DNA of 64,000 bases, taken from NCBI GenBank assembly GCA_030278955.1, contig JAOANR010000014.1:2051920-2115919 (forward strand), given 5' to 3'. A program made the translations under genes and the position numbers. Origin of the DNA: Hygrophila difformis. Its lineage: Eukaryota; Streptophyta; Magnoliopsida; Lamiales; Acanthaceae. Numbering within the stretch: position 1 is the first letter of the stretch; the number at the start of each line of letters is the position of its first letter. Shown in pieces: positions 1 to 64,000 of this stretch. Below the pieces are notes generated by a model. That model saw only the letters and a program-made list of their open reading frames with translations. It ran no database searches and had not been told where the DNA came from.

Positions 1-1350
1 GAAAATGTCAAAAGACTTATCCAGAGAAATTTTAACGAGGATCCTCTGGCATGGTGGGATAAAAACAAGATCGAAGCTACTCTACAGGTAAAAGAACAAT
101 ATAAATATGAGTATGTTCGATACAAACCCATCTTAATGAATATGCAGGATAAGAAAGATATGCAGCAAATTATCAAGGAGCATATTGATCTTAAACTCAT
201 CGAGCCTGGAGTCTCAGCTTATAGTAGCCCTGGATTCTTGGTAAGAAACCACGGTGAAATAAAGAGAGGTAAACCCAGATTGGTAATAAACTATCAAGGT
301 ATTAACAAAATAATACAGTTTGATGGTTATTACATTCCGAGTAGAGAACACTTAATTGATTGCATCAAAGGTGCTAAAGTGTTTTCTAAATTTGATTGCA
401 AATCTGGTTTCTATCAGATCAAGATGGAGAATGAGTCGAAAAAATTCACAGCATTCTCCACCCCACAAGGGCAATATATTTGGAATGTTATGCCAATGGG
501 GCTTTCTAATGCCCCTCAGATATTCCAAAGAAAGATGGATAATCTATTTAAGGATTATCTAGAGTTTATGTTCGTCTACATAGATGACATTCTGATTGCA
601 TCTCGAAATATTAAAGAGCATATTAAACATCTTGAAATATTTTCTGATGCATGTCACAGGGAAGGTCTAGTTCTCTCGGAGAAAAAGGCCACTATCGCTG
701 CTAACAAAATTGAATTCTTAGGAGTTCAAATTGATGAAGCAGGAATAGAGTTACAGGAACACATTGTGGAGAAAATCCGCAATTTTCCTGATACATTAAA
801 AGACAAGAAACAACTTCAGAGTTTCTTAGGAGTTGTAAATTTTGCGGGTATGTTTATTAAAGACCTTGCAAAATATAGAAAGGATTTTAGACCACTCTTG
901 AAAGAGACTGAAAGCTCTAGATGGAAATGGGAAGAAATCCATACCAAGAGAATTCGTGAACTAAAGCAAGTCTGCAATAGCTTGCCAAAACTCGCGATAC
1001 CTCAGGATGAGGATGAGCTGGTAGTCTACACAGACGCCAATGATTTTCGATGGGCAGGAGTGCTCATGAGAAAAACAACTACGGGTCAAGAACCTTGTAG
1101 ATACACAGGAGGGTTGTTCACTGAACAACAAGCCAAACTTTGGCATATTAACGAAAAGGAATTCTTTGCAGTATGGAAAACATTTAAAAAATGGCCTTTA
1201 TTCTTACTTGCAAAGAAATTTGTATTAAAAGTTGATAATACTAATGTTAGGGCTTTTTTAAAAAATAAACTTGAATCAAAAATTGAAAAAGCTCGTATTA
1301 TCAGATGGCAAGCTGAATGTCAATATTATACTTATGTATTGATGTTATAA
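1..1350 (+). pseudogene. Pararetroviral reverse transcriptase/RNase H, 5'-truncated by window edge and frameshifted
   Basis: The reading frame is open from base 1, so the true start lies left of the window. The reverse transcriptase domain is complete, with the catalytic YIDD box at about 577-588 inside FVYIDDIL. RNase H follows, with its first catalytic Asp in VVYTDAND at about 1021 and a later VDN motif near 1231. The frame ends at 1350. Compared with the inverted copy near 59137, one base is missing at about 1336, which shifts the frame and removes the last RNase H residues. The gene is therefore broken in this copy. The RT core itself shows no stop. In the virus family this protein copies pregenomic RNA into DNA. 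The next ORF starts 39 bases after the premature stop. Confidence 0.9.
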
Positions 1351-1389
1351 AATCTCATGAAAATGTTCTTGCAGATTTCCTAACGAGAG

Positions 1390-2682
1390 ATGGAAGCATT
1401 TGAAGCTGATTCCATCATTACGAGATTCAGGCACCTCAGAGAAAACCTAGAGGAGCTATCGAAGCATTTTGGACAGCTCGAGATCAATGCACGAGCAGCT
1501 GGCCAAATACAACAGAGCGATGTGGACATGGTCCGCAACAATATACGAACCTCCCATATAGCAATGACAGCACTATGGGAAACAGTATTAGAGCCAATCA
1601 GGAAAGCGTCAGCTTCCCTGGTAAACAAAGAGAAATGTGCCCAAAAAGCTAAAGTGGTCACATATGAAGAAGCAGATTCAAGCACTGCTTCAAAGGAACC
1701 ATTGTCGGATACCGACAAAAATGTTGAGCAAGAGGAAAGTCACATTTCCGAAAGCTCAAGTCAACCCACTGCCTCTGGGGTGAAAGAGGAAGAAATTAAC
1801 CTTAGGCCAATGACAGGCACCTCTAAGGTTAATTCAGACGAGAAGGTCCTATCTACTGCCTGGCTGGACTACCAAGGAAAATGGGAACAACTGGTTTCCA
1901 AAAAGGGAATTAACCCTAGCAAAACAGTAATCGAGACATCCGGGAGATACAACAGGGTATGGATGCTCGAAGGATCGAAACCAGAAGAGGTTCGAAAGTG
2001 GTATGACTTTGGAGCATTAGCATCTGTTCATACTACATCACCAGGGTTTCCGGAAATCGAAAAACTTCCGGGATGGATAAGTAGTGCGGTGCACGAATCA
2101 TGGCAGAACAACCCGCACCTGCAAAGAGGAGATATTCTGGAGCTTAAGTTCATTTCAGCGGCACCAGAAATAGTCGGAAAAGGTTCTTATCCGGTCTTTC
2201 AATTTATTAAATTACAGAGACCTGATATGATTGCCTTCAACAGAGTTAAGTCTATGGATGAGAAGGCACCATTGGTATCTTCAATCAGCGAAGATGAAAT
2301 CTCCACCCGACGAGCATGGGGATTCTGGGTCTGTCTCACCGAGATGGAAAAGGTTAAATATCCGTTTAAAATATTCTCAAACAATTTAAATGGATCGTTC
2401 CTGGTTAATTCTTTAACAGGGAAAAGCACAGAGTTTGCGGAAACCTCATTCGAAAAGAAGAGGTTACTCATCTGGGAAAACAAGTTGCCAGCAACCGAGT
2501 GTACCAGAAAAAAGGCATGCAACATGATGCATGTTGGCCAATGGGATAACCACATATGCCCATATTGTGCAGAACAGGAGAAACCCCTATTCGGTACAAA
2601 GATCCGGGTAACCCAGAAAAAATCCGGACCCGAACAGGACAAAGGGAAGAAACGTCCAAAAAACTTTCACAAGCCAAAGTAA
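1390..2682 (+). CDS. Pararetroviral ORF in the ORF VI (transactivator/inclusion-body) position, left copy
   Basis: Intact 430-residue frame directly downstream of the polymerase and upstream of the promoter, the place occupied by the transactivator/viroplasmin gene in multi-ORF Caulimoviridae. What can be seen: an N-terminal helical part with heptad-like Leu/Ile spacing (residues 1-60), an acidic Ser/Glu-rich linker (about 95-150), a folded-looking centre with many Trp residues (about 155-350), a Cys/His cluster near the C-terminus (CNMMHVGQW...HICPYC, about 378-398) that could bind zinc, and a Lys-rich tail. The ATG at 1390 overlaps the end of the polymerase reading frame as continued in the other copy. 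Function is inferred from position only; I did not recognise a diagnostic transactivator motif. The copy at 57801-59093 differs at only a few residues. Confidence 0.65.
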   Translation: MEAFEADSIITRFRHLRENLEELSKHFGQLEINARAAGQIQQSDVDMVRNNIRTSHIAMTALWETVLEPIRKASASLVNKEKCAQKAKVVTYEEADSSTASKEPLSDTDKNVEQEESHISESSSQPTASGVKEEEINLRPMTGTSKVNSDEKVLSTAWLDYQGKWEQLVSKKGINPSKTVIETSGRYNRVWMLEGSKPEEVRKWYDFGALASVHTTSPGFPEIEKLPGWISSAVHESWQNNPHLQRGDILELKFISAAPEIVGKGSYPVFQFIKLQRPDMIAFNRVKSMDEKAPLVSSISEDEISTRRAWGFWVCLTEMEKVKYPFKIFSNNLNGSFLVNSLTGKSTEFAETSFEKKRLLIWENKLPATECTRKKACNMMHVGQWDNHICPYCAEQEKPLFGTKIRVTQKKSGPEQDKGKKRPKNFHKPK

Positions 2683-2930
2683 GATTAGCTGGATGTAAAA
2701 GAAAGAGAGGTGTCGGCAACACTCATAATTAAAAGCCGACAAAGAAGGGCAGAGTGGCTGGCAGAAAGTGGCCGACAAGAGAAGGTGGAAAGTTGACAAA
2801 AGCCACCTAACGCAATAATTCAAAAAAGGACAATAATGTAGCCGGTGGAAATTAAGGCCGAGTGACGAACGCAGTGACGTCACAAGGATTTAGAGGAAGA
2901 TTGGAATCCGGGGCTGGAGTCCGCGGGCGC

Positions 2931-2940
2931 CTATAAATAA
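2931..2940 (+). promoter_or_regulatory. TATA box of the pararetroviral promoter, left copy
   Basis: CTATAAATAA follows a GC-rich stretch (ccgcgggcgc) in the only long intergenic region of the viral unit, downstream of the ORF VI-position gene. This is where Caulimoviridae place the pregenomic RNA promoter. Transcription would start near 2965. The AATAAA inside the motif could also serve in polyadenylation. The same element is conserved in the inverted copy at 57541-57552. Confidence 0.65.
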
Positions 2941-3189
2941 AGGAGTTTGAAGCAGATGGAAGGCATCGAAAATTCCTCCCAACTCTTCAAAGTATTTGTA
3001 ATATTTCTCTTTCTGCATATTTCCTTTCAAGTCTGTAAAAGTATGGGGTATTCCCCCAAGAGTCTTGTATCCTCCATGAGGAACTAAGTGTCTGTCTTCT
3101 CCGTTAGGGGAAATTATGTTTAAATAATATTTTTAATATTTCTTCAGTAAAATCCAGGCTTCCAAATATCCCAAATATCCCGATAATAT

Positions 3190-3368
3190 AATTAAAACCC
3201 TTTATTCATATCTTGATACGTCCTAAGGTAGGAAACGAAATAGGACTGTGCTGTTTGTTGCTGAAGGAGCCAAGAATCGGTGAACCATCGGTCGCGGCTG
3301 CGTGGTTGGAGGAAGTCCGTAAAATCCCGGAGCTTAGGAAACCCGGCAGCAAGGCGGTCAAAGCCAAG
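3190..3368 (+). other. Small coding-like stretch in viral leader ending at a GT splice-donor-like site
   Basis: From the TAA near 3188 to 3368 one frame is open and shows coding-like composition (Glu, Lys, Leu and Pro-rich, with AAAWLEEVRKIPEL in the middle). It ends in CCAAG followed by gtatgaag, a good donor consensus. It has no ATG, so if translated it would need an upstream exon or would be the remnant of an ORF. The same stretch is conserved in the inverted copy at 57114-57295. It may be a spliced viral leader exon or captured host exon; neither is proved. Confidence 0.3.
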
Positions 3369-3689
3369 GTATGAAGTTTAGTGCTTAATTTAATTATCGG
3401 AAGCATGATGGGCTGATATTGGACTAATGATAATGAAGAAACTAAAATCTGGGGTCAAAATGAAATAAAGTAAAAGTTGGTAGGGTTAATTGAAGTTTGA
3501 AAAAGTCAAAATAGTCTAAATGGCCTTAATTTGGTCAAAGATGGTTTCTAATGGCCTAAAATTGGAAATTGATTTCATAATGGCCCAAATGTGGAAATGG
3601 TGCCTTGTAATGGCCTAAAAAATTCATTTCCTCTTAGATAATTATATTACCGTTGTATCATACTTAATGATAATAATGTATATATACAG

Positions 3690-3847
3690 CCAGATCTACC
3701 CTAGGCCCGGTGGGGCCTCGGCCCCACGTCAAAAAAAATATATTACTTTTTTTATCAAATTTTTTTTTTTATTTTTTATTTTTTACTTAAAATTAAAAAA
3801 AATAGATTTCGGTCCTACTTCCCGAAAAATTCTGGGTCCGCCACTGA
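3690..3847. mobile_element. Short terminal-inverted-repeat remnant (GGCGGACC-type)
   Basis: A segment with gcccggtggggcctcggcccc at its left and tctgggtccgccactg at its right. A related larger unit starts at 11029 (caggggcggacacaccc...ggtggggccctgacccc). Both carry the same ggtggggcc motif, and both right sides contain a ttcggtcctac or ttcggccctac motif before ctgggt. This looks like a family of non-autonomous DNA transposons; no target duplication was defined. Confidence 0.4.
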
Positions 3848-3849
3848 AT

Positions 3850-6160
3850 ATCTAAATATATATATGTGGATGTACTGTTTATGGTAACATAATTTTACCA
3901 AAATACCCATCAAGTTTTGTGAATTTACATATTGATGTTGACACTTTTCCTTCGTTGTTAAGATTTGGCGAGTCGTCTCCTTCTTATACCAAATTTACCG
4001 TCGTGCAGTTGTTCCTACCCCTCTCCCTTTTATCTTGCATTTCTCATCTCCATTCATTACCCTAACCTCCACACGTCCACCCCTCGCACCCACGTGTTCC
4101 AGTGTACAACCAGCCGTACCTGCCCCGCCGCCGCGAGAGTCAAGATAAACTGTATTAGATTCGTCTCTGCGTTTCAATATGCTCGATTTTGTGGTCAAAT
4201 ACTCCGCTCGATCCGTCTGGCGCCACTGCGCCGCCGCCGACACTCGGCAACGGTCCAAGCGTCCCTGCTGCGCTGCCTTTCCCGTCTTTTTCAATCGTTT
4301 GCGCTCATGGAGTCGCCGACTGAGGTTGTTGCTGCCCTCTTCTGCTTCCGCGCCGCCGCTGCGGTGCTGATAGAGTCACCTTCCGGGGCTGAATCTGCCA
4401 CCACCAGGAGTTCAATTTCATACTCTATCGCTTCTTCGCGTCTGTGAGCCCGTCTCTATTGCCTGTGAGTGCATTATCTCTGTCGCTTCTATCTCAATTG
4501 CACATTTGCACCATCCTCTCACTTTCTGTCAAGGAATGACGGGGTCGCACCCTCTTCTCACCCTTTTCCCAGCGGAAAGGATCATTGTATATTAGGCCAA
4601 CGCTGATCGGAACTGGGTCGTTTCTGGGGTTGCCCCCTACGTTGGCATACACTTTTTTTTTCTATGCTCCCAGCGTCGGAAACTACTTGAAGGTTGTGAT
4701 AAAAATCTCTATGATCAAATAAACTGTTGAACTTTATTCAAATTGCTTGCATAAGCGAGCGTTGGTCTTCGGTGGAGGGTGGGTCGGCGCCACTTAATTT
4801 GTATGCTGAAGAAAACTTTCATCATCCTTCTTGCTCGGTGGCACAAGTAAATTGTAAACGTGATTTTTGTTAAGTGTTTTATTATGCTTACCAAGTGGCC
4901 GATGAAAAATCTCTATGGATTTATATTTTTCATCGTGTTTCTGTAGGCTGATTTGTGTTGTTTTTCTTGTTGTGGACACTACAGGATTGAATATAAGCTG
5001 AGCACCCAACTTGTGTCCAACAAGCTTTATTCAAGACTCATTGAGATTCAAAAAGGCACTGCTCCTGATAAGTGTGGATGGATTATTCAAATTGATTGCT
5101 TTTGATCTTCATCATGCCCTTGGATGAGTTGGGAAGTCATGGTGCATTGGTACTACAGACTATTTTCTTTTGTATGAATTTGGATATGGGATAGTAGATT
5201 AATTGTAAAATTTATGATAGGAATCATGTGTTATCTGACAGGTTATAGTCAGTGTATTGTGATTTGTGAAAAAGCTTTTTGAATGGCTCTTTTTTTTTTC
5301 CCTTTCTTTGTGTGTGTGTGTCAAATTTTAAATATTAGTGTTCAATTATTACTATTTGGGTTGAAAAAGCTAGGTAATACACCATTTGATGCATACATGA
5401 AACCCAAGCATTTCATCAAATACGCTCCATGTTTGAATAAAACACACAGTCAAGGTTAGTTGGACTTTAATCTCACTGCAGGTATCTAATATTTCTTATA
5501 TATGTATTTTTAAATTTAGTAGTTTAAATGTTTAGATGATTGAAATTTTCCAGTATTTTGTCCTGTCAAATGGACACTTGCACTTCTCATTGAATCTTTC
5601 ACTGGGGTTGTTTGGCTTCTTTAACCTTGCGGTGAAAAGATTGATGGTTTCAAGATTTTACTCACCAGCAACTTGATGCTCAAGGAGAAGTAAGCCTTAC
5701 TTTGAGTCATTGAGTAATCTAAACTAATTTGTACTAATTTTTTTGACTTATAGATTATTATAAAAGGTGTTTTCCCAAATGAGCTAATTTCATGTCGATG
5801 TTTGTTAGGTTTTGTCAATAAAAGGTGTTTCTTTCCTCAGCGATGCTTTCTTTTCTTGTTTGAATACAACTTTTTGATAACAATTTGCATTAGCCGGAAG
5901 AAAGTGACCATGCTATTAGATTATCTTTTATGAGGTAATCATTCATAGATTCTTAGCCCTTCCAGTATCAAGTGTGTATCAGGAGCCACTTGGTAGAATA
6001 TTTGAAAATGCATTTCATCTTTAATTTTTTACTTCTATAAGTCAAGTTTCATGTAGGATGTTGTACATTTCACTGAAAGATCTCCTCGGATTGCTATATA
6101 TATGTCATGGAGAACACTTTTATTTGATTCCTCAGTTCTTTTTCAGAAATAAAGATGGAA
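3850..6160. other. No assignable gene; CpG-rich block at 3.96-4.45 kb then AT-rich sequence
   Basis: 3965-4450 is clearly richer in C and G than its surroundings and contains several short overlapping ORFs, none with a recognisable domain. It resembles the first exon or promoter island of a gene. A 120-base stretch after a CAG at 4981-4984 is open (RIEYKLSTQLVSNKL...) and could be an exon, but I do not recognise it. The rest looks like intron or intergenic DNA. Given the chloride-channel fragment just downstream, this could be the decayed 5' part of that gene, but no homologous residues were found here. Confidence 0.3.
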
Positions 6161-6164
6161 TGAT

Positions 6165-6822
6165 ATCGCAGATACTTTATGGCATTTGCTGTATTTGCTG
6201 GTCTGCTGGCAACCTGTGCTGCAATTCTTGTGCATTCATTGCCCTGCGGCAGGTGGTTCTGGTATACCTGAGTTGAAAGCCTCTCTTATGACATAGATGC
6301 TCATTTCATTTTGCCTCCGAGTACTCTATTTGTCAAGGTGAGTGGGACTTTGTTATGGTATCATCTTCACATAATCTAACATTCTTCATTACAAATATTC
6401 ACTCAATGAAATTATAAAAAGCCATGCAGAGGCTATGAGCCCAGATATCCTCTTTTGCTTTTTATAATTTAGTGTTTAATTGAGAATTGTTTGTTATTTG
6501 GTCATGTTCCGCATTTTCCATCCTTTTTTCATCTAATTTGTTATTATGATTTGTTAGAATTATGTTGTATCTTGCTAATTATCTTAATTATTTATTCGAC
6601 ACTCCAACCCTCCCACTATGATATTTACATCCATTTGCTTCATCCTATATAATATGCTAACACACGCACACTACTGTATCCAGTATCCAGGAAGTATCAT
6701 TTGACATGGAAATCGTTCAGATACTTTAGAATGAGCAGGACAAAAGGGATCTGATTACTTGTGGGGCTTTTGCTTTTTGTGCTCCAGTTGATGGTGTGCA
6801 ATTTGCATTGAAGAAGCTGCCT
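6165..6822 (+). pseudogene. CLC-type chloride channel pseudogene fragment (CLC-c-like)
   Basis: Two exon remnants match the CLC anion channel/exchanger family. The first (6165-6351) translates in pieces to LATCAAIL, CAFIAL, AAGGSGIPELKA and YDIDAHFILPPSTLFVK, followed by an intact gtgagt donor. GSGIPE is the family's selectivity-filter motif. The second (6733-6822) gives DLITCG and APVDGVQFALKK, the family's next conserved block. The pieces lie in different frames, so the first exon carries at least two frameshifts, and the conserved Gly/Glu spacing in the second is degraded. Intron sequence between them is retained, so this is a decayed genomic copy, not a processed one. Active CLC proteins move chloride or nitrate across the tonoplast; this fragment cannot. 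Confidence 0.7.
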
Positions 6823-7562
6823 CATCGTCTTTAATGTTCCCATTTATTTATCCTTAACTCTTTCATGGGCCTTTGAATGTGGTGCACTCCATAGATACCC
6901 AAGCTTAGGATTAATAGTATCAGTAATCTCTCCATGATTTCTTGATTCACACATGACCTTTTTGAAAGAATATTGGCAGTTGTCTTCAATGAGCCAGGTT
7001 AGTAGAAACACTTTTTTTTCTGCAACTTCAAAGAATTAGTTAATCTATTGAACATTGCTCATTTCTTCTATGCTTATATAACCTGGAAGGTTGAACGGAC
7101 TTGTTTATATAGCTGTATTGTTATTTGTCTTTTAGCATGCTGGGTTATATCTCTTTCTCCTTGATATGTCTACACGTGCACTAATAATTCACGTATCAAT
7201 TTAATTTGTTGTCATTAAAAGTATAGCTTGACTATATTTGAAGATTCTTACGTTGATTTTGGGTATACTTATGATAAAACTATAAGATTTTCACATCATG
7301 TATTATTATCTTTGTATCACGGTCTTAAATATTTTGGTCCTGTTAATGCTTTGTGGCATCTAACGAAATTGAATTTTGAATTTCACTTAAATTGATTCTT
7401 ATTCACTATATAATTGCTATATGTTTCATTTTTGGTCCTTGTTTGATCAATAATATGTTAGATTTAAAAAACTTATGCGTCCTTATTATCTAAAAAAAAT
7501 TAAAATTTTTGTTGAATAAAAAATAGTGATGTTGTACAAGATGTTTTTGAAGATGTGGGTAT

Positions 7563-8235
7563 CTATGATGCTCGGACTCGGCTAAAAGGGTGCTGTACAG
7601 GTGTCCGCCGAACACGACGCAGATACCGGTACGGGATCTGTGCCGGGTGCTTCAAACGGCGGCGCGGACTCGGCAGGAAGGGGAAATGGTCGGCCGGGCA
7701 GCGAAGAGGAGTCGGCGACGGTGCATTGGACCAGACGGGGGACATTGGGTTGCTTCCGGCTGGAGAAGAGAAGAAGTGTTTGGAATCTGAAGAAGGAAGA
7801 CGACGATTGGGAAAAGAGTCTGAGTATTAATTTGGAGGCTGGTTGGCTGGAGCAGCTATTTAATAGCCCTAATAAAATAAACCCTAATAAAATAAAACTT
7901 AAGTACTAAATAAAAGAGAAAGGGGGCCTGTTGGGCTTACTACTTTTCTTCAGAAAGAATAACTCATAGTCTGCTATTTAATGGAGTATTTCAATTACAG
8001 TTCTCATTTAATGCAAGCTTGAATGTTAGCTATGTGAGTGATTTAGGATGGATTTTAAGTAGTATATTGTATACAATTAGGTATATATAAATTTTGAAAC
8101 GTGTCCCTGCACCCGTGTCTTAATTCCGGATCCTTTCTTGCCGTGTCCCCGTATTCTATTTTTCAAAATAATAAGTGTCTGCCACATATCCCCGCACCCG
8201 TGTCGGACACCCGTACCCGAGTCCGAGCAACATAG
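7563..8235. mobile_element. hAT-like MITE with TGCTCGGACTCGG inverted ends
   Basis: The left end CTATGATGCTCGGACTCGG (7563-7581) and the right end CCGAGTCCGAGCAACATAG (8217-8235) are inverted repeats with one mismatch. Flanks are GTGGGTAT (7555-7562) and GTGGGTAA (8236-8243), an 8-bp target duplication with one change, as made by hAT transposases. The interior has inverted blocks rich in cacccgtgtc and is GC-rich between 7580 and 7760, where several short ORFs appear but no transposase domain. Non-autonomous. Confidence 0.8.
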
Positions 8236-9010
8236 GTGGGTAAAATGTTAAAAACAATCAACTTTACCATTTTGTGATTGACAATTAAGGTTGTTCGAAG
8301 ATACATTGTTATTTGAATTTGTTTCCCTTTTTTTCAATGCTTAACTGTAGGGCTCACATGGGTGCACTCAGTTTATGTCCAATTTCAGTACTGTGAATCA
8401 AGAAAAATGTTGTTGGAGAGGATATGCTGTGAAGATAATTGAGGATACATACAGGTGTTATCTTCTGTTTCCAGTTTTAACCTGTTCCAAAAATTGCTTG
8501 GAGAGCTTTGTTTCTTCTTGTCTCAATTTATTGTACATTTAATTTAATTGAACATGAATATATGCATTATCACTTTATCAGTCACTTATTGGATTTTTCC
8601 ATATAGGATGTCAAACTAACCTCTATGAAGGGTTGTATTTCCTGGCTTCGTTATCCATTAAGGTTAGGCTTCAAAAGTTGTTGATGTAATAGACTAATAG
8701 TACAATTGAGGTTTATGTGTAATTATCTGGTTTGTTTCATGTGTAATGCATTTTTTAATTTTTCTTCGATATTAGAATATGCATGAGATATTTACGAGAT
8801 GAAAGTGCATAATCTGTAGGTTTTATTGATCTAGAGGCAATTAAGCAGGTGGTGAATAATTTTCAGCTTTGTCTACAATTTACCTTTAATGCATGTGTGT
8901 GTGTGTATTAGTATTGTGCGTGTGCGTATGTTTGCATGGTTTATTTCATCTCGATTTAAGTTTTGATCTATAGCAACTGATAAAGGTATCCACAACAATG
9001 TCAAAAAGGT

Positions 9011-10387
9011 AAGCCTATCAACTGATAAAGGTATCTTTATTTCATGGTAAATTTTCTTTCCTTAAATTATTGGTTTCGCCATTAGACTATCACTTATCAA
9101 TACAAAAAAGTCGAATAAGTTTCTGTCCGGAGTCCGGATATCCGGACATGTTCCCGGATGCACATAGTGTGCTGCCCCCCCCCCCCCCCCCCCAAATCCA
9201 CGTATTGCAGTTACTTATCATATTGACTTTCCTTTTTTCCACTGGAGTGATTAGTGGTAATTATTGATATTTCATATTTTTGGGATGTCCTGAAATCGTG
9301 GACAATTTTTTATAGCATATATTTCTAAACGTGTGTTATCAGAATTTTTTCCAAAGTTGAAAAGATTGTGCAAAATCTGTCCCCCACCATTCCTTATCTA
9401 TTGGACCGCATATGTTATTACAATTTTCTAACCATTTCCCCATTTTGTCATTACTCTAAAATCTTAGTGAAAAGGACACAACATCACATTCCCTAAAAAA
9501 CCGAAACCAACGCAGCAAACCCTCCCCCCCATTAATGCTACAATACTGCTGCAAATGTGTTCTGCAATAGTTTCAGATATGTTCTACAGGTCACATTTTA
9601 ATGCTTTGAGACATTGCCACCTATGAGCTGAAGCTGCAGTTTATTTTTTAACAATTTATATCATTAATGCTATATTACTGCTGGAACTGTGTTATTCAAT
9701 AGTTTCAGATATGATACTATTATGCTGCCAGCGTGTTCTATCAAAGATTCCCTATTATTAATGATACTAATCACTCGAAATTATGATCTGTAACTGTCTA
9801 CATAATGCTATTTATAATTATACAGATGTCGTATAGCTGAATCCATTCATTACACCTCTCTGCAACACATCATTGGCGCTCCCTGAAATTGATATCCCAA
9901 TCGGCTGTATCATCATCATCGACACGGTTTACATCACTTGTTATAGAACAGTCACGACTAAACCCTAAATCTTCTGGCACTTGATTGAGATCTATCATCT
10001 CCGATTGCTCAATCCTGTCGAATCTCCAAAAATTGCTTATTACACGGCCATGACACAGCACACCCAAAAAATTGAATCTTCATCCACTACGGTTAAGGGA
10101 GTTACTAATCATCCATTCATTACTCCAATGATTTTTGGAATTTAGTGATCCACTTTCTCGAATTATTAAATGCATGTTAATGGTAACGAACTCCACTAAA
10201 GTGACGCGTAGCACAAGGTGTGCATGGAGGCAACACGTCCGCATATGCGAATTGTATTATGTCCGGATAGTAACTCTATTGCAAAAAAATTAAAGCCTAT
10301 CAACTGATAAAGGTATCTGTATTTCATGGCAAATTTTCTTTTCTTAAATGATTGGTTTCGCCATTAAACTATCACTTATCAATACAA
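9011..10387. repeat. Direct repeat pair of about 96 bp flanking a 1.2-kb segment
   Basis: 9011-9106 (aagcctatcaactgataaag... to ...cacttatcaatacaa) recurs at 10293-10387 with a handful of changes. The enclosed segment (9107-10292) contains tccggatatccgga-type palindromic motifs near both ends (9130-9150 and 10260-10270), a poly-C run at 9175-9193, and a minus-strand ORF at 9870-10067 that includes MIDLNQVPEDLGFS. This could be a tandem duplication or a small mobile element bordered by short repeats. Confidence 0.45.
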
Positions 10388-11028
10388 GACCATTCGGATC
10401 TATCATAACTATCATTTTACATCTGCAATATATGGAATATCGAAATATTACTTTCATTGAATCCTGCGCGGCGTATCGCGCGATGGCGAGTACTAGTATA
10501 TATATATACACACACATGAAGCAAGGAAAAAAGGCATGCATAAATAACATTTGTTTATCGAGGGCCAATTTTCTGTCCTACTGAGTCAAAACTTGTACTG
10601 AAACAAACTCCTGTAATATTAAATTTAATGTGTATGAACAGGAAAACCAAGCTTGAGGAAGTAATATTATTATATCCAGTGTACATAGTAGTCTCTCCTG
10701 ACCACTGCTGTCGTCTCACAATTCCAGCCTTTAAATAATAAGCTAGCAGGTGGATATGTTCACACTATATATAATTTTCAATTGGCATAACATCTAGAAC
10801 TTGAACAAAAACAATACAATAATGAATAATCAATCAGGCAAAACAAAGACATACTGCACAATATGGGTTTGGATAGCCTATTGAACCGGAAAGGTTCAAC
10901 AAATGATGTTGTCGGCTTGCTGATTTGATGGGTGTTTCGTGTTGAGTGGCCTGCTGGGTATTTAATTATGTTTGAGCTGTGTAAAAATACTCAGCACATA
11001 CAAAAGTACTCATTCAGCAGGAGCCAGG

Positions 11029-11850
11029 GGCGGACACACCCATAAGTCAGGTGGGGCCCTGACCCCACCTCAAATTAAAAAAAATTATATATATATATAT
11101 ATTATATTTGTATTAATTTTGATTTATTGAAATCAAATTCGAACACTTCTATTCTATTGTTCTAATCGAAAATTAGTATTTTATTATTTTAATTTGATAT
11201 ATGAATTATACTTATATTAGATATTTTTGAATTAACTTGAATATTTTTTTTTCCTAAGGGCTTTCGATTTATTGAAGTCAGAGATGAATAACCGATTTAC
11301 TTAAACAACTTCGAAATACTACTTTGTTATCTTGATCATATATAGCTCAATTCTCCAAGTTTGATAGAGACGATTAATTCATCTTTATGAACTCTATCTA
11401 ACTTATTTTTCATCAATTGATAGGGATTGTGATGTGCAGTTTATTATGTAATTTTATCAATTATTTATAAATTGATTGAATTAGCATTGATTACTAGTTG
11501 CCACAACTACAGTTGAAAATGTTATATATTTTATCGATAATGAATTTTATGAAAATAAATTTGATAAATAAATTGGGAGAGGAGCTGATGAAAGATATTA
11601 TATTGACATGAAAAATATGTTTCCACGTCTATATATAATAAATCTATATTACAGCGATAATATCAATTAAGTAATTTTTTAATGCAACAAAATGATAAGA
11701 AATAATTTATATATTGTATTATTCTTCTTGTGGTATTTTATACTCTTTTATGAACAAAATTATATATAATTATTTTGTATACTTAATACTAAGAGAGAGA
11801 TATTTCGGCCCTACCAGTCGAAAATTCCTGGGTGAGGGAGGTCATGAGAG
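11029..11850. mobile_element. AT-rich terminal-inverted-repeat-type remnant
   Basis: It starts with caggggcggacacaccc and ggtggggccctgacccc, and its other side carries ttcggccctaccagtcg followed by ttcctgggtg. The same pair of blocks occurs, much closer together, at 3690-3847. The interior is AT-rich with no coding potential. The right terminus is eroded, so the end coordinate is approximate. Confidence 0.35.
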
Positions 11851-12556
11851 AGGGCAGGAGCTCTTCAACTCTCAAACCAAATCCTCCCTCTACAATTATA
11901 TACTACTATTACATTATACTATTTGGAGGGGAGTTCCGTTTGTTGGTGTCTAGTTGGTAATCCAAAGAGGACGGGGATTATGATTGATCTATCAGGGTTG
12001 TTTAATTATTATATTTTGGGATGGCGACTTCAGTGATAAGTAATTGGGTCCGTCCGTAGCAGGGACTATTTTTGGGTAGCAGTCATTACAAGGAAACCAT
12101 AATAAGAAGCCACCTACTTACTTCACAACAGCTGGTTTCCAAACATATTACTATTAACTTACTGTTTTTATTCTTTTGGGGATTCCCATCCCAGCTTCTT
12201 AATTACACCACAATTAGTATTTTAGTTTCAAAGATTAATATCTTACCGAATTATCCCATCAGACTTGCACACACACACCACACATATGTAAATAAACAAT
12301 TACTGCATGCACAAGATTCACACACTGATATCAATGCCTAATCAGTAATCAATCCATTATAATTAAAATCCCACCACAGTACCACACCCAAACAGACATT
12401 CATATACTAGACTTATGTTTGGTAAAACATGTCAACTCTAAATTAAACATGAGCTAGCTTCATCAGTGGTAAGATTCTAACAAGCACGTTTCCATAAGCA
12501 GTCAGCTAAGAAAGTACTAAGATTTTGTCAAATTAAGGTGAGGAGGGTTTGGATGG

Positions 12557-12567
12557 GTCAATTGACT
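12557..12567. promoter_or_regulatory. Palindromic W-box pair upstream of the VQ gene
   Basis: GTCAATTGACT contains TTGACT on the plus strand and TTGACC on the minus strand, two abutting WRKY-binding W-boxes. It lies about 260 bases upstream of the TATA box and 490 upstream of the VQ start codon. VQ proteins of the MKS1 group work with WRKY factors, so WRKY feedback control is a reasonable inference, but is not demonstrated. Confidence 0.45.
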
Positions 12568-12820
12568 CAGTCGTCTATCTCATCTGATCTCGACTCCGTT
12601 TCTGTGACTCAGTTCAGACTATGCGCTGTGATGTGTCCCTTTCTCTATTACACACACACGCACATACATATAATACTGTACAAACTAATGACCGTATCTA
12701 CTACACCTTCATACATCCTATCAAATTAAATTATTTTGTTTGAAGATTTCAAACACATTTGGTTATTATTATATACTTATATGTTGTTATTACATCAACC
12801 AACACTCAAACCTCTTCCAC

Positions 12821-12830
12821 TTATATAAAC
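12821..12830 (+). promoter_or_regulatory. TATA box of the VQ-motif gene
   Basis: TTATATAAAC stands 230 bases before the ATG in a pyrimidine-rich promoter. It implies a 5' leader of about 200 bases, with a poly-T/poly-A stretch just before the start codon. Confidence 0.6.
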
Positions 12831-13059
12831 CCTATTTGTTGCCTCCAATTTCAACACCTTCTTTATTTCTATTTACTTTTTCTATCCTTGTACTCCAAGA
12901 CTTATCACCATTACTATTATTCCCCCTTTAATTTCCATTATTTGTGAACCTCCAAATCAATTATATAGACTAGAAACTTGCCATCGTGCCCTAACCCTAA
13001 TATTTTCTCTTTTTTTTTTTCAAAAAAAAAATAAAATAAATACCGCGACCGCGATCATC

Positions 13060-13746
13060 ATGGACATCCTCCACTCAGGGCGGCGGGAGGTCAGGGGGCC
13101 TCGGCCCCCCTCACTGAAAGTAAACAAAGAGTCACATAAGATCCGAAGAAAGCCAGTACCGGTGATCATCTACACCGTCTCTCCCAAGAAAATCCACGCC
13201 ACGCCAAACGAGTTCATGTCGTTAGTCCAACGCCTCACAGGCGCTGATACGTCGCCGGATCGTCCACCCGCGGCACCTTTCCAACAAAAAGGCATCAGCA
13301 CCAGCACCAGCAGCGCCACCACCACCAACGGCAGCAACAGCAGAACATCGTCGGGGAGCAGTTTGTGTGGTGCCATGGAAGGAAGCATCGGCTGGAAAAT
13401 GGATCCACACATGATTGCAATGATGGAAGCCATGGGAGGAGGGCATCATCATGATCATGATCATCATCAATCTTCATTTGTCCAGCCTACCTCACAAAAC
13501 CCCAACATTGATCATCTGTTCATCCCATTCCCAAATCAGTCCGATTTTGATCCCAGTCCCGTGTTGGATAACCACGGTTCTGTTAATTACACTAACATCG
13601 ACAAAGACGGCAACAGTAATGATAGTCTGATGATGGTGATGACGACAACCATGGCAGCCACCACAAACCCTTCCATCAATAATCTCGTCGTCAACATGCC
13701 TTGTCCAAAAACTTCAGACATTTTCAGTACTTTGTTTGATCTGTAA
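13060..13746 (+). CDS. VQ-motif protein, MKS1-like
   Basis: Complete single-exon gene of 228 residues, normal for plant VQ proteins, most of which lack introns. The VQ motif FMSLVQRLTG is at residues 52-61. It is preceded by GPRPPSLKVNKESHKIRR (13-30) and a VIIYTVSPK block (35-43), the arrangement of the MAP-kinase-substrate MKS1/VQ21 subgroup. Members bind WRKY transcription factors through the VQ motif in the nucleus and modulate defence and growth. Ser/Thr-rich low-complexity sequence follows (about 75-105), then a Gly-His-Asp run (about 127-138). Ser-Pro and Thr-Pro pairs near residues 41 and 64 are possible kinase sites. The C-terminus ends in DIFSTLFDL, similar to other family tails. 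The TATA box is at 12821 and a possible poly(A) signal at about 13896. No orthology to one named member is claimed. Confidence 0.93.
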   Translation: MDILHSGRREVRGPRPPSLKVNKESHKIRRKPVPVIIYTVSPKKIHATPNEFMSLVQRLTGADTSPDRPPAAPFQQKGISTSTSSATTTNGSNSRTSSGSSLCGAMEGSIGWKMDPHMIAMMEAMGGGHHHDHDHHQSSFVQPTSQNPNIDHLFIPFPNQSDFDPSPVLDNHGSVNYTNIDKDGNSNDSLMMVMTTTMAATTNPSINNLVVNMPCPKTSDIFSTLFDL

Positions 13747-13895
13747 CTCAATAGTGATAATTATTATATTTATATATAGGTTCATCATATAGAATATAAT
13801 AGGGTTCATTTGATAATTAATTTTGTGATTTTCTGGTTTTTCTGTTTATACTAAAAGAAATTGGAGGAGATCATAATAAGTACTGTGGATTTTCC

Positions 13896-13902
13896 TAATA
13901 AA
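13896..13902 (+). terminator. Likely polyadenylation signal of the VQ gene
   Basis: An AATAAAA motif lies about 150 bases after the VQ stop codon in T-rich sequence, the normal distance for a plant 3' UTR. Confidence 0.45.
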
Positions 13903-14269
13903 ATCGTTTATGGATGGATGGCTGGATTTATTGAAAAATCATGACAACAATTGATGTGACTCTTTTCTTTCATTTTTTTTTTTTTGGTTCATAGTTTGAT
14001 TTCTTTCTCAAATAGTCAATTTTAAATAATGTAACATGTAATGATACTCGGTCAAAATTTAAAAATTACATGCACATAATTAAGTTTTATACTATTAGAA
14101 AAATTAAATACTACTAACAAAACATAATAAAGTTCTATACTATATGAAGGAAGAAAAGTTAGATGTGTTGAATAGTCTTTAAAATGAGACGTACAAATTT
14201 ACATCTTAAGTAGGAGTACAACTTATTGAATCATCGTATGCGGCGCAGTTCATCACCAGTGATGGGTCG

Positions 14270-14460
14270 TCTATTATGAATATCAAGGTATCCCTATGCC
14301 TAACCCAAAACTAATATCTCTCGAGGATCAGGTGTGCAATGAAGGGTTGCCTCTCCCAAAGCAAAATTCTGCATACACAAAAGCTTGAACTGGAGACTTT
14401 TGCTTAAACTGCCAGAACCTCATACCACTCAAACCAACTGCGTTTGGTCGTCTACTTGGA
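14270..14460 (-). mobile_element. tRNA-derived SINE (family B)
   Basis: Read on the minus strand, it has a Pol III A-box-like ttggtttgagtggtatgagg, then agttcaagc as B box, then a conserved body (tgtatgcag, tttgggagaggc, cctcgaga). The same body is present at 42348-42517, where target duplications are clear. Ends here are approximate. Confidence 0.55.
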
Positions 14461-15055
14461 CATGGTGTATTTTATTACTGAAATATGTATACGACTTCTT
14501 GCAATACAAAAATGTGCACAATAATGCATCTGAATATTTATTTAAAATAAAACTTGGTGTTCCTTAAAATTTAAAATCTTTTTATTTTGAAACTACCCTT
14601 CAAATAAAAGCATAACAAAGTCTCAAACTAGGCTTAAATTTGAATTAGATAGCCTTAAATGGTCCTTGTTCTTTTGAGACATTATAATAGATCTGCAGAT
14701 AGAGTGAACACATAATGAATGGGAAGTTTTCATAGAATGGCTTGAAAAGAAGCATAGTTCGAGGGTTTTGCATTCATTCAATTATGAAATATGTATCCTT
14801 TTACGGTGAGGTGCACAAACTTGGTCATAATGTATGAATACACAGAATTAGTATCCAAAACGCAAACGTTAAATCATAGCTGCAAAGAAGCCAAATTTTA
14901 CATACATTTGATGATGACTTTACAAAATTCTTTCCCGAAAAATAGCTGCAAATGTTGCTTGGAGAACGAATGTCACTCCGAGCCTCCATGGCAACGCCAA
15001 CTCTTCGTGTTAGAAACGTGGAATCCCTTCCACAAGATTGGGAAGATGATGGCCG

Positions 15056-18000
15056 CTACTGCTGCTTCTCTCTAAAAACACCCCATAGATAATACTTGCC
15101 ACGAAATCCTGGGAAGCAGATTTAATTTAGCCAGTGGTTTACTCAAGAAAACACACTCGAAGATTTATAATCATATCGATGGGAAAAGGAAAGGATGAGT
15201 ACTTAGTACTTACTCCAGTATGGCAGTTGCAATTCTGTTGAAGTGAAGACCAGAAGCTCAGCATTCTGCACAATCGCTCTCATAGCGAGCTCTTCATTGA
15301 GCATCTCATCTACTAAAATGTCGTAATCCTTTTCACTGCTATAGAATGGAAAAACAAAAAGAACTTGTACCCTTAGGAAAGTACATAGAAAATTGGGGGG
15401 TGGTGGGGGGGGGGGGGGGGGGGGTGTGCGGGCTAAAAAGGGGAAGTGACTATATAGGAATCATCAAGACCTAATGTTGGATGGAAAGAAATAGAGAGCA
15501 ATGTGTCCACTGGGCTCCACTGTCTCAAAACTTTTGGGCCAAATATCCGACTTTGGAAGTATTTCAAGCTCAACCAGTGATGGGAACTGGTGTGCTTCCT
15601 TGTACGCTCTTTCACATGCTCTACTAGACATGTGAGCCATGAGGCCATGGATAGGTTCCTCTTTGTTCCATATACTGAAACTTCCCCTGTTTTAAGGTAT
15701 TAGCAAATTGGTGAAACCTGCAAAAAAATCAAATGAAAGGAAATTTACGATAGTTTTGAATCCACTATTCATATTTCTCACCTCCAAATTGAATCCAGAA
15801 CTGGTTCACCAGGTTCACACGTCTCAACACTGGATGCAATGTTCAGATCTTCTGGAAGCTCTACGGGCAAAGTGCTCAAATCTTCATGTGCAGGGGCTTT
15901 ACCCTCGGTAGTTCCTGACTTCCTAATTTCACTAAGGTTATCACTTTGGTCTACACTCCCTTCGACAGTACTCACGTCAGAGCACTGCTTTTCTAAAATG
16001 AGCCGTTTATTTTTTACCACATGTCGAGAAAAGGTAATTCCTTGCCTCGGATCCACCATTTGTGATTCACAAGATATAGCCATTTTCTCCTGGGAAATTC
16101 TCAAGCTGCAGCCATTGCTTGATAAAGTAGAACTCGCACTTGCACCAGGTTTGCGATCTGATTCACATGGTTTACAGGAGAAATTCTGATCATATCTCTT
16201 CTTAGGGGATAGAAGCAAGTCACTGTCAATGGCAGATTCCTCATTGCTACTGAGCCTATCCAGGTTTTTCCCTTCTTTCAACTTATCAGATAGCCTGATT
16301 AGCCTTCTCTTTCTTTTCCTCTGGCTTTTCTCCCCTGAATTACCCCTCAAGAATGAATTCTGCTGCATCAGATTATCCTTGGTTTTTTCCTTCTCATGGC
16401 ACCTGGAGGAACTTGTCATCCATCTTTTCTTTTCATCTGACACTTTATATTCTTCAAGACAACACCTCTCGGACAATTCTGCACATTCAACGTATTCAAA
16501 TTTTGTGCATGAAATGTGTGATTGTTCGCGGTAAGCCCCATCAAAATTACACTCCTTTTTCTTTACTGCAGCCGTATTATTTTTCATTAATTGAGGTTTG
16601 TTACCAACTGTCTTCATTTTATTTTCCAAAGAACAATCATCACAATTCCAACAAACAAATTCATCGACAGTTTTTGGTAATATGTCCAGGCAGTAACTGA
16701 AAAGTACAGACAATGCAGCAAAGAATCAATGTCCAAACCCAAAAACCTAGACAAAAAAAGGACAGAGTTTCCACAGCTTCACAACTAAAGACTAGGTAAA
16801 TTTTAGCAGAGCAATTGCTTATGTTTTTCTCCAACAGAAAAAAAATCAATTGAAATACGAGCTTGAAAGAGAGGTAGGAAGTAAAAAATATATTAAGAGC
16901 GAGTATTATAGTTTGAACTTGCAAACAACAAATATCATCAGCATGCACAAGTGGCTTACCGATGCACAGCAAAATTGAGACATCTCACACAGTATACAAA
17001 TGCATTTGTGAATCCTGTCATGCCACACTGAAGGCATACTGTCTCCTGTACATGAATTTATGCACCATTGATTACCGCAGAAACTTGTAATATAAAAAAA
17101 TAAAAAAGCACTAAAATTTTTTCAAACATATGCAAAAAGCCCGATTCATGGATACATGCCAAATTTATATCCTACAGTAATAACCAATCTTCTTCTTCCT
17201 CAGGGATCATCAAAGGAACCTGGCTTAAGAGTATAGTTCAGAATCTAAGGATCATCTAATAAAAAACCCATAAGGCCACAAAACAAAAGATTCCTACAGC
17301 AAATATCCCCAGTAAACCAAATATCTTGTTTCTTAGATGTGGTCAACAAGAAGGAAAGAGCGTGATTCATAGGATGAGATCATCAAATCAATGATCCATT
17401 TTTCTGGTTTCCGGGGAAGGTCAGGACTGCCTTTTCAAATATCATTAAAAATATAGGTTATAGTTTTTAACCATAATGTAACACCCCCATTTTCGGAGCA
17501 ATGGAAAGACAAGGCATTATTCTAGATATTGTCGGTTCGAAGGTTGATCTCACAAACCAACATCTATCCATTATGCTTAGCCCTCACTCATGCATACACT
17601 GAAAGACTTACAAGAGGTCACTCGTCCTAAGATTATTCAAGGCAAACACATTTATCTTTAGAGTTGTTATAGGATGACTAACAAAAGAGAAAGGTATTTT
17701 GTTTTCGACACAGTGGCAAGACAAGGTCTTACTCCCTAAGAAACAAACATGAGCACTTTCCACTACACACACCCTAAGAAACTTCCCAAGAGTTCTTATA
17801 AGATGTCGATAAACTTGGTAAGAATAGCTTGTATCACTGGATATTAAACATAAAAGCATCATATAATTCCCCAACAGAGGTATCAAAATAAGCATATTAA
17901 TCAAGAGGACCAACAAGAGTATAATACCAACTTCAAAATCTTTCAAAGATTTACATACAGCATATCGCAAAATTCAAAAAGACAAACATAAATATGCATT

Positions 18001-18126
18001 CATTGCACACATCAACGGCAACATTCAGTACTATTGAAAACTTGAATATTCAGGAATTAAATAAACCGCATAAAAACAACCAAATTCGAAGTAGGCTAGA
18101 GACAATGGATAGGAAAAGTTCACCAT
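15056..18126 (-). CDS. PHD-finger protein of the AIPP2/PAIPP2 type (six exons, 465 aa)
   Basis: Exons: ...18124 (ATG is the last codon of exon 1), 17045-16960, 16696-15782, 15686-15471, 15338-15214 and 15108-15056. All introns are GT/AG and the frame is unbroken (1398 coding bases). The N-terminus is a PHD-type zinc finger: TVCLQCGMTGFTNAFVYC, then C and H ligands in VRCLNFAVHRYC, then CWNCDDC. The long third exon is low-complexity, charged and Ser-rich, with a basic SQRKRKRRL nuclear-localisation candidate. Exons 4-6 encode the conserved C-terminal domain of AIPP2-like proteins, with HIALYFFPS, ELLVFTSTELQLPYW and FRGKYYLWGVF. In Arabidopsis, relatives read histone H3 marks in complexes that repress transcription; that role is inferred here. 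A hAT-like MITE sits in the leader/promoter at 18329-19025. A truncated second copy lies at 35.5-37.0 kb. Confidence 0.88.
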
Positions 18127-18328
18127 AATGCCGGAAAATTCACGAAACCCACAAGTAATCCATTATGAAATCTAATCTTGAATAAAAACTCCAGTATTGA
18201 AATTGAACAAGCGCATTAAGCATGGACAAGATACACAACCTTGGAGTCGAAGAAAAACAACAGTCGGAAACAAGAATTAGAAATTGAAAAATTATAGTGA
18301 GCATTGAAATTGGGGAGAGGGTAAAGAC

Positions 18329-19025
18329 TAGGGATGTAAACGGGTAGGGTAGGGTACGGGTAGACCACCTCCACTCACTACCCGAAATATAATTATCCTA
18401 TCCTTACCTTACCCTATTACCCTAAAATTAATTATCGGGTAGGATTCGGGTAATACCCGTCGGGTATACGGATTATCCGCGGGTAAACGGGTACCCGAAA
18501 TCTTAAATATTACGTAGTTAACCGACTCTACCCGACCCAACTTTAATAAAGAAAAAACTTATTTTTCACCATTTTTAAAATAAAACCTTCATTATTGCAT
18601 GAGAACAAAATTTAAAAGAATATTTAAAAGAAACGGCTAAAGCAACATAAATAAATACTTTAATATTTAAGAATATTCAGTGAAAAAATTCATAAATCTT
18701 TTTACTGTCAAATCTCAAACGTTAATAAATTTGAAATATAAAAATAAATAAATAAATAAACAAACATATAAATATATCTCAATATATAATATAAATTAAA
18801 TATATATAAGTATATATAGATAAATATATATATATATATTTGATCGGGTAATCGGGTAGGGTAATCGGGTAATATATGAAATCCGTACCCTACCCGTACC
18901 CGATATGATTTATTTTGGTTTCGGATAATATCCTACCCGATTACCCGATTATCTCTACCCTACCCTACCCGATACCCGATTACCCGACGGGTTATCCTAC
19001 CCTGCGGGTAAAGTTGACATCCCTA
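18329..19025. mobile_element. hAT-like MITE in the 5' leader/promoter of the PHD gene
   Basis: Ends are TAGGGATGTAAAC and GTTGACATCCCTA, flanked by a perfect 8-bp duplication GTAAAGAC (18321-18328 and 19026-19033). The subterminal regions are built of repeated gggtagggta/taccctaccc units and gcgggtaa/ttacccg; the centre is AT-rich. The paralogous leader at 36960-37010 lacks the insertion, so it came after the duplication. Confidence 0.9.
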
Positions 19026-19039
19026 GTAAAGACGAAGAA

Positions 19040-20030
19040 GGCGGGAACTCGTCGTCCAAGAAAAAGGAAAGGGGCCGTAGACTTACCATTCGCTAAATTT
19101 ATCCACCCAATTCTACATCCACCTCGTCAAATAATTTAAAAAAAAAACAAATTTTAAAATCACTCCACCTTCCGGCTTCTACAACTCAAATACCTTTCTA
19201 TAAACACTAGAGTCCGGCCAGGCTAGACTTTCCACTACGGCCTATTTAATACTGTTATTATTAGCCTGTTTATACTTAATATTATTATTATTATTATTAT
19301 TTTGTAGTAGTAATTATTAATTTGTTCTTATATAGATTTTAAAATATTTATAAGTTTTTTTTTGCATATATAAATAGTTATAGGTAACGACTTGCCCTAG
19401 TGCACAAATTCATGTCTCCCGACCTTATGATTACATCCAGACACCTATAAAAGAATTTTAATTTAATTTTGTAATAGGCTTAAAAATAGCCTATTTAAAT
19501 AAATAAGTCAGGCTTAGGTCTATAAGATAAACATATGCCTATAATAAGTAGTAGGCCAGACTCGGGCCTTAAAAAATCGACGTAGGCCTAGGCCGTTCGA
19601 GCCTGAGCCTAGCCTATTTCTCCACCACTACCCAAAACAATATATAATCTCATATTTACTACATTCACCCCACTATTCCACCCAACTACTCACCCCACAT
19701 TAAAGTTTGAAGAAAAAAAAGTACTCTCGTTCGTTCCTTCTTCTGTTCGGTTGTCATTGTGTTCTTATTCTATATTATTTTCACCCAAACTCAATCAACT
19801 ACAAAGATGAAGAAGAAAACCCAAAGTCATACATTCCTTCTCACACAAAAATGAATAGATTAAGCTACAAAAATATTAAAATCACTAATTTGAAGGAGAT
19901 CTTGATTTTAAATGTTAAATTAGTACCACATTGTGATTAAAAAGAGTTTAATCGCATTGTTTTGGGATGAAATTAGGGTTTTGGTTGAATTTGATATTGA
20001 ACATCGTGAGTTTTTTGGACTGCTGGTACC
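19040..20030. other. Spacer, no gene seen
   Basis: AT-rich sequence with a (TTA)n run near 19275-19300. A patch with several aggcctaggcc/aataggct-type motifs at 19440-19620 resembles the subterminal part of another DNA transposon. No supported coding region. Confidence 0.4.
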
Positions 20031-20039
20031 AGGGCGTTT

Positions 20040-20280
20040 GGACCCGGTGCGCCGTGCCTTCAAAGGAGCGCATAGTACGACACGTCGTGCCCTCAAAGAA
20101 GTGCACGGCCGGGCACACCGTGCCCCATGCACGGCGCACGTCCACACGGTGCCGTGCAGTCTGGGGTAGGGGTGGACACGGCGCCGTGTTGTGTGCACGG
20201 AAGGGTTGGTCATGCGCTGTGCTTTGTGCACGGCCAGGTTTTCCGTGCGCCGTGCTTTGTGCACGACCGACCAGGTCCGA
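20040..20280. repeat. CpG-rich island of imperfect GTGCACGG/CCGTGC repeats
   Basis: About 240 bases that are strongly GC-rich inside AT-rich DNA. The motif tgcacgg or its complement ccgtgca recurs roughly every 15-35 bases on both strands, with longer echoes such as cgtgctttgtgcacg twice at 20216-20265. Short ORFs across it in several frames are by-products of the composition. It may be the subterminal repeat block of a DNA transposon. Confidence 0.5.
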
Positions 20281-20849
20281 ACAGCTGTCCGAAAAATAGT
20301 AAATTTCAGTATTTAAAAATCATTATCCTTTCATTCCAAAGTGTTTTTCCCTCTTCTATTGATTTGTTAATGAGTTCAAGACCACTTCTTTTTTTAATTT
20401 TTGGTAATTATTTCATTTGTTTGTTGATTTTTTGTGGTGATAGGGTTTTGGATTACATGTTTTAGGGCTTTTTGTATTTTGGGTGATTTAGGGTTTTGAT
20501 TTTTATTGATGTTGGAAGGGTTTAGAGTTTAAGGGTGGGGTGAATGTGCTAAAAGGTAGAGTCGGTGGGTATTGAGAATGGCCGGGCCCAAAGGAAACGA
20601 TCTGGTTCCTATCCTGGGAGTCTTTTTCCCCGTATCTGCTGGGATAGATTATAGTCATTGGATCTCACTTTAAATCAATGGTTGATATTGATCTAAGGGT
20701 TAAATATGTCATTATACTTCTAAAATTTAAATAATATAAAATTTTGATTGTTTTTCTTCTCGAACTAAGCAATTCTTTTATGAAGAAATCTTTCAACCAA
20801 ATCATTATTTAAATTGAAGAAAAGAAAATGCAGAGTAAAACAAGACAAG

Positions 20850-21640
20850 ACAGAATGTTAATTGTATCAAAAGAAAATGTGAATTAAAACAAGACAGAAT
20901 GTGAAATATAGGAAAAAAGAATGTGAATTGAAGCAAATATAGAATGTGAAGTGGAGCAGACAGAATGTAAATTGAAGCAAGATAGAATGTTAAGTATAGT
21001 AAAACAGAATGTTAAGTGTTGCAATATAGAATGCTACTTCCTCCGTTCTTGAATAAGTGCAACATGTGGAAATATGACATTGTTCACATAAACACTTTGA
21101 CATAAAGTTTTATCATAATTATACAAGTTATAATATAGCTAAGTGAGATCTTGTTAGATTCATCTCGTTGTGTAGTTTTTTAATATCGAACTTTTAGAAT
21201 TTTTACTTGTACCGAACATGAGTTATTAATGATTAAAATGTGCATTGGACTGCGTGTTGGGTGGGTCCGTATCAATTATCAAATAATAGAGGAAGTATAT
21301 ATTAAGTATGTCAAGCCAGAATGTTAAAAGTAATAAAACAGAATGTAATATGTAGTAAGACATAATGCTAAATATTAAGTATAGCAAAACATAATCTTAA
21401 AGTGTTGTAACAGAATGTTAAGTGTTACAATGTAGAATGCTATATATTAAGTATGTCAAGACAGAATGTTAAAAGTAATGAAATAGAATGTAATGTGTAG
21501 TAAGACATAATGTTAAATACTTCGTATAGCAACACATAATGTTAATTGTAGTAAAACAGAATGTTATGTGCAAGAAGACATAATATTAAATATTAAGTAT
21601 AGAGTATGTGAAATGGAAAATATAGAACATGTGTAATACT
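20850..21640. repeat. Degenerate minisatellite with ACAGAATGTTAA units
   Basis: The core (a/t)agaatgt(t/g)aa recurs more than fifteen times with variable spacers of roughly 12-25 bases (for example ...gtaaaacagaatgttaagtgttgcaatatagaatg...). The array is split by a Stowaway-like MITE at 21037-21295. No coding potential. Confidence 0.65.
21037..21295. mobile_element. Stowaway-like MITE (CTTCCTCCGT ends)
   Basis: It starts after TA with cttcctccgttcttg and ends with taatagaggaag before TA, imperfect inverted ends typical of the CTCCCTCCGTCCC family found repeatedly in this window. It lies inside the minisatellite. Confidence 0.65.
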
Positions 21641-21951
21641 TGTAGAATAGTGATTGTGAATCTTCCGGTCATCATTACACAACCTGTAATAAATATAGTA
21701 ATCATTGCAAAAGCTGCAAAAGCATTTAAATTTTAATTAAAGTTTTTAAATATAGCAAATTACATAAATGACCTTAAACAATCTATACCATTCATCTTAT
21801 TTTAATTTTGATCCAATGATTAGAAATAGTTGCACATGTTTCCAGTATATACTGGCCAGTATGTGAACCAAATCGCAAAGGAAAAACGGTGGCAGTAAAA
21901 AGCATTTAACAAATTTTTTGGCTTAGTTGGTATATTTAATTAAGAAGATTT

Positions 21952-22128
21952 TATTTTTTAGGAGCTATTAAAGGCCTGGAAAATAGGTGGTGGAAGCCTT
22001 AAGCCTATGCCACACATATTACCAAAGGGAACGAGTGAGAGGGATAGGGGGCCGAATGGAGATTCGAACCCCCAAAATATAAGTTGGAAGTTGGGGGACT
22101 TGACGACTAGGGTCAATCCCAAACCCCC
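21952..22128 (-). mobile_element. tRNA-derived SINE (family A) with 14-bp target duplication
   Basis: Perfect direct repeats AATTAAGAAGATTT flank it (21938-21951 and 22129-22142). On the minus strand it shows an A-box region (gtcgtcaagtcccccaac), a B box (gggttcgaatctcc) and an A-rich tail, the layout of plant SINEs. Not a functional tRNA gene. Confidence 0.85.
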
Positions 22129-22215
22129 AATTAAGAAGATTTGAGTAGACTTCTACTTTGAGTGTATTTAATTTAAATTTTAAAATTTGAGGTACTTAAT
22201 TATTAAATACAGATT

Positions 22216-22446
22216 TTAAAATTTCCTGGGGAATGAGGTTGAAGTTGAGCTCCCAATTCATATGCCTCATCTTTCAGATTTTGGAGAACGAAGGGATCGT
22301 TGTAGTTACCAAAATAGTGTCCTCATCGGAGTTGATCAAATCCAATACTTGGGAGCAATTAGATTTCACTACTAGTCTGTTAATGCAAATCTCCCAGGCC
22401 TTTTGAAGTCCGTAAACTATGCCCCAAGCTTCAGCTAAGATAGCAT
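22216..22446 (-). pseudogene. RNase H-like fragment of a LINE or retroelement
   Basis: The minus strand translates to an RNase H fold fragment with ILAEAWGIVYGLQKAWE and RLVVKSNCSQVLDLI, the pattern of the RVT_3/RNase H domain often found at the end of plant LINEs. The catalytic Asp after LVVKS is Asn here, no full-length ORF exists and no RT domain is nearby. A dead fragment. Confidence 0.65.
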
Positions 22447-23550
22447 CAGTAGCTCTTGATGTATTCCATTAATTCTTTATACATTTTTAATTTATTCTCT
22501 TAAAAATATAACTATACAGAATTTTTCTAAACAATTAAAGATTTTTACGAATTCTATATAAGTCAGTCAAACTCTACATGAATTCTATACAAAATTAAAA
22601 AATTCAAGGTAATTCTAGGTGGAGTTTATGAACTTTCTAAATCACCGATTTTTTTTTTTAAATTCATAAAATTCTGGATCGAATACACCCCTTAATTCAT
22701 TTCTTTTCAAACACTAAAAAATCCAACTTTACCAAATACACACGATTCACAAAAACAAAACACGTCTCCACCGTGAACCACACACCATGTGCCGTCATCG
22801 AATCCAATAATGTCTTGAAGAACTCAAGGAGAAAGATAAACCCTAAACCAATGTGATGCGGTTTTAGGTTTAGAATGAAAAGAATTTCTAGATTTTAGAA
22901 TGTAGACAAGTTTTAGGTTTTGAACCAATGTGATGTTAGGAGTGCTTTTAGGACTTTGAACACAAGTATGTTCTAAATATTTTTAGAAAACAAATGGCAT
23001 CTGACCCATCTGTAATGTTTTGAATGCATTTAATATGTTCCAAATATTTTGTAGAACAAATGTCCTCCGCTGCATAATTTTTTGAGAGTACATTATATAT
23101 TCTAAATATTTTGTAGAACGCATGCCCTCTGTTCACCATTTTTTTAAAACACACTGAATATGTTCTAACCATTTAGTAGAACAAATGCCGGATATGTTAG
23201 AACATAGCCTCTGTTCTTCGACATTTTTTAATTCTTTTACTCTTAGTTATTTTTAGCAATATCCAAGCATTGCTAACAACATAATTTTCTGTGGTGGTTA
23301 GGAAAAATGTTAAATGTAGTATTCTAAATAATAATAATAGTTACTTTTTTTAAAATAATTTCAAATGGTACACTACAACAAAATTGTAGGATAGCGACCG
23401 GCATATGCGGTCGGTAACCCTTAGTTTGGGATCGTTCCAGTGCTTAGCGACCGGCTTACCGACTGTAACATGCCGGTCGCCACTTAGTCCGTAAAGAGTT
23501 AGGCACCGACTGCAGGATACCGGTCGTAAATATTTCCGACCATATTTGCG

Positions 23551-23555
23551 ACCGG
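23551..23555. repeat. Target site duplication ACCGG, left side of LTR element
   Basis: ACCGG at 23551-23555 is repeated at 33030-33034 directly after the second LTR. It lies in a gcgaccgg subterminal repeat of the CACTA element, showing that the LTR element inserted into the CACTA element. Confidence 0.9.
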
Positions 23556-24974
23556 TGGCAGCTTGTCGTATAGCTGCAAAAGATAATTTAATTCCTGTGT
23601 CACTAAGCACAAAATGAATATAGTATAGCGGTGACAAGGGTCGAGTCCTCAGGGATTGGAATACCACATTCTCATAATATATACAATATTTAAAAGGGGG
23701 GGTTTTGTATTTTGAGAACAATAAAATGATAACAAGAACTAAAAACTAAGTAATTCTACAAACTATGAAAATGATGAGTGAGATCAAGAACATATATTTA
23801 AAACAAAGTATTGGAATTAAAAACCTCTAGTTCAAAGATTGATTTGGAATGGCATTTGGATAAGATCATCGATGCATAAACATTGTGCCAATTGATAAAC
23901 CAGTTATAGTTGTCAGGTCCGCTTAGACAACCAACTTTTCCTTTCAGTTTAGACAATTAAGGTACGCCCGTTAATTGCCCCTAATCAAACTAACACTCCT
24001 AGGTACGCCCGTAGAAGATGTTGTTCAATTGCATTATAATCTAGAAAAGCCCGATTCGAACCAATTACTACCTACGCGGAGTAATTCACAATTCGATTAC
24101 ACAATTCCCCGGGAAGGAACTAATCAACCCGGTTACCACCTATTCAATTCAAGTACAATTACGGATACCCAAATTGAATTGGCAATCAATTATCAAACTA
24201 GACAAATATTTGGGCCCTAAACATTCATCCAATTCAACAATAGTAAACCTTAAACATAGAAATTGCATAAATATCAACAAACATCAAGTTTCATAGTTCA
24301 CAAATTACATCATCTCACAAATTCCAAAAGCCATTCTTAATCAAGTCTTTAAACTAGAGAAAATGAAAAACTACTCTAAATCCATAGAAAATAAAACAAA
24401 TGTAAAGAAGAGATTTTACAACCAAACCAAGAGAAGAGATGAGGATGGATGAGTTTTCTTCCTTTTCCTTCTTGCTATCCTCCTTCTCTTCCTTATTCTC
24501 CTCCTCTCCTTTCTTCTTCTTCTTCTTTCTTCCTCCTCTCTTTCTTTCTTCTTCCTCCTCTCTTTTTATTCTTGCTTTTTAGTTCATGTGTCCCTTTCTT
24601 CCTTTTTGTTTTCTTCTTCTTTTTCTTGCCCATCCCTTTCATTCTTTGTTTCTTTCTACCTTTTTCTTCTCCTACTTCTTTTTGTTCTTTTCCCTCATTT
24701 CTTCTCCTACTCAAGTGCATTGTCCCTTTCTTCAATTATGTAATGGCTTGGGCCCATGGACTTGGGTCTTCTACTAGTCATGGCCATGACTAGGGAAGTC
24801 ATGGTTGCATGTCATTTTCTTTATTTTTTTCTTCCACTTTGCTCTAATTATTCCATTGCTATGCCATTTTCCTACAAACAACAAAACAAACACAACAAGA
24901 GTAAAGTGCTACCAAAATCACCATAAAATCATCCAAAATATATATCATTAACAAACACAAAATTCACACTATCA
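23556..24974 (-). repeat. 3' LTR of the retrotransposon
   Basis: 1419 bases. Against the other LTR the only differences noticed are one T/C near 24273 (partner about 32328) and one T/C near 24829 (partner about 32881). The pyrimidine-rich block (24440-24730) gives long meaningless Ser/Phe/Pro ORFs on the plus strand. Confidence 0.93.
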
Positions 24975-27900
24975 AATTCCCCCACACCTAAAGTATGCTT
25001 GCCCTCAAGCATAAAGTCAAAAGAAACCAAATTAAATCATTGAGAGTTTAAAATCAACAAGTCCATTCAAGTACAATCAAATTAATCCAACATCAAACAT
25101 ATTAAGCCAACACCTCCCATGGGTAAAGTGTATGCACTCCTCTCAATATCAAGTGTGGTTGAACAAATAAGCACTCAAGTGATAAATCAAAATGACAATC
25201 CCATAGGCTTGAATGAAAATCACATTTCCCATGCAAAGACATATTATCCAACATTAAGAATCAAAGGGTCTTTCAAAAAGGGTAATAACGGGGCCATGGT
25301 TGGGGTAGGTAGAAAAAGGAAATAGAAAGGCTAAAGTGAATGCAAGTACTTCCAAAGAGTCATCATAGAAAACATTATAGCACATCATGGTTGCCAAACC
25401 AAAACAAAACCAAGAGGTTCAAAAGAACAAAAATTACATCTATTCTATCCTCCCAAAGGTTTTCCAAAATAAACAAACCAAAAGATCATCCTATATACAA
25501 CTTCCAAACAATCCCAAAATTTCCCAAGCAATAAACCAAAACAAAAACAAAACTTGCCAAACATATATCCCCTTTTTTTTATTTATTTTTTATTTTTTTC
25601 TTTTTTTTTATTTTTTTTCGTGGGCTTCAATAGCTTAGACATGTTTATTAGAGGAATTCAACAATCTGAAAAGTGCAGACGGAACTTCAACTCTATGTTC
25701 ATAACACTGAGGTCAGAGGAACACATGTCAAGCTATATCCATCCACTGCCCTTGTATTTATTTATTTATTTTTAAGGGCTGTTTTTTTTTTGGAAATTTT
25801 TTTTAGGGGAATATGTATATACAAAGATTCCACAAATCATTCCAACAAAAAATCCAACAAAATAGCTTGAGAATCCCACAAACCAATTTCAAAGCTTTTT
25901 TATTTTTATTTTTATTTTTATTATTTTTTTATTTTTTTCGCAACCAACACAAAAATTCAACCATGATGACTTATGAAAGTACTTCAATCACTAGGGTTCA
26001 AAAGCAATGGTATAACAAAAAGAAAAGGCTTAATAGGCTAAGGGTTATATATAAACAAAGAAAATGGATAAAAGGCTCAAAGTGGAAAACTAGGGATAGA
26101 AATATGGGTTAAGGCCAACAAGAAGGCTAAAAAGGTTTATCCTAATGCCCTTATCATGTTCAAAATATTGGATTCAATCAATGCAAGTTCAACATGTATA
26201 ATCATTCAAATTCTAGAATGTCAAAATGATTACCACATAATTCACACAAGAAAGAAATTTCCAAAAGCTTGAGATAAGTGTATTTTTATTTATTATTATT
26301 GTTTTTTTTTTTTAGTAAAACATCAAGCTTTGGAAAGAGGCTCAATTTCTCACATTGGTTCACAAAATAGTTGGCTTCACATGTTCAGTGTCAGAAATCA
26401 TCAATCATACTTAAAAGATTTGTCAACTTAAACCTCATAGACTCAATTCAGTTACCTATTCACATCAAATTCACAAAAAAATTCACATAAAACTTAAAAA
26501 ATTTATATAAAACAACTTGAAATTTTTTTTTTTATTATTTTTTTTAAATTTTAAATTAATTTTTTTTATTTTTATTTTTTAAATTTTAATTTTTTTTTTA
26601 ACAGAAAATGGCAAGCAATGCAAAGATAGTTATTCCCCCACACCTAAAGTCTACATTGTCCTCAATGTATTAAAAAGATAAAGGAAGAGAACTTCCCCTT
26701 AAACTCATGAGGGGTTTGATGGCACGGCATGGTGGAATGTTGAAATGCTTGAACAGGACTATTTGATAATTTTGAATCCCTGCACACAGAAAACTTCGCA
26801 AGAAGTATCATATCTCGACAAAAACATCAAATTGCAAGCTTAACGATGGATTATTAACTTTTTAAACTCAATACTAGTGAAAGAAAAATGACAATAACAT
26901 GCCCCCTTTTTTTTTTTAACTTCCACAACAATTACACCATCATAAGCAAATTCCTTTCCAATGATAGAGAAATTCCACATCTTGCAAAACATAGAAAGCC
27001 CAAAAGTATGCATTTTTCTCGGTATTCAATTCATGAGAAATCAAACTTATCAATACCAGCAATCAACTAAAGGCATGCTCTTTTCCCAGTTTCCAATTCA
27101 CACAACAACAAATTTTGTCATAATCAATTTTCCAAATTCAATTGACACAGGGATATCACAGTAAATGCAGAAAATCTAGAGCATATTTTTCTTCCAATTC
27201 AACCAGACAAGAAATATCATAGAAGCAAAAATTAACATAGTCCATTACTTCCAAAAATTGAAATGAGATTACCCGGATAGTGAAAGCAATGGTAAGATGA
27301 AGCATCGGCTTGGACAGTAGAGGGACGTGGCCGGAACAGGAAGGAAGGGCGGCGGCGAGTCTGGCGGAGCAGCTAGGGTTCCGGCGAGCGGTGGTGGCGG
27401 CGGTTCGCGAACAGGTTGGTGACGGCGGCGACTTTCGCGGCGGTGCTGGTGGGTTCAGGAGGACGAGCGGTGGGCGGGGAGATGGTCGGAGTTGGTGGCT
27501 TTCGTCGGTGGATCTGAGGAATGGCGGCGGTGGAGATGGCGTTCGTCGGCGCTGCTCGCGACGGAGGGAGAGAGTGGCGGCGGCGCGAGGACGAGACATG
27601 GGTGGTGGTGCGAGGTCAGGCGACGACGGCTGGGCGAGCTTCGTCGAACAGAGGGGAGCGGCGGCAGTGGGAGCTAGGGTTTCGGCGAGGGGCGAAGTGG
27701 CGGCGGCGCGCTCCAGCGGAGGTTGGCACAAGGTGGAGGCGGCGACTGGAAACTGGAGGTGGTGCGACGTCGGATGGAGGCGACGCCGGACTGAGACGGA
27801 GGCGAAGGTGTGGCTGGAGAGATAGCGCTGGTGCTCCGGCGAGGCAGGCGCGAGGACGACGGAGTTCCGGCGAGACAGAGAGGCGCGGCGGGCTGGGCGA

Positions 27901-28992
27901 GGGCTGGGCTGGTGCGGCGGGGAGATGGTCGGAGTTGGTGGCTTTCGTCGGTGGATCTGAGGAATGGCGGCGGTGGAGATGGCGTTCGTCGGCGCTCCGG
28001 CGGAGGCTGGCCGGCGGTGGGTGGTGGTGGGCGGTGAGTGAGATGAGGTTGAAGATGGTGGTGGGATTGGGGAAGAAGAAAGAAAAAAATGGGTGTTGAA
28101 AAAAATTGGGATTTGAAAAAATTGGGGAAGAAGAAAATGATGGTGGTGGTGTTGAAAGTTCTTGGATGGGAAATTTGGAGATGGATTTGAGAGGAGGAGA
28201 GGAAGAAGATGAGTGGTTTGGGTGGTGTTTGAAGATGAGGTTGAATGGATGAGGGAATAATTGGGGAAGAAAAATAATTGGGGAAGAAAGAGAAAAAGAA
28301 ATTGGGGGATGAGGGAAAGAAGTAGTTGGTGATTTCAGTGGAGTTGGTGTGAGTTAATTATGGCCATGACTAACAATAGGGAAGTTTCCTGAAAATTAAA
28401 GCTCAAAAAGGGACCAAATGCAGGTAGGCAAATGGAGTTTATCCATGGCCATGACTAAGGGTAGTGAGGTTTCCTGAAATTTTGGTTTCCAACACAAGCT
28501 TCTATCATGATCTTAAATATGGGCATGACTAACATGTGTATTCCTTCCTGAATTAAACTTAATTTTTATATATATATATATATATTTTATTATTTTTTTT
28601 ATTATTTATATATTTTTTTTTAATTTTTTAATTTTTTAATTTTTTTTTTTAAATTTTTTTTTATTTTTTTTTTATTTTTTTTATTTTTTTTTATTTTTTT
28701 TAATTTCAGCAAGTTTAATGTGATTTAATCATGCTCATGAGTACCCATTACCTCCTTCACTGAAAATTTCCTCCTTAAAACATTTCAACTTGTTTCTTGA
28801 TCCAAAAATCACATCTTCACATCTACAAACCTACAAAATCACAAACAAAATACCATTAACAAATCAAAATTATACTAAATATATAATGATCAACATGACA
28901 AAATATATAGCATAAAAATATTTTATTTGCTTGGGTTGCCTCCCAAGAAGCGCTTTGTTTAAAGTCCTTGAGCTAGACTTCTTCCAAATTCT
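24975..28992. other. Retrotransposon interior without coding sequence
   Basis: Occupies the place where pol would lie. It holds AT-rich sequence with poly-T tracts, a GC-rich block at 27300-28050, and a very long poly(T/A) low-complexity stretch at 28560-28710. No RT, RNase H or integrase motif was seen in any frame. Confidence 0.75.
27300..28050. repeat. GC-rich cggcgg block with internal duplication
   Basis: Strong GC enrichment with ggcggcgg units. 27477-27551 (ggagatggtcggagttggtg...) is repeated almost exactly at 27919-27993. Overlapping ORFs exist in several frames on both strands, none with a recognisable domain, as expected from composition alone. It may be a captured 5' exon or a regulatory region of the element. 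Confidence 0.55.
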
Positions 28993-31515
28993 TCAACCAT
29001 TCTCATAAGCATCATACCAAAATCCACCAAACTTCTGCAATTGCAATTTTTTTCGACATTCATGATTATTCAAATCCATTCCATCATTTTTATCCCTTAA
29101 TGCTTCAAGCCATACTTTCGGTGGATCTTTTCCATTCAACTTAAATTTTTTGTTAGACCCAAAGTTTACAGTATCTATCCATTCAATATCTCCAGGGTCT
29201 TTACCATTAAGCTCACGAATATCCTGCACACAAGGTTGAATAACATTAATAGCATATAAAGCTTTAGAATCATCAGGATGTTCGACAGTATTAGAAAGAT
29301 TGAAAGAAAGTTCTTCTCCATCAAATTCCAAAGTAAGAGTGCCTTTCTTCACATCAATCTTCACTCCTGCAGTATACATAAAAGGTCTTCCCAACAAAAG
29401 AGGGGGTGGATTAAAGCAATGATCATCGTTCATATCCACAACATAGAAATCTACAGGAAATATTGCATCATTAACTTGAACTAACACATCTTCTAACATA
29501 CCATCCGGATAAGCATTTGATCTATCAGCAAGTTGAATAATAATTCCTGTTTCTTTCAATGGACCTAGATTTAGGGAATTATATATTGATCTTGGCATCA
29601 CATTTATCGCAGCACCTAAATCTAACATGGCTTTGCTCATCTCTTTTGTTCCAATTTTGCAAGGAATTAAAAACATACCTGGATCACCTGTTTTGGGTGG
29701 GATTTTTCTTTTTATGACTGCAGATACACTCTCACCTGCTATTATATACTCATCTCCCCGAAGCTTCTTTTTGTTGGTGCACAATTCCTTCAAGAACTTT
29801 GCATACTTGGGGATTTGATTGATGGCTTCCAAAAGTGGAATGTTCAATTGAACTTTCTTGAATATTTCAAGCATCTCTTTCTTTTTATCAACCTTTGGAG
29901 GCTTCTTTAACCTGTCGGGAAAAGGAGGTATTTTAGTTTGATATAAATGAATCCATTTAGAATTTACCTTGTTAGAAGTTTCTGCCTCATTTTCAATCTC
30001 CTTCTCAATTTGTTCTTCATTTTGTTCCTTTGACATTGGAGAAGGACCTTCAACTTCTTTTCCACTCCTCAAAATCATGGCACTGACATTCTTCGGGTTT
30101 GGCTCGGGTTGAGCTGGCCATTTTCCTTTCTCTCGAATTTGCCTAACTTCCTCAGACACTTGATTGATTTGGCTTTGCAATTTTTCAATACTTGCCTTCG
30201 TGTCTTGTTGAAATTGCAAAGTTGATGTGGCCATGGATTTCACCAATTCTTCCAAAGATGGACTTGAACTTGTTGTAGCTTGAGGTGGTTGCCTTTCAAA
30301 TTGACGAGGGGGGTGCACTTGTTGTGGTGCCGAAGATGGATGATTTTGTTGTTGATGTTGATTGCCATACCGAAGATTTGGATGATCTCTCCAACCTGGA
30401 TTGTAAGTATTGGAATATGGATTGTACTGTGGACGCCAATTGGAATAGTCAAGTGCATTCACATCCACCGGTGTATCTTCTTGGAGAGTTGGGCATGCAT
30501 CAGTTGGATGTTCAGTACTTGTGCAAATGCCACATGCCTTCACCTGGACAGTTGGCTTTATACTTCCTGTGGCCATCTTACGAACAAAGCTTGTCAACTC
30601 TGAAAGTTGTTGTTGCATTGTTTGCATTGAAGAATCACTTGGCATATTAGTTGGCATTGCATCCATTGTGCCAAACTGTTGAGTATTCTCTGCCATTCGA
30701 TCAATCAACTCCCAGGCTTGTGTTGGAGTCTTATTCACCAAAGCTCCTCCACTTGCAGCATCAATGATGTTCCTGTCCATCAACAACAAACCATCATAGA
30801 AGTATTGAATTAATAATTGGGGTGGGATTTGATGTTGAGGACATTTAATTATTAGCCTGTTAAACCGCTCCCAGTATTCATGGAGCGTTTCACCTGATTG
30901 TTGTTTGATGCCACATATTTCCTTCCTCAAATTTGCAGCTCTTGAGGCTGGGAAATACTTCTCCAAGAATTTCCTTTTCATGTCTGTCCAAGTTGTAATG
31001 CTACCTGCTGGGAGATAATAGAGCCAATCTTTTGCACTCCCTTTCAATGAGAATGGAAATGCCCTCAATTTGATTTGTTCATCTGTAACTCCAGGGGGCT
31101 TCATGCTTGAACATACTACATCAAATTCCTGGAGATGCTTGTGAGGCTCTTCACCTGCAAGACCATTAAATTCAGGCAACAAATGGATCAATCCAGATTT
31201 TAACTCAAAGGGAGTTTCATCATCAATTGTAGGAAATGTAATGCATAAAGGCTGCTGTGTTAAGTCAGGAGCAGCCAACTCCCTCAATGTGCGGTTATCT
31301 TCAGCCATGACAATGTTTTTTTCTTCTAAAGATTCTGTATCACTTCCTTCACTACTGGAACTAGAAGTGTCCAGCTCTGTAGCCAATGACAAACCAGAAG
31401 TTGATGTAGAAACTTTAGATTTTTTTCTTAACTTGGCTTCCCTTGTCAATCTACGAGCTGTCTTCTCAATCTCTGGATCAAATATCAACTCACCTGTACG
31501 AGAAGAACGAGGCAT
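28993..31515 (-). CDS. Retrotransposon Gag-protease polyprotein (Athila/Tat-like)
   Basis: 840 residues from the ATG at 31515; 18 upstream bases in frame lack an ATG. In order: a capsid-like gag domain with the FSLKGSAKDWLYYLP and CGIKQQSGETLHEYWERFN blocks (about 130-230), a CX2CX4HX4C zinc knuckle CGICTSTEHPTDAC (about 328-341), a Gln/Pro-rich linker, the ILRSGKE motif typical of plant Ty3 gag proteins, and an aspartic protease with active site MLDLGAAINVMP (about 630) and LLLGRPFM downstream. The frame ends after FDGEELSFNL and a short tail; no RT follows. Gag packages the element RNA and the protease would mature it. The intact frame fits the very young LTRs. Confidence 0.9.
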   Translation of the reverse strand: MPRSSRTGELIFDPEIEKTARRLTREAKLRKKSKVSTSTSGLSLATELDTSSSSSEGSDTESLEEKNIVMAEDNRTLRELAAPDLTQQPLCITFPTIDDETPFELKSGLIHLLPEFNGLAGEEPHKHLQEFDVVCSSMKPPGVTDEQIKLRAFPFSLKGSAKDWLYYLPAGSITTWTDMKRKFLEKYFPASRAANLRKEICGIKQQSGETLHEYWERFNRLIIKCPQHQIPPQLLIQYFYDGLLLMDRNIIDAASGGALVNKTPTQAWELIDRMAENTQQFGTMDAMPTNMPSDSSMQTMQQQLSELTSFVRKMATGSIKPTVQVKACGICTSTEHPTDACPTLQEDTPVDVNALDYSNWRPQYNPYSNTYNPGWRDHPNLRYGNQHQQQNHPSSAPQQVHPPRQFERQPPQATTSSSPSLEELVKSMATSTLQFQQDTKASIEKLQSQINQVSEEVRQIREKGKWPAQPEPNPKNVSAMILRSGKEVEGPSPMSKEQNEEQIEKEIENEAETSNKVNSKWIHLYQTKIPPFPDRLKKPPKVDKKKEMLEIFKKVQLNIPLLEAINQIPKYAKFLKELCTNKKKLRGDEYIIAGESVSAVIKRKIPPKTGDPGMFLIPCKIGTKEMSKAMLDLGAAINVMPRSIYNSLNLGPLKETGIIIQLADRSNAYPDGMLEDVLVQVNDAIFPVDFYVVDMNDDHCFNPPPLLLGRPFMYTAGVKIDVKKGTLTLEFDGEELSFNLSNTVEHPDDSKALYAINVIQPCVQDIRELNGKDPGDIEWIDTVNFGSNKKFKLNGKDPPKVWLEALRDKNDGMDLNNHECRKKLQLQKFGGFWYDAYENG

Positions 31516-31589
31516 AAACAAGGAAAATACCAATTAAAACTAAAAAGATAAAAAAAAATATCACAGAATGTAGTAGTTGAACGCCAATC

Positions 31590-31607
31590 CCCGGCAACGG
31601 CGCCAAA
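31590..31607 (-). promoter_or_regulatory. Primer binding site complementary to tRNA-Asp
   Basis: Minus strand TGGCGCCGTTGCCGGGGA starts a few bases inside the 5' LTR and matches the complement of the tRNA-Asp 3' end. This orients the element on the minus strand and points to the Athila/Tat group. Confidence 0.85.
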
Positions 31608-31610
31608 ATT

Positions 31611-33029
31611 TGGCAGCTTGTCGTATAGCTGCAAAAGATAATTTAATTCCTGTGTCACTAAGCACAAAATGAATATAGTATAGCGGTGACAAGGGTCGAG
31701 TCCTCAGGGATTGGAATACCACATTCTCATAATATATACAATATTTAAAAGGGGGGGTTTTGTATTTTGAGAACAATAAAATGATAACAAGAACTAAAAA
31801 CTAAGTAATTCTACAAACTATGAAAATGATGAGTGAGATCAAGAACATATATTTAAAACAAAGTATTGGAATTAAAAACCTCTAGTTCAAAGATTGATTT
31901 GGAATGGCATTTGGATAAGATCATCGATGCATAAACATTGTGCCAATTGATAAACCAGTTATAGTTGTCAGGTCCGCTTAGACAACCAACTTTTCCTTTC
32001 AGTTTAGACAATTAAGGTACGCCCGTTAATTGCCCCTAATCAAACTAACACTCCTAGGTACGCCCGTAGAAGATGTTGTTCAATTGCATTATAATCTAGA
32101 AAAGCCCGATTCGAACCAATTACTACCTACGCGGAGTAATTCACAATTCGATTACACAATTCCCCGGGAAGGAACTAATCAACCCGGTTACCACCTATTC
32201 AATTCAAGTACAATTACGGATACCCAAATTGAATTGGCAATCAATTATCAAACTAGACAAATATTTGGGCCCTAAACATTCATCCAATTCAACAATAGTA
32301 AACCTTAAACATAGAAATTGCATAAATACCAACAAACATCAAGTTTCATAGTTCACAAATTACATCATCTCACAAATTCCAAAAGCCATTCTTAATCAAG
32401 TCTTTAAACTAGAGAAAATGAAAAACTACTCTAAATCCATAGAAAATAAAACAAATGTAAAGAAGAGATTTTACAACCAAACCAAGAGAAGAGATGAGGA
32501 TGGATGAGTTTTCTTCCTTTTCCTTCTTGCTATCCTCCTTCTCTTCCTTATTCTCCTCCTCTCCTTTCTTCTTCTTCTTCTTTCTTCCTCCTCTCTTTCT
32601 TTCTTCTTCCTCCTCTCTTTTTATTCTTGCTTTTTAGTTCATGTGTCCCTTTCTTCCTTTTTGTTTTCTTCTTCTTTTTCTTGCCCATCCCTTTCATTCT
32701 TTGTTTCTTTCTACCTTTTTCTTCTCCTACTTCTTTTTGTTCTTTTCCCTCATTTCTTCTCCTACTCAAGTGCATTGTCCCTTTCTTCAATTATGTAATG
32801 GCTTGGGCCCATGGACTTGGGTCTTCTACTAGTCATGGCCATGACTAGGGAAGTCATGGTTGCATGTCATTTTCTTTATTTCTTTCTTCCACTTTGCTCT
32901 AATTATTCCATTGCTATGCCATTTTCCTACAAACAACAAAACAAACACAACAAGAGTAAAGTGCTACCAAAATCACCATAAAATCATCCAAAATATATAT
33001 CATTAACAAACACAAAATTCACACTATCA
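31611..33029 (-). repeat. 5' LTR of the retrotransposon
   Basis: 1419 bases, same length as the other LTR and nearly identical. It ends at 33029 and is followed by the ACCGG duplication. As the 5' LTR on the minus strand it contains the promoter for the gag transcript. Confidence 0.93.
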
Positions 33030-33600
33030 ACCGGCAACATATTCGTTGTTTTTAACGACCGGCTTCGCGAAACGAATCCTGTCGGTATTGGACTGATATA
33101 AGGGTTCAAGTTGGTGATTAGCGACCGCAATGCCCGTCACTAAAAATTAGCAACAAGCTTGCGACCGGTTTGACGGTCACCATTGAACAAGAGATTTTTC
33201 TCGATGAATCCTTTTGACACTCATTCTTCGAGAATCAGAAAGGTCCTTTTTTAAGTATTCTGCAATCTTGCAGCAGGTAAATTGGCTCCCAATACAGCCA
33301 CAAAAATCTGTTGCAAATTAAGAAAACAAAACATACCAATCCCACCAATACCTCATTTCAATATTTTCATTCAATAAAAAACATTCACATTGCATATAAA
33401 CTTGAAAGCAATTGCTAGTTTGCTACATCTTCATCAATCTACCTTTATCCTCCGAAACAACATATGATATTCAATGTACGAACAATCCATCATTTCAGAA
33501 GTCCACTTCAAACAAAAGCCTTGATGAGAAGCACAAAGTATATGAAGATAATCGAGTATATCAAAAAGAACTATCCACATCAAGTCATAGAACTCAAAAA
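33030..33600. other. CACTA subterminal repeats and 3' flank of its gene
   Basis: Contains the ACCGG duplication and further gcgaccg/cgaccgg repeats (33047-33170), then sequence without repeats up to the stop codon of the Ptta gene at 33615. Confidence 0.7.
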
Positions 33601-33614
33601 ATGTCAGGCCCTAA

Positions 33615-36038
33615 TCAGTGCACTGTGATATCACCTCCATGACCGAAGCTGCCTCCGACATCATCATCCATGTCGTCCGGAGAGCGAGGTCTGCGACCAC
33701 CTTGCAATCTATCCATCTCCTCCTGCATCATCAGCTGCATCTGGGCAACCTCATCAAAAGTAGTCTTAAAAGCATCGAATTCCTGACGTGTGATGAACTC
33801 CGTGCTGGATTGTGTAGAAGTGGCATCAGCTTTGTCTGTCGGCTTTATGGCTTCGGCAAGCGAGCATATACCATATACAGCCCTCCGTCTGTTGTGTCCA
33901 CCCACAATCTCGTAGAAGACACGGTCTGGATCAAATCGACCTTCAGTAGTCAGGTTTTGGCTTAAAGCCTCTGTCACAGCATTGAACACCTCCTATATTC
34001 GAAGTCACAAATACACAAGTAAAATATCACAATCTCTGACGGTTAAACTTCCTATTATTTCTACATAATATTAATTAAATTACATTCCATGCCTTTAAAT
34101 ATATATTCATAAACAATACATACATTAGATAAAAGATGAACTTATTAAGTACAAGAGACTAATTACCTGAACCTCTTGTGACCTAGGTGCAATCCAATTG
34201 CCTGGCTGATGCTTCCTTGTGTGTGTGTGCTCGTGCAACTCGTGAAAGTGGATTGTTCTATTTTGATCGGTAGACTGCAGAATAAAGTATAAGTTAAATG
34301 GAACATATATTACATAGTGAATGTTTATGTAAGATTGAATAAGTTAGGACTGTATACCAATTTTTTAAGAGTAGCACGGTGTGTCTTCGATCCAGACGTA
34401 TGCGTGGGGAGGGCTGGAGCAGTCTCCTGGCCGCGCCGCCTATTTAATTTTGCCCTTTTCTGTCTATCCTTGAATGCAGGGGAATCCCACAACCGCTTCC
34501 AATTTTCAGCAACTATCGCATCCCGTGGGAATGGTTTCTTGTTCCGTCTGATATCCAGAGTATAATCCTTATACCTTAAATTTTCAAAGTTCAGTTATGT
34601 TAGATAATAAAAAAGTTCAAAACTTCATTGTTCAATCAATAACATTTTAAACACTTCTAACATAATTTCAATCCTAAAGGGAAATCATCTACCGCTGTAT
34701 GTTCTTCTTCTCCCACACTTTCCTCACGCTCGCCTCATGCTCGGGTTCCCAACGAGCAACTTTCTGCGAGGAATTTTACATTTATGATATTTATTAGTGA
34801 GAAATACTTATAATAACAAACCTTTAACAACATCTACATCATACCTGAAACTCTGCCCAATAAAACTCCTTGGTCGTTTGGGAGACTTTCCCCCACGTGA
34901 TCCCATTCATATCAGACCTCATGGGATAGCAATCCCACATCTTCCTAACAAGGGAATTCGGGATCTCAATGCTGAAATAAATATTATTGTTACAAGGACA
35001 AGGTATGTCAGAGAACATTAAGCGAAACATAAAACGTAAATACAGAAAAATATTTCTAAATGGAGAACATAGCTCACTTACACCCCATCTGTTGGATCAG
35101 GCGCAAGCAATGTGCGGTTGGGAAGCGTTTGCACAATTGGAGTAGCTGGTGCAGTATCCCCCGAAGCTAACAACCAAGACCATGTTTTGTAAATAACTAA
35201 TGTTTATCACATGCACTAATTCACATTGTTTATACCTGGAGTGAGGGGGGGTGGCATCTCCGGTACAGCTGTATCAGTATCTGGTGTATTAACATCTTGC
35301 TCTTCCGCATTAGAAGTAGCTACCATTGTGTAAGACAATTCGGGCGTAAAATCAATGTTACTAGCAAAGTAAATCCATGAAAAATATTGTTTAAAAGGTT
35401 GGTTTTTTACACTAACCTACTCTCTGTCGTCGTATCCTCTTCCATATCTCGCGTACTAAAGCAGCGAGCTCAGTCCCTGTAAGTGGCCGTCCAGAAGTCT
35501 CCGGCTGGGAACCTGTCCCACACGGAGTGCTAGAGGACGAGTTCTGCTGCATCAGATTATCCTTGGTTTTTCCTTTCTCAATCTGCTGGGAGGAGCTTGC
35601 GATCCATCTTTTCTTTTCATTTGACATTCTACATTCTTCAAGACAACAGTTGTCAGATGATTCTTCTGCACATTCAATAGGCTTCTTGTTCTTCACCGCA
35701 TCCATATTAGTTTTTATTAATCGATCTGTGTTGCCAATTGTCCCCTTTTCATTTTCCAAAGAACAATCCTCGCAAGTCCAATAAACAAATTCATCGACTG
35801 TTTTTGGTATTGTGCCCAAGCAGTAGCTGAAAACAAGTAATTAAAACATACACAATGCAGCAAAGAATCAATTTCCAAGCCCAAATACCTAGACAAACAA
35901 AGCAACAGTAGTTTGCAACTGAAAAATCAGCATATGTTTTGCAACTGAAAAAATCAATTCAAATATTAAATTGAAAGACAGAGTCAGGAAGCGAAAAAAA
36001 TATCAAGAGAGAGAGTAATATAGTTTGAAATTGCAAAC

Positions 36039-36070
<32 letters not shown>

Positions 36071-36841
36071 TTAACATGGCTTACCGATGCACAGCAAAAT
36101 TGAGACATCTCACACAATATACAAATGCATTGGTGAATCCTGTAAAGCCGCACTGCATACATACAGTCCCCTGCACAAGGAATTTATGCACCATTGATTA
36201 GTATCAGAAACTTGTAGATTTAAAAATATTTCTATTACACTAGAAGCAAAATGCAATCAATGAAGATTTCGAAAGCACTATTTTTTTTTTCTCCCAAACA
36301 TATGCAAAGACCCAGATTTTATGGTTAATTGCTAAATTCATATCCTACAGCCACCAATCTTCTTATTTCTCAAGAATCATCAAAGGAAATAGGCTTAAGA
36401 ACGTAGCAGAAACTAAGGATTCCATAATAGAAACCAAAAGCCAAAACACGATAGATTACTACAGCAAATATCCCTCACTAAAACGAATATCTTGTTTTAG
36501 ATGTGGTCAACAAGAATGAAAGTACTTAATCCGTAGCGGAAATCATCAAATCAAGGATTCATTTTTTTAGTTCCGGGGATGGTCCGGACGGCCTTTCCAA
36601 ATAACATTCAAATATCTAATTGTACTTTCTAGTTCTTAACCATAAAGCATCCTATAATTCCCCAACACGAGTATCAAAATAAGCACATTAAACAAGAGGA
36701 GCAATCAGAGTAAGAGTATACTACCAACTTTAAATCCAGCAAAGAATTACAAATTATCATTGAAAACGGGTATGATCAGGCATTGAATAAACAACAAAAT
36801 TGTAAGTAGACAGGAGACAAGGGGTAGAAAAACTTCACCAT
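33615..36841 (-). CDS. Chimeric gene: PHD finger fused in frame to CACTA Ptta/En-Spm protein (519 aa)
   Basis: Ten predicted exons: ...36839 (ends in ATG), 36170-36085, 35826-35417, 35319-35236, 35166-35084, 34964-34845, 34763-34693, 34574-34358, 34274-34167 and 33992-33615. All introns are GT/AG and 1560 coding bases are in frame. The exon 6 acceptor is the second of two nearby AGs; the first would shift the frame. Exons 1-3 are the paralogue of the 15-18 kb PHD gene: GTVCMQCGFTGFTNAFVYC, VRCLNFAVHRYC and YWTCEDC, so all zinc ligands are kept. Exon 3 switches at about 35541 from PHD-gene linker to transposon sequence (PETSGRPLTGTEL). The rest has Ptta features: GITWGKVSQ, RTIHFHELHEHTHTR, RFDPDRVFYEIVGG, a Gln/Met-rich helix and an acidic tail. 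It lacks the AIPP2 C-terminal domain. Whether it is transcribed as one mRNA is not known. Confidence 0.65.
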
Positions 36842-37035
36842 AATGCTGGAAAATTCACGAAACCCACAAATACAAAGCAAGTTCGATTATAAAAACCTAA
36901 TCTTGAATAAAAGCCCAAGTCTTGAAATTGAACAAGCGTGTGTATTCAGCATGGACAAGTAGAAGGGTAAAGTCGACGAGAAGAAAGCGGGAACTCGTCG
37001 ACGAAGAAATCGAAAAGACGTCGCAGTAAAAAGCA
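35541..37035 (-). other. Truncated second copy of the PHD-finger gene with its leader
   Basis: Matches 16361-19060 of the complete PHD gene in exon 3 (5' part), exon 2, the introns, the ATG-donor junction and the leader (gcgggaactcgtcg), but without the MITE present there. The second intron carries an (ATC)n run at 36041-36070. Exons 4-6 and most of exon 3 are missing, replaced by the CACTA gene. Similarity is well below that of the LTRs or viral copies, so the duplication is much older. Confidence 0.8.
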
Positions 37036-37310
37036 TTTATTAGTTTTTGGCTTAAACCCATTTTTACTCGTTGGAATTTGCAATTCTAGTTACTATTAAC
37101 ATGTGGAAAGGTGGAAACCACTGGAAAGGTAGTCCATCAATTTTTTAGATTTTTAAATCGATGAGTAGGAATATTAAGAATTTAAGATTCTTTTTAAATA
37201 CATATATAAAATAAACTCTGTTTTGAGAGTTTTAGAATTACTACTAATTTAATTATTCTTTTTAATTTTCTCAAAAGGCACCTCTATTTCAAATCGAAAT
37301 TTGTAAAATA

Positions 37311-37794
37311 CACTCCTTCCCACGAAATTTGGCTACTATTCCTTTTTAGGGTGTCCCACGAAATTTGTCCACTTTCCATTTTTAGATAAATTAAAATAAT
37401 ATAACTTGGATTAGAATTTTAATTGTTGTTAAATTACATTAAAAGTATTCACTTTTATTATTCTGCACAAATTCCAATGCACTTTTACCTTTTTACCCAA
37501 AGTCTCTAACATTTCTTTAATTCTTAATATTTTAAAATTGGTACAAATAAAAATTGTATAAAATATATATTATGAAACTACATGATTAGACGATTTTAAC
37601 AAGATCAAACTTGAATATTTTTCTCTAATTGTATCATTACATAATATAAGGTCAAAGTTAAACAATAAACAGTATCAAAATTCATTAGAATCTTAATTAA
37701 ACACAAAATGCTTACACCACTTTAACTATTAAACCCCACTACCTAAATTACCGTGCCCAAAAGAAAGTAGCCATATTTCGCGGGATGGAGGGAG
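37311..37794. mobile_element. Stowaway-like MITE (long member)
   Basis: Ends are cactccttcccacgaaattt and aaatttcg-like/gcgggatggagggag before TA. The motif cccacgaaattt occurs twice on the left side (37317 and 37351), suggesting an internal duplication. Interior AT-rich. Confidence 0.6.
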
Positions 37795-38406
37795 TACATA
37801 AATAAATAAATAAAATTAAAGACTAGCTTCTATCAATAACTACAACTTTTACTTCTCAAAAACTAAAAATGACTACAACTTTTAGAAGTTTTAGACTTTT
37901 AGCTCTTAACAATTTTAATTCACATCTTGAGCTTGTTGTTCAAACTAATTTTGCCACATGGACCTTATACTTGTAGTAAATTTTTTTGTGCAGTACTGCT
38001 ATGAATTTACTGAACCTCCAAGTTAAAGGTTGAAAATCAAGTGACTTCACTACTAGAACAAGTCATCATTGTCTTATCGAATTTAATATTGATTAGTATA
38101 CAATTCAGATCTCTTGAAAAGCGTAATAAAGCTCCATTTTTGTCTATAAATATTTCTAAAAAGTTGGCAACTTTGAGAGCTCGTCAATCACTTTTCTAAA
38201 TATTTTGTTAATTGGTTCCCTCATTGTCATTATGATTTGAAAAGCCAAAAATTTCTTAAAAGAAATGTTTGAATTTGATAGTTTCTTATCCGCCTAACAT
38301 TTAATTTGATAGTTTCTTAAATTTATTTTTAAAAATAGTAGAGCCTAAATATAAATAAAAAAAAAATTAAATAGTTTTTCCAATGCTACTATGTTAGTAC
38401 TTACTA

Positions 38407-38666
38407 CTCCCTCCGTCCCACCTTACTTGTCTGGTTTGACTTTTTGACACTGTTCATTGCTTAACTTTGACTCAATGTTATAGCTAGTATATATTTGGAA
38501 AAAAATAGTCGAGTTGGGTCTTGTTAGAATCGTAAAATCATGTAGTTTTATAATATGTATTTTTCATAATTTTTTGTTGTACATATTTTGAGATATTTAC
38601 GATTGAAAATGTGCATTGGATTGTGTGCAGAAATCAAACAAGACAGGTTAAATGGGACAGAGGGAG
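38407..38666. mobile_element. Stowaway-like MITE downstream of the WAT1-related gene
   Basis: TA-flanked, with inverted ends CTCCCTCCGTCCCACCTTAC and the matching gacaggttaaatgggacagagggag. It lies about 230 bases past the stop codon of the transporter gene. Same family as 40991-41250. Confidence 0.8.
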
Positions 38667-38893
38667 TATTTTGCAAATGGAAGAGGCTGGGATAATGCAT
38701 GTATAATAAATGTAGTTATATTTGTATTATTATTCAGTGTAAATTAAGTCGGGAGATGTATATATAATGGAGAGTATATAATTGTCAAGGTTGAAATTAA
38801 ACCCGAACCCATTCATAAGTAATGCCATCCATTCAAGAGAAAAGGTAGTTGTTAATTAGGCACAATATGTTTAATTAGTGGTGCACCACTAGA

Positions 38894-41470
38894 CTAGACT
38901 AGAGACTTGACAACATTGTTGTCCTGATTTTTAGACTCATTCTTGTCGACCTCCTCCTTGTCCTCCTCATCCACCTTGTCGCCATGCTGCTGTTCCTTTT
39001 TGGGTTCTTTGCTCTTCCCCCACAGCACACAGTACAGTCCTCCCACAAGCAGTAGTCCTCCACACAAACTGCAATTAACCACAAACATCATACAAATTAG
39101 AAAAGAACATCAACATTATTGAATTCTCTATGTGATCATCATTACTACTACATGATCCACCTGCCCAGATGGAGGGTCTCATTCCAGACAAATGCTGAGA
39201 AAACGGCAGTCATGACCAGTGCCAGTGGAGTGAATGTGACTGTAAAAAGGGGGCCTTTGTTCTCCACTGCCCACAATTGCATCCAGTAACCTATTCCTGT
39301 TATTATTACACCCTGCATGCAGCGCCCAGCCCACATATATACATACAACTAACACAAATTAATTAAAATCGAATGTATGATGATGCAGTGATGATGATGA
39401 TTATAAGGCGAACAAAAGTAATTTGAGTAATTGAATTATTGTGGAGAGACAGCTTAATTAACATACGCAGTAGGCAACAAAAAGGAGGTTCGTGTCCAGT
39501 TTAGGTCTCCAAGTAGACATGTTCCTTTCGATGGCCATACCCCAAACAGTTGACTGAAGGCAGCTGCACACGCTCTCCACCAGCATCAGCCTCATTTTTG
39601 CTGGATACTGCTTCACTAAATATGCCTGAATAATTCAAATAGTCTCTATTTCATCCAATGTTGTACTATTTGTTATGTACAATCAGAGCGTCGTCCTTGA
39701 CGGGGTTATTCTACTGGAGTTTTGGAACAAGGTCAATCAAATTTTAGCTAGGGTGTCCATTTTAAATTTATGGATTATAAGAAAAAGTAATTTAAAATTT
39801 TTTAATTAAAAATATACTATAAATGAAAGCATAAAATATGAAATTGAAAATGAATGAAACAATATTATAGAGAACCATATTTTGCGGGCATTTGTAACAT
39901 TGTTTAATTTTGAAAATAAATCTTAAGAAACAAATATTAGGAGAAAATTTTGATGTTTTATGATTTAGTGCTATATTAAAACTATTTTAGGGACTTTTCC
40001 CTAGTAATAGAAAATATATATATATATATTATAAGGACCTTAATTAGTTTTAAAATATGAATAAAGTCTCCATTTCTCTTTTTCTCTTTTTTTTGGAACG
40101 TGGTGGGTACGTTTATGAGCAAGTGGATCCGCTAGTGAATAACGTATTGGAGAGTTCGCTCACGATTTACTCCATGTATCCACTATTCGCTAGCTAGTAG
40201 ATTCACTCGCTCCCAAGCTTGATAACAATATTAATTACCTGCATCACAAGCCAGAAAGCCCAAGTGGCATTGGCTGCCAGCATGAGAAGAGAACCTTGTA
40301 CCCATTTGACATGTCTGCTGTTGACATCAGTCCCACTGGTCTTGTAATGATGATGATGATGATGATGAGGCAATTTCAAGAAACTCAATTGGGGCCCTTT
40401 TGTAAAAGCAAATACCATTGCCCCGGAAAGGGTCAGCCCAGTCCCCACAATCTTCAGTATCCCTGCACTCTTCCTCACTGAGCACCTCTCAACCCTGTTA
40501 GTTTACTAAGTTAATTAACTCCCAGTAAAATCATGCTTATTACAGTAATTTTTAATGTTCTTGCTTAAAACAAAACATGAACCTGAATATTACAGCTATG
40601 AGGAAGGTAAGAGCAGGAATGCTGTTCACGCTGGCAGAAGCTAATGTTGCTGAAACGAACTGTATTGAATACATGTACAGATTTAAGCTCAAAGTAATCC
40701 TGAAAATCGACCAAAAAAAAAAAAATTATTACAGGAATTACAAAATGGGGGATTTTTTGTTAGTTCAATCAGATTTACTTGTCTGATCATTACAGTACTA
40801 CAAAAGAGACATGTTCGTTAGTTAGTTGTACCCAATCAAAGAGACGAAGAAGATCTTCACCAGAAGCCTTCCAGACAATGGATCAGCTACCTTCCTGTGA
40901 TAACCAAAAAAAAAAATCCCAAATTAAGAAACCCTAATTTCCTAATACATCAAAAACACACACACACACACAGGGAGATTCAGACAATTACTCCCTCCGT
41001 CCCACCACACTTGTCCTGTTTGACTTTTTTACACTGTTTATTGTTCAGCTTTGACTCAACTTTATCACAAGTATATATTTAGAGAAAAATAGTCGAGTTG
41101 GGTCTTGTTAGAATCGTATGATCATGTAGTTTTATAATATATATTTTGCAAAAAATTTCATTGTACATATTTTGAGATATTAGCAGTTGAAAAAGTACAT
41201 TGGATTGTGTGCAAAAGTGAAACAAGACAAGTTAAATGGGACAGAGGGAGTACTAAATTACCACCTGTCAATGAGGAAGGAAAGGGGAAGCAAGGTAAGT
41301 GTGGCAAATGCCTGGCGATAAGCAACAAAGACAGAAGGCCTCATCCCTGTGGAGACAGCAGCCTTGGAGAACATGGCCATCCCTGCATATGTTAACTGCA
41401 CAAATATCATTACCAGGTGTGCTTTCTTTCTCTCCACAAAATTATTAGTACTCTTCATGCACCTCATCAT
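38894..41470 (-). CDS. WAT1-related protein (nodulin MtN21/EamA transporter), seven exons, 375 aa
   Basis: Exons 41470-41265, 40894-40832, 40699-40583, 40494-40239, 39625-39467, 39312-39161 and 39068-38894. All GT/AG, in frame (1128 bases). The ATG at 41470 follows an in-frame stop upstream. Family blocks are visible in order: KKAHLVMIFVQLTYAGMAM, MRPSVFVAYRQAFATL, ITLSLNLYMYSI, ATLASASVNSIPALTFL, then GTGLTLSGAMVFAFTKGP, TWAFWLVMQ, GVIITGIGYWMQLWAVENKG, TPLALVMTAVFSAFVWNETL, and GSLCGGLLLVGGLYCVLWGK. This gives about ten membrane helices in two EamA repeats, a His-rich loop and an acidic/Lys-rich cytosolic tail. Relatives export auxin, amino acids or other metabolites across the plasma membrane or tonoplast; the substrate here cannot be told. 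A MITE sits in intron 1. Confidence 0.93.
40991..41250. mobile_element. Stowaway-like MITE in intron 1 of the WAT1-related gene
   Basis: Flanked by TA, ends CTCCCTCCGTCCCACCACAC and caagttaaatgggacagagggag. It ends 14 bases from the exon 1 donor, on the intron side, so it supplies most of the sequence next to the splice site. Confidence 0.85.
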
Positions 41471-42347
41471 CCTCCCAAACAACTTTTCTAACTAGCTAGG
41501 ACTATATCACTATTCTTCACACTTGTAAGAAAACCTTGTTTTTTTTCCCCCCTCACTTTATATATAACTATGTGGCTGAAATTAGTATGAGTATATTCAC
41601 CAGCTGTACTGACATATATATTTATATGTATACATATTAAGTAGACATAGTTACTGCCATTGTGGATTTCCATATGATACTCTTGACAAGAAAATGCATG
41701 GTCACCAAATGTCAATAGTTATGTTCACTAAATAGTAACAACACATGTCAATGGATGATTCTTAAAAGCTTATTTAATTGCCTGTAATAAATGCCAAGGT
41801 ACCATGTGGTTGAAAATTACTACTATACTTCATAAGGAATTAAATATACAAGTCTTCGGATTTGGGTGAAGTGCTGATGGAGTGTTTTGTAGAGTATGTA
41901 TTAAAAGGGTATACTGAATGAATGCTTTGTATATGCTGAGTAGGTTTACACAACCCAGAAACCATTTATTACCCAGCACACACACATCATCGGGTCAGCA
42001 TACCAACACCTACTTAATGTCACTCATTCAATATTGTATCCAAACCGCAAGTCTTCTACTACTCTTTTACCTATCTATTTTTTTTCTTTCTTTTTTTTTA
42101 ATGGGCACACTATAACATACATTTTCTTGAGTGGGGAACTAAATTCATTAGAGTGAGTGATATTTCATTATCAATAGTTGAGATAAAATCAAATTCATGT
42201 TGACTAATTACATTCATGTTTTGGTGATCAACCACGCACACGATCGATATATAGATATGCATGTGCGGTATATATACCCTTGTATTTCTTGAGTGGCCGG
42301 GGAATATATTTTTGATAAATTAATTAGTAGTATTCTAGTATTATTTA

Positions 42348-42517
42348 GTGAAACCGGGTATCCCCGGGCCACATTGGACCCAAGACTAATCCCTCGAGGA
42401 TCTGCAGGAGCAATTAAGGCCGTCTCTCCCAAAGCAGTTTTCTGCATACACAAGGCTCGATTCCGAGACTTTGCTTAAGCGACTAGAGCTCACATCCATT
42501 CATGCCAACCGTTGTTT
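42348..42517 (-). mobile_element. tRNA-derived SINE (family B) with 18-bp target duplication
   Basis: Perfect direct repeats GTATTCTAGTATTATTTA flank it (42330-42347 and 42518-42535). The minus strand has a ggttggcatgaatggatgtg A-box region and a ggaatcgagcc B box, and shares a body with 14270-14460. The long intact duplication indicates a fairly recent insertion. Confidence 0.85.
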
Positions 42518-42987
42518 GTATTCTAGTATTATTTAAATATATGATAAATTAAGATGACATATATGCATGTGAGGGCTACTATTATATAATGTCATGTCTG
42601 ATAAATAAATTTGTAAAGAGATGTCTACTCAAAATAATGTTAAGAGGAAAAGTAAATGAAGATGGATGAATGGGTAAAGCACTAGCTATAGCTTTTGTCA
42701 AAAATCGATAAATAAATACTTGCATAATTACGTACGTACAACATGTCGTCGTCTATATATATATAAATGCTGTCGTTTCCTTTTCTTGCGTAGTTGTGGC
42801 GTGTATGCTTTAGCTTATTTCCATCCTTTCCCTTTTCTTGTCATATTGCTGTAAAATGCTAATGCCCATTTTCCCTAGCTTTTTATCGGATGGATGTAAA
42901 GGGTCAATTTTCAAGAAAAGAAAACGGAATCAAAGGAAAAAAGTTCTTTTTTTAAAAAAAATAATAAATAATGGGGAAATTTGTGAT

Positions 42988-43165
42988 ATTTGGTAATTAA
43001 ATATTTGGTAACTGAGTTCAGTAGTTAAATTTAAGGGTAACTGAATTGATTTAGCTAGTAATTAAATATTTGGTAACTAAATTCAGGAGTTAAATTTAAG
43101 GGTAAATTTAGCTAGTAATTAAATATTTGGTAGCTGAATTCAGTAGTTAAATTAAGGGTTTAACT
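42988..43165. repeat. Three tandem copies of a roughly 60-bp unit
   Basis: The unit aattaaatatttggtaactg-aattcagtagttaaatttaagggt occurs three times (starting near 42997, 43057 and 43116), with gatttagctagt between copies. AT-rich, no coding potential. Confidence 0.7.
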
Positions 43166-43804
43166 ATCGAATTCTCTAGCTAAATCACTTTTCTTTTTAT
43201 ATAAATATTTTAGGACACATGCAAGAAAAATATTTCAATTCATTACTTATTTCATAAAAAACATTGGTGATAACTCATTAAGTTGATATTTAACGGTTTA
43301 TTTAATAACATTAATTAAAAACACGTAAATATTTGAATATATTCAATAATTATAACTAATTCACCTCCTTTCTGTAGCTTTTTAAATTTTTCCCCCTTTG
43401 CTGATGTCCTTGTACGTAACGTTACTAGTTATCCAAAAAGAAAAATAATTATAACTAATGCAGTGTACTGTAGTATTTGATTAGTGTCGAGAGTTTGACC
43501 TTTGTCAAACTTGAGCAACATATAATTTTTTGTAGTGTGATTTGGGGGTTTGATCAAATTTGTCATTATATTACACTTGACAAAGTATTAGATACATAAT
43601 TAATTGTAATCATGCGCTTATTTCCACTCGATCTTCCATTACGGATCGGAGAGATAGCTAGCAAAATTATCAACATGAATTTCTGTTAGATTTCCACTTA
43701 TATTTCGTACTTGAATTTATTTTTTGGTGAACCGAGAGATTTATGTGGCATAGGCTCCCACCACCATTTATCTGGCTTCGGCTTTTCTAAAAAAATAAAT
43801 AATA

Positions 43805-44034
43805 CTCTATCTCCCAATTAACATGTCCTGTTTGACCAGGACATGTAATCCAATGCACTTTTTAATAATTAAGTTCAAATATATATTCTAAAACTATACG
43901 ATTAAATGATCTAACAAGACCGAACTTGACTATTTTTTTTAATTATATACTACTCGCAAGAAAATTAAATCAAAATTGAACAATGAACAGTATAAAAAGT
44001 CATATACATAACATATATGGTAGGACGGTGGGAG
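43805..44034. mobile_element. Stowaway-like MITE
   Basis: Ends ctctatctcccaattaacatgtcctg and atatggtaggacggtgggag beside TA; the interior (gttcaaatatatattctaaaactatacgatt) matches other members of the family here. The flanking target is AT-rich. Confidence 0.65.
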
Positions 44035-44227
44035 TAGTAATTAGTTATAAATAATAAAAAAAAAAAAAAAAAAAAGGAAGAAGAAGAAGAAGACATGTAC
44101 TAATTAATTCAAGTAAGTAGTATATTGTTGGACAAGGAAAAAAAAAAAGGAAAGAAAGAAAGAAAAGAAAAGAAATATTTCAAGGAATCAATATAGGTGG
44201 GAGAAATGATTTAGTGCATCCCACTTG

Positions 44228-44258
<31 letters not shown>

Positions 44259-44660
44259 TTTGCTTTCATTCTCTACTGTGTGACCGATTCCTAGTTTCAG
44301 AATGTATTTATTCAAGTGCTTTCTATGACAGATCTATCATTGATATTATATATGGTGTTTGCGTGATCTTGTTAATTACGGTAATGTGGACAATATCATA
44401 GTACATTAAAATACAAAATCTTCGTCATTGAAATATTTAATAGTTGTACATTAAAAATAGTACTATAATAATTGTCATAACAACCATAAATCATTTCACC
44501 GACAATGATAACATCATTTTAGAACAAAATCATTTCAATAAGACTATATACAACACCACAATGATATGAATTTGAACATTTTCATTAACGTGATTATGTA
44601 AATAATTTTATCATGTAATCTAGTGACTCCACGTAAACATTTTCTAAGACATAACCCTTA

Positions 44661-45390
44661 TGGGCCGTTTGGTTTGAGGGAATGTATGTGAGATTCCCAG
44701 TGGGAATATGATTGCTGGGAATGTGAGATTACTGGGAATATAAGATTGTTGGGAATCTTATTTTTTTTTGTATTTTAAGATTACTGCGTTTGGTTGGATT
44801 GAGAATCTCAAATTCTTACATCACATAAATAGACTATAATGCCCTTAGCTTGTCCCAAAGTTTAAAATATTGTTGCTTCGAGGCCACGAGGGTGCTCAAA
44901 AAAATGGGAATAGAACACGCATTTTCTGCCCGTGGGCTGACGGAGAAGGTGGAGTGCTCCACTGTTGGCTAGAAGTTGTACGTCCCAAACACACTATTAT
45001 GTACTGCACCCACATAATTGCAACACACTGTTCAAACACTTTATTAATGATTGGCTCAGCAGTATGAGTCATTCAAAAAAGTCATAGAATTTCCTAGGGC
45101 TACAAGGGTTTAGCGTTAAAAATGATTTTAATGGGTTTATGTATGGTTTTAAAATTTTAAAGGATATAAAAGACAATTTAATGTAAGATAAGAGAAAAGA
45201 TGCCGCTAATCTCAGAACACCTGGCCTTTACACGGGAATCACATTCCCATCAAAACACTCCAAGATTCCCACTTCGATGGTAATCCAAGATTCCCACATA
45301 AAAGATTTCCCCAAACCAAACAAAGAAATGTGACATTCCCTACTAAGATTTCCATTGGGAATCTCACATTCCCTCAAACCAAACGGCCCC
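44661..45390. mobile_element. Harbinger/Tourist-like MITE with GGGCCGTTTGGTTTGAGGG ends
   Basis: The left end tgggccgtttggtttgaggg and the right end ccctcaaaccaaacggcccc are inverted repeats. The 3-bp direct repeat TTA flanks the element (44658-44660 and 45391-45393), as for PIF/Harbinger. 730 bases, with further inverted gggaatct/agattccc motifs inside; no transposase domain. Confidence 0.8.
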
Positions 45391-45520
45391 TTAAAAGTAA
45401 CCGTATAGTATCCATAAAACTGGTGATGATGCTTGCATCGTTGGAATGTATAAACATAAAATTGTACCTAACGAATTTACTATTTTATCTTTCAAATAAT
45501 CTAAACCATCGAAATTTATA

Positions 45521-45780
45521 CTACCTCCGTCTCATTAGAAGTGCTACATAGCATTATTTGGCACTATTAATTGTTTAAATTTGATTTAAATTTTTATCAT
45601 AGTTATGTAAGAAAAAACATAGTCAAGTGAGATCTTGTTAGATTCGTCTAATCTTGTAGTTTTTTACTATCAATTTTTTATAACTTTTCATTGTACAAAA
45701 TTTAAGTTATTAACCGTTAAAAATATGTATCGACATGCGTGCTATGACTAAGCGTAGCGTTTTCAATGAGACAGAGGAAG
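45521..45780. mobile_element. Stowaway-like MITE
   Basis: ctacctccgtctcattagaag at the left and ttttcaatgagacagaggaag at the right are inverted repeats, both next to TA. The interior shares gtgagatcttgttagattcgtc with sibling elements. Confidence 0.75.
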
Positions 45781-46157
45781 TATAATTTTTATTCGTATGT
45801 ATCATGAGGTATTAATTGTTAAAAGTATAGTTTGGAATGAGCAAATAGAGTGAGTATTGCATATTAAAAACACGGAAGAAGTATATATAGACGGAAATCG
45901 TCTGGGTGCTGGCGGCCTGTAGGTGCTGACACATTCAAAAATGATGGGTATGTGTATATGAAATGATGTTTGAGTATAAAAAAGTGATGGATGGAGGTTA
46001 TGAACAAAAAACTAATAAAAATAAATTATCATCTATACATCACTTTATAAGGCTTATACATCACTTTACAAAGGGCTACACACATCATTTTTAATGCTTC
46101 CTGCACCTGCTGGCAATTGTTTTGCCATTATAGAAACCGGATTGTATATAAACTATA

Positions 46158-46410
46158 TCAGTCTCGTTAAAAAGGCTACGCTGCAGGATTTGATACTATT
46201 CACTGTTTAACTTTGATTCAAATTTTTATCGTAGTTATGTAAGAAAAAACATAGTCAATTAATATCTTGTTAGATTCGTCTAATCTATAGTTTTAGAATA
46301 ACAACTTTTTATAATTTTTGCTTATACACAATTTGAGTTATTAATCATTAAAAATGTGCATCGGCGTGTGTGTTTGAGTTGAATGTAGTGTTTTCAATGA
46401 GACGGATGAA
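46158..46410. mobile_element. Stowaway-like MITE
   Basis: atcagtctcgttaaaaaggctac and tttcaatgagacggatgaag form imperfect inverted ends; the interior is like 45521-45780. Ends approximate. Confidence 0.6.
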
Positions 46411-47082
46411 GTATAATATAGCAATAATGAGCATGGATTAATGTAAATTCATATTGGCTATTTTAAACAATAAAGCATATATCTCATGGTTACAGGTTTC
46501 ATTTGTCCGAAACTAGAGAAAATGGTGATGAGAGCTCATTTCACACAAATTACAAATTATAAATATATAAAGGATAATAATGGGGTCATAATTTATGAGT
46601 GATAGATGTATTGCTACAAATTGTCCATTTCACCTATTGGAAAAAAAAAGTGGAAATTTTGAAAGAAGGAAAAAAGCCTCTTTACAATCTTTTTCTCTAC
46701 AAATAATGTAATGCATGATTGAGAATGGACAAACAAAAGATGAGTTGTAAAATTGTGATTGCAGCATCAAATCTCAATACATAGGTGGAAAACATAAAAT
46801 ATTCATAAAGAATATAACGTGATATTCAAACTGTATCATAAAAATCTAACGGTTGGGGTCAACCTACTTGATTGAACCAATATTATTATTTGTAATAATC
46901 CTGAAATATGATACACTACATTAGTGATACGAATTATTAGTAATAACAATTTACAGTATATTTCTTTCTTTGGCAGTCGTCATATAAAAAAATTATGGTT
47001 ACATATGTGTCTTAAAGTAATTTTAATTAAAATAGGTGATAGCTCATGCCGGGTTGTACCCTAGAATTATGATTAGCTTTCA

Positions 47083-47349
47083 CTTCCTCCGTTCTCTAAT
47101 GTTTGCTCCATCTAAAAATTAATTGGTTACTGTTCACGCATATATTTTAGTCTAAAGTTTTAACATAGTTATACAAGTTAAACTATAGTTAAGTGAGATC
47201 TTTTTAGATTCGCCTCGTCGTGTAGTTTTGAATATCTAACTTAGCTTTAGAATTTTTACTTATACCGAACATGAGTTATTAATGGTTTAAAATATGCATT
47301 GGACTACGTGCTGAGTGGGTCCGTAACAATTAAACAAAAACAGAGAAAG
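47083..47349. mobile_element. Stowaway-like MITE
   Basis: Starts cttcctccgttctctaatg and ends aaaaacagagaaag; the interior resembles 21037-21295 (ttagattcgcctcgtcgtgtag). Ends eroded. Confidence 0.55.
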
Positions 47350-47425
47350 TATAAATTATTGATGATTTAAAAAAATTTCCCATTAATTTATAGTTTATTT
47401 TTTCAGTATTGACAGGACATATGTT

Positions 47426-48083
47426 TAGGGGTGTGCATCGGTCGGTTTGGTTAACCGAACCGAACCAAACTACAAAACCGAATTAAAAACCGAATTTTTT
47501 CTAAAAACTAAAACCGAACCAAAATTACTGAAAACCGAAATAACCGAACCGAACTATTTTTCTAAAAAATAAAATATTTTTTGATCAAAATATCTCTATT
47601 ACCATTTTCAAACCTGTAAATTCGTCATGTCAAACAAAAACATCATATCTACATATAACTATGAGTGCATAATAGTAAATCATTCCAAATTGCATTGTTC
47701 AAATTACACACAAATGAAATGACAAAATAAAGAAACAATCACCGAATAGTTCAAATACGAAACAATATAAAAGTCTCAAAACTCTCAACAGTAGTTTTCA
47801 CTTCTCATCCACACAAACAGTCACTGAATAGGGGTATTATTTGTGTTTATTATATAGTGGCATAATGTATTTTATATTTTTTTTTAAAATATATAATTCA
47901 AATTTCGGTTTGGTTCGGTTAACCGAATTGTAGATTTTTAAAAACCAAAAACCGAACCGAAAACCGAAATTTTGGATTTTTAAAACCAAAAACCAAACCG
48001 AAATCCAAAAACCGAACCAAATTGCAAAATTCGGTTCGGTTCGGTCGATTTGTTCGGTTTCGACCGAAATTTGCACACCCCTA
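47426..48083. mobile_element. hAT-like MITE with TAGGGGTGTGCA ends
   Basis: Terminal inverted repeats TAGGGGTGTGCA and TGCACACCCCTA, flanked by a perfect 8-bp duplication CATATGTT (47418-47425 and 48084-48091). Subterminal arms are arrays of ggttcggtt/aaccgaacc. 658 bases, non-autonomous. Confidence 0.92.
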
Positions 48084-48329
48084 CATATGTTCATACTTCT
48101 TTAGAGCTACAGATTAATCACTCAAGATATTTGTGTGTGTTAAAACAAAGCTACAGGCCTACAGCCACATACATAAAATGCTTACTAGTATTCCTCTGGG
48201 AATTTACTAAAATCTGCCCTAATTTTGTAATGAAAGAGAAGCCCACTTATTTGTGCATATAGAAACCACGTAGTGGGCTTATGAGAATACATGGGCTTTA
48301 CTTTTTTTCAGTTTTTTTTTTTTTTTTTT

Positions 48330-48360
48330 TTTTTCCGAAGGCTATACATACACGGCCATA

Positions 48361-48420
<60 letters not shown>

Positions 48421-48545
48421 TTCGCAAAGCCATTGTCTGAGAAAGGGTTGTGTAACATATGTCGTATAAATTATAAATGTATAAATAAAATAGATAGGGG
48501 TAGGGTGGAGAATCGAACTCCAAACCACTTGACCAAGTCCTCATA
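48330..48545 (-). mobile_element. tRNA-derived SINE (family A) with (TAA)n tail
   Basis: The minus strand reads gaggacttggtcaagtggtttg (A box), gagttcgattctcc (B box), then a body ending in (TAA)n. The plus strand shows this tail as about eighteen TTA units at 48367-48420. The tail gives long poly-Leu or poly-Asn ORFs that are not genes. Confidence 0.65.
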
Positions 48546-48865
48546 CCGGGTCATTTGTTTTATTAGAATCATCTAATTACATAATTTTATAATATAAATT
48601 TTATATAAATTTTTTATATACGTATGTTTATATATGATGATGAATACATTAAATTTTGTGTACAAATATTTGGAGTCAATGTTAATGTGATGAAGGGATC
48701 ATTTTACATATTTAGATAGCGAAAATAAGAAAATGGTTACAAATTAAATTAAATTAAATGTTATTCATCACTCTATCAAATCTTTATTCCCAAAATAATA
48801 AATAAATTTTGTTAGTTTTCTCTTTCTTTGTCGATGTTTTCACATCACTGTTATAAGAAATCATT

Positions 48866-49345
48866 TCCTCTGTCCTAGCCATCTTATCTTATTTGATTTT
48901 TTACACTGTTCGTTATTTAACTTTGACTCAATTTTATTGCAAATATATATTTGAAAAAAATAATTGAGTTGGGTCTTATTAAAACTATATGATCATGTAA
49001 TTTATATCTTATACTCCATCCATCCCACTTAAAATGTCTTGTTTGATTTCTGCATACAATCCAATATACCTTTTTTAATCGATGGTATCTCAAAATATAT
49101 ACAACTAAAAATTACGTAAAATATATATTCTAAAACTACACGATTAGACAAATCTAACAAGACCGGACTCGACTGTTTATTTTAAATATATACTTACAAT
49201 AATATTGAGTCAAAGTTGATCAATGAACAGTGTCAAAAAGTTAAACAGGACGTTTTAGCTGGGACGGAAGGAGTATAATTTTTTATTGTATATATTTTGA
49301 GATATTAACATTTGAAAAATATATTGAATTATGTGCAGAATTTAA
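48866..49345. mobile_element. Stowaway-like MITE split by a second one
   Basis: The left half (cctctgtcctagccatctta...gatcatgtaattt) and right half (ttattgtatatattttgagata...) are the two parts of one member of the same family as 38407-38666. They are interrupted by the insert at 49014-49273. Confidence 0.6.
49014..49273. mobile_element. Stowaway-like MITE nested in another
   Basis: CTCCATCCATCCCACTTAAAA and the inverted ttttagctgggacggaaggag, with TA on each side. It lies inside the older member at 48866-49345 and in the opposite orientation. Confidence 0.7.
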
Positions 49346-49588
49346 ATTTAACATGAGAGAATAATTTTTATTCCCAAAATAATAAATAAATTTTCAACAG
49401 ATCTTTCTAAAAAAATAGGAGTATAACCAATTCACAGTTTTACTTTTACATCTCCGCAACGGTTCAATTCGACCACTATCCGTGGCCGGGCCGGGCCCCA
49501 CCACGTGTTTCCCTGTCCTCCAAATTTATTCACTGTCCCGTTACCTGTAGGCCCGACCCGACGGACCGCCAGCTCAATCCTCTTATTT

Positions 49589-51758
49589 TTACCCTTTTCC
49601 GGCCGGCTGCTTGTCTCCGGCCATATCGTATCCAAGATCTTCTTCATCGGCGTCATCTCCGTCGTCGTCGTCATCGTGTTCCATGGCGGCAGCATCCTGT
49701 GGTGGCGGCGGTTGCGCGGCGGAGAGCGGCCATTGCTGCTCCGGCCGCGCCATCATCGGCGCATTATCCGGCTTAGAATCCGATGTCCCCCTCTCTTTGT
49801 AAATCGCGTCGAGCTGATGGAAATAGGGACACGTTTTCGAATCCTCCGGTCTCTGCTTGTTGCTCTCCTTCACCTTCTTGAAGTACTTGTTGATATTCTC
49901 CCATTTCTCCTTGCAACGCTTAGAGCTCCGATTGTACCCTAATTTCGCCATCGCCGCCGAGATTTCCTCCCACAATGGCCCCTTTGGCCCCGTATCTTGG
50001 TACTTGAGATCCAGATTCGTTCTCAGCATAATTAGTGCTTCGATTTCCGGCTTCGGCCATCGGGATGAGCTTCCCGGCGTTGAATTGCCCTCAATTTTAT
50101 CAGAGCGTTTAATCGGCGGCGGCGGCGGCGGCGGAGCTTGGGGAATTTCCTGAATTATTGGGAGGCTGGTCGGAATTTGCAGATTCTGCTGATCGGTGAC
50201 CTTTTGAAGGAAAGCGATGATGGCGGCGTCCTTGGCGGCGGCCATGGATCTTTCCTGGACGAGGAGTTCGTGCTCGCGATTCAATCGAGCACGTTCCTGC
50301 GTTCGCCAGGCTTCATCTCTGGCCGTCCGATCACGCTCGCGTTTCTCGAGGGTTTCTAGAAACATCTTCTCCATCTCCTCTTGCTTCTGGGTCACGTCCT
50401 TCATTAGCCTCCGGAAGAACACCTTCCATTTCCGTTTCCTTCCTGACCCACTCTGTCGCCGCTGGATAAGCTCGTCGGAGGAGGTGGACGACGACGACGT
50501 CGTCGTATTGAAGAACACATTCGGCGGCGGCGGATGCGTCTCTGTGTGTGTGCCCGCTGGATTTGTTATATTGACCGCCGCCGGCGATGGCGGGGGAGGC
50601 TGCATTGCCGCGGGGAGCGCCATACTCACCGGGTTGGGGCTAATCGGCGATGGAACAGTTAAATTCGGCAAAACTGTCGGCAATGGCAGTGCAGCCATTG
50701 ATGCCGGCGGAGGAGGTGGAGGAGTGTTTTCTAGGGCTTTTAATTGATCAAAAAAGCGGTAGTTTTTGCCATCGGATTTTGCAGAACGGCCGTCTTTGGT
50801 TCGCTTGTGGTATTTATACACGTTCTCGAATTTTTCTTTGCATTTCTTGGGGGTCCTTTGGAAACCATGCTCACCCATTTTCCTGACAAGGGTCGCCGTG
50901 TTATTATTGCATCCTTAAATTCTTGAAGAAATTAACGAACTGATGATCACTGATCCAGGCAAAGCAATGAATATGTAGTACTACAGATGAGAAATTGATC
51001 CTAGAAATATATAACATACTTGAAGATGACTACTGTTTTATTTTAAAAATTGAATCTTTTTACTTTTACATTCCACTCTAGTTTTTTGCTATAATTAGCA
51101 ACAACGTGCTCAAGCCAAAACTGAACCAAAAGGGTCAAAACCTGAAACTTTTACATACTCACAAATATACATACATATGTCTACATCTACATACACAAAA
51201 AAATATGCAGATTTGTGTCTATGTGCTTGTAATTTAAATAGATTTAAACGAACCAGGGAATTCCTTTGGACGAAAGTAGAAGACAGAAACCCTTGTAAGT
51301 TGTAATAATTTTAAAAAAAAAAAGTAATTTCAATGGAACTGGATCAATCACGATCCACTGACACCTTTTATGCTAAATTCAAGAAAACCCTGACTGCAAC
51401 TGGAAATTTTTTTAAAAAATCAGGCTTACATATACTAGTACTTAATTAGATACATGTATGTGTGTGTGTATATATATATATACCTGGAAACTTCTTCCCA
51501 TAATGGACCTTTAAGACTGGAGTCTCTGAAAACCGCATCCATTTCAGATCGAATTTTCAGCAAAGCCAACGTTTCCTGCCTCGGCCACCGGTTTCCCCCT
51601 CCGCCGCCGCCACCTCCGCCGCCGCTATCCTCCACACCTCCGCCTCCGGGAACGGAGCTGGAAGCAGGGCCAATTTCGCTACTGCCGCCGCCGCCGCTCT
51701 CGTGCGCATCCGCCGCGTCGCCGCCGGAATTGCCAACCAGGCCGGAAACGCCGATCAT
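49589..51758 (-). CDS. Trihelix transcription factor, GT-2/GTL1 type (two exons, 522 aa)
   Basis: Exons 51758-51484 and 50882-49589, joined by a GT/AG intron of about 600 bases that splits the first DNA-binding domain. Two trihelix domains are seen: N-terminal (residues about 56-140: NRWPRQETLALLKIRSEMD, GPLWEEVSRKMGEHGFQR, KCKEKFENVYKYHKR) and C-terminal (about 365-455: RWPKPEIEALIMLRT, GPLWEEISAAMAKLGY, KRCKEKWENINKYFKKVKE). Each contains the three expected Trp/Phe positions. Between them are a KWKVFFRRLMKDV segment and a long Arg/Glu-rich coiled coil, the central helix of the GT-2 group. There is a Gly-rich N-terminus, Pro-rich linkers and an acidic C-terminal run (EHDDDDDGDDADEEDLG). Such proteins bind GT elements in the nucleus; GTL1-like members control cell growth, endoreduplication and stomata. 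The exact orthologue is not claimed. Confidence 0.93.
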
Positions 51759-51789
51759 GATCTATATCTAGCTAGCTAGCTATCTATCC

Positions 51790-53640
51790 TATCTGTACAA
51801 TTGGGGATCGGAGAATTAAGAGTATCTTTCCAGGCAATTACCAGTGGAAAATAAAAAAATCTAAATCATATAGTATGTTATACTACATGTGTAAGAAATA
51901 AAGGAATGGTGAATATTGATGAAGATTTGGGGGTGAAATGTGTATTTTTTTTCTTTTTCTAATTTATATATGTGGGATCTGCCTGTGAGCCTGTCAGCCT
52001 CACACCCCTGATTTTTTCTATTTAATAATTAAATTTATTATTATTATTATTATTATTAATAATTTATCACTCCATCATTCTCCTCTCATTTATTGTGTAC
52101 ATTATATTTTAATTAAGATTAAAGTTGGATATTTTAATATTTAAAATAATAATAATAAATTAAAAATTTATGTAATAGAATAATAGTGAATTTGAAATTT
52201 TAATTAATTAAGTTTATTAATAATAGTGAGCATGAAATTTTTTAAATTTTTTTATTGACTCAGGTATAAAATTACTATATTAAAAAATAATTAAGATAAC
52301 TTGAATGAGAAAAAATGAGATTGAGATATGGGATGGAATATTATGCTTCTATAGCATTTCCTCATTTTGTGTCTTGAAGGGAAGGCTTTGCGCTGTCCTT
52401 GAATTTAAGGAAAATAAATAAACATAATAGTATTTAATTATTTTCTGAAAGAAGAGGTAAAAAATATATATGTGTATATATTAATAAAAAGTTAGTATAT
52501 TAAATATTAGTGTAATATATATAAATCTATCAAAAAAGAAATAAATAAAATAAGGACTGAAAAATTGGAAGCAACTAGTATATTATGTTTCCTTTTAGAA
52601 GGAGGAAAGATTCCCCATTTTTCCTTCCTGCAATTGCCCTTTCTTTTTGGCAAAGGAAGTGTGTTTTTTTATTGTGCTGAAGCCCTACAAAGGGGTCCGA
52701 TAATGAATGGCATTACCTATATTATAAGTTTTGCATTGTATGTTTAGGAGTCAGGACATCTGCTAGCAGATAGCAGATTTGGAGAGCAGATTGTGAGACA
52801 ATTCTCTCTCCGGATCCGCTATCCACTAGCGGATCCGGCGGCTGCCAAACATCCCCTATAATATAGTGAGTATGTTTGTAGCGAGCAATTTATTAGCGAA
52901 TAGTAGATTCGGATGGCAGATTGTCACACATTTATTTTTCTAAATCCGTAACTGTATATGTTTTCTTCTAAATGGAATAAATTTCCAGTCTATGTTTTGA
53001 TTTCTGGGGTTTATATATTTAAAATAGGTTCTATATAGCATAGTATATGTTTACGTTATACAACTATATAATTATTGTGGTACAAGAGATTCCATTCAAT
53101 TATGTAGCTAATAATTAATTAGCAAGTAGAATAGAGTATACTCTTTTAGTAGCTTGATAAGCTTTACCAAAATGAATTGAAAAGTTTTTTCTTCAGATGA
53201 AACTTTTTAAGAGTTTGAACATATATAAAATAATTTATATAAAAAAGTTAGTAGTGTTCAAAAGAAGTTCATAATTTTTCTCTACCAAACATCTATAAAA
53301 AAAAAAAAAAAAAAACCCATTTAAAATCTAGGTACAATTACTAGTAACAAATTAAATATGTATACGAAACAAAAATAAGTTCCAGATAATTTTGCCAAAT
53401 ACCAGAGCTCGTTTTCTTTTTGAAAAAGCCGAAGCCAGGAAAAATACCAGAGCTCATTTATAATTCGTTTAATAAATTAATCATAATATATATAGTTAAT
53501 TAATGTTTATTTTAATGTATATACAGAATTTATTAATCAAAAACAAAATTGAAAACATTATTGGAGTATTATTATTTAAAGAAGAGTAGGCGGAAACCAC
53601 AAAGCGAAGCAATAACACGAGGAAATAAGGATGCGAGAAG
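51790..53640. other. Trihelix promoter side and AT-rich spacer
   Basis: Upstream of the trihelix gene, with (TTA)n at 52037-52058. A palindromic stretch (ctctccggatccgctatccactagcggatccgg) at 52800-52835 shares gcggatc- and cgctag-type motifs with 40128-40200. No gene seen. Confidence 0.4.
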
Positions 53641-53655
53641 AATTCAAACCCCAAG

Positions 53656-54213
53656 CATTGTTTTAAATATCCCCGAAATTCCCGAAATTTCGGGTTTCGG
53701 GACATCCCGAAACGAAATTTTACATGCAAAATTTTTTTGCAAAATTTCCACCGAAATTTCGCCCAAAATCCGAAATTTCCCGAAATTTGACCGAAATTTC
53801 CCGAAATTTTCCGAAATTTTTTTAAAAAATAATTTTTTTTCTATATTTTAAAAATATATTTTTTAAAAAAATTAAAAATTAAAATTTATGTTTCAATCCA
53901 TATTGATGATGTGATCCAATTAACTTGTTTATCAATTTTAACTCTCTTATCAATCAACATGGTGCATGATATCAATAATATTACTAGCATATTATATCAT
54001 TAAATGAGTATTGTTAGTATATTACTAATTTATATAGCAACGGAGATGAGGAATTTCGAAATATCTTCATTTTCATCGTCTCAGAAACTCGAATTAGTTT
54101 TCTAAAAAAATTACAAATATCTCCGAAATTTCCCCCGAAATTTCAAATATCTTCAAAATTTCCCTAAACTTATATATCCGATATAGATACCGAAACCGAT
54201 ATTTAAAACCTTG
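53656..54213. mobile_element. hAT-like MITE built of CCGAAATTTC repeats
   Basis: Inverted ends cattgttttaaatatc and gatatttaaaaccttg, flanked by accccaag (53648-53655) and cccccaag (54214-54221), an 8-bp duplication with one change. The left third is an array of cccgaaatttc units on both strands; the right third repeats them in decayed form. Confidence 0.75.
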
Positions 54214-54785
54214 CCCCCAAGTAAGTATATTAGGAAAATACGCGGCTGAGTTCTTGTGCAGTCCCTTGCACTGGCTACACTTGTAGCTCTGTTGTCATAA
54301 CTCAAACAAATTTGTGATGTTTGTGATTTTTTACATCACAAAAATCATCTCACTCATCGCAAAATTTTTAAACATTATAAAATAATGCTCATCACAAAAA
54401 TGATAGCACACATCACAAAAATAAAATTTTGAACTGAACATCACAAAATAGAGCGCACACATCACAAATTGTTTGCCTGCAAATACCTGCACAGCATCCA
54501 CATCCAAAAATACGTACTATGCTCCTAATAATTCGTTAAATGAATTCAATTCCTCTAAATTAAAAGTCAATAATATATACTGGTTGTCTGGACACGTGAT
54601 GTAATTTTTGGTAATGAGAAGATTAGATAAAAGTGTGTAGTGTTTAGTAACAGTCAGCGAGCCAATTTTCTAGTACTAGTTTGGTTTTCAATCTTGTTCC
54701 CGCTAAAAATTCAAGTTATTAGAAAGAAGAATATAGTGCATATATAGTATATTAATTTTCAACAGAATATCAATAAGTTAAAAAA

Positions 54786-54944
54786 ATGTTCGGGATGGTG
54801 GTTAAGTTCCTTGACTTCCAACGGAATGTTGAAGGTTCAATTCTCACCGGCCCCCTATCCCTCCCCTTTATTCCCATTTATAATTGTATGACATGGGCTC
54901 CCAGTACCCATTTCCCAAGCCTTCAATGACTCATCCAAAAAAAA

Positions 54945-54992
<48 letters not shown>
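54786..54992 (+). mobile_element. tRNA-derived SINE (family A) with (TAA)n tail
   Basis: gatggtggttaagttccttgac (A box), gaaggttcaattctcacc (B box), then the family body with atgacatgggctccca and gactcatcc, ending in about sixteen TAA units. Same family as 55562-55727. Confidence 0.75.
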
Positions 54993-54997
<5 letters not shown>

Positions 54998-55191
54998 TCA
55001 TACGGCCATTTTCAATGCTGATCATCCCCGTAGATCTTTGTATAACAAGTGGGTCTGTATAATCTTTTTCCCTGTTGTTGTAGATATGTCTTAATATGTG
55101 CCTGTCATGTTGTCCTCTACTTAATCCTTGCTTCATTCCGTCCACTTGCCATTTTTCCTTCGCCAAAATTTGGTGGGTTTTACCGTGTCTG

Positions 55192-55376
55192 ATATATATA
55201 TATTTTTACTGAACAACCTATACATGCTAGAAAATAATGATGCAAACTCATGCCACATAAATTACAAATGGAATGAAGGGAAGGGGTAAGGGCCGGATGG
55301 GGAATCGAACCCCAACCTATAGGTTGGGAGTCGGAGGACTTGACCACTAGGGTACGTACCCATCTCTGCATCTGAC
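55192..55376 (-). mobile_element. tRNA-derived SINE (family A)
   Basis: On the minus strand: gtggtcaagtcctccgac (A box), ggggttcgattccccatcc (B box), family body, and a tail at the left. Directly to the right, at 55380-55425, a second tail fragment (ggacaacctatataggctag) repeats 55210-55235, so a truncated copy lies next to it. Confidence 0.75.
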
Positions 55377-55561
55377 ATGTTTTTTTTTTTTTTGACAGGA
55401 CAACCTATATAGGCTAGGAAACAAGAAAAAATAAGGACATTATTTTTAAAATATAGATCATACCTAGCTACAAAAATGAGACGAAAAGAGTAAATTTTCC
55501 CTTTAAGCAAGATTTTGTTAAATTTGTGTAATTCTTCCCTAAAATTAAATGCTCATAAGTA

Positions 55562-55727
55562 GGGTTGGGGGACTTACACTAGTGGTAAGTCTCTCAACTC
55601 CCAACCTATTGGGGGTTCGAATCTCCATACGGCCTCCTATTTATTAATTTTGTTCCCTTTGTAATTTGTGTGGTATGGGGTCCCACCGTACCATTCATTT
55701 CCAGACCTTGAATGACTCCTCCAAAGA
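55562..55727 (+). mobile_element. tRNA-derived SINE (family A) with 15-bp target duplication
   Basis: Perfect repeats AAATGCTCATAAGTA (55547-55561 and 55728-55742). A box actagtggtaagtctctc, B box gggttcgaatctcc, then ggtatggggtcccaccg and a short A-rich end. It defines the full length of family A at about 166 bases without a tail. Confidence 0.88.
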
Positions 55728-55744
55728 AAATGCTCATAAGTACT

Positions 55745-56848
55745 ATTAGGAAAAATATTTCATCTTCACTCTTTAAATATTTTTTTATGCTAAAACTTTG
55801 ATATAGAAAATGCCGAAACAAAATAATATTGGAATTTTTAAAAAAAAATGTAGAAGCCATGAGGTTGCAAAATTGCGATCAAATTAGAAGAGAAGAATGA
55901 CGTGTAGTGTAGTAACAACTAAAAAAACGGGTGGATATAATATGGTATATGTGCAGCCACGTTTTTACCTAGAATGAGCTCCACATTGAAAACGACTATC
56001 ATAGATACGTATTTTACGAATTTTAGGTCAATTGATTTTAATTTTTAAACCTTTAGATACATATTTGTAATATAAATACACATCTTTACTGTCAAGGGAT
56101 TGGGGACTTCGATCAAGGAATTTAACACTTGGACTAAGTGTTTAATCTCTATTGTGAATATTTTCTTATAAAGAAAAAAAAAATGGTGGAGATGAATATA
56201 CTTCTAATTCTACGATTTTTAAGATATATCTTTATGGTGAACTTTGTTCAGATACATAATGTATATATTTTTTTTTAGAAAGAGAATGAATAATAATAAT
56301 AATAATACATGTCAAAAAGTTAACAAGAATGGAACGATTTAATTTGTTTAGTGGCGGTATCTATACGGGATTGATTATTAATGGGGTAGACTATTCTTGA
56401 TTAACAATGTGACAGGACTAAAAAGTCTTTATCACTTACACTACTTCATAAATAAAGATTTAGATAAACATTAAAATTACAAATATATTTATATTAATTA
56501 TATCATATTTGTCACCGTAATTCAGTGTATTTAATTATATCTATATATTTAAAATTATTTCAATATACATGAAACACGAAAATAAGGAAGAGTTAGAGAA
56601 AGCACCACTTTAAATGGTGGGATCATAAAATATTAAAATGAAAATAAAATAAAATGTTTTATTTAAGGGTAAAAAAAAAAACTAGGTTGATGTAGGACGT
56701 ATTATTAGTAACAAAGTCATTTATGAATACACCTAGAAGTAAATTATTCACATTGAATTTGATTTGGGTGCTGAATCAACAGTGTTAAAGTGCTAGAATA
56801 GTAGTTTATATGAGTTGAATGAATATATTGTATGTGATAAATATTTTT
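55745..56848. other. AT-rich spacer, no gene seen
   Basis: Only short ORFs, a few (AAT)n runs (56290-56307) and no recognised repeat. It ends at the abrupt start of viral similarity. Confidence 0.5.
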
Positions 56849-57540
56849 AGAGGAAATGAATTTTTTAGGCCATTACAAGGCACCATTTCCACATTTGGGC
56901 CATTATGAAATCAATTTCCAATTTTAGGCCATTAGAAACCATCTTTGACCAAATTAAGGCCATTTAGACTATTTTGACTTTTTCAAACTTCAATTAACCC
57001 TACCAACTTTTACTTTATTTCATTTTGACCCCAGATTTTAGTTTCTTCATTATCATTAGTCCAATATCAGCCCATCATGCTTCCGATAATTAAATTAAGC
57101 ACTAAACTTCATACCTTGGCTTTGACCGCCTTGCTGCCGGGTTTCCTAAGCTCCGGGATTTTACGGACTTCCTCCAACCACGCAGCCGCGACCGATGGTT
57201 CACCGATTCTTGGCTCCTTCAGCAACAAACAGCACAGTCCTATTTCGTTTCCTACCTTAGGACGTATCAAGATATGAATAAAGGGTTTTAATTATATTAT
57301 CGGGATATTTGGGATTTTTGGAAGCCTGGATTTTACTGAAGAAATATTAAAAATATTATTTAAACATAATTTCCCCTAACGGAGAAGACAGACACTTAGT
57401 TCCTCATGGAGGATACAAGACTCTTGGGGGAATACCCCATACTTTTACAGACTCGAAAGGAAATATGCAGAAAGAGAAATATTACAAATACTTTGAAGAG
57501 TTGGGAGGAATTTTCGATGCCTTCCATCTGCTTCAAACTC

Positions 57541-57552
57541 CTTTATTTATAG
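57541..57552 (-). promoter_or_regulatory. TATA box of the pararetroviral promoter, right copy
   Basis: The minus strand gives CTATAAATAAAG, after the same GC-rich gcgggcgc block as in the left copy. It lies between the last viral ORF and the leader sequence. Confidence 0.65.
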
Positions 57553-57800
57553 GCGCCCGCGGACTTCAGCCCCGGATTCCAATCTTCCTCTAAATCCTTG
57601 TGACGTCACTGCGTTCGTCACTTGGCCTTAATTTCCACCGGCTACATTATTGTCCTTTTTTGAATTATTGCGTTAGGTGGCTTTTGTCAACTTTCCACCT
57701 TCTCTTGTCGGCCACGTTCTGCCAGCTACTCTGCCCTTCTTTGTCGGCTTTTAATTATGGGTGTTGCCGACACCTCTCTTTCTTTTACATCCAGCTAATC

Positions 57801-59093
57801 TTACTTTGGCTTGTGAAAGTTTTTTGGACGTTTCTTCCCTTTGTCCTGTTCGGGTCCGGATTTATTCTGGGTCACCCGGATCTTTGTACCGAATAGGGGT
57901 TTCTCCTGTTCTGCACAATATGGACATATGTGGTTATCCCATTGGCCAACATGCATCATGTTGCATGCCTTTTTTCTGGTAGACTCGGTTGCTGGCAACT
58001 TGTTTTCCCAGATGAGTAACCTCTTCTTTTCGAATGAGGTTTCCGCAAACTCTGTGCTTTTCCCTGTTAAAGAATTAACCAGGAACGATCCATTTAAATT
58101 GTTTGAGAATATTTTAAACGGATATTTAACCTTTTCCATCTCGGTGAGACAGACCCAGAATCCCCATGCTCGTCGGGTGGAGATTTCATCTTCGCTGATT
58201 GAAGATACCAATGGTGCCTTCTCATCCATAGACTTAACTCTGTTGAAGGCAATCATATCAGGTCTTTGTAATTTAATAAATTGAAAGACCGGATAAGAAC
58301 CTTTTCCGACTATTTCTGGTGCCGCTGAAATAAACTTAAGCTCCAGAATATCTCCTCTTTGCAGGTGCGGGTTGTTCTGCCATGATTCGTGCACCGCACT
58401 ACTTATCCATCCCGGAAGTTTTTCGATTTCCGGAAACCCTGGTGATGTAGTATGAACAGATGCTAATGCTCCAAAGTCATACCACTTTCGAACCTCTTCT
58501 GGTTTCGATCCTTCGAGCATCCATACCCTGTTGTATCTCCCGGATGTCTCGATTACTGTTTTGCTAGGGTTAATTCCCTTTTTGGAAACCAGTTGTTCCC
58601 ATTTTCCTTGGTAGTCCAGCCAGGCAGTAGATAGGACCTTCTCGTCTGAATTAACCTTAGAGGTGCCTGTTATTGGCCTAAGGTTAATTTCTTCCTCTTT
58701 CACCCCAGAGGCAGTGGGTTGACTTGAGCTTTCGGAAATGTGACTTTCCTCTTGCTCAACATTTTTGTCGGTATCCGACAATGGTTCCTTTGAAGCAGTG
58801 CTTGAATCTGCTTCTTCATATGTGACCACTTTAGCTTTTTGGGCACATTTCTCTTTGTTTACCAGGGAAGCTGACGCTTTCCTGATTGGCTCTAATACTG
58901 TTTCCCATAGTGCTGTCATTGCTATATGGGAGGTTCGTATATTGTTGCGGACCATGTCCACATCGCTCTGTTGTATTTGGCCAGCTGCTCGTGCATTGAT
59001 CTCGAGCTGTCCAAAATGCTTCGATAGCTCCTCTAGGTTTTCTCTGAGGTGCCTGAATCTCGTAATGATGGAATCAGCTTCAAATGCTTCCAT
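57801..59093 (-). CDS. Pararetroviral ORF in the ORF VI position, right copy
   Basis: 430 residues, same length as the left copy (1390-2682). A handful of substitutions are seen, for example a Met/Ile change near residue 141, a Cys/Ser change in the Cys/His cluster near 374, and a Lys/Asn change near 408. The Cys/Ser change affects one potential zinc ligand but leaves HICPYC. The frame is open, and its ATG overlaps the expected end of the polymerase gene. The role as transactivator/inclusion-body protein is inferred from gene order only. Confidence 0.65.
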   Translation of the reverse strand: MEAFEADSIITRFRHLRENLEELSKHFGQLEINARAAGQIQQSDVDMVRNNIRTSHIAMTALWETVLEPIRKASASLVNKEKCAQKAKVVTYEEADSSTASKEPLSDTDKNVEQEESHISESSSQPTASGVKEEEINLRPITGTSKVNSDEKVLSTAWLDYQGKWEQLVSKKGINPSKTVIETSGRYNRVWMLEGSKPEEVRKWYDFGALASVHTTSPGFPEIEKLPGWISSAVHESWQNNPHLQRGDILELKFISAAPEIVGKGSYPVFQFIKLQRPDMIAFNRVKSMDEKAPLVSSISEDEISTRRAWGFWVCLTEMEKVKYPFKIFSNNLNGSFLVNSLTGKSTEFAETSFEKKRLLIWENKLPATESTRKKACNMMHVGQWDNHICPYCAEQEKPLFGTKIRVTQNKSGPEQDKGKKRPKNFHKPK

Positions 59094-59289
59094 CTCTCGT
59101 TAGGAAATCTGCAAGAACATTTTCATGAGATTTTATAACATCAATATCATAAGTATAATATTGACATTCAGCTTGCCATCTGATAATACGAGCTTTTTCA
59201 ATTTTTGATTCAAGTTTATTTTTTAAAAAAGCCCTAACATTAGTATTATCAACTTTTAATACAAATTTCTTTGCAAGTAAGAATAAAGG

Positions 59290-61140
59290 TCATTTTTTAA
59301 ATGTTTTCCATACTGCAAAGAATTCCTTTTCGTTAATATGCCAAAGTTTGGCTTGTTGTTCAGTGAACAACCCTCCTGTGTATCTACAAGGTTCTTGACC
59401 CGTAGTTGTTTTTCTCATGAGCACTCCTGCCCATCGAAAATCATTGGCGTCTGTGTAGACTACCAGCTCATCCTCATCCTGAGGTATCGCGAGTTTTGGC
59501 AAGCTATTGCAGACTTGCTTTAGTTCACGAATTCTCTTGGTATGGATTTCTTCCCATTTCCATCTAGAGCTTTCAGTCTCTTTCAGGAGTGGTCTAAAAT
59601 CTTTTTTATATTTTGCAAGGTCTTTAATAAACATACCCACAAAATTTACAACTCCTAAGAAACTCTGAAGTTGTTTCTTGTCTTTTAATATATCAGGAAA
59701 ATTGCGGATTTTCTCCACAATGTGTTCCTGTAATTCTATTCCTGCTTCATCAATTTGAACTCCTAAGAATTCAATTTTGTTAGAAGCGATAGTGGCCTTT
59801 TTCTCAGAGAGAACTAGACCTTCCCTGTGACATGCATCAGAAAATATTTCAAGATGTTTAATATGCTCTTTAATATTTCGAGATGCAATCAGAATGTCAT
59901 CTATGTAGACGAACATAAACTCTAGATAATCCTTAAATAGATTATCCATCTTTCTTTGGAATATCTGAGGGGCATTAGAAAGCCCCATTGGCATAACATT
60001 CCAAATATATTGCCCTTGTGGGGTGGAGAATGCTGTGAATTTCTTCGACTCATTCTCCATCTTAATCTGATAGAAACCAGATTTGCAATCAAATTTAGAA
60101 AACACTTTAGCACCTTTGATGCAATCAATTAAGTGTTCTCTACTCGGAATATAATAACCATCAAACTGTATTATTTTGTTAATACCTTGATAGTTTATTA
60201 CCAACCTGGGTTTACCTCTCTTTATTTCACCGTGGTTTCTTACCAAGAATCCAGGGCTACTATAAGCTGAGACTCCAGGCTCGATGAGTTTAAGATCAAT
60301 ATGTTCCTTGATAATTTGCTGCATATCTTTCTTATCCTGCATATTCATTAAGATGGGTTTGTATCGAACATACTCATATTTATATTGTTCTTTTACCTGT
60401 AGAGTAGCTTCGATCTTGTTTTTATCCCACCATGCCAGAGGATCCTCGTTAAAGTTTCTCTGGATAAGTCTTTTGACATTTTCGAGGGACAATTTAGTTT
60501 CCCCATCAATGTCTAGTGAAGTTATATTTAATGACTTCATTTCCTGCATTGCTTCTTTGAGGTTTATAATTTCCTCAATAGAAGCTTCATCAAATCCTTG
60601 CTGTCTAAAAGACAACAAAGCCTTACCAAACTTTCTTTTATCCTGCATTTTTTGATGGGTTAGTTTGGCATCATTATCACCACGTTTGCTGCGAAATAAT
60701 ATAGGCATTAACCTGTTGAATGCCTTTTCCCTGCGCAACACATGTATCTCATTTCCACAACTTGTGGTAAATATTAACAAATTTCTTTTGTTATCTTGAA
60801 CATATTTTGTAAAGGATTGTATAAAATTGTTCCCTAACAAAATATCCGCTCCTGTGTCATGAAAGTAAATAGGAGGCGTTTTTACCTTATACCAAGGTGT
60901 ACCAAATGCTCCTCCAATCATGATATTGGCCTGTCGAATACCCTTATTTAGTACTAAGATTTTTTGGGAAAAATCTCTTCCTGCAATAATGGGTAATGAT
61001 TCCATAGCTTCGCTAGGGAAAACTCCTGGTTTTGCCGTGCAAATACCTGATCCTGAATCAATATAAGCTGCGAAATATTCTGACTTATATTCTTCATATA
61101 TTATCCCTACTGAGATATAAATGGAGAATGGACTTGTCAT
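59290..61140 (-). pseudogene. Pararetroviral protease/reverse transcriptase/RNase H with premature stop
   Basis: 616 residues from the ATG at 61140, which overlaps the movement-protein stop (ATGA). An N-terminal aspartic protease has active site YIDSGSG (Asp about 28) and ILLGNNF downstream. The RT spans about 240-480, with YIDD at about 412-415. RNase H begins near 560 (VVYTDAND, Asp about 564). The frame is cut by TGA at 59290-59292; the left copy has a sense codon at this position. The distal RNase H region continues in frame after the stop down to 59093-59100, so this is a single nonsense change, unlike the frameshift in the left copy. Protein from this copy would lack the C-terminal RNase H residues. 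Confidence 0.9.
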
Positions 61141-62363
61141 TTAATTCTGATGGTGTGGCCCTTCAGATTAAATTCTATACCATTATCCTTTCTTACCCAT
61201 GGTTTATGATTTTCGAGAAAACTTAATCCCAAAATCATAACCCCATTGTCTTTTCCGGCGGTGCCTAAGACTCTGATCTCGTGTCCTGCAATTTCAATTG
61301 TTCCTTCATAGGTTCCAATTGATGGCTGCTGCAAGTAGTATAAGTCATCACATGGAAAACGGTTAATCTTTTCAGTGATGTCGAATATTACTCGTATTTC
61401 TTTCCATCCTTCAGGGCATTTTATCTTTATATTATCTACCCCAATGGATTGAGGAGTTAGATCTTTGATGAACTCCTTCCCTTTATATGCCATAATTCTG
61501 TCTTCCGAAAAAGACATACGGCTTGCGTACTCAATTCTAGCACTCGTTGATCTGTCTAGAATTGGATGATCTCTTATTTGTATGTCTACTCCTCCTAACC
61601 TTGGAATCTGGGTAGGATTTGGAGTCATGACTTTAGCAAATTCCTTGAAAATTCTAGGAATTTCTATATATTCTTTCCTGAGAAATAAGTCAGAATGATG
61701 ACTATTGGAAAGTGCATAAGAGATTCTATAAGTTATAGAATATGGCCTGTTCCCTTCTTTCATCAGATCTTTTCTTTTAAAATCCTGATGAAGGGTTAGA
61801 ACTCTACTAAAATCTTGGTCAGCTAAGTTATAGGAAATTCTGGGATGTATGTCAAACATTAACTTCCCAGCATATAAATTTCCTACCATAGTTCCAAGAA
61901 GACCATCTCTAAGGTTATTGATTCTTCTATCAGTGACTGATAGATGTAATTCAGAATCAATGCCTTCTTTGAAGGTTGCCTTAATTACTACTTCAATGGC
62001 TCCTATGTGGATCCATTTCATAGTAATGGCGATTTCCTCCTTCATTCTGCTTAATTCCTCAAGAATTTCTTCTTTAGGAATTAATTGCATATCCATAACA
62101 TTACAAGTAAGTTCCATAGGTATTGCAAACTCACCTGCACTTACCTTGTAGATGATGTTATGTCTTCTCTGGTTGAGTCCCATCTGGTTAAGAACTCGTC
62201 CAATCCCGCCAATTCTGAATCCGTCATATGGGCTGAGGTTGGAATCTTGTCGCATTATTCTTTCCATGGTTCGATTCGAGATCGTCATCCTTGAAAAGAA
62301 TCCAGACAGGTTTTCAGTGGTCTGAATCCTGTCTTCTTCAGTCAGACTCGGTTGAAGATCCAT
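61137..62363 (-). CDS. Pararetroviral movement protein (30K superfamily)
   Basis: 408 residues from the first ATG at 62363; the frame is open a little further up but without ATG. The N-terminal two thirds match the caulimovirid movement-protein pattern: IGAIEVVIKATFKEG, the conserved GNLYAGKLMFDIHPRISYNL block with its central Asp, and a SITYRISYALSNSHHSD segment. Such proteins form tubules at plasmodesmata to carry particles between cells. The C-terminal third contains GHEIRVLGTAGKD and VMILGLSFLENHKPW, which resembles the second half of a retropepsin fold without an Asp-Ser/Thr-Gly site. It overlaps the coat-protein ORF by 26 bases and the polymerase ORF by 4. Confidence 0.85.
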   Translation of the reverse strand: MDLQPSLTEEDRIQTTENLSGFFSRMTISNRTMERIMRQDSNLSPYDGFRIGGIGRVLNQMGLNQRRHNIIYKVSAGEFAIPMELTCNVMDMQLIPKEEILEELSRMKEEIAITMKWIHIGAIEVVIKATFKEGIDSELHLSVTDRRINNLRDGLLGTMVGNLYAGKLMFDIHPRISYNLADQDFSRVLTLHQDFKRKDLMKEGNRPYSITYRISYALSNSHHSDLFLRKEYIEIPRIFKEFAKVMTPNPTQIPRLGGVDIQIRDHPILDRSTSARIEYASRMSFSEDRIMAYKGKEFIKDLTPQSIGVDNIKIKCPEGWKEIRVIFDITEKINRFPCDDLYYLQQPSIGTYEGTIEIAGHEIRVLGTAGKDNGVMILGLSFLENHKPWVRKDNGIEFNLKGHTIRIK

Positions 62364-63786
62364 CTGAATATGAGTCCGAGTCACTTCTTAATTCTTCCTC
62401 GTAGATGCTTTCATCCGAGGGGATGTCCTCAAACTGATAGACTGGTACCAGCTTTCCATGGTAGACTGCTTCCACGATATCCTCCGTGGCTTCGTACATT
62501 CGTACCTCACGATTCTGAGGGCAATCGGGTGAGATATGACCTCTGGCTCCACACTTCCAACAGTTGCAGTCCTTGAAACTTTCGTTGGCTCGGGTATGGG
62601 CTCGTCTGAATGTTCTCTTGGACGTCGTTCTCCCCGTGCTCCTTGCTGCTGAGCTAGTTGAACCTTGGGATGAACTCTTCGTCGTTCCCGTTCTTTGTCC
62701 AGTTTTGTATGATCTGGCCTTGCTCTTGGACCACCATGCTCTTCTTCTTCGGAATGGAGGTCTTCTGAAACTCCTACTGTATGAGCCCCGACTCTTCTTC
62801 TTTTTCTTCTTTTCTCCTGATTCTCCAATAATTGTTGGAAAATCGTTATTTTCACAGCAAAGAGGAGTTCTTTTTATTTTACCTCTTAGCCTCTTGATGT
62901 TCTTTTGGGCTGCTGCCTGTTGACACCATTCTCTGAGCTTATCCTTTAAGAAGGACATTCTTCGAGCTATTGAGTCCACTGTACCAGGGGGTACTGTGTA
63001 CGATTGGATCAACATTTCTCTCCATGGGCTGCAGATCTTTGCAAAGAACATGGGACATGCTACTTCAGCTGTCATTTCACTCCGAAAATAGTATTTATGA
63101 AACCAGTAGATATATTCGTCTACTGCGCAAATACTTCTTAACTCCATACCCAACAGTGCTTGGGTATAGACTTTGATTTTTTCTGTTCTCTGTTCTTCAA
63201 AATAACCATCTCCTACAAAATGGGTTTTGAATAAGAGGCCAAACCTTTCGCAGATTGTGCTTTTGGATTCTCCTTCGAGTATTTGCTCCTTTAAAGCAGC
63301 CGTGGAGTTTTTCCAGCCCAGCTTTGCCGATCCTTCGAGACTCAGCTCTATTAATCTGACAAAGTTTTCTTTATCGAGTTCCAGGGTGGTTGCTGCAATC
63401 TTCATTGAAGCTACCCATTCATCGATCAGGTCTTCGATGTTTCGGAAGTCGATAACGTCGAGGTTTAGTGTTATGCCATATGGATTTAATGGTTGTAACA
63501 TCGTCTTGGCCCACGGTGTGGATTCTGGTGCTCTACTTGGGTTCCGTCCTGGGTTTCGTCTTGCATTAAGATGCACCTCCGGATATCTGTTCATGTAGAA
63601 GTCTGTACTTTCTCTCATTGGAACATCAGGCGGTCCATCGTGGGTCACGTTGGATCCTGATCCTTCCGCATAACCCAATTGAAGGACTTCATTGGGTTTT
63701 ACATTAACCAGATCCATAATCCCAAGTTGGGAAAATGATTCTGCTAATTCTTGTAGATCTGATAGATCTGCCCTGGAAACACTCAT
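62338..63786 (-). CDS. Pararetroviral coat protein
   Basis: 482 residues. Evidence for a coat protein: an acidic N-terminus, a central helical domain (about 130-290, with FVRLIELSLEGSAKLGW and CAVDEYIYWFHKYYF), a Lys/Arg-rich nuclear-localisation and nucleic-acid-binding stretch (about 320-350, six consecutive Lys), a retroviral-type zinc knuckle CWKCGARGHISPDC (about 405-418), and an acidic Ser/Asp/Glu-rich C-terminus. This is the layout of caulimovirid capsid proteins, which encapsidate the circular DNA. The ATG at 63786 overlaps the stop of the upstream ORF (ATGA). No frameshift or stop was seen. Confidence 0.87.
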   Translation of the reverse strand: MSVSRADLSDLQELAESFSQLGIMDLVNVKPNEVLQLGYAEGSGSNVTHDGPPDVPMRESTDFYMNRYPEVHLNARRNPGRNPSRAPESTPWAKTMLQPLNPYGITLNLDVIDFRNIEDLIDEWVASMKIAATTLELDKENFVRLIELSLEGSAKLGWKNSTAALKEQILEGESKSTICERFGLLFKTHFVGDGYFEEQRTEKIKVYTQALLGMELRSICAVDEYIYWFHKYYFRSEMTAEVACPMFFAKICSPWREMLIQSYTVPPGTVDSIARRMSFLKDKLREWCQQAAAQKNIKRLRGKIKRTPLCCENNDFPTIIGESGEKKKKKKSRGSYSRSFRRPPFRRRRAWWSKSKARSYKTGQRTGTTKSSSQGSTSSAARSTGRTTSKRTFRRAHTRANESFKDCNCWKCGARGHISPDCPQNREVRMYEATEDIVEAVYHGKLVPVYQFEDIPSDESIYEEELRSDSDSYSDGSSTESD

Positions 63787-63998
63787 TCGACTGTTTTCAG
63801 GAGATCGATCATAAGCTCTTCTTGTGATTTCTGCTTTGGAACCATAGTTGCTTTACCCTTTTGATGTAAAGCTTGTACTGGTCCGAATGCATCTCTAATA
63901 TTGGCTTGGTTATTCTTGGAAGATCCAGGAATATCCTTCTGCCTTTTCTTGATATCCGAAATATCAAATTTCAGATTCAAAATTTCTTTCTTTAGATC
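63783..63998 (-). CDS. Pararetroviral VAP-like ORF, 3' end only
   Basis: Open from the right edge, so the start is outside the window. The visible 71 residues begin with a heptad-type helix (DLKKEILNLKFDISDIKK) and end in a basic, Gln/Lys-rich tail. The virion-associated proteins of Caulimoviridae (ORF III of caulimoviruses, ORF II of badnaviruses) also join an N-terminal coiled coil to a basic DNA-binding C-terminus, and lie just before the coat protein. The assignment rests on position and this pattern only. Confidence 0.5.
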   Translation of the reverse strand, partial: DLKKEILNLKFDISDIKKRQKDIPGSSKNNQANIRDAFGPVQALHQKGKATMVPKQKSQEELMIDLLKTVE

Positions 63999-64000
63999 TT

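What the first reader, a model, noticed from the sequence alone, without database searches (positions are those of the whole stretch)
33615..36841. In-frame fusion of a host PHD finger to a CACTA transposon protein
Exons 1-3 of a second copy of an AIPP2-type PHD gene run, at about 35541 inside exon 3, directly into the Ptta/En-Spm accessory gene of a CACTA element. I followed ten exons: every boundary is GT/AG, all zinc ligands are kept, and 1560 bases stay in frame for 519 codons. A random junction between a gene and a transposon would seldom keep frame in exon 3 and in every later exon. The product would join a putative histone reader to a transposon DNA-binding/accessory protein, with the PHD gene's own promoter upstream. 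Host-transposase fusions of this kind are known as a source of new chromatin regulators.
Basis: partly seen in the sequence, partly recalled or inferred. Interest (0 to 1): 0.88.

Follow-up and report, generated by a model that had tools for sequence, protein, structure and literature searches.

The report
Plant gene-transposon chimera, probably chance-made
A damaged duplicate of a plant zinc-finger (PHD) gene has been joined, in the right reading frame, to a leftover piece of a jumping gene; the join is there in the DNA, but nothing yet shows that the plant uses the mixed protein.

Summary
The chimera exists in the assembled DNA. On the minus strand a ten-exon model (1,569 nt, 522 codons plus stop) runs from the PHD finger of a truncated AIPP2-type duplicate into a Transposase_24 (Ptta/En-Spm) gene. 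An intact paralogue with a SPOC_AIPP2 domain lies about 19 kb away. The transposon is a 5'-truncated CACTA remnant of about 2.7 kb, with one CACTACAACAAAA end at 23371, subterminal CCGGTCG motifs and a later LTR-element insertion. No second end and no 3' half of the PHD duplicate were found in the window. The simplest origin is a deletion from PHD exon 3 into a CACTA element lying downstream.

None of 80 plant homologues carries PF03004. Expression, selection after fusion and conservation are untested; the genome search did not complete (15 calls). Most likely a fortuitous chimeric pseudogene; a functional fusion is possible but less likely.

The parts
36842..36959 (-). 5' flank of PHD copy 2 still similar to that of copy 1 (probable promoter-proximal part and 5' UTR)
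   Evidence: blastn segment 36959-36789, 79% identity; 131 aligned bases of flank, JC 0.200
36839..36841 (-). exon 1, only the ATG
   Evidence: model; same layout in copy 1
36085..36170 (-). exon 2, first part of the PHD finger
   Evidence: 10 of 86 bases differ from copy 1
35542..35826 (-). exon 3, host part: rest of the PHD finger and linker
35417..35541 (-). exon 3, transposon part; host-transposon junction at about 35541
   Evidence: homology to copy 1 ends at 35539-35541; G+C step
35236..35319 (-). exon 4 (open-frame prediction)
35082..35166 (-). exon 5 (open-frame prediction)
34845..34971 (-). exon 6 (open-frame prediction)
34693..34763 (-). exon 7 (open-frame prediction)
34358..34574 (-). 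exon 8, start of the Transposase_24 match
34167..34274 (-). exon 9, inside the Transposase_24 match
33615..33992 (-). exon 10, end of the Transposase_24 match and stop codon
23556..33029 (-). LTR retrotransposon inserted in the CACTA subterminal region; LTRs 33029-31611 and 24974-23556; target duplication CCGGT
   Evidence: gag domain
23371..23555 (-). remaining CACTA subterminal region with CCGGTCG motifs; terminal CACTACAACAAAA (read on +) at 23371-23383
15056..18126 (-). intact paralogue (copy 1), six coding exons, 465 aa, SPOC_AIPP2 domain at aa 334-460

Best explanation
A tandem duplicate of an AIPP2-type PHD gene lost its 3' half in a deletion that ran from inside exon 3 into a CACTA element lying downstream in the same orientation. 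The same deletion removed that element's 5' end and whatever lay upstream of its Transposase_24 gene. The surviving 5' flank and exons 1-3 of the PHD copy now sit directly before the transposon gene, by a 1-in-3 chance in frame. If transcribed, the locus could make a 522-aa protein joining an N-terminal PHD finger to a Transposase_24 protein, without the SPOC-like domain. The CACTA remnant has one end only and should be immobile. Later an LTR retrotransposon inserted into its subterminal region. Shown: the parts, their order, the junction, the pieces not found. Inferred: the deletion, the mRNA, the protein. Most likely it is a fortuitous chimeric pseudogene without selected function.
For: Copy 2 homology stops at 35539-35541 and no 3' half was found elsewhere in the window by blastn or tblastn. 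One exact CACTA end at 23371 with all 7 CCGGTCG of the window in the remnant. The LTR element and its CCGGT duplication explain the distance from gene to end; without them the remnant is 2,692 bp. Copy 1 is intact. Frame control. The linker diverged as fast as the introns (JC 0.259 against 0.250-0.285). None of 80 homologues carries PF03004.
Against: The whole model is open, with no disabling change. PHD codons between the copies show dN/dS 0.25 (bootstrap 0.08-0.77) and all ligands are kept. The fusion keeps the PHD copy's own 5' flank. The 3-bp target duplication and the deletion itself cannot be checked with one end only. No intact relative of the element could be examined.
Confidence: 0.68

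Rival explanations
1. A functional host-transposase fusion gene: the PHD promoter drives a PHD-Transposase_24 protein whose transposon half binds CACTA subterminal repeats and whose PHD half contacts chromatin.
For: Open 522-codon model; zinc ligands kept; PHD constraint between the copies. Related genes carry other transposon-like domains: PF02892 (BED) in two Gesneriaceae genera, aligned over both halves.
Against: No expression data; no PF03004 among 80 homologues; PHD constraint mostly predates the fusion (inference); linker near the intron rate; two weak splice sites; DNA binding by Transposase_24 itself is inferred.
Confidence: 0.13
2. An assembly misjoin at about 35541 placed a CACTA fragment behind a PHD fragment.
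For: Repeats are common misjoin sites; no reads were available; the 3' half of copy 2 is missing.
Against: The paralogue lies on the same side in the same orientation, the transposon remnant ends cleanly at a CACTA end, and a datable LTR insertion with target duplication lies inside it. None of this tests the junction itself.
Confidence: 0.1
3. Gene capture: the PHD fragment lies inside a larger CACTA element that copied it from the host gene.
For: CACTA elements are known to carry host gene fragments (PMC8978399 and PMC13317346, passages; PMC1947982, listing only).
Against: No CACTA end was found upstream of 36959: the only minus-strand match there has 2 mismatches (43525-43537) and no CCGGTCG near it. 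Host-like sequence lies between, and the fragment lies near its paralogue in the same orientation.
Confidence: 0.06

Closest known systems
AIPP2 / PAIPP2 PHD proteins of the Arabidopsis BAH-PHD-CPL2 complex (PMC7718874, passages)
   Same: PHD finger; the intact paralogue has the SPOC_AIPP2 domain.
   Different: The fusion lacks the SPOC-like domain; in AIPP2/PAIPP2 the C terminus is what binds CPL2. The residue placed like D306 is Asn (by spacing).
CACTA elements with a Transposase_24 domain, e.g. soybean Tgmt* (PMC2613891, passages)
   Same: Transposase_24 gene, CACTA end, subterminal repeats.
   Different: 5'-truncated, one end only; its gene now starts in a host gene.
Pack-CACTA and other CACTA elements with captured gene fragments (PMC13317346, PMC8978399, passages)
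   Same: Host exons next to CACTA coding sequence.
   Different: Here the host fragment is outside the remnant, at its own locus beside its paralogue; no second end.
Chimeric gene-transposon transcripts in plants (PMC10241880, abstract and passages)
   Same: A gene that runs into an intragenic transposon; thousands of Arabidopsis loci make such transcripts.
   Different: Here the transposon brings a whole coding gene, and transcription is unknown.
Host-transposase fusion genes (SETMAR: PMC9062482, listing only; F-box-transposase HTH: PMC12062965, abstract start and two passages)
   Same: Host domain joined to a transposon-derived DNA-binding or transposase domain.
   Different: Those are expressed or conserved families; neither is shown here.

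Membership tests
CACTA transposon | Terminal CACTA inverted repeats at both ends | tested here: not met
   One exact end at 23371. In all 9 matches with up to 2 mismatches in the window against a shuffle mean of 3.76 (1 of 100 shuffles reached 9); the only minus-strand one upstream is at 43525 with 2 mismatches. A truncated remnant, not a complete element.
CACTA transposon | 3-bp target site duplication | not testable with these tools
   Only one end is present; the three bases after it read TAC.
CACTA transposon | Repeated subterminal motifs | tested here: met
   CCGGTCG: 7 of 7 window occurrences lie in the remnant; the shorter CGACCG: 9 of 16.
CACTA transposon | Transposase_24 (Ptta/En-Spm) gene | tested here: met
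   PF03004, 61.2 bits against cut-off 28.7.
CACTA transposon | tnp2-type transposase (Transposase_21) gene | not tested
   No family scan of the whole window was run; the 2.7-kb remnant is taken up by the Transposase_24 gene and the subterminal region.
AIPP2-type PHD gene | C4HC3 PHD finger | tested here: met
   All ligands present; 14 of 14 positions conserved in at least 90% of 69 homologous fingers are kept (this count includes gap-free columns only). Pfam PHD models score below cut-off.
AIPP2-type PHD gene | C-terminal SPOC_AIPP2 domain | tested here: not met
   Absent from the fusion; present in the intact paralogue.
Functional host-transposase fusion gene | Open frame across the junction | tested here: met
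   522 codons, but a weak test.
Functional host-transposase fusion gene | Transcript across the junction | not testable with these tools
   No RNA data.
Functional host-transposase fusion gene | Conserved in relatives or under purifying selection after fusion | tested here: inconclusive
   0 of 80 homologues of copy 1 carry PF03004, but gene sets may mask transposon genes; dN/dS between the copies mixes both lineages and the time before the fusion.

The most novel reading that the evidence does not exclude
The locus makes a PHD-Transposase_24 protein from the PHD promoter. Its transposon half binds the subterminal repeats of related CACTA copies and its PHD half ties them to chromatin: a newly born, lineage-specific trans-acting regulator or dominant-negative suppressor of its own transposon family.
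Probability: 0.1. Interest if true: 0.75.

Novelty: new member of a known kind. Interest (0 to 1): 0.33.

Why it matters
If expressed, it would be a young plant host-CACTA protein fusion whose birth steps (duplication, insertion, deletion, later LTR insertion) can be read in one window. As it stands it is a clean example of why an open, spliceable frame across a gene-transposon junction is not by itself evidence for a fusion gene.

Tried and rejected
Gene capture by a complete CACTA element: set aside for lack of an upstream end. Copy 1 as a pseudogene: my first splice choice at its exon 4 broke the frame (typed into); the acceptor before 15686 gives an intact SPOC domain. Splice-site consensus as evidence: a strict rule rejected the model's own sites, and a plain GT/AG rule accepts chains in all three frames. 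Protein searches with the transposon half found nothing at E 0.001: 7,994 candidates scored (the ones sharing most words, a capped set) and 592. The same database holds plants, so this family is divergent or masked there. A bacterial promoter scan is not informative for a plant. My first PHD pattern was wrong and matched 1 of 80 homologues; corrected, it matched 69 of 80, and the other 11 were left out of the PHD counts. A PDB search with copy 1 gave one weak hit (ORTHRUS 2, E 0.046). Nine paper searches showed no PHD-Transposase_24 fusion in the titles and abstract starts listed; most listings were capped (for example 8 of 650 papers). No structure prediction was run.

Full report
What is there. 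On the minus strand, 36841-33615 can be read as ten exons with GT/AG boundaries, 1,569 nt, 522 codons and a stop. The N-terminal 51 residues hold a C4HC3 PHD finger (Pfam PHD models below cut-off); aa 312-444 match Transposase_24 (Ptta/En-Spm) at E 1.5e-16.

The host half. An intact paralogue lies at 18126-15056 on the same strand: 465 aa, six coding exons, SPOC_AIPP2 domain at E 3.8e-44. Copy 2 matches it from 36959 in the 5' flank to 35539-35541 in exon 3 and then stops; no trace of its 3' half was found in the window by blastn or tblastn. In the PHD the two copies are 84% identical, against at most 77% (copy 1) and 73% (copy 2) to any of the 69 fingers found among 80 homologues. This suggests a lineage-specific duplication (inference).

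The transposon half. After the stop codon come CCGGTCG subterminal motifs (7 of 7 in the window lie in the remnant; of the shorter CGACCG 9 of 16) and, at 23371, the exact end CACTACAACAAAA, found once. Eight further matches have two mismatches; nine in all is more than the shuffle mean of 3.76 and was reached by 1 of 100 shuffles, but only one of them, at 43525, lies upstream on the minus strand, and no CCGGTCG lies near it. A 9.5-kb LTR element with a gag domain splits the subterminal region; it is flanked by CCGGT on both sides and its LTRs differ at 2 of 1,419 sites, roughly 50,000-110,000 years at plant rates that I recall. Without it the remnant is 2,692 bp. The stretch from 37 to 45 kb carries what looks by eye like a WAT1/MtN21-type transporter gene (no family search run). 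The element is thus 5'-truncated, and a deletion from PHD exon 3 into it is the simplest origin.

Is the frame surprising? No. Exons 4-10 are, in this model, one existing transposon gene, so their mutual frame is inherited. Joining two coding exons on the same strand keeps frame one time in three. With the exons as modelled the other two frames stop at residues 152 and 127, but stop-free GT/AG chains through this stretch exist in all three frames and in 143 of 200 random stretches. The model's exon 3 donor and exon 8 acceptor fail a stricter rule, which 169 of 300 random stretches meet.

Is it selected? Over 125 aligned codons of the two copies dN/dS is 0.50 (bootstrap 0.26-0.96); the first 56 codons, the PHD, give 0.25 (0.08-0.77), the rest 0.75 (0.32-1.94). 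PHD-coding DNA diverged by 0.126 and 0.151, introns by 0.250 and 0.285, the linker by 0.259, the 5' flank by 0.200. So the PHD was constrained over the life of the duplicates, most of it probably before the fusion (inference); this says nothing about the chimera. Among 80 plant homologues of copy 1 none carries PF03004 and all carry SPOC_AIPP2 (precomputed Pfam). That search should have seen a PHD-Transposase_24 protein of similar length, but gene sets often mask transposon genes.

What it would do. If made, the protein would join an AIPP2-type PHD to a protein class thought to act on CACTA ends. TNPA of En/Spm binds subterminal repeats, and Tgmt* carries transposase_24 in its Gene-1 (PMC2613891, passages); DNA binding by Transposase_24 itself is inferred. 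The PAIPP2 PHD binds unmodified H3K4 (PMC7718874, passages). The residue placed like its D306 is N in both copies; among 69 homologues it is D in 21, E in 14, N in 7 and something else in 27 (placed by spacing, the PAIPP2 sequence was not fetched). Histone reading is possible, not shown. A related precedent: predicted PHD-SPOC proteins of two Gesneriaceae genera carry C-terminal BED fingers, with host and BED halves both aligned at 83% overall identity.

Limits. The genome search did not answer in any of 15 calls, so no intact relative of the element, no copy number and no second junction could be examined. No RNA or read data were available. The species is not known to me.

Noticed in passing
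proteins P0035, P0039, P0040, P0041: Predicted AIPP2-like PHD-SPOC proteins of Henckelia pumila and Primulina eburnea carry C-terminal BED-type zinc fingers (PF02892), a domain I recall from hAT transposases; linker and fingers align between the two genera at 83% identity overall. A better candidate than this window for a conserved host-transposon fusion in this gene family.
   Followed up: partly
proteins P0032, P0065, P0080: Other homologues are annotated with foreign domains: a CRESS-DNA Rep domain (Ilex, PF02407) and PF14223 (Centaurea, Erythranthe). They may be gene-model chimeras or real fusions.
   Followed up: no
window 59290-63852: Caulimovirus-like open frames on the minus strand: reverse transcriptase/RNase H with A3 peptidase, movement protein, coat-protein-like frame with zinc knuckle; probably an endogenous pararetrovirus.
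   Followed up: partly
window 1-3643 and 56840-60483: A 3.6-kb inverted duplicate, 99% identical, near the two ends of the window; it holds a 432-aa open frame of unknown family and part of the caulimovirus-like sequence.
   Followed up: no
window 23556-33029: Very young LTR element, LTRs differing at 2 of 1,419 sites, with a gag domain; I recognised no pol frame by eye among its open frames of at least 100 aa.
   Followed up: partly
window 42378-42509 and 14303-14438: A 74% identical stretch of about 135 bases downstream of copy 1 and upstream of the transporter-like gene, probably a dispersed repeat.
   Followed up: no
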